DNA from: a virus
IMG/VR virus record: IMGVR_UViG_3300025120_000095
Location: 1-48,977 of that record
Direction: 5' to 3' (one strand)
Length of the DNA stretch: 48,977 nucleotides
Shown here: piece after piece, positions 1 to 48,977 of the stretch
Layout: the number at the start of each line of letters is the position of its first letter
How positions within the stretch are numbered: the first letter of the stretch is position 1
Position numbers and translations under genes: made by a program
Notes under the pieces: model-generated
Database searches by the model: none
What the model saw: the letters and a program-made list of their open reading frames with translations, nothing else
Told to the model about the DNA's origin: nothing

Positions 1-206
1 CGGCTGGCTCACTGTTCCGGGGAAAGGAATGGGAGTTCACGGGCGAGAGGATCAAGTCTTCTCGAAAGTCCAGTCACAGTCGGGAGATAAAAGTCTGGCG
101 TTACGTCGGCTCTTGACTGTGGGGGGATCAGACGGCGAGTGCCCCACCCAAAACCCCGTCAGTGAGCAGAGATGTAAAGGTAACCTTTCGGAATCTCGTG
201 GCTCAC
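1..206 (+). ncRNA. Candidate structured RNA, partial at left edge
   Basis: No convincing gene lies here, but the + strand can fold extensively. Bases 44-51 pair with 57-64 (eight pairs, one G-U, five-base loop). Bases 119-124 (GTGGGG) pair with 142-147 (CCCCAC), and 131-135 (GACGG) pair with 156-160 (CCGTC). These two helices cross, as in an H-type pseudoknot with an A/C-rich last loop. A long hairpin follows: 162-167 (GTGAGC) with 201-206 (GCTCAC), then GAGAT with ATCTC, then AAAGG with CCTTT. A perfect terminator follows at once. TCACGGGCG occurs twice (37-45, 203-211). The 5' end may lie outside the window. I could not match it to tmRNA, RNase P RNA, 6S RNA or a tRNA. A long leader of the downstream operon is the main alternative. 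Confidence 0.4.
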
Positions 207-240
207 GGGCGGCACCCATGATTAGGTGCCGCCCTTTTTC
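207..240 (+). terminator. Rho-independent terminator
   Basis: GGGCGGCACC (207-216) and GGTGCCGCCC (225-234) form a perfect ten-pair stem around an eight-base loop, followed directly by TTTTTC. It would end a + strand transcript covering the structured tract before the first gene at 286, either as the end of a discrete RNA or as an attenuator. Confidence 0.85.
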
Positions 241-244
241 TTAC

Positions 245-260
245 AGGTTACCAGTGACTC
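245..260 (+). repeat. Diverged copy of a 16-base palindrome
   Basis: AGGTTACCAGTGACTC differs at two positions from the minus-strand reading at 24140-24154 (extended by one base) and resembles the copies at 12528-12543 and 37035-37050. Both changes keep pairing as G-U wobbles, which would suit an RNA hairpin better than a symmetric protein site. It lies between the terminator and the first + strand gene. Confidence 0.35.
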
Positions 261-285
261 ATCAATTACAGAAAGGAAGGTCGTC

Positions 286-1563
286 ATGACCAGTGAATAT
301 AATCTGGCCGATCAAACGCTGGCCGCTTTATCTGCGCCAAAGGTTGGCCTCGTCTCCTACGAAAGTATGCCAAACATTTGCCCCAGTGTTGCCCGACGCA
401 ACAGCAAGGGAGAGCGGGTCAGGCTTACCCCTCACTCGCGTGATCGAATCAAAGGCGCTTACAATGGCCTTCGTAAAGCTACTCGTTACACAGTAGACGA
501 ATCGATGGTTCGCCACGCCGTTTCCCTGTCGATGACAATCTATGCCGACGAACTGCTGGCTATTATCGGCGATGCCGTGCCGCCCAACACACCTATGTGG
601 ATTGAGTGGGACGAGAAAGTGAGACAAGAAGCAATCGGCGAACACTATCTCACGACTAATAACACTGTTGCTCATTCAATGTGGTCGGCAGGTTTGTCGG
701 GCACATCCGATTACGTTGGTTACTTTATAGAAGAACTTGACTATCCCTTTATCGGGACGGGCGAAGAAGATCACTACTGCTTTTCTCCCGTGTACCCATT
801 GGGAAAGGAAGGGCAAGCGGTTACCCGTCAACGGATTATGTTTGATGGGTCTGCTTTTGAACTGTCACCACATCCTTGGTCAGACAAAGATCATCGGGCT
901 TTTCATTCGGACTTTTCCTTTACCCCCTCCGACAGTGGGGGATATGAAGAAGAGTACAAGCAGCACTTAAATACCCATGCGGAAAATGTTCGCGTGTTGC
1001 TGGGCATTCAGTGGTTTAACGAACATTTACAATCTCTTTCTGAGAACATGATGGAAACGAAAGACTGGTCTTTCATCGATCTGACGAATCATATCCATGC
1101 CGTGCAGTCGAGGTCGATTGATTGGATGGTGCCGCGCACGTCGGGCGATGACCCCGACTACAGTTCAGAAGACCACGACGCAATCGCCAGATTGTCTGGA
1201 AGTATATCGTCGGCCGGTGACGCAAGGTTTCTGATCTGTCTGTTGCACGTTCTTAACTATGACTGGGTGATTAAATCGCCGAGACTTATGACAGGTCGCG
1301 GTGGTTTGAGATATGGAAAGCCGATCAAGTTTAACTCACACATAGTGCTTGAGATTGATTTGCCTAAAGTAAACGGCGTGTCGATAACGCCTGACGACTA
1401 CCTAGAAGAAGTGCGCGGGATGAAAAGGTTGCACGATGTGCGCGGCCACTTCCGCAAACTGCACGACGGTCGGCGAGTGTGGGTCAAGTCTCACAAGCGC
1501 GGCAACAAAGAACTTGGCACCATCACCAAGGATTATCTCTTAACTAACAAATCGAAAGGATGA
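286..1563 (+). CDS. Conserved phage protein of unknown function
   Basis: A 425-residue soluble protein that I do not recognise as an enzyme. The start at 286 is chosen because GAAAGGAAGG lies just upstream; in-frame ATGs before it fall inside the terminator. No signal peptide or membrane segment is visible. The last 45 residues, rich in His, Arg and Lys (pattern VRGHFRK...VWVKSHKRG...ITKDY), resemble a C-terminal motif that recurs in otherwise unrelated phage proteins. A His-rich, Trp-rich middle part shows no catalytic signature I can name. It is the first gene of a + strand operon of small early-type genes and is followed eight bases later by a zinc-knuckle protein. An early host-takeover or regulatory role is only a guess. 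Confidence 0.8.
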   Translation: MTSEYNLADQTLAALSAPKVGLVSYESMPNICPSVARRNSKGERVRLTPHSRDRIKGAYNGLRKATRYTVDESMVRHAVSLSMTIYADELLAIIGDAVPPNTPMWIEWDEKVRQEAIGEHYLTTNNTVAHSMWSAGLSGTSDYVGYFIEELDYPFIGTGEEDHYCFSPVYPLGKEGQAVTRQRIMFDGSAFELSPHPWSDKDHRAFHSDFSFTPSDSGGYEEEYKQHLNTHAENVRVLLGIQWFNEHLQSLSENMMETKDWSFIDLTNHIHAVQSRSIDWMVPRTSGDDPDYSSEDHDAIARLSGSISSAGDARFLICLLHVLNYDWVIKSPRLMTGRGGLRYGKPIKFNSHIVLEIDLPKVNGVSITPDDYLEEVRGMKRLHDVRGHFRKLHDGRRVWVKSHKRGNKELGTITKDYLLTNKSKG

Positions 1564-1570
1564 ACAGCCA

Positions 1571-1900
1571 ATGAATGGCAACACTATAAGAGAAGACGTA
1601 CAAGCCGCCGATGATCCGCAAACGGTCAAGGCTTTAGTTAAGCTTTGTATTGACTCGTCGGTACGAGTTCCGGTGATTTACTCTTGGCGAAATGACTGGG
1701 ATGAAATCATTCCCGGTTTTGATTTTGACTGTCTAGATTGTGAAGGGACAGGAGAAGTCGAGGGAGAGGTGACTGTCGGAGGAGTTGACGGCAACGGTCC
1801 TTGGCAAGGCTACGATCCCGTAGCCATAGAGTGTGAGAGATGCTGGGGTAAGGGAAACATTGCATGGGAGGATGTACCAGATGTTTATACAGACGAGTGA
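1571..1900 (+). CDS. Small DnaJ-type zinc-knuckle protein
   Basis: A 109-residue acidic protein with two CxxCxGxG-like knuckles, CLDCEGTG and CERCWGKG, about 35 residues apart. This is the pattern of the DnaJ central zinc-binding domain, where two such pairs hold one zinc ion. The N-terminal half looks like a short helical domain. Phages often carry such isolated knuckles as small regulators or chaperone-like adaptors, but the target cannot be read from the sequence. The 3' end overlaps the next gene by about 20 bases, which suggests translational coupling. Confidence 0.75.
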   Translation: MNGNTIREDVQAADDPQTVKALVKLCIDSSVRVPVIYSWRNDWDEIIPGFDFDCLDCEGTGEVEGEVTVGGVDGNGPWQGYDPVAIECERCWGKGNIAWEDVPDVYTDE

Positions 1901-2234
1901 CTTTCTTAAACAGCCGAAGGAAATACATGCGGATTCTTTAGGCACCTTGGCTGCTCAACTTAGCATTGCTGACATGGCTGTTCTGTTGGAAGCCAAGAGC
2001 CAGCAGTTGCTTGTGTTTTTGGGGATGCGCGACAATGTGTGCCTAACGAGTGAGGTCGAAAGCGTGACCGTAAATGGTGATTGCATACAAATAAATTTGG
2101 AGACTGCGACCTATGATGACGTGCTTCAATCTCCAGAGTTTTACGAGATCAGTCAGAAGCTACCATCTGCTGACATCGTTAAGCTGGTGCCAAAAGATTA
2201 CCCAGAAAGGGACACACCAGATGAGGGAGCGTGA
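1881..2234 (+). CDS. Hypothetical small phage protein
   Basis: A 117-residue protein if translation starts at 1881, where GGGAGG sits nine bases upstream. The ATG at 1872 touches that ribosome site, and the frame stays open back to 1833. Composition is ordinary, with Leu- and Ala-rich helices in the first half and no membrane segment or cysteine motif. It overlaps the end of the zinc-knuckle gene and is followed closely by a pair of overlapping small genes. The function is unknown. Confidence 0.65.
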   Translation: MFIQTSDFLKQPKEIHADSLGTLAAQLSIADMAVLLEAKSQQLLVFLGMRDNVCLTSEVESVTVNGDCIQINLETATYDDVLQSPEFYEISQKLPSADIVKLVPKDYPERDTPDEGA

Positions 2235-2271
2235 TTGCTACGACACACTCAGTGTGCTAGAAGGAGTCGTT

Positions 2272-2457
2272 ATGAACAATGTAAACAATTCGTCTGAACA
2301 GGCGATAAATGTGCTGAGGAGATTACACAATGCAACAAGAACAAGAGAACAATCTGACGAGCGAGGCGAAGACTGGGCCAGCACCTATTGGGGATCAGTT
2401 GAACTCGCCCTCCGTCGTCGTCTCGACACCTTCAACAGGTCCATCAGGAACAGGTGA
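2272..2457 (+). CDS. Hypothetical 61-residue protein, overlaps next gene
   Basis: The start at 2272 is preceded by AGAAGGAG at good spacing; an upstream in-frame ATG at 2221 has no such site. The product is small, Arg- and Asn-rich and probably helical (VLRRLHNATR, LALRRRLDTF). It overlaps the next gene by 128 bases in another frame, and both have credible ribosome sites. Its alternative is that only the second frame is real and this one is an overprinted by-product. No function can be assigned. Confidence 0.5.
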   Translation: MNNVNNSSEQAINVLRRLHNATRTREQSDERGEDWASTYWGSVELALRRRLDTFNRSIRNR

Positions 2458-2578
2458 GAAAACTCGACTTCACATTGTCCTAGACCAGATATGCCTTTCC
2501 AAGCTAAACAAAGCCTGTGATGATAACGAGCGGACCACGTCTGCCCAGATCAGATACCTGATCCGTAATCATCTCTAG
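2330..2578 (+). CDS. Ribbon-helix-helix-like small DNA-binding protein
   Basis: An 82-residue protein with a disordered Ser/Pro/Gly-rich first half (residues 1-43), which is exactly the part overlapping the previous gene. The compact C-terminal half has a beta strand (TRLHIVLD), a helix (CLSKLNKACDD), a turn and a second helix (TSAQIRYLIRNHL). That order is the Arc/MetJ ribbon-helix-helix plan, in which dimers insert the strand pair into the DNA major groove. GAGGAG lies nine bases before the ATG. As the last gene of the operon it could be an early transcription repressor. The fold call is by eye. Confidence 0.6.
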   Translation: MQQEQENNLTSEAKTGPAPIGDQLNSPSVVVSTPSTGPSGTGEKTRLHIVLDQICLSKLNKACDDNERTTSAQIRYLIRNHL

Positions 2579-2597
2579 CTCACAACCTCGACGGCTA

Positions 2598-3425
2598 CTA
2601 CTCCGCTCCCTGTTGTGAGGGAGCGGAGACCATCTGACTCGTCAATATCTTATGCTGCTCTTCAGTCATCATAGTAATATTGCCACTGATTGAACGCCGC
2701 TCACCCTCGCAATCGAACGGGTAGACCATGTGGTTCAACCAGTGCGGAAAGATCACCATCTTCCCCACCTCTGGAATAACATTCAGGACTTTAGGCCAGC
2801 GAAAGGACGCCGCAGCTTTCTGGCTGGTCGGCCCGTTGACAAAGCTGATGCACCCGTCCATCCACCCAGAAGCATTCTTCATATTCGATGCCTCCTTGTT
2901 TCTCATGTCAGGCGGCACCTTCGTGTAGATCACAAAACTCATGGCACCGTCGAGACGGTTACCGTGATCGTGGATAGGATTATAATCCCCCCGAAAACTA
3001 TGAACTGACCACGCCTCATAACAATCTGCGTGAACATAATCGACAGCACCTTGTTGTATTACATCCCCCGCCCCGATCATCATGAACCGTTTGGCGTATT
3101 CCTTGGCCAAGCTTTCCGCTACGCCATACACACCGTGGAATGCCTCGCATCTGTCTTTCTCAAGAAGAAGCTGCTCCCCGTTCTTGATCTGTCCGACGAG
3201 GTTTCCAGAGTAATCCTTTTCCTTGACGTTCTCTTCTGCCAGTAACTTGTCAATCTCTTCGTTAAGAAGGGCGACAAAATCAGGCGGCAAGTTCGTTTCG
3301 ATTACGAGAAAATCTATTACGGAGTGCGCTCTAATCTCTGCCTTGAATGTAGACTGGGGATTGAACTGCTCCTGTGTATTGGAAGGGTTCTTTGTATTGG
3401 CCTGTTGATTTAAAGTATTCGACAT
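2598..3425 (-). CDS. Fe(II)/2-oxoglutarate-dependent oxygenase
   Basis: A 275-residue protein with the core of phage-type 2OG-Fe(II) oxygenases. The metal site appears as H152-D-H154 in NPIHDHGN, with the distal His at 232 in FPHWLNHMVYPF. R243/R244 in GERRSISGN are candidates for 2-oxoglutarate binding. The GxxxIFPxWLxHxVxP pattern is typical of the family seen in marine phages. Substrates of these phage enzymes are largely unknown; protein or nucleobase hydroxylation are both possible. The first 33 residues are Asn/Gln-rich and probably disordered, and they overlap the 3' end of the primase-helicase gene by 95 bases. AAGGAG seven bases before the ATG, inside that gene, supports this start. 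Confidence 0.8.
   Translation of the reverse strand: MSNTLNQQANTKNPSNTQEQFNPQSTFKAEIRAHSVIDFLVIETNLPPDFVALLNEEIDKLLAEENVKEKDYSGNLVGQIKNGEQLLLEKDRCEAFHGVYGVAESLAKEYAKRFMMIGAGDVIQQGAVDYVHADCYEAWSVHSFRGDYNPIHDHGNRLDGAMSFVIYTKVPPDMRNKEASNMKNASGWMDGCISFVNGPTSQKAAASFRWPKVLNVIPEVGKMVIFPHWLNHMVYPFDCEGERRSISGNITMMTEEQHKILTSQMVSAPSQQGAE
2601..2628. terminator. Hairpin between convergent operons
   Basis: CTCCGCTCCC (2601-2610) and GGGAGCGGAG (2619-2628) form a perfect ten-pair stem with an eight-base loop. Neither side has a T-run, so it is not a standard intrinsic terminator. Its place between the + operon ending at 2578 and the minus operon ending at 2598 suggests a two-way stop or 3' end protection. 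The left arm encodes the last residues of the oxygenase gene. Confidence 0.5.
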
Positions 3426-5115
3426 CTCTTACTCCTTGTTGTCCGATCCACTTGAATCGAACTTTCCAGCAGTGAATCTCTGACATATCTGTGTCGGCTT
3501 TTCTGTGAACCGTCACACCAAGATCAGCCTTTGCAAACCACGCGGCTGACCCTGAAATGTCGTAGCCTTTCGGGGCGGGAAACTCCCCGTTGTCGCGCAT
3601 CATTTTTGCAGGATGAGCGACAAACCAGACGTGAACGTCATGTGCCCGTGCAAAGAGACGGCACCTTGTCAGCATCTGACTGATCGCTTCTGTCTCACTT
3701 ACCTTTGACTTGTCAATATCGACATAGTTGTAAGGATCGATAATCAATCCTCTCACCCCATATCGCAGGATCGCGGCTTGTGCCCTCTCTAATATCGACT
3801 CGATAGTCGCTGGTTCCCCGTCGTTCTGCTCAACAAAAAAGAAATGCCGGCCGCACCAGTCCTTTGCTTCGGCAAGTTCTTCCCGCGTCATCCTCATGCT
3901 AGGACCGTCATGGAAGGGAACACCCGAATGCTTTTCCATAAGCTTGATGATGTGGGTTGGGGGGTCGTTCTCGAATGAGCATACAGCAAACGACCATCCG
4001 TATGCCTCGGCCATATTCACCATGATCTGATCTATAAACTCAGACTTACCTGATGATGGGTGCCCCGTGACAATCGAAAGCTGACCGGGGCTGATTGTAA
4101 ATAGTTCATCTACACAGTCCAGACCTGTAGACAAGCCACGCTGATGGCCGCGCTCATATATCTGGTCAACCTGATCAGCGTAATGATCGACATCGAATAG
4201 ACCAGTGATAGGCCACGGCTTCGAGTCACCGATGACTTCAGATAACTTCTCACTTCCGTGCTTAACCAGTACATCGTTCGGGTCTTTGCATCCTTCAGGC
4301 CACTCAACCTGCCAGCACTTGATCTTGCCAATCCGTCTAGCAAGTTCTTCTGCGAGGGCTTGGCCGGGGCCGTCGATGTCAACAGCCAGAACAACCTTAT
4401 CAACCTGTGTCAGCAAGTCTTTTGCCGCCCAGACAAAGCCGTACTTACGATCATTGTCAGGATCAACCTCGCCCTCCGATGCCTTCATCGGGGCACCATT
4501 CGGGACGCTGATAGCATTCAGGACACCGGCACTCGCTAGGCTTAACTGATCAATCTCACCTTCGCATATCACTAACGTGTCGGCATCTGCTGCTACCCGC
4601 TCAATACCAAAGAAACTCTGGGCACCACCAGTGCCCTCTTGGGTATGCGCCTTCTCTCCACCAGAAGTGCGGTACTTAACTGCGTATACCTCACCGTTGT
4701 TGTAAAACGGAAAGCCGACGCAGTCTGCTTCAGCCTGTAGTTTCTGAAAGTATTTTCGTGAAGCGGCAACGCCGTAATCCTTGACGACCTGAGGGCTGAT
4801 CTTTCTCTCTTTGACAAGCCAGTCGATGGCTGAAGGCGGGGGGCTGTCCACCCGCTGGACTTTAGGATAAGAGCGGCGAGGCTTTACGTCCTTTCGGTCG
4901 TAATGGATTACGCCTTTTTCATCACAGTGGTGGCACTTGTAGACCAAGCGGTCGTTAAAAAAGGTCACAGCCATCGACCTTTCCCCGTCCTTCTTTCTTA
5001 AGTCAGAACAGGCGGGGCATTTAATCCTTGCGGTGGTCGAGTAACCTGACCTTGCGCTGTTTGCTCTGACCTCTATCTGATCGTGAATGTAATTGTCTTT
5101 ATCGCTCATTTGCAT
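3331..5115 (-). CDS. Primase-helicase, T7 gp4-like
   Basis: A 594-residue bifunctional replication protein. It has an N-terminal zinc-ribbon (C33/C36 and C61/C64), a TOPRIM primase domain (LVICEGEID at 181-189, VDIDGPG at 245-251) and a RecA-like helicase. The helicase carries Walker A GHPSSGKS at 351-358, Walker B LIIDPYN at 457-463 and the HVWFVAHPAK segment near 495-504. This is the order of T7 gene 4 and mitochondrial Twinkle, which unwind DNA as hexameric rings and prime lagging strands. AAGGA lies seven bases before the ATG at 5115; a second ATG two codons later is possible. It sits downstream of the RusA-like gene and overlaps the oxygenase gene. No DNA polymerase accompanies it in this window. 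Confidence 0.92.
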   Translation of the reverse strand: MQMSDKDNYIHDQIEVRANSARSGYSTTARIKCPACSDLRKKDGERSMAVTFFNDRLVYKCHHCDEKGVIHYDRKDVKPRRSYPKVQRVDSPPPSAIDWLVKERKISPQVVKDYGVAASRKYFQKLQAEADCVGFPFYNNGEVYAVKYRTSGGEKAHTQEGTGGAQSFFGIERVAADADTLVICEGEIDQLSLASAGVLNAISVPNGAPMKASEGEVDPDNDRKYGFVWAAKDLLTQVDKVVLAVDIDGPGQALAEELARRIGKIKCWQVEWPEGCKDPNDVLVKHGSEKLSEVIGDSKPWPITGLFDVDHYADQVDQIYERGHQRGLSTGLDCVDELFTISPGQLSIVTGHPSSGKSEFIDQIMVNMAEAYGWSFAVCSFENDPPTHIIKLMEKHSGVPFHDGPSMRMTREELAEAKDWCGRHFFFVEQNDGEPATIESILERAQAAILRYGVRGLIIDPYNYVDIDKSKVSETEAISQMLTRCRLFARAHDVHVWFVAHPAKMMRDNGEFPAPKGYDISGSAAWFAKADLGVTVHRKADTDMSEIHCWKVRFKWIGQQGVRDVEYFKSTGQYKEPFQYTGAVQSPVYIQGRD

Positions 5116-5166
5116 TATAGTTCCTTACGTCTTGTTCTGATTCCCAATTTGAACGTGACCTCCCTG

Positions 5167-5559
5167 TTAACTACCGCCTCCACACGGAGGCGGTATTTTT
5201 ATTACCCTGATCTCAGAGCGGGGGTTGTCTTTGTCGAGACCCCAAGCAATGTGCTTTTCCTTCACGCACCTATCATTTTCGTAAATGCGCCCTTGCATAC
5301 AATCAAGTATCAACGACTCGTCAAGATCAGGGCGGCGACTGGCGTAATAAATTGTCATGTAAACAGCCACGTCCTGCTTAAATTTCTTATTGTATGGAAT
5401 AATTGGATCAAGCACTGGGCATTGAGCAGCAAAAATCTTTTCGTATTCTATAGCCTGTGGAGATTTGATGAAGGCAGGGCGCTTGCCAAAATAAACCAGC
5501 CTTCTGCTGTTCGCCTTGCTGTGGGGTTGTCCCTTAATTTCAAACTCAATTTCAGTCAT
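5167..5559 (-). CDS. rusA: RusA-like Holliday junction resolvase
   Basis: A 130-residue protein with the RusA plan: an N-terminal strand (FEIKGQP) and the acidic motif D78-L-D80 in RRPDLDESLILDCMQG. Further acidic residues follow at D86 and in YENDRCVKEK (D96). RusA enzymes are dimeric, magnesium-dependent nucleases that cut four-way DNA junctions, in phages during recombination and before packaging. The usual Asn after the second Asp is Glu here, and the Lys expected four residues after it is Ile84, so the active site is atypical. Its C-terminal residues IPPPCGGGS are encoded by a terminator-like hairpin. It heads the minus operon that continues into the primase-helicase. Confidence 0.78.
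   Translation of the reverse strand: MTEIEFEIKGQPHSKANSRRLVYFGKRPAFIKSPQAIEYEKIFAAQCPVLDPIIPYNKKFKQDVAVYMTIYYASRRPDLDESLILDCMQGRIYENDRCVKEKHIAWGLDKDNPRSEIRVIKIPPPCGGGS
5172..5200 (+). terminator. Terminator facing the minus operon, inside rusA
   Basis: TACCGCCTCC (5172-5181) and GGAGGCGGTA (5186-5195) form a perfect ten-pair stem with a four-base loop, followed by TTTTT on the + strand. It would stop + strand transcripts, yet no + gene lies upstream until 2578. It overlaps the last codons of the minus-strand resolvase gene, so it may block antisense transcription. On the minus strand the T-run is on the wrong side. Confidence 0.6.
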
Positions 5560-5587
5560 TGACTAATTATATACATGCTTATATAAC
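5559..5587 (+). promoter_or_regulatory. Sigma70-type promoter for the recombination operon
   Basis: TTGACT (5559-5564) and TATAAC (5582-5587) are separated by 17 bases; each matches five of six consensus bases. The expected transcript start is near 5594, giving a leader of about 27 bases, mostly A and C, before the ATG at 5621. The gap also separates two divergent operons; a minus-strand TATAAT near 5571 is present without a good partner box. Confidence 0.7.
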
Positions 5588-5620
5588 TCATGGCAACAAC
5601 AACCCACAGTGTGATATCTA

Positions 5621-6505
5621 ATGGTCACTAACAAATACGGATTACCGCATCAGTTCGAGAACCTTTTAGCCCGTGACAAGTATGATTCCGGGGACAGTCG
5701 CATAACTATAACACGCTTGCTTTCGTCGCCAAGAATTTCGTTGCTACAAAAGCAGCACGAAGACGAAATTGTTACAGATATCTCTGATGATGTATGGAAA
5801 CTTTTGGGCAAGTGCATACACACCGTGCTTGAAGAAGGTGCCGACGAGAGTGACATTATTGAAAAGCGGATGTTCGCTCAGGTCAATGGCTGGAAAGTGT
5901 CGGGGCAATGTGACGCCATCAGAACAGAGGGCGATCAAAAGTTCCTGATGGACTGGAAGTTTACCAGTGCCTACGCGATAGGAAAGAACCAGTTGAGTTG
6001 GGAGCAGCAATTAAATTGCTACGCATATCTCGCTCACCATGATCTAGGCATCAACATTGATAGGCTACAGGTGATTACGATTCTTCGTGACTGGCAAAAA
6101 AGCAAAGCAATGAACAGCAACAGCTACCCTCAAGCTCAGGTTCATGTGGTCGAGATACCCAAGTGGTCGTTTTCGGAGCAGTACGATTTTATCCTGCGAC
6201 GGGTTAGTGTTCATCAGGATGCATGGTTTGAATACGACATTGACGGGTCTCTGCCACTGTGCAGCGACGAAGACAGATGGAAAAGGGATTCGGTCTGGGC
6301 TGTTCAAAAGGTTGGCGGTGTCAGGTCTGTGAAGAACTTTGAATCGCCAGAAGAAGCAGCATCGTTTCATCAAAAGATGAAAGCAAAAGAGGAGTATCAA
6401 GTAGTCGAACGAAAGGGAGAGCCAGCGCGGTGCGTTGGTAATTACTGTCAGGTCGCCCAGTTTTGCGACCAGTATCAACAGGAGGTCAGCAATGACAATA
6501 AATAG
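5621..6505 (+). CDS. PD-(D/E)XK exonuclease, RecB/Cas4-like
   Basis: A 294-residue nuclease of the PD-(D/E)XK superfamily. The motifs are in order: GKCIH (H67), GQCDAI (D98), MDWKFTS (D111 and K113) and the QQLNCYAYL helix (Q130, Y134). This is the arrangement of RecB-family and Cas4-like phage exonucleases. Three cysteines near the end (C271, C276, C282) recall the C-terminal cluster cysteines of Cas4/AddB, but a clear fourth ligand is not obvious, so an iron-sulphur cluster is only possible. With the ERF protein two genes on, it likely resects DNA ends for strand annealing. There is no Shine-Dalgarno sequence before the ATG; translation probably uses the short A/C-rich leader. Confidence 0.85.
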   Translation: MVTNKYGLPHQFENLLARDKYDSGDSRITITRLLSSPRISLLQKQHEDEIVTDISDDVWKLLGKCIHTVLEEGADESDIIEKRMFAQVNGWKVSGQCDAIRTEGDQKFLMDWKFTSAYAIGKNQLSWEQQLNCYAYLAHHDLGINIDRLQVITILRDWQKSKAMNSNSYPQAQVHVVEIPKWSFSEQYDFILRRVSVHQDAWFEYDIDGSLPLCSDEDRWKRDSVWAVQKVGGVRSVKNFESPEEAASFHQKMKAKEEYQVVERKGEPARCVGNYCQVAQFCDQYQQEVSNDNK

Positions 6506-6755
6506 AAAAGATAGAAATCAATTTATCATTGACGAGTTTGAAGAAGGCGCAAGCATCAATGATATTGTGGCGAACCCTAGCGTCAACATCCAGTACAGCG
6601 CGGTGCGGCGAATTATTATCAACAGCATGGGGTATCAGAAATATAAACAAATTCTCAGGGGAAGGCGGAAGGTAAAGCCTGTCACTGATAATCAGGAAGA
6701 ACAGCGAAAGCTGAAGCGCAAGAAAACTTTCTTGCAATGGCTGTTAGGAGAATAA
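6492..6755 (+). CDS. Small helix-turn-helix-like basic protein
   Basis: An 87-residue basic protein starting at 6492, just after AGGAGGTC; it overlaps the nuclease gene by 14 bases. Residues from FIIDEFEEGASINDIV to AVRRIIINSMGY look like a helix-turn-helix in which ASINDIV would be the first helix. The C-terminal third is Lys/Arg-rich. A DNA-binding helper or regulator of the recombination operon is plausible, but no named family is recognised. Confidence 0.6.
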   Translation: MTINRKDRNQFIIDEFEEGASINDIVANPSVNIQYSAVRRIIINSMGYQKYKQILRGRRKVKPVTDNQEEQRKLKRKKTFLQWLLGE

Positions 6756-6758
6756 AGA

Positions 6759-7490
6759 ATGGCTAAATTTCACGAAGACTTAGTGGCGGCGTTGTCTGAA
6801 ATCAGTAACCCGCCCTTAGATGGTCGAGCCAACTACGGCAAGTACGCCACATTACCAGCATGTCTGGAGACCGCCCGTTCAACACTGGCACAACATAACC
6901 TTGGCGTGGTGCAGATTACGTTGATTGATCCAGATAGATTGGTGACTCGCATTGTTCATTCGTCAGGGGAATATTTAGAAGATGGCGGCGTCCCCCTGTT
7001 GTGTGAGAATAATAACAACCCACAGAAGATGGGATCGGCAATCACTTACGCACGTCGCTATGGCCTTTGCAGTTTGCTGGGTATTTGTGGCGAAGAGGAC
7101 GATGATGGGCAACGTGCTACACCGCAAAAAGAGTTGCCTCAAAAGAGAGTAGCCAAGCCAGTCCCTGACAAGCCAGCAGAAAAAACCATTTCTCCTGATG
7201 ACGACATAGATTTACTTGACCCGGAAGGCATCAAGGAAATCTATTGCAGTTTCTTTGATAATATCGGAGCAGCGACTGAAGACACTATCGAAGACATGGG
7301 TATCGATGATGCCCGTGCAGCCAAGCGTGACCTTGTAAAGTTCTGGAACGATAACGCTGAACAAAGAGAGCAACTGCAAAAGCGAACAGACAAGGCTTCC
7401 GTAGAAGCTTTCGAGTTTATTACCAACCAAGTCAAGCTTACGCAAAGCTGGCTAAAATCCCGTATCGTAAAAATAGAGGAGACTAACTAA
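6759..7490 (+). CDS. erf: ERF-family single-strand annealing protein
   Basis: A 243-residue protein with the ERF hallmark near residues 88-115: MGSAITYARRYGLCSLLGIC followed by an acidic GEEDDDG stretch. ERF proteins (first known from P22) form rings on single-stranded DNA and anneal complementary strands, supporting genome circularisation and repair. The N-terminal part (ANYGKYATLPACLE) matches the family's early motif. The C-terminal half is charged and probably flexible. Its place between the end-resecting nuclease and an SSB-like protein makes a coherent recombination set. The stop codon overlaps the next start by one base (TAATG). Confidence 0.9.
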   Translation: MAKFHEDLVAALSEISNPPLDGRANYGKYATLPACLETARSTLAQHNLGVVQITLIDPDRLVTRIVHSSGEYLEDGGVPLLCENNNNPQKMGSAITYARRYGLCSLLGICGEEDDDGQRATPQKELPQKRVAKPVPDKPAEKTISPDDDIDLLDPEGIKEIYCSFFDNIGAATEDTIEDMGIDDARAAKRDLVKFWNDNAEQREQLQKRTDKASVEAFEFITNQVKLTQSWLKSRIVKIEETN

Positions 7491-7831
7491 TGCCGTGGAA
7501 ACTTGAGAACAAACCCAAGGAAAATAATTGCAACCTTCGTCCAGCAAAAAACAAAACGAAGGACTCGCAAGCTGACTTTCGGGGCAACCTGCACATCTCT
7601 AAAGACCTCGTAAAATTTCTTATTGAGTGTGCGAAAGAAGGCAAGGAACCGCTGCTGTCTGTGCAGGGATGGGACAACGGAGTAGTTAACCGTTCAAAGG
7701 AAGGACAGTACGGTCCTAACATTCGGTTGTCCGTTCAACAGTATGACGAGTCATGGATGGATAAAGGACCGCAGCGTCCGCAGCCAGCAGTTGATAATGA
7801 CATCGATCTTGACGACGACATTCCATTTTAA
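7490..7831 (+). CDS. SSB-like single-stranded DNA-binding protein
   Basis: A 113-residue protein ending in an acidic tip, DIDLDDDIPF, the classic C-terminal peptide of bacterial and phage SSBs that recruits partner proteins. The body (FRGNLHISKDLVKFLIE, LLSVQGWDNG, GQYGPNIRLSVQQYDE) fits a short OB-fold with alternating strands, shorter than cellular SSB (about 175 residues). It directly follows the ERF gene with a one-base overlap. The acidic tip and context make the role likely, although the OB-fold is judged by eye. Confidence 0.75.
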   Translation: MPWKLENKPKENNCNLRPAKNKTKDSQADFRGNLHISKDLVKFLIECAKEGKEPLLSVQGWDNGVVNRSKEGQYGPNIRLSVQQYDESWMDKGPQRPQPAVDNDIDLDDDIPF

Positions 7832-7842
7832 AAGGCGGTGTT

Positions 7843-8151
7843 ATGAGTGAAAAAACAACATTTAATTTTGTGGTTGAGGCTGATCAACTTGAACGATTGC
7901 GGCGAAGATCGAAGCAAGAGGAAAGGAGCATCGGGTCTTTGATCAGAGAAGGTCTCGAATACATCTTAACCAATCGTAGTTACGAGCAAGGCATTCGTGA
8001 CTGCTGTCAGTGGTTGCGTAAGTCTACCATCATTGATGGCAAAGACTTGCCTGACGGTCGGACATTCAACGAGTTTCTTTGTGATGAAATGTCCTCTGCT
8101 TTGAAGGCTACTGACGCATCTGAGAAAGAGGATTCTCAAGAGCCTTCTTAA
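7843..8151 (+). CDS. Ribbon-helix-helix protein
   Basis: A 102-residue protein whose first 45 residues fit ribbon-helix-helix: strand TTFNFVVEAD, helix QLERLRRRSKQEE, turn, helix SIGSLIREGLEYIL. Such proteins bind operators as dimers and often repress early phage operons. The C-terminal half is acidic and likely flexible. It is the last gene of the + recombination operon, and its 3' end overlaps the minus-strand gene ending at 8108 by 44 bases with no terminator between. Confidence 0.7.
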   Translation: MSEKTTFNFVVEADQLERLRRRSKQEERSIGSLIREGLEYILTNRSYEQGIRDCCQWLRKSTIIDGKDLPDGRTFNEFLCDEMSSALKATDASEKEDSQEPS

Positions 8152-8668
8152 TTCTATCTGCTACCGATGTTTCTAAATCTTTTATGGACGCCTTTGTATC
8201 TTTTTCGAGGGCGTCCATATTTCTTCTGACTGCTTCTCGTCTAGCATCAAAACGATCTTGTTCTTTTTGAAGAACCTTACGAGTGTCGTCCTGAATTGCT
8301 TTGATGCGGCGGTCCATATTCTCTGCAATTCTTTCAATGCGAATGATCTCACCCTTGAGATCGCGCTTGATTGTCCTTGCTTCGTCTCTTGCTGCGTCAG
8401 CAGAGTCTTGGATATTCTGCTCTAGCTTTTCAAAAACAACCATCTCCTTACGAAGAGCAGACATATCTGTAGTTAGGATTGCAAGTCGCTTATCAAATCC
8501 TGACAAGTCAGGAGCAGCATAGCTTTCTATCTTCTCTCGCATGTCCATGTAATCTTTATAAAACTCGAACCCTCCCCACATCGCGCCGCCCAAGCTAGAC
8601 AAAGCAGTAAGAATGACAGCTATCTTACCGCCTCTAAACTTAACCCCGCCTACCTCTACCTCTGCCAT
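8108..8668 (-). CDS. Membrane-anchored coiled-coil protein
   Basis: A 186-residue protein with one membrane-spanning segment near residues 14-34 (GKIAVILTALSSLGGAMWGG) and a long charged coiled coil from about 60 to the end, rich in Glu, Arg, Lys and Ala. It is the last gene of the long late transcript. The topology recalls inner-membrane spanin-like or envelope-acting proteins, but a clearer spanin pair exists at 11006-11750, so this may be a second envelope protein. The function is unknown. Confidence 0.65.
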   Translation of the reverse strand: MAEVEVGGVKFRGGKIAVILTALSSLGGAMWGGFEFYKDYMDMREKIESYAAPDLSGFDKRLAILTTDMSALRKEMVVFEKLEQNIQDSADAARDEARTIKRDLKGEIIRIERIAENMDRRIKAIQDDTRKVLQKEQDRFDARREAVRRNMDALEKDTKASIKDLETSVADRIKKALENPLSQMRQ

Positions 8669-8669
8669 C

Positions 8670-9074
8670 TCACTCGCTCTCCATCAACAACCAATTATTT
8701 CTGTGGGCCTCTTTGATCTCTGCCTTGCTTTGACCGTGATATAAAACAGCATTGTGCGTTGCGATAAGTAAGTCGTTTACAGTGGTGTCATCCACCACAA
8801 ACTCTCCCAAGATGCGCCCAAACTTTCCTCGTGACTTGTCAACCCTAGTCCTTAAAATCTGGGAGCTTTCAAGAGGGAGGTGGTATTCTACGAAAGCCTT
8901 GGCGCGAAGGCCGTACTTCTTCTCTTCTTTGTCGCGGGTTCTGCTTTCAGGAGTGTCTACGCCATACAAACGAACTCTTTGCTTTGATAACCAGACATCA
9001 AATCCCAAGTCGATGTCAACGTCTACCGTGTCTCCATCAACTACCCTGACTACTTTGCATTTGTATTCATACAT
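8670..9074 (-). CDS. Staphylococcal-nuclease-like (SNase) protein
   Basis: A 134-residue SNase/thermonuclease domain. VVRVVDGDTVDVDIDLGF is the first strand pair, and RVRLYGVDTPES carries R35, D40 and E43. GKFGRIL carries R87. These match the catalytic Arg, calcium-binding Asp, Glu and Arg of micrococcal nuclease. The enzyme would cut DNA or RNA in a calcium-dependent way. No signal peptide is seen, so it likely acts in the cytoplasm, perhaps on host nucleic acid late in infection. It lies downstream of the lysis and exported-protein genes and two bases before the coiled-coil gene. Confidence 0.88.
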   Translation of the reverse strand: MYEYKCKVVRVVDGDTVDVDIDLGFDVWLSKQRVRLYGVDTPESRTRDKEEKKYGLRAKAFVEYHLPLESSQILRTRVDKSRGKFGRILGEFVVDDTTVNDLLIATHNAVLYHGQSKAEIKEAHRNNWLLMESE

Positions 9075-9079
9075 ATCTG

Positions 9080-10465
9080 CTACCTGTATTGTGTGCCTAT
9101 CAAAGCACTGTGACCTGCATCGCTGCCTCCGAACAGCATGTACTCAGCAAAATTATTCTGAGGCAAAGACCCGTCTGGGATAGTTGTAGGCTGGAAAAAT
9201 CCCTGTATATCTTTGAGTGCTGACTGCTGCTTGAATATATTACTGCTGGATGAGATCACATTCATAACCGCCAAAGTTCTGATCTGGTTTGTTGCATCGT
9301 AACGCGACTTGTCGTTCATCTTATCCATAATTTTTTTACCAGCCTTCTCTTTTGCCTTTTGCGCCACGACTTTTTTAGGCTCTGATTTTTCTTTCGGGCT
9401 TTGCTGTTCCTTGGCTTCCCTAGTTTCTACGGGTCGCTCTTCTGTTGCCTCAGGCTGCTCTTCAGGCTCTGACTCGTCAGGCTGTGCTTGTTCAGGCTCT
9501 GACTCGTCAGGCTGTGCTTGTTCAGGCTCTGGCTGCGGCTCCGGTTGTGCCTCAACCTCTGCTTCTATTTCTGCAACTACCGACTCTGAAACCGAGACTT
9601 CTTCGGGGGGCGCTGGTGCTGCAGCAATAGGTGCAGCCAACTCGATTGTTGGTATTTCTTGCACTTCGGCTATCTGAATAGGAGCAAGCGGTGCTACCTC
9701 AGGTTCAGGGGCAGGTGCCGAAAGCACAGGAGCGGGGGCAACAGTAACTATTGGGGCGCTGATCTCTTCAGTAATCAGGTCAATGACTTCTGCCTCTACC
9801 AACGTAATAAGATCAAACGTAGTTGTAAGAAAGGGCGCTGCAAACCGTGGCCCAAAAAACCCAGTTGAGAAGCCAGCATCAATACCGAACAACTCAAACC
9901 CCCCAGTAAGTTCTGTAAAACTATTTGACGGTATGATCTGCGAGAAATCAAAAGAACGAACGCCTGTAAAATCTAATTCAACTTCGTGCTTAAACTTGTG
10001 AACGACAGAGTTCTGCTCTGACAGAGTAAGCGTTAAATTAAAGATGTCTTTGCAGTCCGATCCCTGCATTACGTTTCCACCTACGCATGACGAAAGAGTA
10101 GAGTTACTGGGATGAGACTCAACATCTACACCGTAGTCCATTGTGAACCCACGATTGATATCATCAATGGTCATGTTGTCTTGAAAATTAAACGTAGTGG
10201 AGTAAGTTCCTCCCGGTCCTTGAGTACCTGCTGTGCAAAACTTCCCAGCTTCGCAACCTCGTTGAGCGCCAGTGCCAGCTTCTGTCTTGGTCCCACCTGA
10301 CTTAGTAAACTCGCTCATGCCGGGGAGTTGATTGGCGGTGGTTTCTGACCCGACCACAACTTCTGTGCTTTGAGATATCGCGGCACCAGAAAAAATTATG
10401 ACGCACACGAAGGCACACGCTGACGAGTAAATATAATTAGTCAGTGTTTTGATCTTGATTTTCAT
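9080..10465 (-). CDS. Exported protein with Pro/Glu-rich region, unknown function
   Basis: About 461 residues from the ATG at 10465. This start gives a clean signal peptide (basic MKIKIK, hydrophobic SSACAFVCVIIFSGAA, then SQS), while the longer frame begins with TTG at 10498. Four cysteines (GCEAGKFC, SSCVGG, DCKD) suggest disulphides in an oxidising compartment. A middle part rich in Phe, Leu and Gly resembles a strand-rich domain. It is followed by an Ala/Pro/Glu linker with two exact copies of EQAQPDESEP and a Lys-rich segment. The neighbouring upstream gene also encodes an exported protein. A virion surface or periplasmic role near lysis is possible; I do not recognise the family. Confidence 0.7.
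   Translation of the reverse strand: MKIKIKTLTNYIYSSACAFVCVIIFSGAAISQSTEVVVGSETTANQLPGMSEFTKSGGTKTEAGTGAQRGCEAGKFCTAGTQGPGGTYSTTFNFQDNMTIDDINRGFTMDYGVDVESHPSNSTLSSCVGGNVMQGSDCKDIFNLTLTLSEQNSVVHKFKHEVELDFTGVRSFDFSQIIPSNSFTELTGGFELFGIDAGFSTGFFGPRFAAPFLTTTFDLITLVEAEVIDLITEEISAPIVTVAPAPVLSAPAPEPEVAPLAPIQIAEVQEIPTIELAAPIAAAPAPPEEVSVSESVVAEIEAEVEAQPEPQPEPEQAQPDESEPEQAQPDESEPEEQPEATEERPVETREAKEQQSPKEKSEPKKVVAQKAKEKAGKKIMDKMNDKSRYDATNQIRTLAVMNVISSSSNIFKQQSALKDIQGFFQPTTIPDGSLPQNNFAEYMLFGGSDAGHSALIGTQYR
9461..9530 (-). repeat. 30-base tandem repeat inside a coding region
   Basis: Two exact 30-base units (9465-9494 and 9495-9524) with partial flanking copies encode EQAQPDESEP twice in the exported protein. 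Slippage here would change the linker by ten residues without breaking the frame. Confidence 0.9.
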
Positions 10466-11009
10466 TGTCCCACTTGCCTGATGCATTAAAATCTTCAAGC
10501 TCCTGCTTCTCTTTCTGCAAACGCTTTTTTTCTGTCTGCGCTATTTCTACTAAATTAATATAAAACATGGACTGTTCAGGGGCTTCAAGATAGTTTCGCC
10601 CCCAAGCCACTACTGCATCCTTCCCAATTTTCCCACGATAGGGGCATGGTGTTGCGGACATCATCATGGCGTCAAACACCCGTGCGTCCTGACATAGAAG
10701 GCTAACTCCAGCAACCTTCATACCCATACCGTACAGGCTACGAGCCAGCTTAATTCTCTCACAATTTTTATCGATGATGGTGTGGCCCGTGGACAAACCC
10801 AAAAAGCCTGTCTGTGCGCCAACGCTCATACCTGATCGGCATACATCATTATTGTTTACCACAATGCTGGGAGCAGATGCTGTAGGAGGCGTCTTGTCAG
10901 TTACCACCGTAGAACTGACTGTGTTTGTGTCAGCGGCATTTGCTGCGCTAAGAGGCACAAGCCCAGCGAAGAGGATGACGAATATGAAAACAAGTAAATT
11001 TTGTTTCAT
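10437..11009 (-). CDS. Exported conserved phage protein, unknown function
   Basis: A 190-residue protein with a signal peptide (MKQNLLVFIFVILFAGLVPLSAANA, likely cut after ANA). The mature part has paired cysteines in DVCRSG, KNCERIKLARSLYGMGM, SLLCQDARVFDAM and TPCPYRGKIG, and a charged C-terminal helix. I recall this Cys-containing core from genomes of marine phages, where it is annotated only as hypothetical. It overlaps the next gene at its 3' end and the lipoprotein gene by four bases at its 5' end, so it is produced with the lysis proteins. It may act in the periplasm. Confidence 0.75.
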   Translation of the reverse strand: MKQNLLVFIFVILFAGLVPLSAANAADTNTVSSTVVTDKTPPTASAPSIVVNNNDVCRSGMSVGAQTGFLGLSTGHTIIDKNCERIKLARSLYGMGMKVAGVSLLCQDARVFDAMMMSATPCPYRGKIGKDAVVAWGRNYLEAPEQSMFYINLVEIAQTEKKRLQKEKQELEDFNASGKWDNENQDQNTD

Positions 11010-11422
11010 TTCTTCGACTTGTCATTAGTGCCTTTCTCAGGCTTCGGCCTAGGCTCTACCGCTTGCTCGTAGTAAATAATAATTTGTTTTTGCTGGCCAA
11101 TGTATCGCTGTAACTCAGCCATATTAAGAGAAAGAGTTTCGTAGTCCCTCACACTAAATGCGTAGAACAAAAACTCCCCGTTCTTCTTGGTGTATTTCTT
11201 TTTGAACTGATCAAAGTTTTGATCGGTCACAACATACCACGTTATATCACTCAGCTTCAGTGGACGTGGCCGCTGCTGTGTGGGAATAACCCGCTCAACT
11301 TGAACGGTCTTTACCTCTACCTGCTTAATCGGGTTCCAGTTACCGCAACTACTTAACAGTAGCAGGGTCGGGGGGTAAAGCAGTAAGGCTTTCCAATTTT
11401 TCAAAAAGCTTTTTCGTACCAT
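11006..11422 (-). CDS. Outer-membrane lipoprotein, o-spanin candidate
   Basis: A 138-residue protein with a lipoprotein signal: basic start, hydrophobic stretch and LLSSC with the lipidated Cys at residue 26. The mature part is about 112 residues, larger than classic Rz1, with a Pro-containing region after the lipobox and a Lys-rich tail. Its 5' end lies in another frame within the 3' end of the membrane coiled-coil gene (74-base overlap), the usual nested layout of i-spanin and o-spanin genes. Together they would fuse inner and outer membranes in the last step of lysis, which implies a Gram-negative host. Confidence 0.7.
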   Translation of the reverse strand: MVRKSFLKNWKALLLYPPTLLLLSSCGNWNPIKQVEVKTVQVERVIPTQQRPRPLKLSDITWYVVTDQNFDQFKKKYTKKNGEFLFYAFSVRDYETLSLNMAELQRYIGQQKQIIIYYEQAVEPRPKPEKGTNDKSKK

Positions 11423-11750
11423 TGTTAATCTTATTCTCCACTAAGTTAGGCTTCTTCTGGCTCAACCTAGTCAAATCGTGTTTCCGCAATTTATCTATTA
11501 AGTTATTCCTGTATTCCTCAGCCTTCTGTAACTTAGTCGCTAGATTTTTATTCAGGACGCGGAAATTTTCTGCATCCTCAACAAGCGTTTGGATCGTATC
11601 GTCTTGTAATTTTTTAGCCACCTCAAGTTTAGCATTGTTCTCTGTCAGCGTTTTAATTTTTTGCTGGGTATCTTTATAGTAATAATACCCACCATAGCCC
11701 ACTCCTCCCACAAAACCCAGAACCACAATAAGAGCGTAAACTTTTAGCAT
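11349..11750 (-). CDS. Inner-membrane i-spanin candidate
   Basis: A 133-residue protein with an N-terminal membrane segment (about residues 4-22) and a periplasmic coiled coil (KIKTLTENNAKLEV onward). It ends in a segment that I recall as common in spanin-like proteins of marine phages (DLTRLSQKKPNLVENKINNG). That topology, the overlap with the lipoprotein gene, and the position just after lysozyme and holin candidates support an i-spanin role. Confidence 0.7.
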   Translation of the reverse strand: MLKVYALIVVLGFVGGVGYGGYYYYKDTQQKIKTLTENNAKLEVAKKLQDDTIQTLVEDAENFRVLNKNLATKLQKAEEYRNNLIDKLRKHDLTRLSQKKPNLVENKINNGTKKLFEKLESLTALPPDPATVK

Positions 11751-11762
11751 CGCTCTAAGCTC

Positions 11763-12095
11763 CTATTTTTTAGCACTCATGTAAGCTGTCATCCCCATGT
11801 AAGCGCCGACGACGCCAGCCATGCCGATGTAAAAAAGGCCAAAGAGATCAGCCAAAGCTTTAATCCGAGAATCAGGAAAAATAGGAAGGAAAAGCAGAGC
11901 AGTAAAAACGAGCATGGATATAATAGAAATCCAAGCCATCTTTCTTTGAGCGTCTGCCTTTTCTTCTGCAACCTCGGCTTCGTGTATGGCTTTGACTGTT
12001 GCAAGCTCAACATCGCTAACCACACCATCCCCATCAACGTCGTACTCCTCGTAGACACTGTCCTTTTGCAGGGTTTTCTTTCCCTTAGTAGCCAT
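11763..12095 (-). CDS. Holin candidate with an EF-hand
   Basis: A 110-residue protein with a soluble N-terminal part carrying a canonical EF-hand loop, D19-V-D21-G-D23-G-V-V-S-D-V-E30, flanked by helices. Two membrane segments follow (about 53-71 and 84-105) and a short Lys end. Two membrane segments, small size and an 11-base overlap with the lysozyme gene suggest a holin that releases the endolysin. The EF-hand would bind calcium and is an unusual addition to a classical holin. GGGAGAGG lies just before the ATG. Confidence 0.7.
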   Translation of the reverse strand: MATKGKKTLQKDSVYEEYDVDGDGVVSDVELATVKAIHEAEVAEEKADAQRKMAWISIISMLVFTALLFLPIFPDSRIKALADLFGLFYIGMAGVVGAYMGMTAYMSAKK

Positions 12096-12510
12096 TGTCC
12101 TCTCCCGTCTTCATCATGTCACTCAAAACATTTGCGCGGTCACCCACTTGCCTTGCCCACTTCGAGTCAAGCATCTCAACACTAGCATCTTCGTAGCGTC
12201 CGTTCTCAATGTGAGCGAGTGTGTTGACAAACTTAGACAAGGAGCCAAGGCCCATGTTGAAAGCCATGTCCACCACAACTCTCTGACGCACGTCATCCAT
12301 ATCAGACCACCACGGGAAGGCGCTCTCTACTTCTTCCTGAAAGTCCCTGATGTCATTGGCAAGCATCAACTCAATCTCATCATCTGACAGCCCACGGTCT
12401 ACCAGATTGCGTCCAACGCCGATGGTCTCAATACCCTCCGTATCAAGATAGACCTTTGAGCGCACACCTTCGTGAATCTTTAGCTGTGTTATTAACCTGT
12501 CAATATCCAT
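12085..12510 (-). CDS. Endolysin, T4-type lysozyme (GH24)
   Basis: A 141-residue muramidase. E14 in KIHEG, D23 in YLDTEG and T29 in ETIGVG have the same spacing as E11, D20 and T26 of T4 lysozyme. The C-terminal lobe includes VVDMAFNMG and SKWARQVGDRANVLSDMM. It cleaves the glycan strands of peptidoglycan. There is no signal peptide, so it needs the holin encoded directly downstream. The gene begins 18 bases after a palindrome at 12528-12543. Confidence 0.93.
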   Translation of the reverse strand: MDIDRLITQLKIHEGVRSKVYLDTEGIETIGVGRNLVDRGLSDDEIELMLANDIRDFQEEVESAFPWWSDMDDVRQRVVVDMAFNMGLGSLSKFVNTLAHIENGRYEDASVEMLDSKWARQVGDRANVLSDMMKTGEDNGY

Positions 12511-12525
12511 AATGCCTAGCCTCGT

Positions 12526-13239
12526 TTAAGTTACTGGTAACTTACCGTCATAAAATTTTTGCGACCAACGCCTGTGTCTTAGCAACGGCCTCCATATTAA
12601 TGGAAAAGCCCAGCTTATTTTCATGACCGTCGAGTTAATCAGGTTATACGGAAACCTCATAGGTCTCATATAATCTATAAACAGTATCACCCGTAATTCG
12701 TCAGTTTCATTAACGGCGTAGTGATTGTATGTGTCATCAAACAGAACGACCTTGCCATTCTGCCAGTGATACTTGTCGCCCTCTACGTTGATGTGGCACT
12801 TTTCCGGGTCGGGTATAATCAAACCCATGTGTATACGCAGCACCCCAGCCCACGGCCCTTCGTGTGGGTTGAGCGCCTTCTCTGGACCTAAGACAGAAAG
12901 GTATGCAGAAACAACCCGCTTGTCTTTGTTGAGTATGTTCATGAGGGCGGGGAAATTAGAGGCGTTCTTCTTAAAAGTTATGCCAGCCCCTTTGAGAAAG
13001 AACATGCGCCACTTGTCGTCGCTGCTTATGTAGGTTTGATCCGGGGATATATCTTGGAATGGCGCGAAGTCATCGTACCGCTCCATAATTTTTTTGGTCT
13101 CGTCCAGTATAAGGAAGTAGTTCTCCTCCAACTCACTAGACAGTGGGGTTGAGGAGGGGGCGAAAAACTTCTTGTCCCCCCACAGACAGGCTTTGCGAAA
13201 GGGCTTCTTCACAATCTGTGCAAGCCTGTACGCACTCAT
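12526..13239 (-). CDS. Aspartyl/asparaginyl beta-hydroxylase-like oxygenase
   Basis: A 237-residue protein of the AspH type. H126 in NPHEGPW matches the HxG iron motif, R135 and H137 occur in VLRIHMGL, the second iron His is H173 in FDDTYNHYAVN, and R183 is a likely 2-oxoglutarate contact in DELRVILFIDYMRP. AspH enzymes use two His and no acidic ligand, as here. They hydroxylate Asp or Asn side chains or sugar-linked substrates; the phage target is unknown. The start overlaps the stop of the giant virion gene by four bases (ATGA). It is the second 2-oxoglutarate oxygenase of this window and unrelated in motif layout to the first. Confidence 0.85.
   Translation of the reverse strand: MSAYRLAQIVKKPFRKACLWGDKKFFAPSSTPLSSELEENYFLILDETKKIMERYDDFAPFQDISPDQTYISSDDKWRMFFLKGAGITFKKNASNFPALMNILNKDKRVVSAYLSVLGPEKALNPHEGPWAGVLRIHMGLIIPDPEKCHINVEGDKYHWQNGKVVLFDDTYNHYAVNETDELRVILFIDYMRPMRFPYNLINSTVMKISWAFPLIWRPLLRHRRWSQKFYDGKLPVT
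12528..12543. repeat. 16-base palindrome, copy at lysozyme gene
   Basis: AAGTTAC-TG-GTAACTT is a perfect seven-base inverted repeat. It spans the last codons (KLPVT) and stop of the hydroxylase gene and lies 18 bases upstream of the lysozyme start. A 16-base copy with an inverted centre is at 37035-37050 and a 15-base copy is at 24140-24154. It may be an operator, a processing hairpin or a mobile small palindrome. Confidence 0.6.
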
Positions 13240-16200
13240 TGCACTGCTATCTGTCTGAGTATCGGCACCGCTGCTGTGATAGCTAATTCCTGCTGCCTAA
13301 TGATGTTAAGCAACTCCCTCTTTACTTCCGGGTCAATCGGTGACCTGAGGATTTCGTTCTTCTGTTCTCGCACCTCTTTAAGCTGCTGACGAATTTTCTT
13401 TACCTCATTCTCCAAGGCAAGGACCGTTCCCCTTTTAGTCGCAATCTCTGTAATCTTTTCGACATCGCCTTCGCGTTCAGCCGCCTTAAAAGTATTAACG
13501 GCTGTTTTAACAAGCTGGTCTAGCTCATAGAACTGAATGACAGTGCCGCGACTGTTGGGGTCTTGGAAGAAGCTCCTCACCATAGGAAGGCTGTACCAAT
13601 TCTTATCGGGCGGGAGCGGCTTATCGGGAGATTGGAACGCATCTATCATATGACTTGCGGCTGACAAACCATAACTTCCCAGTGTCCCAGTATACCCTTT
13701 GATAAGGTGATCAATTTTGAGCGGCGAGATATTTAATTGTTTGGCGAGATTAAGCGCAAGACTGCTGGTCCCTTGGAACTTCTGATAGTCAGGGTCCAAG
13801 TTCTTCATATAAGCAGGAACAATCTCTCTCCCCGAAAAGATTGAGTAATTAGTCCTTACTTCCAGAGCAGGGGTAATAATCTGAGGGGGGTTAACTGCTA
13901 GTGTTGAGGTTATGCCTCGTATGAGAGAATCTAGGACATCTTTCCCTGTGTCAGAGTCAAACGACCATTGCATAATTCTCTCAGGCATTGTCTTAAATAA
14001 GAAACCAACCTCAAACGGAACTGGTATTTTTACACAAGCCCCGCCAAAAGGTGTGGGCACAAACCAGTTTAAGTCTCTGGCTTCAGCAGTCGCGTTCTTG
14101 TAACAATCTGCATCTCTCATAAGCATGCTATACAAAGCTGTTGTGCCTACAATAAGAGAAGCCTTCGCAAGAGCCGCCTTTCGAGAAGCGTTTGGGTTCG
14201 CCGTTTCTTTGCTAAAACCAGCCCTATACAAGACATCTAGCCCCTGCAATCGTGCATTCAAAAAGGGAGTAACAGCAGTAATAAGGCGGATTGTTGCGCT
14301 TGATCCGCGTCTGCTAAAGTTAAGAACTTCAAGCGCCTCAAAAACAGCTTGGGCTTCATTGCCAGTTTTTTCCAAAACCCTTTTATAAACCGCAATTCTT
14401 GTTGATGCTTCTGAGGCATTGGTTGCAACGGTAGTCGCATCCCATAATTTTTTAAAAGGACTAGCCGCTGTTTCTAAAACGCCAGATGGCTTTTGAGTTT
14501 TTGTTTTACCCTTAATGTATTTGGCCATGTCTTTAGGGTTTCCGGCAAAATCAAACCCTCCAAAAACCCCAGCCATCCTTAAAGCCTCGGAAGACTCGCT
14601 GCCTCGTATAACGTCCATAACGCCTTTTGCGCTATCAATAACTGGTATGTAATTTTGCCCCGATGTAACCCACGCGCTTAACGTATCACGCATCATATTC
14701 CGCAACATAAATCCGGGGTCTCTTGTAACAAGTTCCCTCAACACCCTTGCTGGACTTGCTGCAAAACCAACAAACACATTATCCATAATACTGTCGGTGT
14801 TCTGCCCCAGAATTGTCATGCTCGTGTAGAGAAATTCATCAACAATTTCAAAGTAACGATCAACACCGTCCACTCGTATCTGAACAGTTTGCCTTGGTTT
14901 GTTTCCTGACTCATCAGGAGTAACCTCAGAAGCTACTCCCAAGGTCAGGGAGTCTCTGATAACTCTTTGAGCGGCTATATTCTTCATGCCGCCCTGTATT
15001 GCTGTAGCTGTGTTCCTTGCGACGTTATCTAGAAAATCATCTACCCTGCGAGGGGCGGCATAAAGATCAACCGAAACATCTGGATTAGATTGTCTTAGGG
15101 CACGAACAGACGCGACGGCTTTGTTGTAACTGTCGTACTGTTCCGGCTGAACCTGCCCGTCTATATCTATTTGGAACACCCTACCAGCGCCAACAAGACG
15201 CTTATCAACTCGCTTACCGTCTAGTGGAATGCGAGACCGTCCGCTTCCCTCCGCTCCTTCTAGGGGGGCCAAGCCCTGACCATAGGTTCCAAGCGTAGGA
15301 TCGCCGGGATAGAAGTATGTCAGGTCTTGAGTTCCGTCAGCGCCCTCTAAAGACTGTCTGTAGTAGGGGGTATAATCAGCAGTATTAATCCACGTCTGAC
15401 CCATCTCGGCTGTGATTAGCCCAGTATCAACCATGTACTTAACTAGGTAGCTGTTCCAGACCTGATATTCATCAAAGACTTCTGCAAAGTAATCATACTT
15501 GTCACCAAGCGACAAACCATTAAGGACATCCTGATCAGTCATGCCAGAATTGATTTTCTGTTTGTTAAGTCTTTGCGCCCTTCTTGCCTGAGCATAGGTG
15601 CCAAACTGAGAAACAACGCGGTTCTCTAGGACAGGGCTTAGTATAAAAGCAAGGCCGCGAATTGATTGACCTTCGACATCACTCGTTACATAGGTAAACC
15701 CTAGCTCCTTATCGTAAACAGGAACTCCGTCATAGAAAGCAGCCTTTGTTACCCCTGCATGTTGTTCAGCCATGAGAACAGCAGAGAATGCGCTGGCATC
15801 CGCTAAAACTTCTCCCGCAATCTTTGCTGCTTTTCTGGAAAGAACAGATATAGCTTCATACTTGTTAAGTATATTTTTTCTAAATTGACTTTTAATCAAG
15901 TCCCAGTTGTTGCTAAACAATACGCTGTCTGTGTAATCACCAAAGATTGCACTAAGCCAAGCCTGACCAGCGGTCTCCTCTGTATTAACAGCTTGCGTTT
16001 TGTTGATTGTTTCCTGAACTTCAGGGCTTTCGTCCTTGACCGTGCCGCCCCTAGAAAACTTTTCCTTTGCAGCCTTGTTAAGCTTCAGGACAGGGCGACC
16101 AGTTGGCTTTTTAGTTTTAAAAGTAAGCGCAGTTTCCTGAGCCGTAGTAGACAAGGCAGAGAACTTTGGCCCTAAGTGATTTGCTTTCCTGTAATTTTCT

Positions 16201-19200
16201 ACGTCCTCACGGAGGTTGTCCTTTATCATAACCTCGCTGTTAGGATAGGCCGTAGTTATACCAAGGAACTCTTGCCCCGACTTAGCATCGGTCACTGTAT
16301 CGAAAACAACTTTGACCTGCGTCTTTGAACCCACGGGTTTCCACAACATTTCAAGAGACCCTGCGCGGCGGTTCTCTACAAACTTAAATCTTGACTTGTC
16401 AACACCAGATACCCGTGCCTCAGTGTAAGCATCTAAAGCGGCAGCAATAGCAGCATCTGAACTCGTAAACGGTAAATCTTCTATGCCTCTGAAATGATCA
16501 TCGTGTAGCCCAGCGTGGGCCTGACCGTAACCACCAGTCTCGTAATTCTGACCAGCAGACATACGCACATTTAAAAATTTAGTGTTAAATGGAAGCTTAC
16601 CCCAAACATCACTGCGTGTTCCGTCTGCCCTTGCTCTTTTTACAAACCTGTTTGGCGCAGCGTTACGGGGGTCTTGTGGGTACTTACGAGAAAACCTTTC
16701 ATCGGGAACAAAGTTTTCTTGCGTATTGAAGCCAGTTTCATCTTGAAGCTCTTGAAGATTGACAGGCTCTACAAGGGTTTCAATACCTTCGTTAATAACA
16801 AACTCTGGCAGTATCCCAACTTTCTGGTCTGCATAAACTGTATCAACAGCAGAAGCGTTTTCATTTTGCTTGGCTGCTGGTCCAAAGTTGACCCAAGAGT
16901 TTTGGCCACGGGTCTCGCTCGCTAATGCTGCGCGAGCGAGCGGACTGAACATAACCGCATGGCTGGCATATGCAGCATCTTCTCCAGCAGCCCTGAACCC
17001 AAAGCCTTCCTTAACGTGCCCGAAGTAATCATGAACCGCCCGGAAGATGTCATTCACCCTAGCTCGACGACCTGATATGAACTCGTCAGTAAGGCGCAGC
17101 ATAGGGTTATCAGCTACTTCTTCCGCAGTAATCCCGTCTGTGCCAAACCCTGCATCGGTGGGGAAGACATACATATGGTTGTTTTGTTTTACATCTTCGA
17201 TCATCTCACGCGGCGAGGCGGCGTAAGGGTCAACGTCAGATGGATAGAACTCTACCTCAAGACCAGTGTCTTTGATGAAGTCATATTGCGTCATGACCTC
17301 TTCCGCCAAAGCCTCGTAAGCCGCTTGCGTAAAGGAATCCTCTGGAGTGTTCGGCATGTCTTCGTATGCTTGCGCTATACGAGTTGCCCGTTCTCCGTCC
17401 ACTGGTCCGTAAACGTAATTACCAACAAGCTCAGGCACACTGCGCCCAACGGTTTGACCGTATTCACGGGCAGCTTGTCTTGCTGGTGCAAACGGCTCAG
17501 TGGGAACTGGGCCTGTTCCGGGTATGTTGTAGGAAGCTGGTAGCCCCTCTACCCTTACCTCTTCTTGCGCGGTAGCACCCGACCTATCCTGTGCCTGTAA
17601 CTGTCTCTCGCTTCGAGATAGTCCTGCTCTGTCGGGTATGCGGCTCTCGACGGCGCTGTCGGTACTCCGGCGACTAAACTTTTCTCTGTTTCCATACTTG
17701 AGTCTTGCGCTTGTGATGGAGTCTTCGAGTAGCGGCTCAAGTTGGCCCCGCTTAAAATTCTTGACCCGTTCTGCAACAGCGGGTCCGTATCTTTGATGAA
17801 TCCTTTGTAAGTAGCCACCACCTTCTTTGTCCTCCGTCCAGTTATTTTCTATATAATCGCCTTCGTAATAAGCTGCCTCAACATCTAAATCAAAACCCAT
17901 TTCCTCAGAAATTTTAGATATGGCGCTTATCACATCTCCATCAGGCTCCAACCTAGCCAACAAACCGGCTTTCTTTGTATCAAAGAGAATAAGCATTGAA
18001 GAATTGCCATTCTCGTCAATAGTCCCAGTGTAACCTGTGATAATGTTATCCTCATCAGGCAACCGGGCATCTTCTTTTCCAGCTTTGCGTTCTTTGGCTA
18101 ACTGTTTTTCAGCTTTCTTAGTTCCTGCTAATTCAGCATTGCGTATTTTGTCCCACAGTATGGCCATGTTTGTGTCGTTATTCAACAAATCTTTTGACAC
18201 ATCACTGGGGCGAATTTTTAAAGCAAGCTTAGATTTGCCTGTTTTGGTAGGCACAATCCGATAGGGAAACATTCCTGTTTGCTCTACCGCATAACCGATA
18301 ATACTAGCCATATCCATCATTGCTTCTGGAGAAGCAACAACTTGCTCTACCATGTTTGGATTAAGACTATCGTCAAGCCAACCGCCCGTAGAAACATAGC
18401 GATTTATTTCAGCAACGCCTGTCACTTCTCTGGCAAAATCAGCGGCAGCTTCAGCAGCTATACCCGTGACTTCCTTTTGTCCGATAGCAGGTAGCTGATA
18501 ATAATCTACAAAGGTCTCGGAGTAAGGGGAGCCTTCTCCAAAAGCTACCTCAAATGGCAGGTTCCTGATATTAAACAGAATTGATTCTTCGGCTGTTTGT
18601 CCCGGCTTACCAAGGAATTTAGTCGTCGCCATCCAGCCAACAGACTGCACCTGATATGGCGTCCAGCCGCCGCCCTTGTAGTTTATGTCATTGAGGTGAT
18701 CACTAAGCGCCCTCATAAAGTCGCCTGAACGCTCGTACTGGTTTTCCCCCGGAGAGCCTGACGTGTCAGTCTCAACACGCACACCGTAGTTTTCCTGCAA
18801 AAACTTCTGATAGGTTGCGTCAACAAATCCAGTGTCTCTGAGAGAATGAACGTCTGCAACGGCAGGTGCCCCACCGCGTACATCGTCACCCATCCATGAC
18901 CGCGTTTCTCGCAGAAGCCCACTGTCTATAAAATCATAGAGCTTCTGTGCGCCCCCTGAAGGCAGTTCCCCACCTGCCTCCATCGCCATCCAGAAATCAA
19001 ATAACCTATCTGCCGCTAAACCAGCTTCTACTTCTTGTGAAACAGGAGCTTGCGCCGCTTGCGTAAGAGCTTGCTCTCTTGAACGAACAGCATTCATAGC
19101 CGCTGTCGAAGGACTAGCCTGTTGGTTAGCCATAAGCCATGCGGCTAAAAAGTTAGGCCAGTCTTTGCCAAAATACTTTTGATACGATTTGGCTGCTTCT

Positions 19201-22200
19201 GGATACCATTCCCGTGCCGCCGCTATCCCGGCATCATCAAGACGGGTTTCTGTCTGATTGATCCAGTCGTCAAATGTAATCTTGCCAACAACAGCGACTA
19301 CTTCCCCATCATCGTTTACGATTTCTTGGCGTGGGTTTCGTGGTCCTGTAGACTCGGTAGCACCCGCAACATCTGTCCTCTTTGCCTTCCTGCCTAGACG
19401 TGCTTGTATTTCGTCTTCGGGAGGGGTGGGAAACGGGTTATCTCCAACTGGAGCAGGTGTCTTACGGGCACGTTTTCTAGAGAACTTTTCGGCTGTTGGA
19501 AAGTCGGGAACACGACCCTCTCTTTCAACCGTAGCTGTCTCTGCTGCGTTAAGATTAACTGGAGTAGCGGTTGTCTCTGTAGCCCTGCCGCCAGACCGTC
19601 TCCCTCGAAGGGGTGCCGCACCAGCATCAAGACGCTGGAATATCTCGTTACCAGTTATGATGTCCGCGTCTGCCGCCGCTTCTTTAACAAGCCTAAAGAA
19701 CTCAGCAATCTTACGGAAAATGTTTCGCGTCTTAGGCGGGAACACGCGACGACCTGCGGCGTAATCTCGGAACGCTTCCGCTACAGCTTCCTCTACAAGT
19801 ATCTCTTCACTAGGAGGATTATCTCTGAGGGCTTCGGCCCTGTCCTCGTAATATGTTTTGTCAGTACCGGGACGCTTGGCCTTCTTCACAAAAGACTCTA
19901 ATGCTGCCTTCTCCTGATCAGTAACAACACCAGCCTCGTAAGCTGCGTGAATAAACTCGTGATCAAGCACTTCGGCAAGAGCAGATATGTTTTCTTGATC
20001 TGACTTTGACGGATCAACAACAGGATCAAGCGCCAATCGTATAGTCTTAATAAGCTGACCAGCTTCTTCCTCGGCTCTAAACACACCTTCAGCGTCAGCT
20101 TGGATTTCCCCGCTCTCTATACTTTCAATTAAGTTGTTGAACTTAAGCCTGACACCCTCTAGCGCAGGATTGGCTTTTACCCTTGCTTGGAACCTATCGT
20201 TAATTGCCCTAGCTAAAGGCTTAAGCCTCTGCAACAGTTCTTGTTTTTTTACACTGGGTGGAGCCGTTCTTTCGGGACTGCCCCTCAGAACCAAACGACG
20301 CTTGATTGTTCCGTTCTTATCTAGTATTCCGCGACGAATAAGCTCTCGCCTGATTTCACCAGCCACTTCTTTCCGTCGAGCGCCTTTTATATTAGGTGCG
20401 CCAACTGCTTCTAGAATTAACTTATCTGAAACTTTAGCTGCCTTAGGGGGAGGCTTTGAGGTGTCTTTCCAAACCTCCGCTGTCCCCGTTTCCCTAATCG
20501 CTTTTGCTACGTCAGCAATCTGCTGTGCCGTGAAATGAGGATACTTAATAACAGGGATAGAGGTTTCTTCTTTGAACTCCGGCATCGCGTCCAGCCGCTC
20601 AAACAAAGCATTCCGCTGCACCTGCGACATATTTTGTGGCATTGATTTGCCTGTCGTCCGCAACGCAAACGTCTTAAACGACTCATCGCCAAAGCGAATG
20701 TTCTTAGTTGACGCTAGGTCTTCTATGTCTCTGACCGTAACATTAAGAGATGCGTCTTCTGTAAGTGGCCTTTTCTTAGCAATGATGGCGCTTAAGGCTT
20801 TGTTGGAGGCTCCTGTTTCAGCCACCTCTTCAATAGTATAAAGGCCATCGTTCTGCACGATCTCTCCCGGTCTGAGAGAAACCGCCATAGTCCGCTTACG
20901 ATCTATTTGAGAAGCAACTTCTTTACCAACTTCCTCACGGCTAAAAAATCCCAGAGGAGTTACTGTTTCCCTAGCAGCATCTAGAGTAGCAGCGGTTTCT
21001 TCAATCTTATTATCTTCGAGCGCACGACTTGCCGCCGCTTGTGTGAACTCAACTTCAGCAGCTTCAATAGCTGTCGGCACTCTTTCTGTTAAAAGATTGG
21101 CAGCTTCTTGAGCAAGGTCAAGAGTTTGGAAAGACGGTGTCCGCACCTCACCCGCAGCATTAACAACTGCAAATCCACCGTTAGGCATTTCGCGTACAGT
21201 GAATGGGCCAAGAGGCGCACCCGACCCGATATCTTCTCCCAAACCTGTGGGGGCAACATTGTTGACTGACTCGTCAATGATAGTTTCTACAACCTGAGAG
21301 GGGCTATCAGTCGTAAACTCTGCTTCGTTGTAGCTTAGAAGAAGAGGACCATCTGGATCGGGAGTAATGACTTCACGAGCGCGAGCCTCTCGCTCCGCTT
21401 CCTGCTTGTCTAAAAGCTTTTGTACCTGATCTACTTCGTCTTGAGTTCTGGTTTTCTTAAATCTTTCAGATGCGGTTCTAACCCCACCGCCCATCAATGC
21501 GCCAGCAGCACCGGCATTGATCATCATCTTTCTTAGTTCAGCGCCATCCAGTTCCTGTCCGGTAGCCTCGACCGCTGTTACCTCTGCTATTGCTTCCTGC
21601 ATAGCCTCGGTAATTCCCTCAACAGCCATACCCTTACCAGCAGCTTTGAGATACTCCCGCTTGATAGGCTTGAGTAGCGTTCTTTTTGCTACCTCTTCAG
21701 CAGATTCTGTTCCTAATCGCTTAACAAGCTGCCCTCCAATCTTTCCGGGCAGGATTGAATCAAGCGCCGCTATTGCAGTACCTCCAGCAAATGCTGCTTC
21801 AGGATTTACAACGGATGAGTCTTTCGACTTAATTGACTCTTGAACTTCGCCTACACCAAGGGTAAGCGAAGGAATAAATGCGCCCAGCAAACTACCAATC
21901 GTTCCGCCTATTGCGGCTCCCGGTATTGCACCAACGCCGCCAAAAAACGCACCTACTGCTGCCCCTGCTTTTGTCCCAAGCTTTGCTCCTACCAGACCAC
22001 CAGCAATCGAAGGAGCAAACATTACAGTTTGTTCGGGGATGGTGTCCGTAAGCCACTCGCCAACGTCACCTAAGTTATCAATGTCGGTAAATTGTATGGC
22101 AGGAATTTCGCGCTCTTGTTCTCTTTTAACAAAAGCTTCGCGACCTTCTCGGCCAAAGCCTGTAAGGTCTTCGGACCCTGTTAGCTCACCCGTAGCCTCA

Positions 22201-22421
22201 ACAGCACTGGCACTAAGCCCACGAAGCTTGCTAACGCCAGACTCAAAAGACTCGCCCACACGATCAAAAAAACCTGCTTTGTCTCGTGCGGCATAGGGGT
22301 AGACGTATTCTGGTTTAGGTAAACCACCAATATACTCTTGAACTGCTTGATCTATAACGGAATCTGGAGTCCCATCTGGAAACTCAAGTATTGTCCCGTC
22401 TGCTTGAACAGCCTGTATCAT
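13236..22421 (-). CDS. Giant polyvalent virion/ejection protein (3061 residues)
   Basis: A 9.2-kb gene. The N-terminus (ILEFPDGTPDSVIDQAVQEY) resembles the start of ejected proteins in other phages. Residues 135-195 are a Gly/Ala-rich hydrophobic zipper suited to membrane insertion. HEFIH at 821-825 is an HExxH-like zincin motif with Phe in place of a hydrophobic residue. Near 1720-1860 is a conserved block with HDYFGH (about 1796), and near 1930-2060 another with GYGQAHAGLHDDHF. From about 2290 to 2950 the sequence resembles large polyvalent protein-associated domains (ADYTPYYR, SRRGSSATIRL, SPLKIDHLIKGYTGTLGSYG). A coiled coil ends the protein. Such proteins are packed in the head and injected with the DNA. 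Modules are assigned by eye. Confidence 0.8.
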   Translation of the reverse strand: MIQAVQADGTILEFPDGTPDSVIDQAVQEYIGGLPKPEYVYPYAARDKAGFFDRVGESFESGVSKLRGLSASAVEATGELTGSEDLTGFGREGREAFVKREQEREIPAIQFTDIDNLGDVGEWLTDTIPEQTVMFAPSIAGGLVGAKLGTKAGAAVGAFFGGVGAIPGAAIGGTIGSLLGAFIPSLTLGVGEVQESIKSKDSSVVNPEAAFAGGTAIAALDSILPGKIGGQLVKRLGTESAEEVAKRTLLKPIKREYLKAAGKGMAVEGITEAMQEAIAEVTAVEATGQELDGAELRKMMINAGAAGALMGGGVRTASERFKKTRTQDEVDQVQKLLDKQEAEREARAREVITPDPDGPLLLSYNEAEFTTDSPSQVVETIIDESVNNVAPTGLGEDIGSGAPLGPFTVREMPNGGFAVVNAAGEVRTPSFQTLDLAQEAANLLTERVPTAIEAAEVEFTQAAASRALEDNKIEETAATLDAARETVTPLGFFSREEVGKEVASQIDRKRTMAVSLRPGEIVQNDGLYTIEEVAETGASNKALSAIIAKKRPLTEDASLNVTVRDIEDLASTKNIRFGDESFKTFALRTTGKSMPQNMSQVQRNALFERLDAMPEFKEETSIPVIKYPHFTAQQIADVAKAIRETGTAEVWKDTSKPPPKAAKVSDKLILEAVGAPNIKGARRKEVAGEIRRELIRRGILDKNGTIKRRLVLRGSPERTAPPSVKKQELLQRLKPLARAINDRFQARVKANPALEGVRLKFNNLIESIESGEIQADAEGVFRAEEEAGQLIKTIRLALDPVVDPSKSDQENISALAEVLDHEFIHAAYEAGVVTDQEKAALESFVKKAKRPGTDKTYYEDRAEALRDNPPSEEILVEEAVAEAFRDYAAGRRVFPPKTRNIFRKIAEFFRLVKEAAADADIITGNEIFQRLDAGAAPLRGRRSGGRATETTATPVNLNAAETATVEREGRVPDFPTAEKFSRKRARKTPAPVGDNPFPTPPEDEIQARLGRKAKRTDVAGATESTGPRNPRQEIVNDDGEVVAVVGKITFDDWINQTETRLDDAGIAAAREWYPEAAKSYQKYFGKDWPNFLAAWLMANQQASPSTAAMNAVRSREQALTQAAQAPVSQEVEAGLAADRLFDFWMAMEAGGELPSGGAQKLYDFIDSGLLRETRSWMGDDVRGGAPAVADVHSLRDTGFVDATYQKFLQENYGVRVETDTSGSPGENQYERSGDFMRALSDHLNDINYKGGGWTPYQVQSVGWMATTKFLGKPGQTAEESILFNIRNLPFEVAFGEGSPYSETFVDYYQLPAIGQKEVTGIAAEAAADFAREVTGVAEINRYVSTGGWLDDSLNPNMVEQVVASPEAMMDMASIIGYAVEQTGMFPYRIVPTKTGKSKLALKIRPSDVSKDLLNNDTNMAILWDKIRNAELAGTKKAEKQLAKERKAGKEDARLPDEDNIITGYTGTIDENGNSSMLILFDTKKAGLLARLEPDGDVISAISKISEEMGFDLDVEAAYYEGDYIENNWTEDKEGGGYLQRIHQRYGPAVAERVKNFKRGQLEPLLEDSITSARLKYGNREKFSRRSTDSAVESRIPDRAGLSRSERQLQAQDRSGATAQEEVRVEGLPASYNIPGTGPVPTEPFAPARQAAREYGQTVGRSVPELVGNYVYGPVDGERATRIAQAYEDMPNTPEDSFTQAAYEALAEEVMTQYDFIKDTGLEVEFYPSDVDPYAASPREMIEDVKQNNHMYVFPTDAGFGTDGITAEEVADNPMLRLTDEFISGRRARVNDIFRAVHDYFGHVKEGFGFRAAGEDAAYASHAVMFSPLARAALASETRGQNSWVNFGPAAKQNENASAVDTVYADQKVGILPEFVINEGIETLVEPVNLQELQDETGFNTQENFVPDERFSRKYPQDPRNAAPNRFVKRARADGTRSDVWGKLPFNTKFLNVRMSAGQNYETGGYGQAHAGLHDDHFRGIEDLPFTSSDAAIAAALDAYTEARVSGVDKSRFKFVENRRAGSLEMLWKPVGSKTQVKVVFDTVTDAKSGQEFLGITTAYPNSEVMIKDNLREDVENYRKANHLGPKFSALSTTAQETALTFKTKKPTGRPVLKLNKAAKEKFSRGGTVKDESPEVQETINKTQAVNTEETAGQAWLSAIFGDYTDSVLFSNNWDLIKSQFRKNILNKYEAISVLSRKAAKIAGEVLADASAFSAVLMAEQHAGVTKAAFYDGVPVYDKELGFTYVTSDVEGQSIRGLAFILSPVLENRVVSQFGTYAQARRAQRLNKQKINSGMTDQDVLNGLSLGDKYDYFAEVFDEYQVWNSYLVKYMVDTGLITAEMGQTWINTADYTPYYRQSLEGADGTQDLTYFYPGDPTLGTYGQGLAPLEGAEGSGRSRIPLDGKRVDKRLVGAGRVFQIDIDGQVQPEQYDSYNKAVASVRALRQSNPDVSVDLYAAPRRVDDFLDNVARNTATAIQGGMKNIAAQRVIRDSLTLGVASEVTPDESGNKPRQTVQIRVDGVDRYFEIVDEFLYTSMTILGQNTDSIMDNVFVGFAASPARVLRELVTRDPGFMLRNMMRDTLSAWVTSGQNYIPVIDSAKGVMDVIRGSESSEALRMAGVFGGFDFAGNPKDMAKYIKGKTKTQKPSGVLETAASPFKKLWDATTVATNASEASTRIAVYKRVLEKTGNEAQAVFEALEVLNFSRRGSSATIRLITAVTPFLNARLQGLDVLYRAGFSKETANPNASRKAALAKASLIVGTTALYSMLMRDADCYKNATAEARDLNWFVPTPFGGACVKIPVPFEVGFLFKTMPERIMQWSFDSDTGKDVLDSLIRGITSTLAVNPPQIITPALEVRTNYSIFSGREIVPAYMKNLDPDYQKFQGTSSLALNLAKQLNISPLKIDHLIKGYTGTLGSYGLSAASHMIDAFQSPDKPLPPDKNWYSLPMVRSFFQDPNSRGTVIQFYELDQLVKTAVNTFKAAEREGDVEKITEIATKRGTVLALENEVKKIRQQLKEVREQKNEILRSPIDPEVKRELLNIIRQQELAITAAVPILRQIAVQ

Positions 22422-24481
22422 TGGCTTATACGCTTGCCTTTATTATCGTATTGAATTGTTTTGCCGCTACCTTGGCCAGCACCAGCCGGTGCGGCCCCAC
22501 TTGGAATGTCCAGACCCAACAAGCGGTTAATTTCTCTTTGCATGACACCCTGCTGTTGCCTCAAGTTATCAAACTCTTTTCTGGCCGCTTCTTCTGTAAG
22601 ACCCTTTCTCTTTGCCTGTGAAATATAAAGATCGACCCCATAACCTAGTGTCTTTTTAATACTATCAATTTGGGCATTGTAGCTCTTAACTAGCTGTTGC
22701 TTTCTTGTGGCCGTTAAAAGATCATCACCCTTCATTGACTTAACTAAACCAGCTATGTCTTTTCCTCTGGTTTTTAATTCTCCAATGCGATCTTGCACCG
22801 CTGCTTTCTCAGCATCAGTCAAAGGTTGACCACCCCTGCTTTTCCCACTACGAAGCAAGTCTTCAAGCTCAACAATGTTAGCTTGAGTTTCTCCAAGCTG
22901 GTTTGCAAGAGAGTTTTTTTCTCTTTCATCCTTTGCTGCTGAAAGCCGAAATCTTGCGTTCTCACGGTCCTGAGTGGTTCTTGCAGTAGCAAACTGCTGT
23001 TCGGCTTTAATTACATTGATCTCAAGGTTGCGCGTCTTTTCAAATCTATTGAAAGCTTTTTCATCAACATCTCTACGCACCTTATCAAGATCACGAAGCT
23101 CTCCACGCAACTTTGAAACCTCGTCTTTTCTGCCAGCGGCTTCTGCTACTTCTAGCTGCGTAAGCTTTGCTTCTGCGTCAAACAAAGCATTCTCTTGCTT
23201 TCTAACTTCGCTTAAGCTTTTACCGTAGCTTGCAATCGCAGGGGCTGCTTCGCCAATAGCTTGAGTAATAAACGGGCTTTTAGAACCAGCAATTCTAGCG
23301 GCAGCTTCGAGAAGCGCAAGTCCAGCAGCCTCATCGCGCTGGCCACCAATAGCATCTCTCCTATCAGTCAAAGCCGTAGATAAATCTTTATACGCAGAGT
23401 CAGCCGTTAATGCCGCCTGTGCACCTGTTAACGCTTTTTTTGCTGCCGCTTCGGCGCTAGTAAGGGACGAGCTATAGGTAACCGCTGGCGGCTGTTTTGC
23501 TGCTGCTGCCTTTAACCTGTCTTCATACGGATCAAAATTAGTATTAAACCCAGCAACTGGACCGGCCGAACGCTCAGGCAGCAATGCAGATACATCTACT
23601 GGCGGTGCTGCCCGTGCTGCTGGAATGTTGAGGTCAAATTTACTAGGGTCAAATTTTATTGGTCTAAATGGGTCAGCCTGAAATGGGGTAGGACGAGGTT
23701 CGTAACCACCGGGAACAAGCTTTGATGTTGCCGGTACTGTCGTTGATGTTGCCGGTACTGGCTTTGCATCAGCCTGTGCTTTAAGAATTGCTTCCCTATA
23801 GGCACTGGGATCACGCAAATAATCTTTTAAAGAATCTACAGCCTGTGTCCTGCCTCTTCTCCTAGCAAGATAATCTTTATCTATGGGCATGGTCGGGAAA
23901 AGTCTATCCATTGCCCTCGCTGCTGAAAAACTAGGTGACTGCATTGTAGCGGCTGGGTTAAAATTTGCACGAGGTGAACCCGGATAATCCAATGCGTAAA
24001 AAGTTTCAGCAAATTTTTCCGGATTGAACGCCCCATTATTAAAATAAGGCGTTCTATTAAACAGGGTTGGCCCATCAAGTCCATCTAAAGAAATGCCATT
24101 TTGAGCTTTGATCTTTGCAAGACCACCATCAGCCATACGAGTTACTGGTAACTTATTGGCCATTGGTTGGGGAGACGGGGGCATGGTTGCCATTGACTGC
24201 TCAATAGGTAGGTTCTGTGGCTGGGTAGACATCCTGTTCTGAGGCTGCGCCATAGCACCTAGACCACGCGCCATGTTAGCCGCAGGAGCAAGTATGTCCT
24301 CTGCAACCGTCGTAGAGCCTTGGGCTTGGTTCTTCTGGTACTCTTCCTTCATTTCCTTGCGACGACCCATTTCGGTCATCACTAGAAACTGAGGAACAGT
24401 GCCTTGAGAGTAAGCAGTCCTAAGCTGATTATCGCTTAGGTCTTTTAACTTATCTTGGATTTGAACAAGGTTTCCTACCAT
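22418..24481 (-). CDS. Internal virion/ejection protein, coiled-coil
   Basis: A 687-residue protein. A short N-terminal helical motif (DLSDNQLRTAYSQGTVPQF) is followed by a disordered Pro/Met/Gln-rich region and Ala-rich repeats. A long coiled coil runs from about 430 to 650 (Lys/Glu/Arg/Leu-rich) to a Gly-rich end. Length, composition and place between another ejection-type protein and the giant protein suggest a component of the ejectosome. It overlaps the giant gene by four bases (ATGA). A copy of the palindrome is embedded at residues 110-114 (KLPVT), followed by RMADGGLAK. Confidence 0.7.
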   Translation of the reverse strand: MVGNLVQIQDKLKDLSDNQLRTAYSQGTVPQFLVMTEMGRRKEMKEEYQKNQAQGSTTVAEDILAPAANMARGLGAMAQPQNRMSTQPQNLPIEQSMATMPPSPQPMANKLPVTRMADGGLAKIKAQNGISLDGLDGPTLFNRTPYFNNGAFNPEKFAETFYALDYPGSPRANFNPAATMQSPSFSAARAMDRLFPTMPIDKDYLARRRGRTQAVDSLKDYLRDPSAYREAILKAQADAKPVPATSTTVPATSKLVPGGYEPRPTPFQADPFRPIKFDPSKFDLNIPAARAAPPVDVSALLPERSAGPVAGFNTNFDPYEDRLKAAAAKQPPAVTYSSSLTSAEAAAKKALTGAQAALTADSAYKDLSTALTDRRDAIGGQRDEAAGLALLEAAARIAGSKSPFITQAIGEAAPAIASYGKSLSEVRKQENALFDAEAKLTQLEVAEAAGRKDEVSKLRGELRDLDKVRRDVDEKAFNRFEKTRNLEINVIKAEQQFATARTTQDRENARFRLSAAKDEREKNSLANQLGETQANIVELEDLLRSGKSRGGQPLTDAEKAAVQDRIGELKTRGKDIAGLVKSMKGDDLLTATRKQQLVKSYNAQIDSIKKTLGYGVDLYISQAKRKGLTEEAARKEFDNLRQQQGVMQREINRLLGLDIPSGAAPAGAGQGSGKTIQYDNKGKRISQ
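24140..24154. repeat. 15-base palindrome inside the ejection protein gene
   Basis: AGTTACTGGTAACTT matches 15 of 16 bases of the copy at 12528-12543 and encodes KLPVT in the same frame as there. Unlike the other copies it lies inside a gene, about 330 bases after its start. Confidence 0.55.
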
Positions 24482-24493
24482 CTTACTTCCCCT

Positions 24494-25555
24494 TTACCCC
24501 AACAGCTTAGACAGGCCAGCAGCGCCCAAGCCAAGACTTAAAAGAGGTGCATACGGACTGGGCGGCGGCTCCATACGGCGCACTTCTGATTCTGGCGTAA
24601 TAGGAACACCGCGAAGGATCGAAGACAGATACTGTAGCTGACCTCTTTCATAGTCTCGCTGATTAATAAAATCTTGAAAACTAAGATCAAGTTCTGCCTG
24701 TCGCCTTAATCTTTCTGACTCACCTACACCCGCTAAAGCAGCAGCCTGTTCTAGTCGAGTCTTCTGTAACGCAGGAGCAGCGCCCAATATCGCTTCGGCC
24801 CCCGCAAGACCAAGACGATCAGCGGTTTCTGCTGCTGACAATCTTCGTTCCTGCTGTATTCCCGCATCAGATAAAGCTTGCGCCCTTGTTTTAAGAGCAA
24901 GCTCTTGTTGACCAGTCGCCGCTTGCATAGCTTGGCCAAAAGCATCGGCTCTTGCCGTAGCGCCCATTTGATCAAGCCTTTCGTCAAGATCACGTTGCGC
25001 CATTTGCCTAGGGACAAACCTTCTGCTACCGCCGAAAGCATCCGCTTGAATCGCCTCTGCATCTCTTCTTGCCTGACCTTCGTCAAACCTTCGCTGTGCG
25101 GAAACCTCTTGCTGTGCCAGCACGTTTTCTAAATAAGGATTTATAAAGCTTTGTACTTGAGTGCGAGGGTCTCTTGCAGCTAAAACAGCTTCAGTAGGCG
25201 CTGCATACTGAGCAAACGAAGTTGACGGATCAAACTGTCCTACAAGATCAGTGCCTGTAAATTGAGTTGGACGAGCAACCTGTTCAGCAAATTCAGCACC
25301 TGCTGTATCAAAGCTAGTCTGCAAAGCAGTGTCTGTCGCTATATCACGGGTTAGCTGTTCAGAAGCAACCCCTGACGTTGTTGGCTCTGCTATCCTAGCC
25401 TCAGTATAAGCATCATATGGAAGATTAGTCTGAACCTCCGTCCTATCTAACAGCCGCGTAAAATACGGCTCTACATAGTCAGGCAGATTACTTGTTGTTT
25501 GCGTTACCTGTGATGTTTGCGGTGCCCCGCCACCGGGTGGTGCGCCTTTTCCCAT
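24494..25555 (-). CDS. Virion-associated protein, Ala/Gln/Arg-rich
   Basis: A 353-residue protein starting at 25555, seven bases after GGAGG; a longer frame exists but lacks this site. It has a Gly/Pro-rich start, then a helical region with FINPYLENVLAQQ and ADAFGGSRR, a pattern seen in ejection-region proteins of marine phages. Long Ala/Arg/Glu helices follow, and a short hydrophobic C-terminus (LLSLGLGAAGLSKLLG). Composition and place suggest an internal virion protein injected with the genome. Confidence 0.7.
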   Translation of the reverse strand: MGKGAPPGGGAPQTSQVTQTTSNLPDYVEPYFTRLLDRTEVQTNLPYDAYTEARIAEPTTSGVASEQLTRDIATDTALQTSFDTAGAEFAEQVARPTQFTGTDLVGQFDPSTSFAQYAAPTEAVLAARDPRTQVQSFINPYLENVLAQQEVSAQRRFDEGQARRDAEAIQADAFGGSRRFVPRQMAQRDLDERLDQMGATARADAFGQAMQAATGQQELALKTRAQALSDAGIQQERRLSAAETADRLGLAGAEAILGAAPALQKTRLEQAAALAGVGESERLRRQAELDLSFQDFINQRDYERGQLQYLSSILRGVPITPESEVRRMEPPPSPYAPLLSLGLGAAGLSKLLG

Positions 25556-25557
25556 AA

Positions 25558-25974
25558 CTAAACCTCCATCCGATAAGAACAATACTCAGAAGTCCAGCCA
25601 ATCTTTTTCAGCTTTCTTTCCCAACCCTTACGGCCAATAAATTCAACAAAATTACAATCGTTATCTTCAGCCCAGCTTTTGATAAAATTGTTTACTTCTC
25701 CAAACCACTCATCGTACCCAGAGCCGCCTATAAACAAAGTCTGTAAAGCCTTAGAACCGGGGTACTCTACAAACTTAGATGTCCAAGCAGCCTTTGTTTC
25801 TTTCTTGTCTTCGTCATAAACTAAAAATAAATGCTGCCGACCTGCTTTTACTTCTTCACGCACAGACTCAATATCCCAGCGTCCTCCTGAAAATAAAATA
25901 GCTTTTAACAAAAGATCGGCCACATGCGGCCACTCTTTGTCAACGTATTCAGGCGGGACAAGAGATACGATCAT
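25558..25974 (-). CDS. GNAT-like acetyltransferase-fold protein
   Basis: A 138-residue protein resembling the GNAT-fold proteins found among phage internal virion genes, such as those near T7 gene 13. Visible signs are the central strand pair HLFLVYDE and ALQTLFIGG, the following helix (WFGEVNNFIKSWAE) and the end NFVEFIGRKGWERKLKKIGWT. The acetyl-CoA loop (Q/RxxGxG/A) is not clear; GGSGYD is the nearest match, so catalysis is uncertain. It overlaps the upstream gene by four bases and lies among ejection proteins. Confidence 0.65.
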   Translation of the reverse strand: MIVSLVPPEYVDKEWPHVADLLLKAILFSGGRWDIESVREEVKAGRQHLFLVYDEDKKETKAAWTSKFVEYPGSKALQTLFIGGSGYDEWFGEVNNFIKSWAEDNDCNFVEFIGRKGWERKLKKIGWTSEYCSYRMEV

Positions 25975-27482
25975 GCTGGCATTACCTGCCCGACCATGTT
26001 CGGCGGCTCTTTTGTTCCTGTGCGCCGTGTCCGCACACGATCAATTAGCTTCATCAGTTCCTCTTCTCCGGCCCGTGTGCTGCCATCTCCTAAACCAGAC
26101 ACAACATCAGCGGGTAAAACAAACTCGTCACGAGAAAGAAGAACGTCCTTCTCACCCTCCAAGCTTGCCTGAACCATGTCATCACGGCCTTTGCCGATAC
26201 CCTCGACTATGCCATCGCCCTCAACAAGCATGTCTTGATTTTGACCCATTTGCTCCATCATCATTTCCTGACCGACCTGTTCGACCAAAACATTAAGAGC
26301 TTCTTCACCGTACTGCTCAACAAAGGATTGAATGGCTACGTCTGGGTTTGCATGTTCACCACGAATAGCTGAGATAGCCTCTTCAACAATTATGTCCTGA
26401 GTATCTCCATCAGGAGAAGACCCCTCCATCATCATTGACTGTATCTGCATCATTGACGAGTCAGGATCAGCACCTTCCATGACACCAGCCATTGCGCCTA
26501 GTCCTGATGCGGTAGGGTCCATGCCCTGCATTTCTTCCAAAGCTGCAAGCCCACCCATCTGCATACGCATGGCCCCTCCATCAGCAACAAACCTAGTGGG
26601 TGAGAAGTAATTAAACTCTGGGTCTATGCCGCCACGATAGTCGTCATCTGGAGTAAACCGATCCCGTGTTCCAAACCGTTGGGGTCTGTATACTTTTTCT
26701 TCTTCTAGATCAAAGTCAACTGTTGTTGGAAACGCAGCCTCTTCTAGGATCGCACCGCCAACGCCGCCTACCGCTTGACCCAGCGTATTAAGCCGTCCTT
26801 TAACAAAAGCTCCTGAAGCTGGGTCAATATATGCGGGGCGCGAAGGCGCTAAAATTCTATCGATTGTGCTTATGTCTTTGACTGATTTACCAGCAAAATC
26901 TCCCACCCCCGCCGAAGAAGATGTTGGCATCCTTGAGATTATACCTTCGTTGGGGTTATATCCTGCTGGATTGGCCACACCCGCAAGATTAAGAGCTTCA
27001 GGATTCGCAACATTAGCAGCAGCGTCTGTAGCCCTAGCCGCTGCCAGCGCATCCGCTCCACCAATATCTGCTCCTGATCTTATAAAATCACCATCGCTCG
27101 TCAGCCCCTGCATCAAGCCGCCTGTTAAAGCTGCAAACAGTCCGGTTTTAACACCCTCGCCAAGATCACCAGTACCTAGTGTTTTTCCTAAAGCTGAACC
27201 AACGGCCCCTGCCATGTAGGGGTTTGCAGTCATGAAAGCTCCCAAGCCTCCCAAACCAGCAAGAGCGCCAGAGGTCGCCAAAGCTGTTCCTCCTATACCG
27301 CCCAGTATCGGAAGGAGTGCAGGAAGGAACGCTTCGGGTAATCCGGTGTCTGGGTTAGTAGTTAGATAGCCACCTGAACCAGCCGCCAGAGCCTCTGCTT
27401 CCTGAGGGTTAACATGCATCAGAACGCTATCGCCGTAGCGACCCCTTTGTCTTACAGCTTCCGCTGCCTCTACTAGGCTCAT
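25971..27482 (-). CDS. Structural protein, Gly/Ala/Met-rich
   Basis: About 503 residues from the ATG at 27482, five bases after GGAGG. Residues 55-135 are Gly/Ala-rich and hydrophobic (LLPILGGIGGTALA). The middle is acidic and Met-rich (MMQIQSMMMEG). The C-terminus carries the motif LLSRDEFVLPADVVSGLGDG followed by STRAGEEELMKLIDRVR, which I recall at the ends of many marine phage virion proteins. It heads the ejection block and is coupled to the GNAT-like gene. It is probably virion-associated; the exact role is unknown. Confidence 0.7.
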   Translation of the reverse strand: MSLVEAAEAVRQRGRYGDSVLMHVNPQEAEALAAGSGGYLTTNPDTGLPEAFLPALLPILGGIGGTALATSGALAGLGGLGAFMTANPYMAGAVGSALGKTLGTGDLGEGVKTGLFAALTGGLMQGLTSDGDFIRSGADIGGADALAAARATDAAANVANPEALNLAGVANPAGYNPNEGIISRMPTSSSAGVGDFAGKSVKDISTIDRILAPSRPAYIDPASGAFVKGRLNTLGQAVGGVGGAILEEAAFPTTVDFDLEEEKVYRPQRFGTRDRFTPDDDYRGGIDPEFNYFSPTRFVADGGAMRMQMGGLAALEEMQGMDPTASGLGAMAGVMEGADPDSSMMQIQSMMMEGSSPDGDTQDIIVEEAISAIRGEHANPDVAIQSFVEQYGEEALNVLVEQVGQEMMMEQMGQNQDMLVEGDGIVEGIGKGRDDMVQASLEGEKDVLLSRDEFVLPADVVSGLGDGSTRAGEEELMKLIDRVRTRRTGTKEPPNMVGQVMPA

Positions 27483-27518
27483 GGCATCCTCCAATTACAT
27501 TGACTAATCATAATCCCA

Positions 27519-27824
27519 CTAACTTATTGTTACTGTTACAGAAGCAACTGACATTGTCCCACTATTTCCAGCAACATTTGGATTATTTATTCTACTGACT
27601 TTTAGAAATCCATCCACCTCAAAAACGTCACCAATAGCCAGAGTTGAATCATTGTTAAGTAAATTTGTAATATTTAAACCCGAAGTCTGCACAAGCCCCG
27701 GATTTTCTATCTGCGCCACCAAAATGTTTAAGTTAGCAGAAAGGGTTCCGAAATACCCCACATCGTAAGTAAACGGGGGCGACAAGAATGTCGGCTTAGT
27801 GGGAGCTATTGGGCGGCTTGTCAT
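27519..27824 (-). CDS. Small virion-associated protein
   Basis: A 101-residue protein rich in Thr, Ser, Asn and Val, ending in VASVTVTIS. The likely fold is all-beta. It overlaps the upstream tail gene by one base and precedes the ejection block. It is probably a tail or decoration component; no named family is recognised. Confidence 0.6.
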   Translation of the reverse strand: MTSRPIAPTKPTFLSPPFTYDVGYFGTLSANLNILVAQIENPGLVQTSGLNITNLLNNDSTLAIGDVFEVDGFLKVSRINNPNVAGNSGTMSVASVTVTIS

Positions 27825-29683
27825 TAGCGCCTACCATCAGGACGCACATCCATGCGGGGCGTTCCTAACTTCCACTGCACACCCACGTCGCTCGACTCTA
27901 CTCGCAACGTCATTGACCTGCCTCGCAAGCGCACATCTGCTTTCTCTGTGTACAACTCTACAGGAGACGATGATGTTTGCGCGACATCAGATGTATCAGT
28001 CTGCTCATAATTAGCGCCGGGGAAGTTTCTGCTCTTTAGTATCAGGTTGGCGCTAGGGTCCGACACGCTGCTGGTGGTAAAAGAGATGTCAGGAATAATT
28101 CTGCTTACAAAAGAAAATCTATCCCCTTCTCCAATATCAACTTGAGACGACTCAATATAAGAAGAGATTGCTGACGCTGGCACTGTTGAGCCGTCATCTA
28201 AACCAAATTCGTGACTATAAAGATACTTATCATTAGATGCGGCTAAAGGGAAATCTTTAATTCCGCGATCCAGCCAAGCTGTCCTTGGAAGCGTTCCGTA
28301 GTACCACAGATTATTTGTGTAATTCCAAACAACATACTTGTCATTTTCTGTCGCCCCAGAAGAGGGATAAAACCACCAGACTTCACTAAATGCAGAATTA
28401 ACGCCGCAAACTATTTTCTGTATTTGCGCTAGGTTCATATCACTAAATACATACTGCTTGACTGAACAAGGCAGCGTACTTACGCCACCCTTGTAAACGT
28501 AGAAATCATCCCGCCCCATCCACACAGAAAAATCCTCAACGGCTATCGCAGCGTTGGGAGAAATGATCGTAATCAAACCAGATATTTGTGTGATGCCAAA
28601 CGTAAACGGTGGCCCAAGAAACCTTAATGAGTGCAGGGACACATCAGTCCAAACCAGTATTTCTTCTCTGGCTTCTTTAGCGCACACGATCTCCGAACCC
28701 GTACCCAGCTTAAGACTACCCGCTGTGTTGTCGGTTCTGGTTTCCCAGTCAGTAAGAGACTCCTGATCTGCAAACCTTATAAGTAGGGGGTCTTGAATTC
28801 CTATCGAAGATTCATCATCACACCCGAAAGCTATGACGTGCCTGTCTCTGTCCGACACCATGATCTGTTTAGCTATTGTGGGAGCTTTGTTAGACCCTGT
28901 TAAACCTGATAAGACAACGGCTCTATTGTTCACCCCGGCAGATGAATCCCAGTAATAGATATTTCCTTGTCTCTGATTTATAAGCAGGTCTTCTCCAAAG
29001 TTATCCTGCGTCCACAGCCCTAGTTGAGCTTCCGCACCCGAACTTGAAACACCGGAACCCCATGTGCCGCGCCCCCAAGTTCCAATACCCCAGCCCGTTC
29101 CAGTAACCCCAGTATCAAGACCAACATTTATTTGATAAACAGACGTTACGGAACCGCCGCCGTTTCCAGAGTCACTAGCGTTAGCGGTAACTGAAACAGT
29201 AATCGTGTATGTATTGCCAGTAGGAACGCTAACAATTTGATGCTCTGCATTTAAGATTGCGGCTGTGACATTGCCGCCTAAACTAGACGCACCACTAAAG
29301 GTAACAAAGTCGCCTTCTTTTGCCCCGTGCGTATTGTCTGTAACTGTAATTGTCGCGGAGCCATTGGTGGCTGCGAAAGTTGTGCTGTTCGTTGTCGTTT
29401 TGCGGATAGGCGTAATATCAGAATAGGTTTCACCCTCTTCCACATAAAACTTAAGGTTAGTGCCAACGCCTAGATATATTGACCCGTCAAGAGCAACCCA
29501 TGAATAAAGAGAGCGGCAAGTCCCAAGAAACTGAGCCTCAGAATACTTTTGCCAGCCGCCTATTTTTTCAGGAAAATTGTCTCGAAACCGAACCTTATCA
29601 GAATCAAACCAGCCGCCCCCATTGGAGTAAGACGTAGTCTCCCTGTTAATACCAGCGCGAAATTTTAATTCTTGTAGCGGCAT
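27824..29683 (-). CDS. Tail protein, nozzle-like beta-rich
   Basis: A 619-residue beta-rich protein. Its start (LKFRAGINRETTSYSNGGGWFDSDKVRF in shortened form: FRAGINRE...GGGWFDSDKVRFRD) and the GTCRSLYSWVALDGS block are highly characteristic of a tail protein widespread in marine podovirus-like genomes. The many short Trp/Tyr/Gly strands suggest a propeller as in tail-nozzle proteins. Near 200 it has GTWGRGTWGSG, a motif shared with the cupredoxin-like protein. An insert with Ig-like composition (ATITVTDN, YTITVSVTAN) lies at about 105-180. It is likely the distal tail tube or nozzle. Confidence 0.72.
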   Translation of the reverse strand: MPLQELKFRAGINRETTSYSNGGGWFDSDKVRFRDNFPEKIGGWQKYSEAQFLGTCRSLYSWVALDGSIYLGVGTNLKFYVEEGETYSDITPIRKTTTNSTTFAATNGSATITVTDNTHGAKEGDFVTFSGASSLGGNVTAAILNAEHQIVSVPTGNTYTITVSVTANASDSGNGGGSVTSVYQINVGLDTGVTGTGWGIGTWGRGTWGSGVSSSGAEAQLGLWTQDNFGEDLLINQRQGNIYYWDSSAGVNNRAVVLSGLTGSNKAPTIAKQIMVSDRDRHVIAFGCDDESSIGIQDPLLIRFADQESLTDWETRTDNTAGSLKLGTGSEIVCAKEAREEILVWTDVSLHSLRFLGPPFTFGITQISGLITIISPNAAIAVEDFSVWMGRDDFYVYKGGVSTLPCSVKQYVFSDMNLAQIQKIVCGVNSAFSEVWWFYPSSGATENDKYVVWNYTNNLWYYGTLPRTAWLDRGIKDFPLAASNDKYLYSHEFGLDDGSTVPASAISSYIESSQVDIGEGDRFSFVSRIIPDISFTTSSVSDPSANLILKSRNFPGANYEQTDTSDVAQTSSSPVELYTEKADVRLRGRSMTLRVESSDVGVQWKLGTPRMDVRPDGRR

Positions 29684-29686
29684 TTA

Positions 29687-30208
29687 CTAGCTTCCCAACA
29701 CAGGCCAGTCATAAAGTATGCCAGATTTGTTTCCTTCTGCATCCCAAGACAGAAACAATGCAGCAACGGCGGCAGTGTCCGCCGCGCCGTCGATGGCACT
29801 CTCCATTGCGGTAGCTTTAGTGCGGATTGCATCACGCCATGTTGAGATATTTCCGGGGATTGCAGTGGTTTTTTCGGATTTACGAACCACGGCCCAATCT
29901 GTCTGAGCTAACAGTGCGCCTTGCTGTATTTTTACCTCGTCTTTCAGGTTGGTTTTAACGCCCTTTACCAGATTATCGCCTGACCCTGAATCAGCTAGTG
30001 CCTTGGCGGTACTAGTAATTTTTCCGTCGCTGTCCATCGACCAGTTGTAAAGGCGGCTGTCAGGTGGCGTGTCGGGCGTGATTTCAGTCAAACCCGCCGC
30101 AGCTTTGTCACTGGGCGACCAGATGTGCCAGTTGCGCGGGTGCGTGATGCCGTTGTCGTCGATCCACGCTTTGTGTTCCTTAATCGTTCTGCCTGAGTAT
30201 TTCCACAT
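29687..30208 (-). CDS. Tail-fibre-associated protein
   Basis: A 173-residue protein. The N-terminal part (YSGRTIKEHKAWIDDNGITHP...WHIW) looks like a short binding domain. The C-terminal part (LLAQTDWAVVRKSEKTTAIP...WRDAIRTKA) resembles the end of phage tail-fibre assembly proteins (pattern LxxTDWxxxRxxE...IPxxxxxxRxxxR). It lies directly downstream of the large adhesin, as fibre assembly genes usually do. Confidence 0.65.
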   Translation of the reverse strand: MWKYSGRTIKEHKAWIDDNGITHPRNWHIWSPSDKAAAGLTEITPDTPPDSRLYNWSMDSDGKITSTAKALADSGSGDNLVKGVKTNLKDEVKIQQGALLAQTDWAVVRKSEKTTAIPGNISTWRDAIRTKATAMESAIDGAADTAAVAALFLSWDAEGNKSGILYDWPVLGS

Positions 30209-30217
30209 AATCTTATC

Positions 30218-33082
30218 CTATCTTGCTGTCGCTGGTGCAACGCCGTCACCGCCGAATGGGTGTTCTGCGAATGCCATGTATGTGACTGTGTATCCGTTGC
30301 CGTTTGCAGCTGCCCACGTATTTCTTACTTTAAATCCATTTGAAACAAAGTCCCAAAAATCAGCGCCACTGTTTTCAGCGTCGGATGCATTGGGCTGTAA
30401 GACATGGTTTACTGCGTTAAAAGTATCTCGCTTTACATCCAACATTATCCAACCGGTCGGGGCGTTCGTACTTACTTTAAAAATTATAAAAGCAGGTTTA
30501 AAGCCGGTCGCCACAAAAGGCCCGGCTGCATTTCCATTTCCCGTGAAACTCCCAAAAGAACTAAAGCCTTCCACTGGTGCGAAGACATAAGCAATGTATG
30601 TTTTTGTATCTGTGTTCCCTTGAGCATTAACACCTAGTGTAAATACCGACGAAGTTGGTTCTGTGTCATTAAAGTATTCATCACTATCAAAAGCAGCCCC
30701 AGTAGATTGTAAAAATAACGACTTTGTAGCACCAACCGCAGAGTGATAAACACCCCAGTTTGCATCGTCCCTATCCCGTGCTTTCACAATAAACATTCCC
30801 GGCTTTACGCCAAGATTGTGAGCGATAGTTCTGTTCGAACCGTTGCCGGTGTAAGCGATGATATCCAAGCCCGGAGTTGCCCCCTCGTTCCACTGCCACG
30901 CTGCATAGCTTTCAGCGTTGGTGTTTACGATTACGTCATCGCCAAGTGCAAAGCCATCGGACTCAAAAGCGGTTAAGGTGTCATCATTAGTTGCTTCAGC
31001 GGCAGTAGAATTAGAAGACAAAACTTTTGTAGCACCACGGACAGTATCAAATAAAGCATGGGCATCCGTCGCATCTCTGTTTTTAATCCAAACTAAATTA
31101 GGCGAAAATGTGCTGTTTCCGCTTTGGTCTATTGACTGAGTTGAGCCATCTCCTTCGTACAAAGTTGTCTGGAAATACTTTGATCCATCTGCGATTGTTG
31201 GTGTGGGAAGGTTGCCGGTATTAAGAGCCTCGAATCCCGTGGGTGGTGTGTAAGCAAAAGCACTCTGACCAAAATTTATAGAACCCGTCTTACTATTGTA
31301 TATGGAAACATAGGGTAAAAAAGTTAGCGTGGTGCTAGTCGTAAAGTCTGGGCTACTTCCATCAGCCGGATCGCCGCCGTTGATCCAAGAGTTCTGTATT
31401 CCAAAATGTAATTTTCCAGTACCACTATCATATGCAATCTGAAGAACATTCCCTCCGGCGTACGTCCCACGACTCGTTCCAGTCCAGTTGTTGTTTACAA
31501 CGGAATCATATCTTGTTGAATAAGCGTAAGCCAAGGCATCTTGATACCAATCAGAAACTTGCGTATTTACACTGTCGGCTACAATACCAAAATTAGGATC
31601 GCCAACGCCGCCGCTTGATGTTGCAATACATTCCCAGTACCACTTGCCGGTTGACGGTATAGCCATAGTAGCTCTTGCAGTACGCCAAGCAGAACCGTTG
31701 CTGTCAGTGAACTCTAGGTTTCCGTTGCTCAGAGTGGGGCCAACAGCGTCAAGAGGATTCATAGTACACCAGTTATTGGTGGGCGAGTCGGACATCTGAT
31801 CGTTTGCGGCTAGGCCACTGCTAAAAAAGTTATTTCCTAGTGTTGAATTGTCTACCCAAACAACTTGACCAAGATCGGCTGCGGCATCCCCTTGAGCTAT
31901 CGCAATACGAACAGTGTTTGTGCTTGTTTGAGAGAAAGTGTGAACATCAGAGCCATTACGAATAAGTTTAATTGTCCCGCTGCTACGGGTCATTTTCCAA
32001 GTGTCGCCATCAGCAATTGTCGTAGCGTTTACCTGAACAGCCCCGCCATAAAAAATATCTCTGTTAGCGGCTACAGATGATGTCTGTATGTACCAACTAT
32101 CAGTCATACTATTCATACCGGCAGTAGATGTGCTGTCGTTAAAAGTTCCGTCTTCGCCGGTTTCGTACACACCAATGACAAAGTTAGCCATATTGATGTA
32201 CCGCCACGAAAATTCAAAGTCTCCGGTAAACGTGTCAGAAGTTCTTATCGCCTTGTTGTCTGTGTCCGCTTCAAGACGACCATTACTGTAAGTGTAGCTG
32301 CCTGTCGCACCAGTATATTGAGATGCGGCATAGCTAACGACCTGATCTCCAGAGATTCTAACGTCTTCTCCGAGGGCGGTGGAGTCCGCACCTGTGATGT
32401 GAAATCCGTTAGTTCCAAACGTCAGGCCACTAACATTCTTCGGTATCCACACGCCATTGCTGTCGTACTCACCAAAACTGCTCGCATCGGTAGTCGCGGT
32501 CCCGTCGAGGAAAACCATCTCTGCGAGATACCCGTCAAACAGGTATTTGTTGTCAGGTCCGGCTGAAATGTTCAGCGATCCAATGCGGTGATGTGAATAG
32601 CTGCTGCTGTTCCAACGGCTGCTCATGCTGCTGGAAACTGTACCCGTTGCTGAAAAACTTGTAACTCTACTGCCGTTGATATAGAGGCGCATCCGATCAC
32701 CAGCGGTGCCGTTAGTGCTATCCCAAACTACAACTGCGTGATACCAAGCGGCAACATCGCCGACCCTTTGTGACGTTGTCCAATTCTGACCACCAATAGC
32801 AATAGCCCATTTGCCGGGGGTAGATCCGTCTGAAATAGATAAGGGGTAATCACTGGTGCTTGACCCGTCAGACGCCGACCAAATAGGAAACCATTGACTA
32901 TTTTCGTTGGCGTTTGGTCTGCCTCGTTTGAGCCAACAGGAAAGCGTCCACGTTGTCAGCGAGCCGCTAGATGAAAGGCTGCGCTTAAGCAGTGCGTCAT
33001 CGCCCGACTCAAAGCGGATAGACTGATCTATATCGTAGTCCGCTCCAGCGTTAGCCAGCCATTGTGAGCCAAACATTGTCAT
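30218..33082 (-). CDS. Receptor-binding tail protein with LamG and SPRY-like domains
   Basis: A 954-residue all-beta protein. Residues about 15-240 have a LamG/concanavalin-like sandwich (SIRFESGDDALL, WTLSCWLKRG, RMRLYINGSRVTSF, LFDGYLAEMVFLDG). Around 245-400 is a further strand-rich sheet. Around 470-600 a SPRY-like domain appears (TGKWYWECIATSSGG, FGIVADS). From 625 to the end is a domain with PNLVWIKNRDATDAHALFDTVRG and a second related half with KPAFIIFKVS...GWIMLDVKRDT. These are typical carbohydrate- or protein-binding modules of phage adhesins, so this likely recognises the host surface. It starts within one base of the fibre gene's stop. Confidence 0.72.
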   Translation of the reverse strand: MTMFGSQWLANAGADYDIDQSIRFESGDDALLKRSLSSSGSLTTWTLSCWLKRGRPNANENSQWFPIWSASDGSSTSDYPLSISDGSTPGKWAIAIGGQNWTTSQRVGDVAAWYHAVVVWDSTNGTAGDRMRLYINGSRVTSFSATGTVSSSMSSRWNSSSYSHHRIGSLNISAGPDNKYLFDGYLAEMVFLDGTATTDASSFGEYDSNGVWIPKNVSGLTFGTNGFHITGADSTALGEDVRISGDQVVSYAASQYTGATGSYTYSNGRLEADTDNKAIRTSDTFTGDFEFSWRYINMANFVIGVYETGEDGTFNDSTSTAGMNSMTDSWYIQTSSVAANRDIFYGGAVQVNATTIADGDTWKMTRSSGTIKLIRNGSDVHTFSQTSTNTVRIAIAQGDAAADLGQVVWVDNSTLGNNFFSSGLAANDQMSDSPTNNWCTMNPLDAVGPTLSNGNLEFTDSNGSAWRTARATMAIPSTGKWYWECIATSSGGVGDPNFGIVADSVNTQVSDWYQDALAYAYSTRYDSVVNNNWTGTSRGTYAGGNVLQIAYDSGTGKLHFGIQNSWINGGDPADGSSPDFTTSTTLTFLPYVSIYNSKTGSINFGQSAFAYTPPTGFEALNTGNLPTPTIADGSKYFQTTLYEGDGSTQSIDQSGNSTFSPNLVWIKNRDATDAHALFDTVRGATKVLSSNSTAAEATNDDTLTAFESDGFALGDDVIVNTNAESYAAWQWNEGATPGLDIIAYTGNGSNRTIAHNLGVKPGMFIVKARDRDDANWGVYHSAVGATKSLFLQSTGAAFDSDEYFNDTEPTSSVFTLGVNAQGNTDTKTYIAYVFAPVEGFSSFGSFTGNGNAAGPFVATGFKPAFIIFKVSTNAPTGWIMLDVKRDTFNAVNHVLQPNASDAENSGADFWDFVSNGFKVRNTWAAANGNGYTVTYMAFAEHPFGGDGVAPATAR

Positions 33083-34419
33083 TAGCTGAATGCCAACTGT
33101 GGTGCGCCTAGCTGAATACTACCCGACGCCTTGACGAAGTAGGGAACTACATCAACCGCACTTGCTGCGGTGCTAAGTGTAATGCCGCCTCCAGCAGGGC
33201 TTTCGTAGTCCGTTCCAAGGCTAAGAGTTCTCGAACCCGTTCCGTCCTGAATGAACACGAACACTCCAGCCTGACCAACTGATTCCGTGCTTGGGTTAGC
33301 CAAAGTCACGTTACCCGTAAGAGTAAGCACAAAGTTCTGATGAGCAGAGAAGTCAATCGTCACACTGCCTGTGTTTGACGTGTCAGTGTCAGTCTCTGCA
33401 AGAATGATCGTGCCACCGTTAAACTGACCCGCAACCGTCACATTCGTGGTGCCAGTCGGAATCTCAATGACATCAGCATCGGCATCGTTCTTAATGGTGA
33501 CATCGTTGGTCGAGCCTTGGCCTGTTAGGATCAAGCCCTCCGCAGCGGTGTAGCCCATTGCAGCGTTATCACCGGCAGAGGTGTCTCCATCAGCGTTCAC
33601 CGTAGCGGCTGTCACGTCACCTACGATATCAACGTCAGTACCGCCAGTAGCAACGGATAAAACCGTTGCATCAGCATCGTTAACAATCGTTACGTCATTG
33701 GTTGAGCCTTGTCCTGTTAAGATAAGACCTAAAGCAGCCGTGTAGCCAATAGCTGCATCATCTCCTGCCGCAGTATCACCCGCAGCATTTAAGGTTCCGC
33801 CAGCGGTAATATCACCTACTACTGTGACGTTTGTACTTCCTGTGGGAATCTCCAGAACATCTGCATCAGCATCGTTCTTAATTGTCACGTCATTGGTCGA
33901 ACCCTGACCTGTCAATATCAAACCCTCAGCAGCGGTATAACCGAGAGCCGCTGCATCTCCAGATGCTGTATCCGAAGTTAGGTTTACTTTGCCAAAAGAA
34001 AGAGAGTTAGCGAAAATACTTGCTACAGCAGCGCCAGTGCCAGCACCGTCTGAAAAAATAATGTCTGCACCGCCATTAGGAATTGTAACATTTGCACCAG
34101 TACCTTGACTAAACACCGCGCTTTGACCGCTACCGTTTTTGACCAGATAAAATTTATCAGCATCATTCGGAGCAATCGTAATTGTGTTTGTTCCTGTTGG
34201 GCTTCCGGCTAACACAAGAACTTTATGCATACCATCTGTAAGAGAGCCATCGGTAGTGGTTAGCGTTGTAGAGGTTCCGCTTAGGCTCAAAGAAACAACG
34301 CCACTAATAGCGCGATCTATGATGTCCATGTTGGTATTGGTGGTATCGCCCCATGTGCCTGACTGGTCACCTGTTCCGGGCTTCTCAATTCCAGAGTTGC
34401 TTGTGTATGTTGAAGTCAT
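33082..34419 (-). CDS. Repetitive tail fibre
   Basis: A 445-residue fibre. The N-terminus (GIEKPGTGDQSGTWGDTTNTNMDIIDRAI) in parts matches the attachment end of fibres in marine phages. Residues 150-345 contain three repeats of about 64 residues with GYTAA.GLILTGQGSTNDVTI and NDADA. The C-terminal part (TLTGNVTLANPS, VFVFIQDGTGSRTLSL) resembles a strand-rich tip. It is followed by the adhesin, to which it may attach. Gly/Thr/Ala/Asp-rich composition fits a trimeric beta fibre. Confidence 0.7.
   Translation of the reverse strand: MTSTYTSNSGIEKPGTGDQSGTWGDTTNTNMDIIDRAISGVVSLSLSGTSTTLTTTDGSLTDGMHKVLVLAGSPTGTNTITIAPNDADKFYLVKNGSGQSAVFSQGTGANVTIPNGGADIIFSDGAGTGAAVASIFANSLSFGKVNLTSDTASGDAAALGYTAAEGLILTGQGSTNDVTIKNDADADVLEIPTGSTNVTVVGDITAGGTLNAAGDTAAGDDAAIGYTAALGLILTGQGSTNDVTIVNDADATVLSVATGGTDVDIVGDVTAATVNADGDTSAGDNAAMGYTAAEGLILTGQGSTNDVTIKNDADADVIEIPTGTTNVTVAGQFNGGTIILAETDTDTSNTGSVTIDFSAHQNFVLTLTGNVTLANPSTESVGQAGVFVFIQDGTGSRTLSLGTDYESPAGGGITLSTAASAVDVVPYFVKASGSIQLGAPQLAFS
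33425..33980 (-). repeat. Three long repeats in the tail fibre gene
   Basis: The sequence starting GCATCGTT recurs at 33482, 33674 and 33869, at spacings of 192 and 195 bases, matching 64- and 65-residue protein repeats. Units are similar but not identical at DNA level, so recombination between units could lengthen or shorten the fibre. Confidence 0.85.
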
Positions 34420-34432
34420 TTATCTAATCCTT

Positions 34433-35230
34433 TTAAGCAGCTATATCGATCCAGCTTGCATCTTGTGTGGGGGCAATCGCCCCCCAGTCGGCATCTTGTG
34501 TGGGAGTAATTTCTCCCCAAACATTAACGCTACCAACAGAGGCAGTAAGCCCAAAGCCTGTTTCAACTATTATTACCCCTGATCCCTCTATAACCGTTAC
34601 AGAGCCAACTTGTGCTGTTAGACCATTGCCTGAAGGAGTAACATCAACGTCAATAGATTCTGCAACGCTTCCAACTGCACTGGTAGCTACATTACCAGTA
34701 ACTGTAAATGCAGAGCCACCCGCTGCTGTAACAGAGCCAACACTTGCGGTAGTTGCGTTACCTGTTACATTAACTACAATGGCTACATTAACGCTACCTA
34801 CGCTAGAGGTAAGTGCGTTTCCTGTAACTGTTACAGGTAGCTCCTGACCCCAAGTTCCACTGCCCCACGTTCCCCTGCCCCACCCACCAAATAGAACAGG
34901 AGTTGTTGCTGCACCTCCCATGCCTGAATGGTTAGTGCAATAATAAAATAAATTAGGAGCATCTGCCGCTACGGTTATTTCAGTGTATGCACCTGAATTT
35001 CCGGGCGTTCCTGCTGTAGTTACACCTGTTGTATAAGAAGAGCCTCCAGCATGCGTTCCATCTGAAGTAGTAGAAAGACGTAACGGATGGCCATCATTGG
35101 AGCTATCCGATTGGTCAAACCTGTAGGTTTGGCCTTCCACCATATTCACAGTGGCCTGTAAGACCCCACCTATATAATATCTATTTCCACTTCCCGGATT
35201 AGATACTGTTACTGCAAATGTAGTAGTCAT
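34433..35230 (-). CDS. Cupredoxin-like virion protein with repeats
   Basis: A 265-residue protein. Residues 1-110 show a cupredoxin pattern: YRFDQSDSSNDGHPLRLS with H48, and LFYYCTNHSGMGG with C98, H101 and M104. The C-x2-H-x2-M spacing equals that of amicyanin, and H48 is the expected first ligand, so a type 1 copper site is possible. Next comes GGWGRGTWGSGTWG, a motif shared with the tail protein at 27824-29683. Five degenerate repeats of about 24 residues follow (TGNA..SSVGSVNV type). The end is WGEITPTQDADWGAIAPTQD. The repeats suggest a fibrous virion component, and the copper-like domain may act in binding or only as a scaffold. Confidence 0.7.
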   Translation of the reverse strand: MTTTFAVTVSNPGSGNRYYIGGVLQATVNMVEGQTYRFDQSDSSNDGHPLRLSTTSDGTHAGGSSYTTGVTTAGTPGNSGAYTEITVAADAPNLFYYCTNHSGMGGAATTPVLFGGWGRGTWGSGTWGQELPVTVTGNALTSSVGSVNVAIVVNVTGNATTASVGSVTAAGGSAFTVTGNVATSAVGSVAESIDVDVTPSGNGLTAQVGSVTVIEGSGVIIVETGFGLTASVGSVNVWGEITPTQDADWGAIAPTQDASWIDIAA

Positions 35231-35244
35231 TATCTTCTCTGTAT

Positions 35245-35676
35245 TTAAGCAATTCTAATAATTGCAGCCGTTGCACTTGCTGTCGGAAATGTAATTGTTA
35301 GGTCTCCAGCAGTTGCGGTTTTGTCTGCGCCAAAATCGAGAATTACAAGAGAAGGATCACCCGTAGCTGTCTCGTTAAAGATCATGCCGCCACGAGCGGT
35401 AATGCTTACAGACGAGAATGTCAGGTCTGCAAAGTCGCATACCGCCGTAGTCCCACTTGCAACTGGCGTGACGCTTGTAAGCGCAGCGCCCTTGGCAGTA
35501 TAGCCTGTACCGCTTGCTTCTCCGCTAGTCGTATAAGCTGTCGTTGTTGCATCGAGAGAGGCAGTGCTTTGATACAGTGCCATATTAATTGTATTGCCTG
35601 TTGAGGCGGTTAAATTGTGGACACCTTTTAAAAGCTCTACTTTGAAAGACGTACACATTGCTTGCGTAATCGACAT
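35245..35676 (-). CDS. Conserved virion protein
   Basis: A 143-residue beta-rich protein with TQAMCTSFKVELLKGVHNL at the start, ALYQSTASLDATTTAY in the middle and RGGMIFNETATGD near the end. This layout is common in marine phage structural modules and is usually placed beside connector and fibre genes. It may be a head fibre or tail collar piece. The role is unproved. Confidence 0.62.
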   Translation of the reverse strand: MSITQAMCTSFKVELLKGVHNLTASTGNTINMALYQSTASLDATTTAYTTSGEASGTGYTAKGAALTSVTPVASGTTAVCDFADLTFSSVSITARGGMIFNETATGDPSLVILDFGADKTATAGDLTITFPTASATAAIIRIA

Positions 35677-35970
35677 TTAAAGTCTCCTTATCATTTCGGC
35701 TAACTGGGGGGAGCCAGCATTTGTTAACGCATTGATAACATTAGTTCTGTCACTTGCCACCGCTTGTTTCATGTAATGCTCTATTAAAACAAAAAGCTCG
35801 TCTTTAAAAAACATAGCTTGATCACGGATTGCAGGTGGGGCGCTTTCGGAAACATACATAAGCTTGTTTACGCACATCTCAGCTACTTCAGAAGGCGTAT
35901 GGCCACGGTTATTGGTAGTGCCAACAGTCACCTTAAAGTCATCCGGCATGGTTGTTTTGATAGATAACAT
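35677..35970 (-). CDS. Small conserved protein of the tail module
   Basis: A 97-residue mostly helical protein with HTPSEVAEMCVNKLMYVSE and KDELFVLIEHYMKQAV. Such small helical proteins occur beside head-tail adaptors in marine phages. It overlaps the adaptor gene by one base, so both are probably translated together. The function is unknown. Confidence 0.6.
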   Translation of the reverse strand: MLSIKTTMPDDFKVTVGTTNNRGHTPSEVAEMCVNKLMYVSESAPPAIRDQAMFFKDELFVLIEHYMKQAVASDRTNVINALTNAGSPQLAEMIRRL

Positions 35971-36614
35971 CAGGTCTCCTGTATCTGTAAGGCACCGTTA
36001 CGGTATTGATCGCGCCTGTTTCTAGCTTCACCCAAGTTACCAAGCCTTTGAATAGCAGCGGCAAATCTTTCAGTGTAGTTGGTGATAAGATCAGGCTCAC
36101 CCTTCATAAAAGTGTAAGCCTCAACAAGACATCCGTACAGCAACGCATCTTCAGCATTGTCTCCAAGCCAACTTGTGCCACTAGAAGAAACCGTAATGCT
36201 TTCAGGTTGAAATGCGTAATGAAGCTCTGTTGAGTAACCGGAGTCTGGTGTCGGCCCTACAATAAAAAAGTCATCGTCAAAGATGCCGTAGTACTTAGGC
36301 AGTCCTGTTTCGGTCGAGTCAGGATAAGCCTCGTTAATATAATTTACATCTTTAGGAAGAAGATATGTCCTGTTGTTACCGCTAGTAACAGCAAGACTTA
36401 AAGCGGCAATAAAGTCAGTAGGTTGAGAAAGATATTGACCACCACTCGTAAGACTACCCGTTACGTTTCTTCTGAACATGGGTAGCTGAACGGCATAAAA
36501 TATGCGCGTTTCAACAATCCGTATCATCTCATCCAGATTGTTCACAAACGTCGTTTCAGTATTATCTACATAATCCTGTATAGCCGTTTTAAGTGTGGTA
36601 AATGTCCAAGCCAT
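35970..36614 (-). CDS. Head-tail adaptor/stopper-like protein
   Basis: A 214-residue protein with TLKTAIQDYVDNTETTF, LDEMIRIVETRIF and a C-terminal helix rich in Arg (RLGNLGEARNRRDQYR). The pattern of an N-terminal helix pair, a strand-rich centre (YYGIFDDDFFIVGPTPD) and the long final helix is typical of podovirus connector proteins between portal and tail. Its place among head-completion genes agrees. Confidence 0.65.
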   Translation of the reverse strand: MAWTFTTLKTAIQDYVDNTETTFVNNLDEMIRIVETRIFYAVQLPMFRRNVTGSLTSGGQYLSQPTDFIAALSLAVTSGNNRTYLLPKDVNYINEAYPDSTETGLPKYYGIFDDDFFIVGPTPDSGYSTELHYAFQPESITVSSSGTSWLGDNAEDALLYGCLVEAYTFMKGEPDLITNYTERFAAAIQRLGNLGEARNRRDQYRNGALQIQET

Positions 36615-36620
36615 AATCCA

Positions 36621-37022
36621 TTAGCCGTTTTTACGAAACTGTTGAGCGCGAGCCGCACCACTGCCACGGGCAATAGAACCGCCCATACCCTTTTTCTCTT
36701 TACGCTTAGAAGCTTGGTTAGCCCCTTCCACTCGTTCCGAAGGGGCGGTTTGAAGTTGAATTGTATCTTTTTTATCTTCTCCAATACCAGCAGCAGCAAT
36801 GTCTTCAGCAACGCCGCCACCGCCCATCTTCATCTTGCCATAAGAGAGACTTCCGCCACCCATATACATAACCTTACCGCCGCCCATCATCTTTCCCTTA
36901 CCGTCAGCAGCATAAAAGGGAACGTTATCTCCCTGCTTGTTTTTGACCATCTTAAGGCCACCGCCACCCATGCGCTTTTCCGCATCTGGGTAAGGTATTT
37001 TCTTTCCGTTCATCTTTGGCAT
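36621..37022 (-). CDS. Gly/Met/Lys-rich small protein
   Basis: A 133-residue, highly basic, low-complexity protein. MGGGG and KMKMGGGGVAEDIAAAG repeats occur in the first 85 residues, and a Lys/Arg-rich end follows. The KMKM-GGGVAED motif recurs in two other proteins of the window (38427-38717, 38714-38944). It is probably disordered and may bind DNA or membranes in the virion. GAGGAGG precedes the ATG, and a palindrome lies just upstream of that site. Confidence 0.6.
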   Translation of the reverse strand: MPKMNGKKIPYPDAEKRMGGGGLKMVKNKQGDNVPFYAADGKGKMMGGGKVMYMGGGSLSYGKMKMGGGGVAEDIAAAGIGEDKKDTIQLQTAPSERVEGANQASKRKEKKGMGGSIARGSGAARAQQFRKNG

Positions 37023-37034
37023 AGCACCCTCCTC

Positions 37035-37050
37035 AAGTTACCAGTAACTT
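37035..37050. repeat. 16-base palindrome, copy in the head module
   Basis: AAGTTAC-CA-GTAACTT is a perfect inverted repeat. It overlaps the stop codon of the small membrane protein gene and lies just upstream of the ribosome site of the next gene, the same arrangement as at 12528-12543. Confidence 0.6.
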
Positions 37051-37216
37051 ATCGACCGCCTTTTTCTTTCAAGACAACACCAGCAGCTACCGTTATAGCT
37101 GCCGCAATCATCAGCCACACCGCCATAACAGGCACGACAGTCGAAAGAAGAATGGCACCAACGCCTACAGCCAACCAAGTCGTAGGCTCAACAATGCGTG
37201 ATTTAATCCAGTTCAT
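37049..37216 (-). CDS. Small membrane protein, 55 residues
   Basis: A short gene (MNWIKSRIVEPTTWLAVGV... to VVLKEKGGR) with AGGAGG just before its ATG. It has a central hydrophobic part (about residues 14-47) that may form one long or two short membrane spans, and positive residues at both ends. The size and topology are holin-like, but it sits in the head-tail module far from the lysis genes. Such membrane proteins occur in marine phage structural modules and remain unexplained. The stop codon overlaps a palindrome. Confidence 0.75.
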   Translation of the reverse strand: MNWIKSRIVEPTTWLAVGVGAILLSTVVPVMAVWLMIAAAITVAAGVVLKEKGGR

Positions 37217-37225
37217 AGTTTCCTC

Positions 37226-37570
37226 CTAGGCAACAGTTATTGTTACATCACCGACAGAACCCGCTAAAGACAGGCTGTCAGTACCGTCAGGTGCTGTTCC
37301 GCCATCCCCCACAGGGTTCCAGCCAAAAAACTCCCTACTCGCCTCTAGACCCTTGTCAGGGCGCGGATCACGCAATGACTGAGGATCGAATATCCTAATG
37401 CGCCCCAGAAAGTTCTGAGGCTGGTCTGGGTCTACCACATCGTATCCCACACGAAGCCCAGTCCTCACGCCATTCTGAACCTCGTACACAAGCTTTTCCA
37501 AGGGATATCTAAAACCAGTACGGTCACAAAACCCAAATGCATACTTAGCTCTTGCGTATGGCCCCGTCAT
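37226..37570 (-). CDS. Conserved head-tail protein
   Basis: A 114-residue protein with YAFGFCDRTGFRYPLEKLVYE, then GLRVGYDVVDPDQPQNFLGR and DPRPDKG. These blocks are typical of a small conserved protein in marine phage head modules. FGFCDRTGFR looks like half of a metal knuckle, but only one Cys is present. It overlaps the connector gene by four bases. A head-completion role is likely from context. Confidence 0.62.
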   Translation of the reverse strand: MTGPYARAKYAFGFCDRTGFRYPLEKLVYEVQNGVRTGLRVGYDVVDPDQPQNFLGRIRIFDPQSLRDPRPDKGLEASREFFGWNPVGDGGTAPDGTDSLSLAGSVGDVTITVA

Positions 37571-38265
37571 AATGAATACGAATCCATCTGAGGCGTGAAC
37601 GAATAAGAAGCCTTTTCTCTATCTTCTTGTGCCGCAAGCTCAAACTGCTCATCATAAACAGACTTAAGCATTTGTATTCTAGGCGCAGCTTCTGGGCGCT
37701 TCATAGCTATATGATATGCGAGACCAGCAACCATGCAGGGAAGAAACCGCGCTGGAATGTCTGAGGTGTTACTGGACTTTGCTCCTGTGTCTTCAACTCG
37801 ACGCAGCCTAAAATAACGAACAAAGTCACCGTTGTAAGTGCTGCTTGGGATGGGCCAAAGAGTAACAGTCGGAGCATCCCGCAAACGGTTGATATATATT
37901 TGTGTTGGCTTACCCTGAGTTAATTTATTAGTTATCTGAGAGTAAGTGCTGACAGACATCCTGTATAATGCTGTATCTGTCTGGTTTGTTTCACCACTAT
38001 CCGTTCTGAGCGTATGCTCTAAAAGATCAATGGTATCGGATGGCAACGTATAAGTAGCGGTGCCTGTAGCAAGAGTAACGCTGCCTTCCTCGACCAGCCA
38101 CAGATTTATTCCACGGTTAGCCCACTCCAAACCCATCAAGTTCAGACTGCGCCTTGCAGTAGCAAGGTCATATCCACTACGCATCTCAAGACCAGCCCGT
38201 TCGTAAGCCTCCTCACAAAGCTCTGCTATGTCGAGATTAAATGTAGATGTTCCGCTAACCGCCAT
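37567..38265 (-). CDS. Head-tail connector, tail-tube-A-like
   Basis: A 232-residue protein with LDIAELCEEAYERAGLEMRSGYD, ARRSLNLMGLEWANRGINLW and a C-terminal helix (RIQMLKSVYDEQFELAAQED). This is the plan of podovirus connector proteins (gp4- or gp11-type), which form a ring under the portal: helix pair, strand centre (VTLATGTATYTLPSDTIDL) and a final long helix. Context agrees, as it follows the small head genes. Confidence 0.7.
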   Translation of the reverse strand: MAVSGTSTFNLDIAELCEEAYERAGLEMRSGYDLATARRSLNLMGLEWANRGINLWLVEEGSVTLATGTATYTLPSDTIDLLEHTLRTDSGETNQTDTALYRMSVSTYSQITNKLTQGKPTQIYINRLRDAPTVTLWPIPSSTYNGDFVRYFRLRRVEDTGAKSSNTSDIPARFLPCMVAGLAYHIAMKRPEAAPRIQMLKSVYDEQFELAAQEDREKASYSFTPQMDSYSL

Positions 38266-38268
38266 TCA

Positions 38269-38427
38269 CTATGCCTTTTTCTTTCTTCTGGTAGAAACCG
38301 CCTTTGACTCCATCCCCTTTAACTTGCCAGAGTTTACCCCAGCATAAAATATTTCTTTTCCCCTTTTTACACCGTAACGATTTTTCATAGCCGTTAAAGT
38401 TTTCTCCCCCTTTGCCGTAAGGGGCAT
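38269..38427 (-). CDS. Small basic protein, 52 residues
   Basis: A short gene (MPLTAKGEKTLTAMKNRYGV... to RRKKKA) coupled to the upstream gene by a shared base in TGATG. About 17 of 52 residues are Lys or Arg. The AMKNRYGVKRGKEIFYAGVNSGKLKG pattern, in parts, resembles tiny conserved proteins of marine phages. It may bind DNA in the capsid. The function is unknown. Confidence 0.7.
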   Translation of the reverse strand: MPLTAKGEKTLTAMKNRYGVKRGKEIFYAGVNSGKLKGMESKAVSTRRKKKA

Positions 38428-38717
38428 CAATCCATCCTTATGGGCATCGCTCCTTTGATAGAACGAGGCTTTCGAATCTTCTTACTGTCAGGAACGACTA
38501 CGCCACCAACACCGCTTAAAAAATCCTGAGCTTGCCTTGACGCAAGAATGTCTTCAAGAATTCGTCTGTCTCCAGCAGTGCCGATTCCTTGAGCAAAATT
38601 GCCGATTTCCTGCAATCTTTTTTCAAACCCACTGTAGTCAGGACCGGCTGCTGCAACATCAGCGGATACTCCACCGGCTTGCATTTTCATTTTCTTCTGT
38701 TGATCTTGTGTTTTCAT
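38427..38717 (-). CDS. Small protein with KMKM-GGV motif
   Basis: A 96-residue protein beginning MKTQDQQKKMKMQAGGVSADVAAAG, whose first 20 or so residues closely match the next gene's start. A helical middle (FEKRLQEIGNFAQG, RRILEDILASRQ) and a basic end follow. It overlaps its neighbours by one and four bases. It is probably virion-associated; the role is unknown. Confidence 0.62.
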   Translation of the reverse strand: MKTQDQQKKMKMQAGGVSADVAAAGPDYSGFEKRLQEIGNFAQGIGTAGDRRILEDILASRQAQDFLSGVGGVVVPDSKKIRKPRSIKGAMPIRMD

Positions 38718-38944
38718 GAGATGTTTTCCTCTTCAGACTTCTTCCGATACCTGTCTTTCATTATCATTCCGGGCAGAAGACCAAACATGAACCCTCGGTT
38801 TTCCTTCCCAAGCTTGTCATAAAGCATTGCTGCTGGAGAGAATGTTTTCAGTAACCCGCCCATATCTTTTTCCATAGGCTTCATGTCTTCAGCAACGCCG
38901 CCGCCAGCCATTTTCATCTTCTTGCTCTGATCTTTGTATTTCAT
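38714..38944 (-). CDS. Small protein with KMKM-GGGVAED motif
   Basis: A 76-residue protein beginning MKYKDQSKKMKMAGGGVAED. It has a hydrophobic stretch (GFMFGLLPGMIM) and a charged end. The start resembles the previous protein, which suggests duplication of a short targeting or interaction motif. The role is unknown. Confidence 0.62.
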   Translation of the reverse strand: MKYKDQSKKMKMAGGGVAEDMKPMEKDMGGLLKTFSPAAMLYDKLGKENRGFMFGLLPGMIMKDRYRKKSEEENIS

Positions 38945-38945
38945 C

Positions 38946-39167
38946 TTAGTTTCCTTTTATTGGAATGTTGGAAGCTTTCTTTATGGGTCGGACTTCAGTT
39001 AAAACAATTTTAATAAGGTCGTAATTTTTTCCAACCTTTTTGTTTGTTTCCGCAACTGAAGTTTCCAAAACTGCTACTTTCTTGTCCATATCAACCAAAA
39101 GCAAAATAGCCCAGCCGCCAATGGCTAAACAGCAAGATGTTAAAACAGTTACCAAATGACCTTTCAT
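38946..39167 (-). CDS. Small membrane-anchored protein
   Basis: A 73-residue protein with one N-terminal membrane segment (about residues 5-25, VTVLTSCCLAIGGWAILLLV) and a short coiled coil (MDKKVAVLETSVAETNKKV). The topology is like small holins or spanin-like proteins, but the gene lies among head genes. It overlaps the basic protein gene by four bases. Confidence 0.62.
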   Translation of the reverse strand: MKGHLVTVLTSCCLAIGGWAILLLVDMDKKVAVLETSVAETNKKVGKNYDLIKIVLTEVRPIKKASNIPIKGN

Positions 39168-39523
39168 GACCGCCTCTTAACGCCCTTCACAGACTTCTGT
39201 GATTTAGGAGGAGACTTCTTTGATTTTCCGGGGCCACCCCAAAGCTCTTTATTAGCCCAGTACGCAGCAGACATCTTACCCTTCTTGATGTTTTTGCCAT
39301 GACGAGCCTTAAAACTTCTTCGAGCTTCAGGGGAGTAGTTGTGCCCCATTGACGAGTCACCATAATGAATAAGCTTGACCTTATCGCCGTCTTTAGCAAG
39401 AACCATCCCTTTCTTGCCGGAACGATTAGACCGCTTTGGCTTGTTAAACCCAGCAAACTTAGTGCCGCGATACTCAATGCCGCCACTAGGTAACCTCGTT
39501 ACGCCGGGATAAGCCTTAGCCAT
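39164..39523 (-). CDS. Basic conserved phage protein
   Basis: A 119-residue protein rich in Lys, Arg, Gly and Ser. The core (KKGMVLAKDGDKVKLIHYGD, then SFKARHGKNIKKGKMSAAYWANKELWG) is conserved in many marine phages. The likely functions are DNA binding or head assembly; no enzyme signature is seen. Confidence 0.65.
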   Translation of the reverse strand: MAKAYPGVTRLPSGGIEYRGTKFAGFNKPKRSNRSGKKGMVLAKDGDKVKLIHYGDSSMGHNYSPEARRSFKARHGKNIKKGKMSAAYWANKELWGGPGKSKKSPPKSQKSVKGVKRRS

Positions 39524-39525
39524 TA

Positions 39526-39930
39526 TCAGTAACTTTTCTTACCTGAAAGAAGGATCGTGTAAGTATCGGTGTTAGCATGACCAACTGTCGTAAACAGAAC
39601 GTCACCAGTTACACCAGAACCTGCATTGTTCCAGATACCACCAAAATCCCTGTAATCATGATGACCGGAAGAAGTCTCGCCTAATTCAATTACAAAGGCA
39701 TTGCTCGTTGCGTCGAAAAGCAACTGAACCTTCATCCCCACACACTGCCACCAAATCTGCTCAATGGTAAATTTGGTACATGCGTTTTGAGTCACATGCT
39801 CTTTTTCAAGTGCCGATACATCAACTTTGACAACGGCAGCTTCACCTGAGCCGTCACTGATGTTCGTAAACTTGAACGCAGCGTTTTTCTGGCCATCAAC
39901 AATCGTTTGGGTTGTTACCGCATCTGCCAC
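39526..39930 (-). CDS. Conserved beta-rich virion protein
   Basis: A 134-residue protein starting with GTG at 39930, seven bases after AAGGAG. It is beta-rich with IWWQCVGMKVQLLFDA, ELGETSSGHHDYRDFGGIWN and YTILLSGKKSY. Such proteins often lie a few genes after the capsid gene in marine phages and may decorate or close the head. The role is unknown. Confidence 0.65.
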   Translation of the reverse strand: MADAVTTQTIVDGQKNAAFKFTNISDGSGEAAVVKVDVSALEKEHVTQNACTKFTIEQIWWQCVGMKVQLLFDATSNAFVIELGETSSGHHDYRDFGGIWNNAGSGVTGDVLFTTVGHANTDTYTILLSGKKSY

Positions 39931-39934
39931 GAGC

Positions 39935-40078
39935 TTACTCCTTTATCTTCCCCTGCAAGACAAGGGACTTGTACTCAGCACTCCCCACGGGGGGAGTGCT
40001 GGCAGCAACGGCCTTTTTTGCAGGAGCTTTAGGTGCGGACTTTTTTTCCGCAGCCTTAACCTTTGGTTTCGTCGCCAT
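39935..40078 (-). CDS. Small Lys/Ala-rich protein, 47 residues
   Basis: A short gene (MATKPKVKAAEKKSAPKAPAK... to LVLQGKIKE). The Lys/Ala/Pro-rich first half resembles histone-tail-like peptides and may bind DNA. The second half contains a strong hairpin at DNA level (39976-40001). It lies between the beta-rich protein downstream and the large structural protein upstream. Confidence 0.65.
   Translation of the reverse strand: MATKPKVKAAEKKSAPKAPAKKAVAASTPPVGSAEYKSLVLQGKIKE
39976..40001 (-). promoter_or_regulatory. Strong hairpin, possible attenuator
   Basis: CAGCACTCCCC (39976-39986) and GGGGAGTGCTG (39991-40001) form a perfect 11-pair stem with a four-base loop. No T-run follows on the minus strand. 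Lying within a small gene, it may slow transcription or mark a site for RNA processing between capsid-module genes. Confidence 0.5.
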
Positions 40079-40088
40079 GTTCTAGTTC

Positions 40089-40805
40089 CTATCGATTTTG
40101 AGAAGCGAACAGGTAATCTACCGCCATAGACTTTGTGCCCGTAGCAGAACCAGAAAGTTCCATAGCGCCAATGGTCATGTTTTCGTCATCAGGAATATTG
40201 GCAGTATGAGTAGCTACAAGAAGCCGGTTTACAAAAAACTCAACACTTGATGTGTTGGTCACATGGAAACCGAGCGTCACTGCCGTACCACTGGCAATAT
40301 CAATCCCTGAATCCGTTGAGGTTTCCGTACCGTCTTTTTCTGTCTTGCAAAGAATATTGCTGTCACCATCGTTTACCTGAAATACAATCCGGTCAGCAGC
40401 AGCAAGCATTGCTTCGGGGTTAGTCGCAAAGTTAACGGTCAAGCCAACGCAGATATCCATGTTACTACCCTCTGCATCCGTAGGGGTAAGCTTGGTTTCA
40501 AACCAGACATCACGATCTGCGTTAACGGCAAAAATCTCATTGCCTTGTACAGAAGCACCATCATTGTCGGTGGTTGCCTGACTTGACAGGACCAACGTCC
40601 CGCTTTCAGCGTCAGCACCAAGAGCAGCAGAAGCACTACTGTCTTTGACTACTGTCCAGTCATTTGTTGCGTCTAGGGCAATACCCGTAAAGTCGTCCAT
40701 ATAAACGACGTAGTCGGGGCTTGCGGTAATCGGCAGGTTAGAAAACCATTTGCGGCTTCCATCCTTACCTGCGTGAAGGATAGGTCCAGTAAAGTGCACA
40801 GCCAT
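40089..40805 (-). CDS. Head-associated structural protein, sandwich-like
   Basis: A 238-residue beta-rich protein with HFTGPILHAGKDGSRKWFSN, MDDFTGIALDATNDWTVVKD and VEFFVNRLLVATHTANIP. The strand order resembles a concanavalin-type jelly-roll, often used in head fibres or decoration. AGGAGA lies before the ATG. It is the first gene downstream of the terminator that follows the capsid gene, so it may depend on read-through. Confidence 0.62.
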   Translation of the reverse strand: MAVHFTGPILHAGKDGSRKWFSNLPITASPDYVVYMDDFTGIALDATNDWTVVKDSSASAALGADAESGTLVLSSQATTDNDGASVQGNEIFAVNADRDVWFETKLTPTDAEGSNMDICVGLTVNFATNPEAMLAAADRIVFQVNDGDSNILCKTEKDGTETSTDSGIDIASGTAVTLGFHVTNTSSVEFFVNRLLVATHTANIPDDENMTIGAMELSGSATGTKSMAVDYLFASQNR

Positions 40806-40854
40806 GTTATGTCTCCTGTCGTGGCTAGTGTCGGCTTTCGCCGTCAGGATGTAT

Positions 40855-40882
40855 AAAAAAGGGGAGGGGCGAACCCCTCCCC
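40855..40882 (-). terminator. Intrinsic terminator after the capsid gene
   Basis: On the minus strand GGGGAGGGG (40882-40874) pairs with CCCCTCCCC (40869-40861) around a TTCG loop, followed by TTTTTT (40860-40855) and ATA. It is a near-ideal intrinsic terminator ten bases after the capsid stop codon. Confidence 0.93.
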
Positions 40883-40891
40883 CCTACGGTT

Positions 40892-41800
40892 TTAGGAAGA
40901 ACCCGGAGAACCGTAAATTCCGAGAGGGTCCGATACTCCGAAGGAGTAGCGTTCCCGTGCCTTATAACGGACATTACCAGTATCGAAGTCACCGTCCATG
41001 CTGGTCTGCATGGGAGTGCGCTCGAAATGCTTCATGCCATTAGGAACATCGGTAACGATAAAGAAGGCGTTACTATCGGTCAGGTAGTGGTTGACCTCAT
41101 AACCCTCTGGAATCGAACCGTTGCTACGAATAGCATTGATGTCGTTATCAGCAGTTCCAACCCGAAGCTCCGACTGGAGAATACGAGTTGCAACAAACGT
41201 CAGTGCAGGTGGAATAATCAACCTACGTGGACGGGCTGCAATAAGAAGACCACGCTCATCGACGTATGCAGCAATATCAATTACCGCATTCTCAAGAGTG
41301 GTTTCGTTCAAGTCAGCCGCTGTTGCTGGACGGTTGGAGTTCGTGCCACCCGCAACCGTTGGGTGAGAAGCATTAAAAAGCGTTACACCATCACCAGACT
41401 GATAGGTGTCAAACCCCGTATTCAGGGGAGTAACAGCCTTGGTCTGCTTGCTGTAAGCCATGCCACGAGCCAGAGCCTTGGTATAACGAGCCGAGAGCGA
41501 GTCATACAGGTTGTCTTCCATTGCCTCTTCGGTAATGGAAAAGCCCATAGCAACCGTCTCATGGTTATACCGAGCCGTAAATGACTCCTGTGCGCTGTCG
41601 TAAGAAATAGCTTCGCCTTCGGGCTTAACCGGAGCGGAACCAAATCCAGACAACTTAACTTCTTCCTCAAAGCTACGATCAGAACTTTCTGTCTCGTAGA
41701 TCATCGTGTGTTCGTCTTCGTACTTTTCGTACTCCAAACCGAACAGGGCGTTTAGGCCCGGAAGAAGTTCTTTAAGGAGTTGTGTTCTTGCAATAGCCAT
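40892..41800 (-). CDS. Major capsid protein
   Basis: A 302-residue HK97-fold-type coat protein. The N-terminal helix (RTQLLKELLPGLNALFGLEYEKYEDEH) is followed by an E-loop-like strand region (FEEEVKLSGFGSAPVKPEGEAI, in parts) and the spine helix (TEEAMEDNLYDSLSARYTKALARGMAYSKQT). P- and A-domain strands (RRLIIPPALTFVATRIL, AFFIVTDVPNG, RYSFGVSDPLGIYGS) complete it. It resembles the Mu gpT-type major head subunit. Size, order after scaffold and decoration genes, and the terminator behind it agree with high expression. AGGGGGA precedes the ATG. Confidence 0.85.
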   Translation of the reverse strand: MAIARTQLLKELLPGLNALFGLEYEKYEDEHTMIYETESSDRSFEEEVKLSGFGSAPVKPEGEAISYDSAQESFTARYNHETVAMGFSITEEAMEDNLYDSLSARYTKALARGMAYSKQTKAVTPLNTGFDTYQSGDGVTLFNASHPTVAGGTNSNRPATAADLNETTLENAVIDIAAYVDERGLLIAARPRRLIIPPALTFVATRILQSELRVGTADNDINAIRSNGSIPEGYEVNHYLTDSNAFFIVTDVPNGMKHFERTPMQTSMDGDFDTGNVRYKARERYSFGVSDPLGIYGSPGSS

Positions 41801-41812
41801 AACTCAATCCCC

Positions 41813-42415
41813 CTATGCCGAACCAGTTGTGGATGAATGCTGGTGATAGTTAAACTTGCACACCAGAATTGGGAAAGTCGTACCCTTCTCATCCCCTTCG
41901 TTTCCGCCGAGATAGTCAATCACCCGAATTGGGTTCTGAGCATCGGTAGAAAGTTCGGAAATATCCAGAGCAACACGGCTAACATTTAAAGTAGTGTTAG
42001 GTGCAGTCTGAACTAGAAGAGTGTTTTTCCCGTAAATGTCCCCTACGTTAGTAGGCGCAGCATCCGCTTGGATGGTGAACAGAACATTAGGATCATCGAC
42101 GACATACGCCATAGCGTCGGAGGCAACCAAACTGGCTGGCCACTTTTGGCTAAACGTAAGCTGTCCAGAGTTGGGGTCTGTGTACTTACAGCCCATGAAA
42201 ACACCGACCATATCAATGGCGGTAGAGTCGTCGCCCGTTGCGGACTGCTTCTCAATGGTAGTAGCGGCTCCACCATCTACTAGCTGAACAATGTCACCTA
42301 CGCAGATAGCTGTGCCATAGCCTGAGGCTATTGGATATTGGCGCGATACTTCTAACGAACCACTATCCAACCGACCAATGGGGCGCAGACCGAAGGGTGC
42401 AGCAGTTGAGGACAT
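41813..42415 (-). CDS. Capsid decoration-type protein
   Basis: A 200-residue beta-rich protein starting SSTAAPFGLRPIGRLDSGS. It has strands such as YGTAICVGDIVQLVDGG and the C-terminal FPILVCKFNYHQHSS. Proteins of this type lie directly before the major capsid gene in many marine phages and are thought to be decoration or stabilising proteins. AAGGAGA precedes the ATG. A terminator lies upstream of it at 42444-42470. Confidence 0.68.
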   Translation of the reverse strand: MSSTAAPFGLRPIGRLDSGSLEVSRQYPIASGYGTAICVGDIVQLVDGGAATTIEKQSATGDDSTAIDMVGVFMGCKYTDPNSGQLTFSQKWPASLVASDAMAYVVDDPNVLFTIQADAAPTNVGDIYGKNTLLVQTAPNTTLNVSRVALDISELSTDAQNPIRVIDYLGGNEGDEKGTTFPILVCKFNYHQHSSTTGSA

Positions 42416-42443
42416 TTCTGTCTCCTTTTCGCATCTTCAGTTG

Positions 42444-42470
42444 AAAAAAACCCATAGGACTTACTATGAG
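42444..42470 (-). terminator. Intrinsic terminator before the decoration and capsid genes
   Basis: On the minus strand CTCATAG (42470-42464) pairs with CTATGGG (42457-42451), seven pairs with one G-U, loop of six, followed by TTTTTTT (42450-42444). It is weaker than the one after the capsid gene. It would reduce read-through into the decoration and capsid genes unless they have their own promoter. Confidence 0.7.
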
Positions 42471-42970
42471 CGGCCATTTCCGAAACCAACCCGCGTCTGG
42501 TTCTCTGAACGGAGAACCGGCATCCGTGGATCGCTTTCTCTTAGATAGCTCTGGTCAACTGCATCAATCTGCTGTTTGGTTTTGTTTGCATAATAATCAT
42601 CCCGCTGTCGCATATTCTCTTCAGCGGTGCGGCAAAGCAATAAACCACCAACTTCAATAGACCCTTCAAACCGCGAGTTGTGGTCAGTCAGGACTTGCAT
42701 TTCAGGATGGTCGTCAACAGGAACAGGTTCCCAACCCTCTCTAAAGCGTTGAGAAACATTCGTGTTGTCGGCTTCCCCTAAAGTGGCCGTGCGTACCCAT
42801 CGATACACATAACCGTCTACAGGAGTAGGCTCAGGCAAAAGTGACGGAGGTGCCCAGCTTTTTTTGCGCTCACTCATCTCGCGGGTTTCTCTATCACCCA
42901 AGCTGGCGGCGGTTCTTGATTCGCGCTTGTCGCCATCAAACAGTTCACTATTATCTTTATCTTCAACCAT
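42464..42970 (-). CDS. Conserved structural-module protein
   Basis: A 168-residue protein with an acidic, charged start (KDNSELFDGDKRES), a middle YVYRWVRTATLGEADNTNVS, then RFREGWEPVPVDDHPE and a charged C-terminal helix. The RWVR...GEADNxNVxxRFREGWEPV pattern is common in marine phages next to scaffold genes. It overlaps the scaffold gene by eight bases. The role is unknown. Confidence 0.65.
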   Translation of the reverse strand: MVEDKDNSELFDGDKRESRTAASLGDRETREMSERKKSWAPPSLLPEPTPVDGYVYRWVRTATLGEADNTNVSQRFREGWEPVPVDDHPEMQVLTDHNSRFEGSIEVGGLLLCRTAEENMRQRDDYYANKTKQQIDAVDQSYLRESDPRMPVLRSENQTRVGFGNGRS

Positions 42971-43949
42971 TCGCTTGATCCTTCAAAAGCTGCTTCGCGT
43001 ACTGTTCGTTAGTAATCCCAAGTTTTCTAGCGAGGTCCACTTGGGTCTTCGTGAGTCTGGCTCGCGTTGGTTTTTTGTTACTGCTACGAGTAGCTGGCGC
43101 AACCACGGGGACCACTGTTTCATCCGACTCAACTTCTACTGAAATACTTTCAGAATCCGTTGACTCACGAACACCAGAAGAAACAGAACTTTCTGTGGCA
43201 CCATTTTGGTAGTTATTGTTAATTTCGTCAATAGGGAAATGTTTTCGCATTTCATCATCAATCATTTCGTAATACTCTGAACCGTTTGGATGAACTCCTT
43301 TTTGCTGCGTAAGTTCATAATGCAAGCCCATCGCATAAGCAGTCAGCTTTTGATCTTTCTGAAACCACGGGTTTCTTCTTATCCAATCCGTGTCCCGCTC
43401 TGTTAGGGTAATATCAGGTTTCTGCGATAAAGCAGCAGCAGGAGCGGGGGCGGGAGCTTGAGCAAGAACCTCTCTCTGAGTAATCGCTTCTTGAAGCTTG
43501 CGCCCGTCAAACATCAACTCGTTAAGCTGCGTCTGAGCAGAAACAATTTCTTCGGCGTTTCCTTCGTCATAAGCTTTGGTCAGGTCTGACTGTGCCTGAG
43601 CAAGATCAGCGTCGTTCTTTGCTTTGGTAACATCAAACAAAGCCGAGTTACCGCTTTTTAGCAAAGCCTTAAGCTGTTCATTCTCTTGACGTATGGTTTG
43701 GGCAACATTGATGGCCTCGGTCTGCATACGTTGTGCTGCTTCAGCTTCACGCCTTTTGTCATGAAACTCACGTTTAAGCTGACCAATCCTGTCCTGCGCT
43801 CGTTGACCGACACCCTTGATTTCGTCGTCATCATCGGAAGCACCGTTGCCCAAGAAAGGACGATCTTCTTCCGGGGTGTCATCAATAACCTCAATCTCAA
43901 AAAGTTCTTCTTGGGGTTTTTCCTCTACTTCAAGTTTTTCTTCAGCCAT
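42963..43949 (-). CDS. Scaffold protein
   Basis: A 328-residue protein typical of head scaffolds: an acidic N-terminus (EEKLEVEEKPQEELFEIEV), a long coiled coil about residues 50-160 (FHDKRREAEAAQRMQTEAIN, then EQLKALLKSG), an Ala/Pro linker and a basic C-terminal helix (KKPTRARLTKTQVDLARKLG). The basic end would bind the capsid protein during assembly. It lies upstream of the decoration and capsid genes, as in most tailed phages. Confidence 0.75.
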   Translation of the reverse strand: MAEEKLEVEEKPQEELFEIEVIDDTPEEDRPFLGNGASDDDDEIKGVGQRAQDRIGQLKREFHDKRREAEAAQRMQTEAINVAQTIRQENEQLKALLKSGNSALFDVTKAKNDADLAQAQSDLTKAYDEGNAEEIVSAQTQLNELMFDGRKLQEAITQREVLAQAPAPAPAAALSQKPDITLTERDTDWIRRNPWFQKDQKLTAYAMGLHYELTQQKGVHPNGSEYYEMIDDEMRKHFPIDEINNNYQNGATESSVSSGVRESTDSESISVEVESDETVVPVVAPATRSSNKKPTRARLTKTQVDLARKLGITNEQYAKQLLKDQANG

Positions 43950-43951
43950 TT

Positions 43952-44356
43952 CTAAGCCCTCGTAATGCCGCGTGGGTCTTCCACAACAGCCTCAACATTA
44001 TCGTCATTAATAAGACGGAACTCTTTACCGTGGATACGGATGCGGGTTCCCTGAAAAGCACGGAATAAAATGAAGTCCCCTTCCTTACAGTAAGCTCCTG
44101 TAGGAAACTTCTTGCTCTGGTCTGCCGTTTGGTCGTAACAATCTGGACCTATCTTCAGCACAAAGCCTACTACTGTAGAATATTCCTCAAGCTCCCTAAC
44201 TATGTCAGGCTTGATAATGCCACCTTCGGTGGTCTCTCCAATTTCAGGAAGGGCTATCAGTATTTTATAGCCGCAGGGCTGTGGTAGCTGAGAGGCCGTT
44301 TCTTCTTCAACTGCCTCTTTGAGCGCAGGGCGCTCTTTCTCTAACGTCTTCGTCAT
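43952..44356 (-). CDS. GroES-like co-chaperonin
   Basis: A 134-residue protein starting at ATG 44356; the longer frame begins with TTG. After a charged N-terminal extension it has the Cpn10 pattern: GYKILIALPEIGETTEGGII is the first strand and mobile loop (the GGII part would contact GroEL), then VGFVLKIGPDCY, GAYCKEGDFILFRAF and RIHGKEFRLINDDNVEAVV. Phage co-chaperonins such as T4 gp31 replace GroES to fold their own capsid protein. The place just before the scaffold and capsid genes supports the same role. Confidence 0.85.
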   Translation of the reverse strand: MTKTLEKERPALKEAVEEETASQLPQPCGYKILIALPEIGETTEGGIIKPDIVRELEEYSTVVGFVLKIGPDCYDQTADQSKKFPTGAYCKEGDFILFRAFQGTRIRIHGKEFRLINDDNVEAVVEDPRGITRA

Positions 44357-44421
44357 TCTTTCTGTCTCCGCGAGCAATGCTCGATTCGCGCTGAATTATT
44401 ACAGGCACAGCGGTATCCTGT

Positions 44422-44622
44422 TTAGTCATCGTCTTGCAGCTTGCTAGAGAGTTCAACCATCTCTCTCTCTACCATAGCTATTCCTTCTATGCGTCCGACC
44501 ATACGGCTGTACTCAGCCATATCTTTTGCACCACCAGACGCAAGATGATCTGCCCCGTCGTTCATCTGTTCTCGCATGAACTTCTGTAGACGAGTCAATA
44601 TGTGGTCACCTTGTATACTCAC
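44422..44622 (-). CDS. Small helical phage protein
   Basis: A 66-residue protein with one long helical region (HILTRLQKFMREQMND, then AEYSRMVGRIEGIAMVEREM). It is conserved in composition with small proteins near the portal in marine phages. It shares a base with the neighbouring start codon. A role in portal or head assembly is only inferred. Confidence 0.6.
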   Translation of the reverse strand: MSIQGDHILTRLQKFMREQMNDGADHLASGGAKDMAEYSRMVGRIEGIAMVEREMVELSSKLQDDD

Positions 44623-44873
44623 TAACGATACCTCCTTGTTTTTTTTGCAATTTTTTTAGGCTGTGCAACGTGCTGCTTACCTTTCTTTGTGCCCTTGCGT
44701 TTAGCCTTTGTAGTAGCAGCATATTCCTTGGAGCTTAATTTCTTGATAGCCCTTTCTGGAAGATACCTTTCCCCTGTTGCCTTCTTGCCCTGCGTGGACG
44801 GCTTGCCCGACTTGGTTCGCCACTTTTGCTTTGTCCAATCCTTCAGGGATTTCTGGGATTTTTTGAGGGGCAT
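44622..44873 (-). CDS. Small Lys-rich conserved protein
   Basis: An 83-residue, very basic protein with KSLKDWTKQKWRTKSGKPS and KKATGERYLPERAIKKLSSKEYAATTKAKR in parts. I recall this sequence type from phage and bacterial genomes, where it has no known function. It is TAATG-coupled to the next tiny basic gene. The strong positive charge suggests nucleic acid binding. Confidence 0.7.
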   Translation of the reverse strand: MPLKKSQKSLKDWTKQKWRTKSGKPSTQGKKATGERYLPERAIKKLSSKEYAATTKAKRKGTKKGKQHVAQPKKIAKKTRRYR

Positions 44874-45046
44874 TACTTGCCGACCTTTTTCATCGCTTGC
44901 TTGTGCGCGGCGGTAAAGGTGCTACCGTTTCGCATGACCTTTCTCATTTCAGCCATGTGTTTTTTAGTATGGTGGACGGCGTGTTTTTTCAGGGTGTCTT
45001 CCTGACGCTTTGTCAGCTTGCCGGGAGCTTTCTTTTTAACAGCCAT
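44873..45046 (-). CDS. Small Lys/His-rich protein, 57 residues
   Basis: A short gene (MAVKKKAPGKLTKRQEDTLK... to AMKKVGK) joined by shared bases in TAATG to both neighbours. It contains KKHAVHHTKKHMAEMRKVM, a His/Lys cluster that could bind metal or nucleic acid. Together with its neighbours it forms a run of three tiny basic proteins between co-chaperonin and portal. The function is unknown. Confidence 0.7.
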   Translation of the reverse strand: MAVKKKAPGKLTKRQEDTLKKHAVHHTKKHMAEMRKVMRNGSTFTAAHKQAMKKVGK

Positions 45047-45234
45047 TATTTGTATCCTCCACCAGCCTTCTTATACTGAGAAGCCAGCATTTGCGCTTTC
45101 CTTGCCGACCACTGTCCCGGCTTTCCACCCTTGCCACCTGACTTGATCTTATTGAACAAGCGTTTACGCATAGTGGGCTTTGTATAGTTTCCCGCTTCGT
45201 TGACCCGCGATTTAGTCTTCTTTTTTGCTGGCAT
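45046..45234 (-). CDS. Small basic protein, 62 residues
   Basis: Starts at 45234 (MPAKKKTKSRVNEAGNYTKP); an upstream in-frame start is less likely. The middle (MRKRLFNKIKSGGKGGKPGQ) and end (WSARKAQMLASQYKKAGGGYK) are strongly conserved in memory of other marine phage genomes. It overlaps the 3' end of the portal gene by 23 bases. A capsid or DNA-binding function is plausible but unknown. Confidence 0.72.
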   Translation of the reverse strand: MPAKKKTKSRVNEAGNYTKPTMRKRLFNKIKSGGKGGKPGQWSARKAQMLASQYKKAGGGYK

Positions 45235-47740
45235 TACCTGCGGCCTCCACAATGTCTTCAGCAATCTTGGCCCCTAGCTTGGCACCTTCGATCTTTTCCC
45301 TAGACGAGGTTTCCTTGTCATCGACAGCAGCCTTCATGCTTTCCGTTGCAATCTTGGCTCCAATCTGAGCGCCCGTCGTTTTCTCCTGAGCTGAAATACG
45401 CATCCGCTCTGTTTCTGCCGTTGTCTGGGTTTTGAGAAGGTCAGCTTCGACACGCATCTGGTCTCCCTTGGCTTTCCGCTCGATATCCGCCGCTTGCAAT
45501 CGAAGTTCTTCCTGCTGCATCTGAACAACGGGGTCTTCCATTCTTTTGCGGTTTTCTTCGGCCTGAGCTTCCGCGATATCTTTTTGCAGAAGCTTCTCTG
45601 CGGCAGCGGCCACAAGACCTGCAAGCCTTTGCTCCACGTCGCGTGGCAACGGCTCTCCAATCGGGGGAAGCTCGACACCAAGCTGCTCCTCGATCTCGGA
45701 ACGATACTGGAACGCCAGATGTTCACGAAGATGGGACTCAAGCGCAGCTTGTATTACAGCAGCATTAGGCGACTGCTGCACAAGAGCCAGTATCTTCGGG
45801 TCTTGTATAGCTGCCATATGGGTACGAATGTGTGCTTCGTGATCCTGATAGGCAAAAGCCTTGACGGGCTTCATGTTTATTATGTTCATGTTTTCGCTGA
45901 CAGGGTCTTCCGGCATAACCTCCGCGCCAACAGGAATGATCTTGTCTACGTTCTGGATACCCAGAGTTTCCAGCATTTGCTTATGAAGCTGGGGCAAGTC
46001 ATACATTTGTGGGGCTTGCTGGGCCAGTTGGAGCGCAGCCTGATACTGCATAATCCTCTGCGCCATTGTCGTAGCATTGGGGTCCGAAACAGGAATTACA
46101 TCAATGCGGTCATCAAAGTCCGTCTTACGATTGGCGTCTCCATTGACTTCGTAGTCATAGACGGCGGGAAGGAAGTCTTTGATAACACCCGCTAGTATCT
46201 TGAACTCGTTACGCAAGGAAGCATGTAGCCGCGCCTGACACGCAGACATGACTTTCATGGATCGTTCAAGGATAGCAAGCGTGGAACCAACGGGAGCCTG
46301 ATTGCTCATCTCTCCGATATTCATATCGGGAACAGCCGCATATTTACGGGCTTCGTCAACGATTGTGCCAAGCAACTGGTAAAGAGTTCCAGACGGTTCC
46401 TTGTATGGCATAAAGCTTATGTTGTCGCGGATCGAACCTCCGGGCACATCAACGTCACGAAACTCGCCGGGAGCTATTGGTGAATCGTCACCCTTAATCC
46501 GCAAGCCTCGCGTCTTCAGACCTGCGGGAAGATTGCTCAGGGTTCCGGCATCAACTAGCTGGCGCAGAATAGACGTGGCAGACTTTGCCATGCCACCGAT
46601 CATGTGGGTCAGTCCAATCCCGTAGAACCCAAGTCCCGGCATAAATTTGTAGTGCGAGAAGTGCATACGCCGCATCTTGCGCTCGTCGCCCTTGTTCCAG
46701 TTCTTGCGAATTGAAAGAATGTCGCGAGACTGGCTATCGATGGTCACAACATACGGACACGCAATCCCTGTCGGCTCACCGTCCTTCTCGTCTTCGTATC
46801 CCTCAAGATCAAGGTCAACGTGCATTTCAAGAAGGGTATAGCGATCATCATACTCGACAGACGGATCATCACCCTGAATGCGATCATAGGCAGATTGTAT
46901 CTGGCTGTAGTCAGGGCTTGGCTCAGGAAGATCGACATCTCTGTAGAACCCCGCCACCTGTAGCTTTCTGACTTCGTTAGTCGTCTTCTTCATTACATGC
47001 GTGAACCGCTGACAGCTTCTCAGGTCAGTCGCGCCATACGCCACAACCAAGTCTTCCGCTGGTACAAACACGGCACACGCCCTGCCCATATCTACGTCGT
47101 AATAAATTTTCTTGAAGGCTGATCCCGCGAGCGGCAGATGAAACAATAGCTGCTCATGCTCACTGCGATAGTCAGTCATGACTTCCGTGATCTGGAAGTT
47201 CATTTCATTCTGCACACGAAGAGCCTGTTCTTCTTTTTCCGTATCTATGTTGCCAAGCACCTGCGTCTTGACGGGACCGGAAGAAGGAAAGGTTTCCATC
47301 ATGGAGTGCGCCTGATAGCGAATAATGCTTTCTGTCAGCACGGGATGGAAGACACCACAGGCACCGGGAAACGGCTGTGTTCTGTCTTCGATTTTGAGAC
47401 CGAGAAGATCAAGACCCTTGATGTATGTTGTTTCCCAGTCCTTGCGGGACATACGGTCTGACTCATATTGACCCATCAACTCCATCGCAAGATGCTGCAA
47501 GTCACCGTCTTCCATGAACTCGGCAAGGTTTGCATTGTGTGCGTTGGCGTCTGGGTCTTCGTCTTCAGAGCGCGGATCAAATTCAATGATCACGCCGCCG
47601 TCTTCAGTTTCAATCGAGACGGCCTCAGGATTGAGAACACCTATTGATACGTCAGCCTCATCCTGCTCAGTATCAACCTCGACTACTTCTTCCGTTTCTT
47701 CTGGAAACGGTCCACTCACCAAGGGTTTCTCTATAGCCAT
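45212..47740 (-). CDS. Portal protein, P22-like
   Basis: An 842-residue portal. An acidic N-terminal region precedes the portal body (RMSRKDWETTYIKGLDLLGL, then QPFPGACGVFHPVLTESIIRYQA). Later blocks include AGSAFKKIYYDVDMGRA, PGLGFYGIGLTHMIGGM and ATSILRQLVDAGTLSNLP. The C-terminus is a long charged coiled coil (about 700-842) like the P22 barrel. Twelve copies form the ring through which DNA enters and leaves and to which terminase and connectors bind. It lies 15 bases after the terminase gene. Confidence 0.88.
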   Translation of the reverse strand: MAIEKPLVSGPFPEETEEVVEVDTEQDEADVSIGVLNPEAVSIETEDGGVIIEFDPRSEDEDPDANAHNANLAEFMEDGDLQHLAMELMGQYESDRMSRKDWETTYIKGLDLLGLKIEDRTQPFPGACGVFHPVLTESIIRYQAHSMMETFPSSGPVKTQVLGNIDTEKEEQALRVQNEMNFQITEVMTDYRSEHEQLLFHLPLAGSAFKKIYYDVDMGRACAVFVPAEDLVVAYGATDLRSCQRFTHVMKKTTNEVRKLQVAGFYRDVDLPEPSPDYSQIQSAYDRIQGDDPSVEYDDRYTLLEMHVDLDLEGYEDEKDGEPTGIACPYVVTIDSQSRDILSIRKNWNKGDERKMRRMHFSHYKFMPGLGFYGIGLTHMIGGMAKSATSILRQLVDAGTLSNLPAGLKTRGLRIKGDDSPIAPGEFRDVDVPGGSIRDNISFMPYKEPSGTLYQLLGTIVDEARKYAAVPDMNIGEMSNQAPVGSTLAILERSMKVMSACQARLHASLRNEFKILAGVIKDFLPAVYDYEVNGDANRKTDFDDRIDVIPVSDPNATTMAQRIMQYQAALQLAQQAPQMYDLPQLHKQMLETLGIQNVDKIIPVGAEVMPEDPVSENMNIINMKPVKAFAYQDHEAHIRTHMAAIQDPKILALVQQSPNAAVIQAALESHLREHLAFQYRSEIEEQLGVELPPIGEPLPRDVEQRLAGLVAAAAEKLLQKDIAEAQAEENRKRMEDPVVQMQQEELRLQAADIERKAKGDQMRVEADLLKTQTTAETERMRISAQEKTTGAQIGAKIATESMKAAVDDKETSSREKIEGAKLGAKIAEDIVEAAGNASKKED

Positions 47741-47755
47741 TAGCCGTCCTTCCGA

Positions 47756-48977
47756 TCAGTAATACTCTACAGTGTCACGCCAATGCTCCTGCTCCACTTC
47801 ATCACCGGCAGCGCGGACAAACCCACCCTGCCTGAAACGCAGCAATGCCTGAGTGCTGGAGTCCACCAGATCATCATTAGACCCGGAAGGAAATGAAGCA
47901 AACTGCTCTATAACCTCTTCAGCCCATCGGGTCTGTGGTGCCCAAACAATTCCAGAATGGAAAAGATCAGCAACCGCATTTACCCGTGCAATCTTATCGT
48001 TACCGCGACTCGGCGTAAAGTCTGTTACGGGTATGCCCATCTGCCTCAATTCAAATATCAAAGGCATTCCTGTCGCTTTTCCCTCAACAATAAATGCGTC
48101 TGGTGTCCATTCACAGTAATGCTCATAAGCTTTTGCCTTGAGTTCTGGAAACTCCATTCTGTCTTGGAATGCATTTAACAGTATCAGGTGATGGTTGTTA
48201 GCTTCTTCATTGAACCACACACCCCATGTCGTACACGCAGAAAAATCGCTTCGTTGTGTTTTAAGGAAAGCCGTGTCCCAAGACTGAATAATAAAATCAC
48301 AAGGGGGAGGGTCTTCGCGCTCCCACTCATTCCACCATTCTCTTTTGATGATAGCGCCTTGTTCACTCGTCGGGTCTTGCTGATACTGTGCAGACCACTT
48401 GGTTACAGGTAATTCATTCCTGAGGGTTTCAAGTTCTTCAAGCTTCCAGAACTCCGGCCACAGCGCATTACCTGACGGCATGATTGCGGGTAGCTCAATA
48501 AGCTCCCACTCATCAGAACCCTGTCGCTCAATCGACGCTTTGATAATCTGTCCTGTCAGATCACGCTGGTGCCACCGTGTCATAACAATAACGATAGCTC
48601 CTCCGGGCTGGAGACGCTGGCGTGGGCCTGAGGTGTACCACTCATACACACGATCAAACACGTCAGCGTTATATGCCCCCTGCTGGGCATCCTGTTCAGA
48701 GTGCGGATCATCGATAATCAGAAGGTCAGCACCTTTACCAGTCACAGCACCGCCGACACCGATAGAGAAGTAGTCACCGCCAAGGTTTGTATTCCATCGA
48801 CCGGCTGCTTTTGAGTCAGCCCTCAATGAAACATTTGGAAATATATCCTTGAAGGACTCATCCTGAAAAAGGTTCCTGACCTTTCGGCCAAAGCCTGTAG
48901 CGAGTTCGGCGGTATGTGCGGTCTGGATAACTTTCTTTTCCGGGTACTGCCCCAGAAACCAAGCGGGAAGCAGATAA
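47756..48977 (-). CDS. terL: Terminase large subunit, N-terminus beyond the window
   Basis: A partial gene running off the right edge. The part present starts near LLPAWFLGQYPEKKVIQTAH, continues with ELATGFGRKVRNLF and LRADSKAAGRW, and has Walker B LLIIDDP. The nuclease part includes QSWDTAF (metal-binding Asp), IVEGKATGMPLI and NDDLVDSSTQALL. The enzyme packages DNA through the portal using ATP and cuts the concatemer. The Walker A motif and the beginning of the protein are not in this window. Confidence 0.92.
   Translation of the reverse strand, partial: YLLPAWFLGQYPEKKVIQTAHTAELATGFGRKVRNLFQDESFKDIFPNVSLRADSKAAGRWNTNLGGDYFSIGVGGAVTGKGADLLIIDDPHSEQDAQQGAYNADVFDRVYEWYTSGPRQRLQPGGAIVIVMTRWHQRDLTGQIIKASIERQGSDEWELIELPAIMPSGNALWPEFWKLEELETLRNELPVTKWSAQYQQDPTSEQGAIIKREWWNEWEREDPPPCDFIIQSWDTAFLKTQRSDFSACTTWGVWFNEEANNHHLILLNAFQDRMEFPELKAKAYEHYCEWTPDAFIVEGKATGMPLIFELRQMGIPVTDFTPSRGNDKIARVNAVADLFHSGIVWAPQTRWAEEVIEQFASFPSGSNDDLVDSSTQALLRFRQGGFVRAAGDEVEQEHWRDTVEYY

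Follow-up and report, generated by a model that had tools for sequence, protein, structure and literature searches.

Polyvalent proteins, as defined by Iyer et al. 2017 (PMC5512222), combine several domains of unlike activity in one large polypeptide, and in the phage type the gene lies near late virion genes. They are thought to be injected weapons, and many of their domains are without assignment. In gene position, the closest described counterparts of the protein studied here are gp83 of Pelagibacter phage HTVC023P (868 aa) and gp31 of Roseobacter phage CRP-901 (759 aa), the last internal virion proteins of these podoviruses, in which no cargo domains are recognised. In domain content, related proteins are found in Planktothrix phage Pag-Yong1, which encodes a 'large polyvalent protein' (UMO75972.1, 2772 aa), in the Mycobacterium Bixzunavirus Cane17, and more distantly in the LKA1 ORF7/phi15 ORF2 family (phrog_7806).

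Here we describe a giant protein encoded in a viral DNA stretch of 48,977 nucleotides (IMG/VR record IMGVR_UViG_3300025120_000095; hereafter the window), for which architecture, conservation, family memberships and cassette exchange were computed. What is new is one of its domains, which defines the HDYFGH family and offers a defined, testable candidate among the unassigned domains; otherwise the giant protein belongs to the already known polyvalent kind.

A giant polyvalent protein in a late virion operon

A sequence-only reading of the window had described a single gene for a 3061-residue polyvalent virion protein, and an ORF running from ATG to stop was found exactly there, on the minus strand (Table 1). 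Sequence evidence supports that reading in part. The gene follows those for terminase, portal, capsid and tail, with which it shares a late operon, and relatives retain it at 62-99% identity, depending on the segment. Zincin, DUF7178-like, HDYFGH and LPD38 domains, with unlike predicted activities, lie together in the one ORF, and on this sequence evidence the protein is polyvalent in the sense of Iyer et al. It resembles the published class as a giant multidomain late protein with a zincin-like metallopeptidase and LPD38, and also in its possible BECR-like domain, domain mosaicism and virion gene context. It differs in carrying lineage-specific KFSR linkers and in domain swapping that could be resolved to the level of cassettes. 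The DUF7178-type block (D) and the HDYFGH-type block (E) are not named as such in the main text of PMC5512222 as searched.

The genes upstream are homologous to those of HTVC023P and CRP-901, and on gene order the giant gene occupies the last internal virion protein slot of podoviruses of this type. BLAST of the giant protein, N-terminus included, against the much smaller gp83 and gp31 gave no significant similarity; only the position agrees, together with the Gly-richness that the N-terminal half of gp83 shares with our protein. The CRP-901 gene in the same slot as the 138-aa gene is annotated as GNAT.

At the proposed ejection-type N-terminus, a virion structural protein profile (phrog_6958) matches residues 55-332 with an E-value of 3.8e-29. 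The predicted Gly-rich segment is also present, and a PF21724 match (residues 145-183) is confined to it. Whole-protein scans returned no family matches for block B, and tblastn of residues 1-1640 against phage records gave zero matches. At the other end, the polyvalent-associated domain anticipated near the C-terminus was identified as LPD38, scoring 119.8 bits against a curated Pfam cut-off of 27.

Table 1 Features of the giant gene and its upstream neighbours in the window
Feature	Residues	Position	Strand	Basis
Whole gene, giant polyvalent protein	3061 aa	13236..22421	-	ORF, LPD38 match, relatives
N-terminal region, ejection-type; Gly-rich hydrophobic stretch at ~134-190	1-345	21387..22421	-	phrog_6958
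Block B	380-722	20256..21284	-	56-98% conserved in relatives
Domain C, zincin-like metallopeptidase	760-945	19587..20144	-	hhalign to second polyvalent zincin; conserved in relatives
HEFIH zinc motif	821-825	19947..19961	-	invariant in relatives
EEAVAE motif, candidate third zinc ligand E878	877-882	19776..19793	-	invariant in relatives; aligns to L030 EEAVAE
KFSRK linker 1	979-983	19473..19487	-	
Domain D core, DUF7178/HhH-GPD-like	1035-1300	18522..19319	-	iterative HMM, alignment, hhalign to Nth, Foldseek OGG1/MagIII
Asp1190, invariant, aligned with catalytic Asp of endonuclease III	1190	18852..18854	-	alignment, hhalign
C-terminal half of D block	1301-1580	17682..18521	-	alignment with distant relatives
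KFSRR linker 2	1581-1585	17667..17681	-	
Domain E, HDYFGH family, putative metal-dependent enzyme	1622-1906	16704..17558	-	108-sequence alignment, AF2, spread
HDYFGH motif	1797-1802	17016..17033	-	H1797, H1802 invariant in 108 sequences
RFSRK linker 3, close to left edge of swapped F cassette	1909-1913	16683..16697	-	
Domain F, BECR-RNase-like by motif only; core 1930-2105 is swapped cassette	1915-2120	16062..16679	-	4-fold-site divergence
KFSRG linker 4, close to right edge of swapped F cassette	2121-2125	16047..16061	-	
C-terminal region G	2130-3061	13239..16034	-	phrog_9854, phrog_18222; matches in many phages
LPD38 domain	2774-2935	13617..14102	-	PF18857, E 1.9e-34
687-aa gene upstream, overlaps giant gene; internal virion protein position		22418..24481	-	
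362-aa gene, homologous to CRP-901 gp33 and HTVC023P gp81		24494..25582	-	phmmer 2.8e-8 and 7.3e-8
138-aa gene, homologous to HTVC023P gp80		25558..25974	-	phmmer 8e-13

Zincin-like and DUF7178 domains in the proposed cargo region

The HEFIH motif noted near residue 821 is invariant, as is a downstream EEAVAE motif, among all relatives that cover them. EEAVAE is the likely source of the third ligand sought after HEFIH; the arrangement is that of polyvalent zincin-like metallopeptidases, in which HExxH is followed by a helix with a zinc-binding Glu, a role predicted here for E878. HExxH arises by chance in 0.65% of shuffles of the giant protein, and HExxH followed by E..hhE in 0.035%. Domain C also aligned by hhalign with a second polyvalent zincin, L030 (probability 80.7%, E 1.3e-5), which Pfam itself does not call. 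The conserved motifs support the zincin-like assignment. The whole protein had no PDB match, the zincin region had no significant Pfam match and tblastn of the zincin core against phage records gave zero matches. A zincin search of IMG/VR recovered close relatives only, since the patterns missed the active site.

The central blocks had been left without a nameable function, which no longer holds for residues 1035-1300. Although a Pfam scan gave no direct match of D to DUF7178 (PF23802), an iterated HMM seeded with domains of that family finds the D domain of the relatives at about 1e-65, and on this profile evidence the segment is a member of DUF7178. It also looks HhH-GPD (DNA-glycosylase)-like. 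In hhalign comparisons with Nth, Asp1190 falls on the catalytic Asp with scores of 29-33, and none of 45 shuffled controls exceeded 19.3; the probability is only 16-22%. Foldseek placed the glycosylases OGG1 and MagIII among the highest probabilities in the matches listed, with E-values that are not significant (OGG1, probability 0.30, E about 1), and a profile search of PDB sequences gave chance matches only. The catalytic Lys of bifunctional glycosylases is absent from D, its place being taken by E/T in the window clade; monofunctional HhH-GPD members likewise lack this Lys.

Domain E defines the HDYFGH family

The conserved HDYFGH block was located almost exactly where it had been noted, and both its histidines are invariant across 108 diverse phage and bacterial sequences, together with Q1712, R1794, H1821, E1836, T1837 and Q1840. 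A confident AlphaFold2 model was obtained (pLDDT 95), and neither its fold nor its sequence has a match in the PDB. This central block can now be described as a conserved putative metal-dependent enzyme family, albeit one whose fold lacks a PDB counterpart. An HD-domain phosphohydrolase was rejected because HD structures are abundant and the confident model matched none in the PDB; other known folds were discarded on the same searches, and membership of the SAM lyases (T3/Svi3-3) likewise found no sequence or fold match. No name, structure or function for the family appeared in the libraries and papers searched, nor was literature found on HDYFGH, DUF3293 or DUF7178.

The family is widely shared, with at least 590 IMG/VR stretches and 59 GTDB loci. 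In other phages, the genes beside it encode, among others, terminase, portal, scaffold and tail-fibre proteins. UMO75972.1 of Pag-Yong1 has an E domain at 47% identity and LPD38-region homology at 28% in one protein, and the Pag-Yong1 portal is related to that of the window (41% identity); however, zincin and DUF7178-type matches were not found in UMO75972.1, its middle is different and KFSR linkers are absent. In Cane17, gp95 bears a DUF7178-type D domain and gp96 an E domain (33% identity), adjoining each other in the structural region, but as two separate genes and with no giant protein. L014 and L017 carry a degenerate E, with HNYFGH and an altered DTVYADQK block, implying that some lineages can dispense with E.

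T7-like Pseudomonas phages encode distant relatives of E as early proteins. The phrog_7806 family was linked to E by Foldseek and by hhalign (probability 83.9%; score 43.6, with none of 40 shuffles exceeding 23.4), and the two have in common the motifs FR..HD.GH, E, [DE]T..Q and DQ. They differ in that phrog_7806 members are short (160-190 aa) early cytoplasmic proteins with HDxGH in place of HDYFGH. In bacteria, seven separate organisms have a solo E gene that overlaps or lies next to an S-adenosylhomocysteine-hydrolase-like (AdoHcyase_NAD) gene in the same operon. Bacterial solo E is also paired with DUF3293, and an N6 DNA methylase lies beside many actinobacterial copies. A survey of 395 Bacteroidota genomes added none beyond the one already found, indicating that solo E is rare.

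We judge it an even question whether HDYFGH represents a metal-dependent enzyme superfamily that is new, has a fold absent from the PDB and would come into play as infection begins, both as injected polyvalent cargo and as an early protein of T7-like phages, shared with bacteria in a conserved operon (S-adenosylhomocysteine-hydrolase-like, DUF3293) and swapped as a cassette by phages. Its appeal as a target lies in its enzyme-like character, strict candidate active-site residues, confident model and linked partner domain DUF7178.

Cassette exchange and a proposed mechanism

Related phages have traded domains E and F as cassettes. Divergence at 4-fold sites reaches 0.59 in F, compared with 0.04-0.19 in the adjoining domains, and conserved [KR]FSR linkers sit at or near the edges of the swapped E and F cassettes. 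F is possibly BECR RNase-like, as its conserved motifs GYG..HA.LHD and TT..P suggest at motif level only, BECR RNases being marked by a His in an N-terminal helix and a Ser/Thr in a late strand; no Pfam or PHROG profile matched at E up to 10 to support a BECR RNase (PBECR).

The giant protein probably fills the last internal virion protein slot of a marine podovirus resembling HTVC023P and CRP-901, is the largest of the internal virion proteins and has grown into polyvalent form with cargo in its middle. Assembly and ejection would be served by the first ~340 residues together with the LPD38 region at the C-terminus. From gene order, the N-terminal profile and LPD38, we infer that the protein is packaged and then ejected along with the DNA. 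The zincin, with H821, E822, H825 and E878 and predicted zinc binding, may cut the chain, either inside the head or once it has entered the cell, or may attack host proteins, and the cargo, released or tethered, would be active during the first minutes of infection. D would then act on DNA bases as a DNA-glycosylase-like domain, E on a nucleoside-type substrate, perhaps of the adenosyl/SAM cycle, as a metal-dependent enzyme, and F, the variable domain, perhaps as a BECR-type RNase. Trading of E and F as units is expected of parts selected by host defences, and would make domain turnover part of the arms race against those defences.

A protein with a solely structural role in ejection or as a channel, its domain-like blocks being relics or non-catalytic binding modules, would suit the positionally equivalent cousins, which show no recognised enzyme domain, as well as the degenerate E of L014/L017 and the missing Lys of D. 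We consider it distinctly unlikely, since the His, Glu, Asp and Gln side chains of E are strictly kept in phage and bacterial sequences alike, the zinc motif and Asp1190 are strictly conserved, and E is also found on its own in bacteria and among early phage proteins. Little credence is given to a protein made late yet left unpackaged, with a cytoplasmic role in the infected cell such as assembly or proteolysis. A late operon position is by itself no proof of packaging, but the N-terminal virion profile, the last-internal-protein slot, the head and packaging genes beside E in other phages, and LPD38, reported solely from phage-type polyvalent proteins (PMC5512222), all argue against it.

Cleavage by the zincin or a prohead protease at the KFSR motifs, beyond a mere linker role, is doubtful but deserves consideration. 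Four [KR]FSR copies are placed between domains, at least four occurred in 0 of 5000 shuffles, and the motifs are conserved within the lineage apart from KLSR, SFSR or KYSR substitutions at single sites. Against this, other E- or D-containing polyvalent proteins lack the feature, and linker position, cassette exchange or duplication could also be its source. A general role of FSR in the processing of polyvalent proteins was rejected, as the motif is not enriched in those proteins. It is unlikely, though consistent with part of the evidence, that E acts against restriction by removing SAM or a nucleoside of the SAM cycle, as a functional counterpart of the SAM lyase of phage T3. The S-adenosylhomocysteine-hydrolase-like and methylase neighbours would fit, as would early relatives in T7-like phages, a timing like that of T3 SAMase, which is expressed before all other viral proteins (PMC8406200). 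However, the hydrolase-like gene is divergent, the methylase neighbours may reflect vertical synteny, and E showed no relation to any solved structure, SAM lyase included. Natural solo versions of E occur in the cultivable phage phi15 of Pseudomonas putida and in mycobacteriophages.

A giant polyvalent protein at the end of the late operon

The 3061-residue protein is a phage polyvalent protein, a known class (Iyer et al. 2017, PMC5512222). The HEFIH and HDYFGH motifs picked out by the sequence-only reading were both located in it, as was the polyvalent-associated domain placed near the C-terminus, which proved to be LPD38. The N-terminal region matches a virion structural protein among the PHROG profiles, and two giant PHROGs of unknown function match the C-terminal third. 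On other IMG/VR contigs the same gene is 62-99% identical to that of the window, by segment.

Features of the giant gene (residue numbering) and other genes of the window (nucleotides)
Feature	Position	Strand	Details
Giant ORF	13236-22421	minus	3061 aa, ATG to stop
phrog_6958 match	residues 55-332	minus	E-value 3.8e-29
HEFIH	residues 821-825	minus	zincin-like domain
EEAVAE	residues 877-882	minus	zincin-like domain
Domain D	residues ~1021-1580	minus
Domain E	residues 1622-1906	minus	PHROG 3170, function unknown
HDYFGH	residues 1797-1802	minus	within domain E
Domain F	residues ~1915-2120	minus
LPD38	residues 2774-2935	minus	E-value 1.9e-34
Aspartyl/asparaginyl beta-hydroxylase	12526-13239	minus	PF05118, E-value 4e-42
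Putative tail-fibre protein	30218-33082	minus	DUF7483, E-value 1.6e-95
Exonuclease-like gene	5621-6505	plus	phrog_2139

The gene ends a minus-strand late operon that also encodes the terminase, the portal and the major head protein. The portals of Pelagibacter phage HTVC023P, Planktothrix phage Pag-Yong1 and Roseobacter phage CRP-901 share 37-45% identity with that of the window. Shortly upstream lie genes of 138 and 362 aa whose homologues are HTVC023P gp80 and gp81 and CRP-901 gp33; the giant gene therefore sits in the slot of HTVC023P gp83 and CRP-901 gp31. Those proteins, each the last large protein of its block, have 868 and 759 aa, whereas that of the window has 3061; BLAST similarity to either is not significant, so the equivalence is positional. 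By analogy with podovirus gene order, the slot would encode an ejection protein. The giant gene's stop overlaps with the beta-hydroxylase gene, and the two are possibly co-expressed; several 2OG-Fe(II) oxygenases are encoded by the HTVC023P genome.

The HDYFGH domain is conserved and widespread, with no fold match found in the PDB

Domain E is the stand-out part of the protein: it is conserved and widespread, yet the databases and literature covered here give it neither a function nor a solved fold. Neither Pfam nor NCBIfam has a model for it. At least 590 confirmed stretches were found in IMG/VR and 59 loci in GTDB genomes, among them solo proteins of 220-290 aa in Micromonospora, Chryseobacterium, Aquimarina and Ruegeria. 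Across 108 sequences Q1712, R1794, H1797, H1802, G1813, H1821, E1836, T1837 and Q1840 are invariant, and E1708, Y1733, D1743, D1798, E1814 and K1867 almost never vary. AF2 modelled the domain with pLDDT 95 and pTM 0.92. Four helices carry the conserved His, Glu and Gln residues, hinting at a possible metal centre; Foldseek found no fold match to the model in the PDB (best E-value 0.6). In one lineage (L014, L017) the domain is degenerate, with HNYFGH and loss of the DTVYADQK block, while the remaining protein is intact, a candidate natural loss of function.

A Foldseek search of BFVD linked the model to small phage proteins, including a 188-aa protein of phage LKA1, which we assigned by phage name and length to ORF7, the sequence examined here. 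The ORF7 family is encoded in the early part of the genomes of T7-like Pseudomonas phages. A profile comparison with domain E, at 83.9% probability and a score of 43.6 (40 shuffles reached at most 23.4), supports homology. The LKA1 ORF7/phi15 ORF2 family, hypothetical early proteins in 123 phage records (for example L201:3662-4228 and L203:1329-1820), looks like a remote branch of the HDYFGH superfamily.

Gene context of domain E

Among 18 polyvalent proteins, domain E is accompanied by ART-PolyVal (9/18), DUF7178 (5), LPD22 (4), LPD38 (3) and DUF3293 (1). The D profile was found in the same ORF at 21 of 82 viral E loci and in an adjacent ORF at five, including Bixzunavirus gp95/gp96; these loci include close relatives of the window, and the counts are not of independent events. 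Elsewhere among phages, domain E has genes for terminase, portal, scaffold and tail-fibre proteins in its neighbourhood. In four organisms the bacterial solo gene overlaps or adjoins an AdoHcyase_NAD-domain gene (gap -1 to +6), and in three alphaproteobacteria the two lie 319-441 bases apart; in one of these, Ruegeria (L125), a DUF3293-like gene stands between them. From this context we infer a nucleoside-type substrate; that it belongs to the SAM cycle seems unlikely.

A conserved set of an S-adenosylhomocysteine-hydrolase-like gene and a solo HDYFGH protein recurs in bacterial loci L115, L116, L117, L119, L123, L125 and L147; several include a DUF3293-like gene, fused to domain E in L119, and some show start-stop overlaps. 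The Micromonosporaceae keep a gene for an N6 DNA methylase close to domain E, possibly through vertical synteny. L132 and about 22 other loci of the Micromonosporaceae type have the solo protein near a conserved N6 DNA methylase of ~700 aa, and many have Ser/Thr kinase-like and UvrD-like helicase genes nearby; they could be a defence-type island or plain synteny.

Domains E and F are exchanged as units

Most segments of the relative L001 share 90-97% identity with the window, but F (1930-2105) shares 67.6%; there L001 matches L014, elsewhere 66-74% similar, at 87.5% identity. At four-fold sites F diverges by 0.59, compared with 0.04-0.19 for the adjoining domains, and the breakpoints (~1900-1960 and ~2100-2120) lie close to the linkers RFSRK (1909) and KFSRG (2121). 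Independently, domain E of L005, L007 and L016 diverges from the window by 0.11-0.27, against 0.40-0.69 in their other segments, and L011 is close to L014 in every compared segment but E. Domains E and F have thus been traded between phages as units. Four copies of the [KR]FSR motif stand between domains, a number never reached in 5000 shuffles; the motif is restricted to the window's lineage and might mark cleavage sites.

Domain D and the zincin-like domain

Distant relatives of domain D occur in other phages inside proteins of 600-1100 aa. An iterated HMM seeded with two DUF7178 domains from other E-bearing proteins recovered D of the window's close relatives at ~1e-65. W1072, Y1073 and D1190 are invariant among 39 aligned sequences, and the conserved pattern resembles the helix-hairpin-helix and catalytic Asp of DNA glycosylases. 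With four bacterial Nth proteins, hhalign aligned this region at scores of 29-33, against at most 19.3 for 45 column-shuffled controls and 16.2 for unrelated alignments. The AF2 model is all-alpha and weak (pLDDT 66); among the Foldseek matches listed, mouse OGG1 has the top probability (0.30) and H. pylori MagIII also appears, at E-values of ~1, not significant alone. The window clade lacks the Lys of bifunctional glycosylases. Overall, we consider membership of the HhH-GPD superfamily reasonably probable.

A third zinc ligand after HEFIH had been proposed as a check, and the EEAVAE downstream supplies a candidate: neither motif varies in any relative covering them, and E878 is the likely ligand by analogy with thermolysin-type sites. 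Profile comparison aligns the region with a second zincin, which L030 carries in its own polyvalent protein (HEAIH ... EEAVAE; probability 80.7%, E-value 1.3e-5); neither has a significant Pfam match. A processing role has been proposed for the polyvalent metallopeptidase (Iyer et al. 2017, PMC5512222), and the zincin domain may share it. Elsewhere in the window, the exonuclease-like gene also matches a CRISPR/Cas-associated profile, more weakly.
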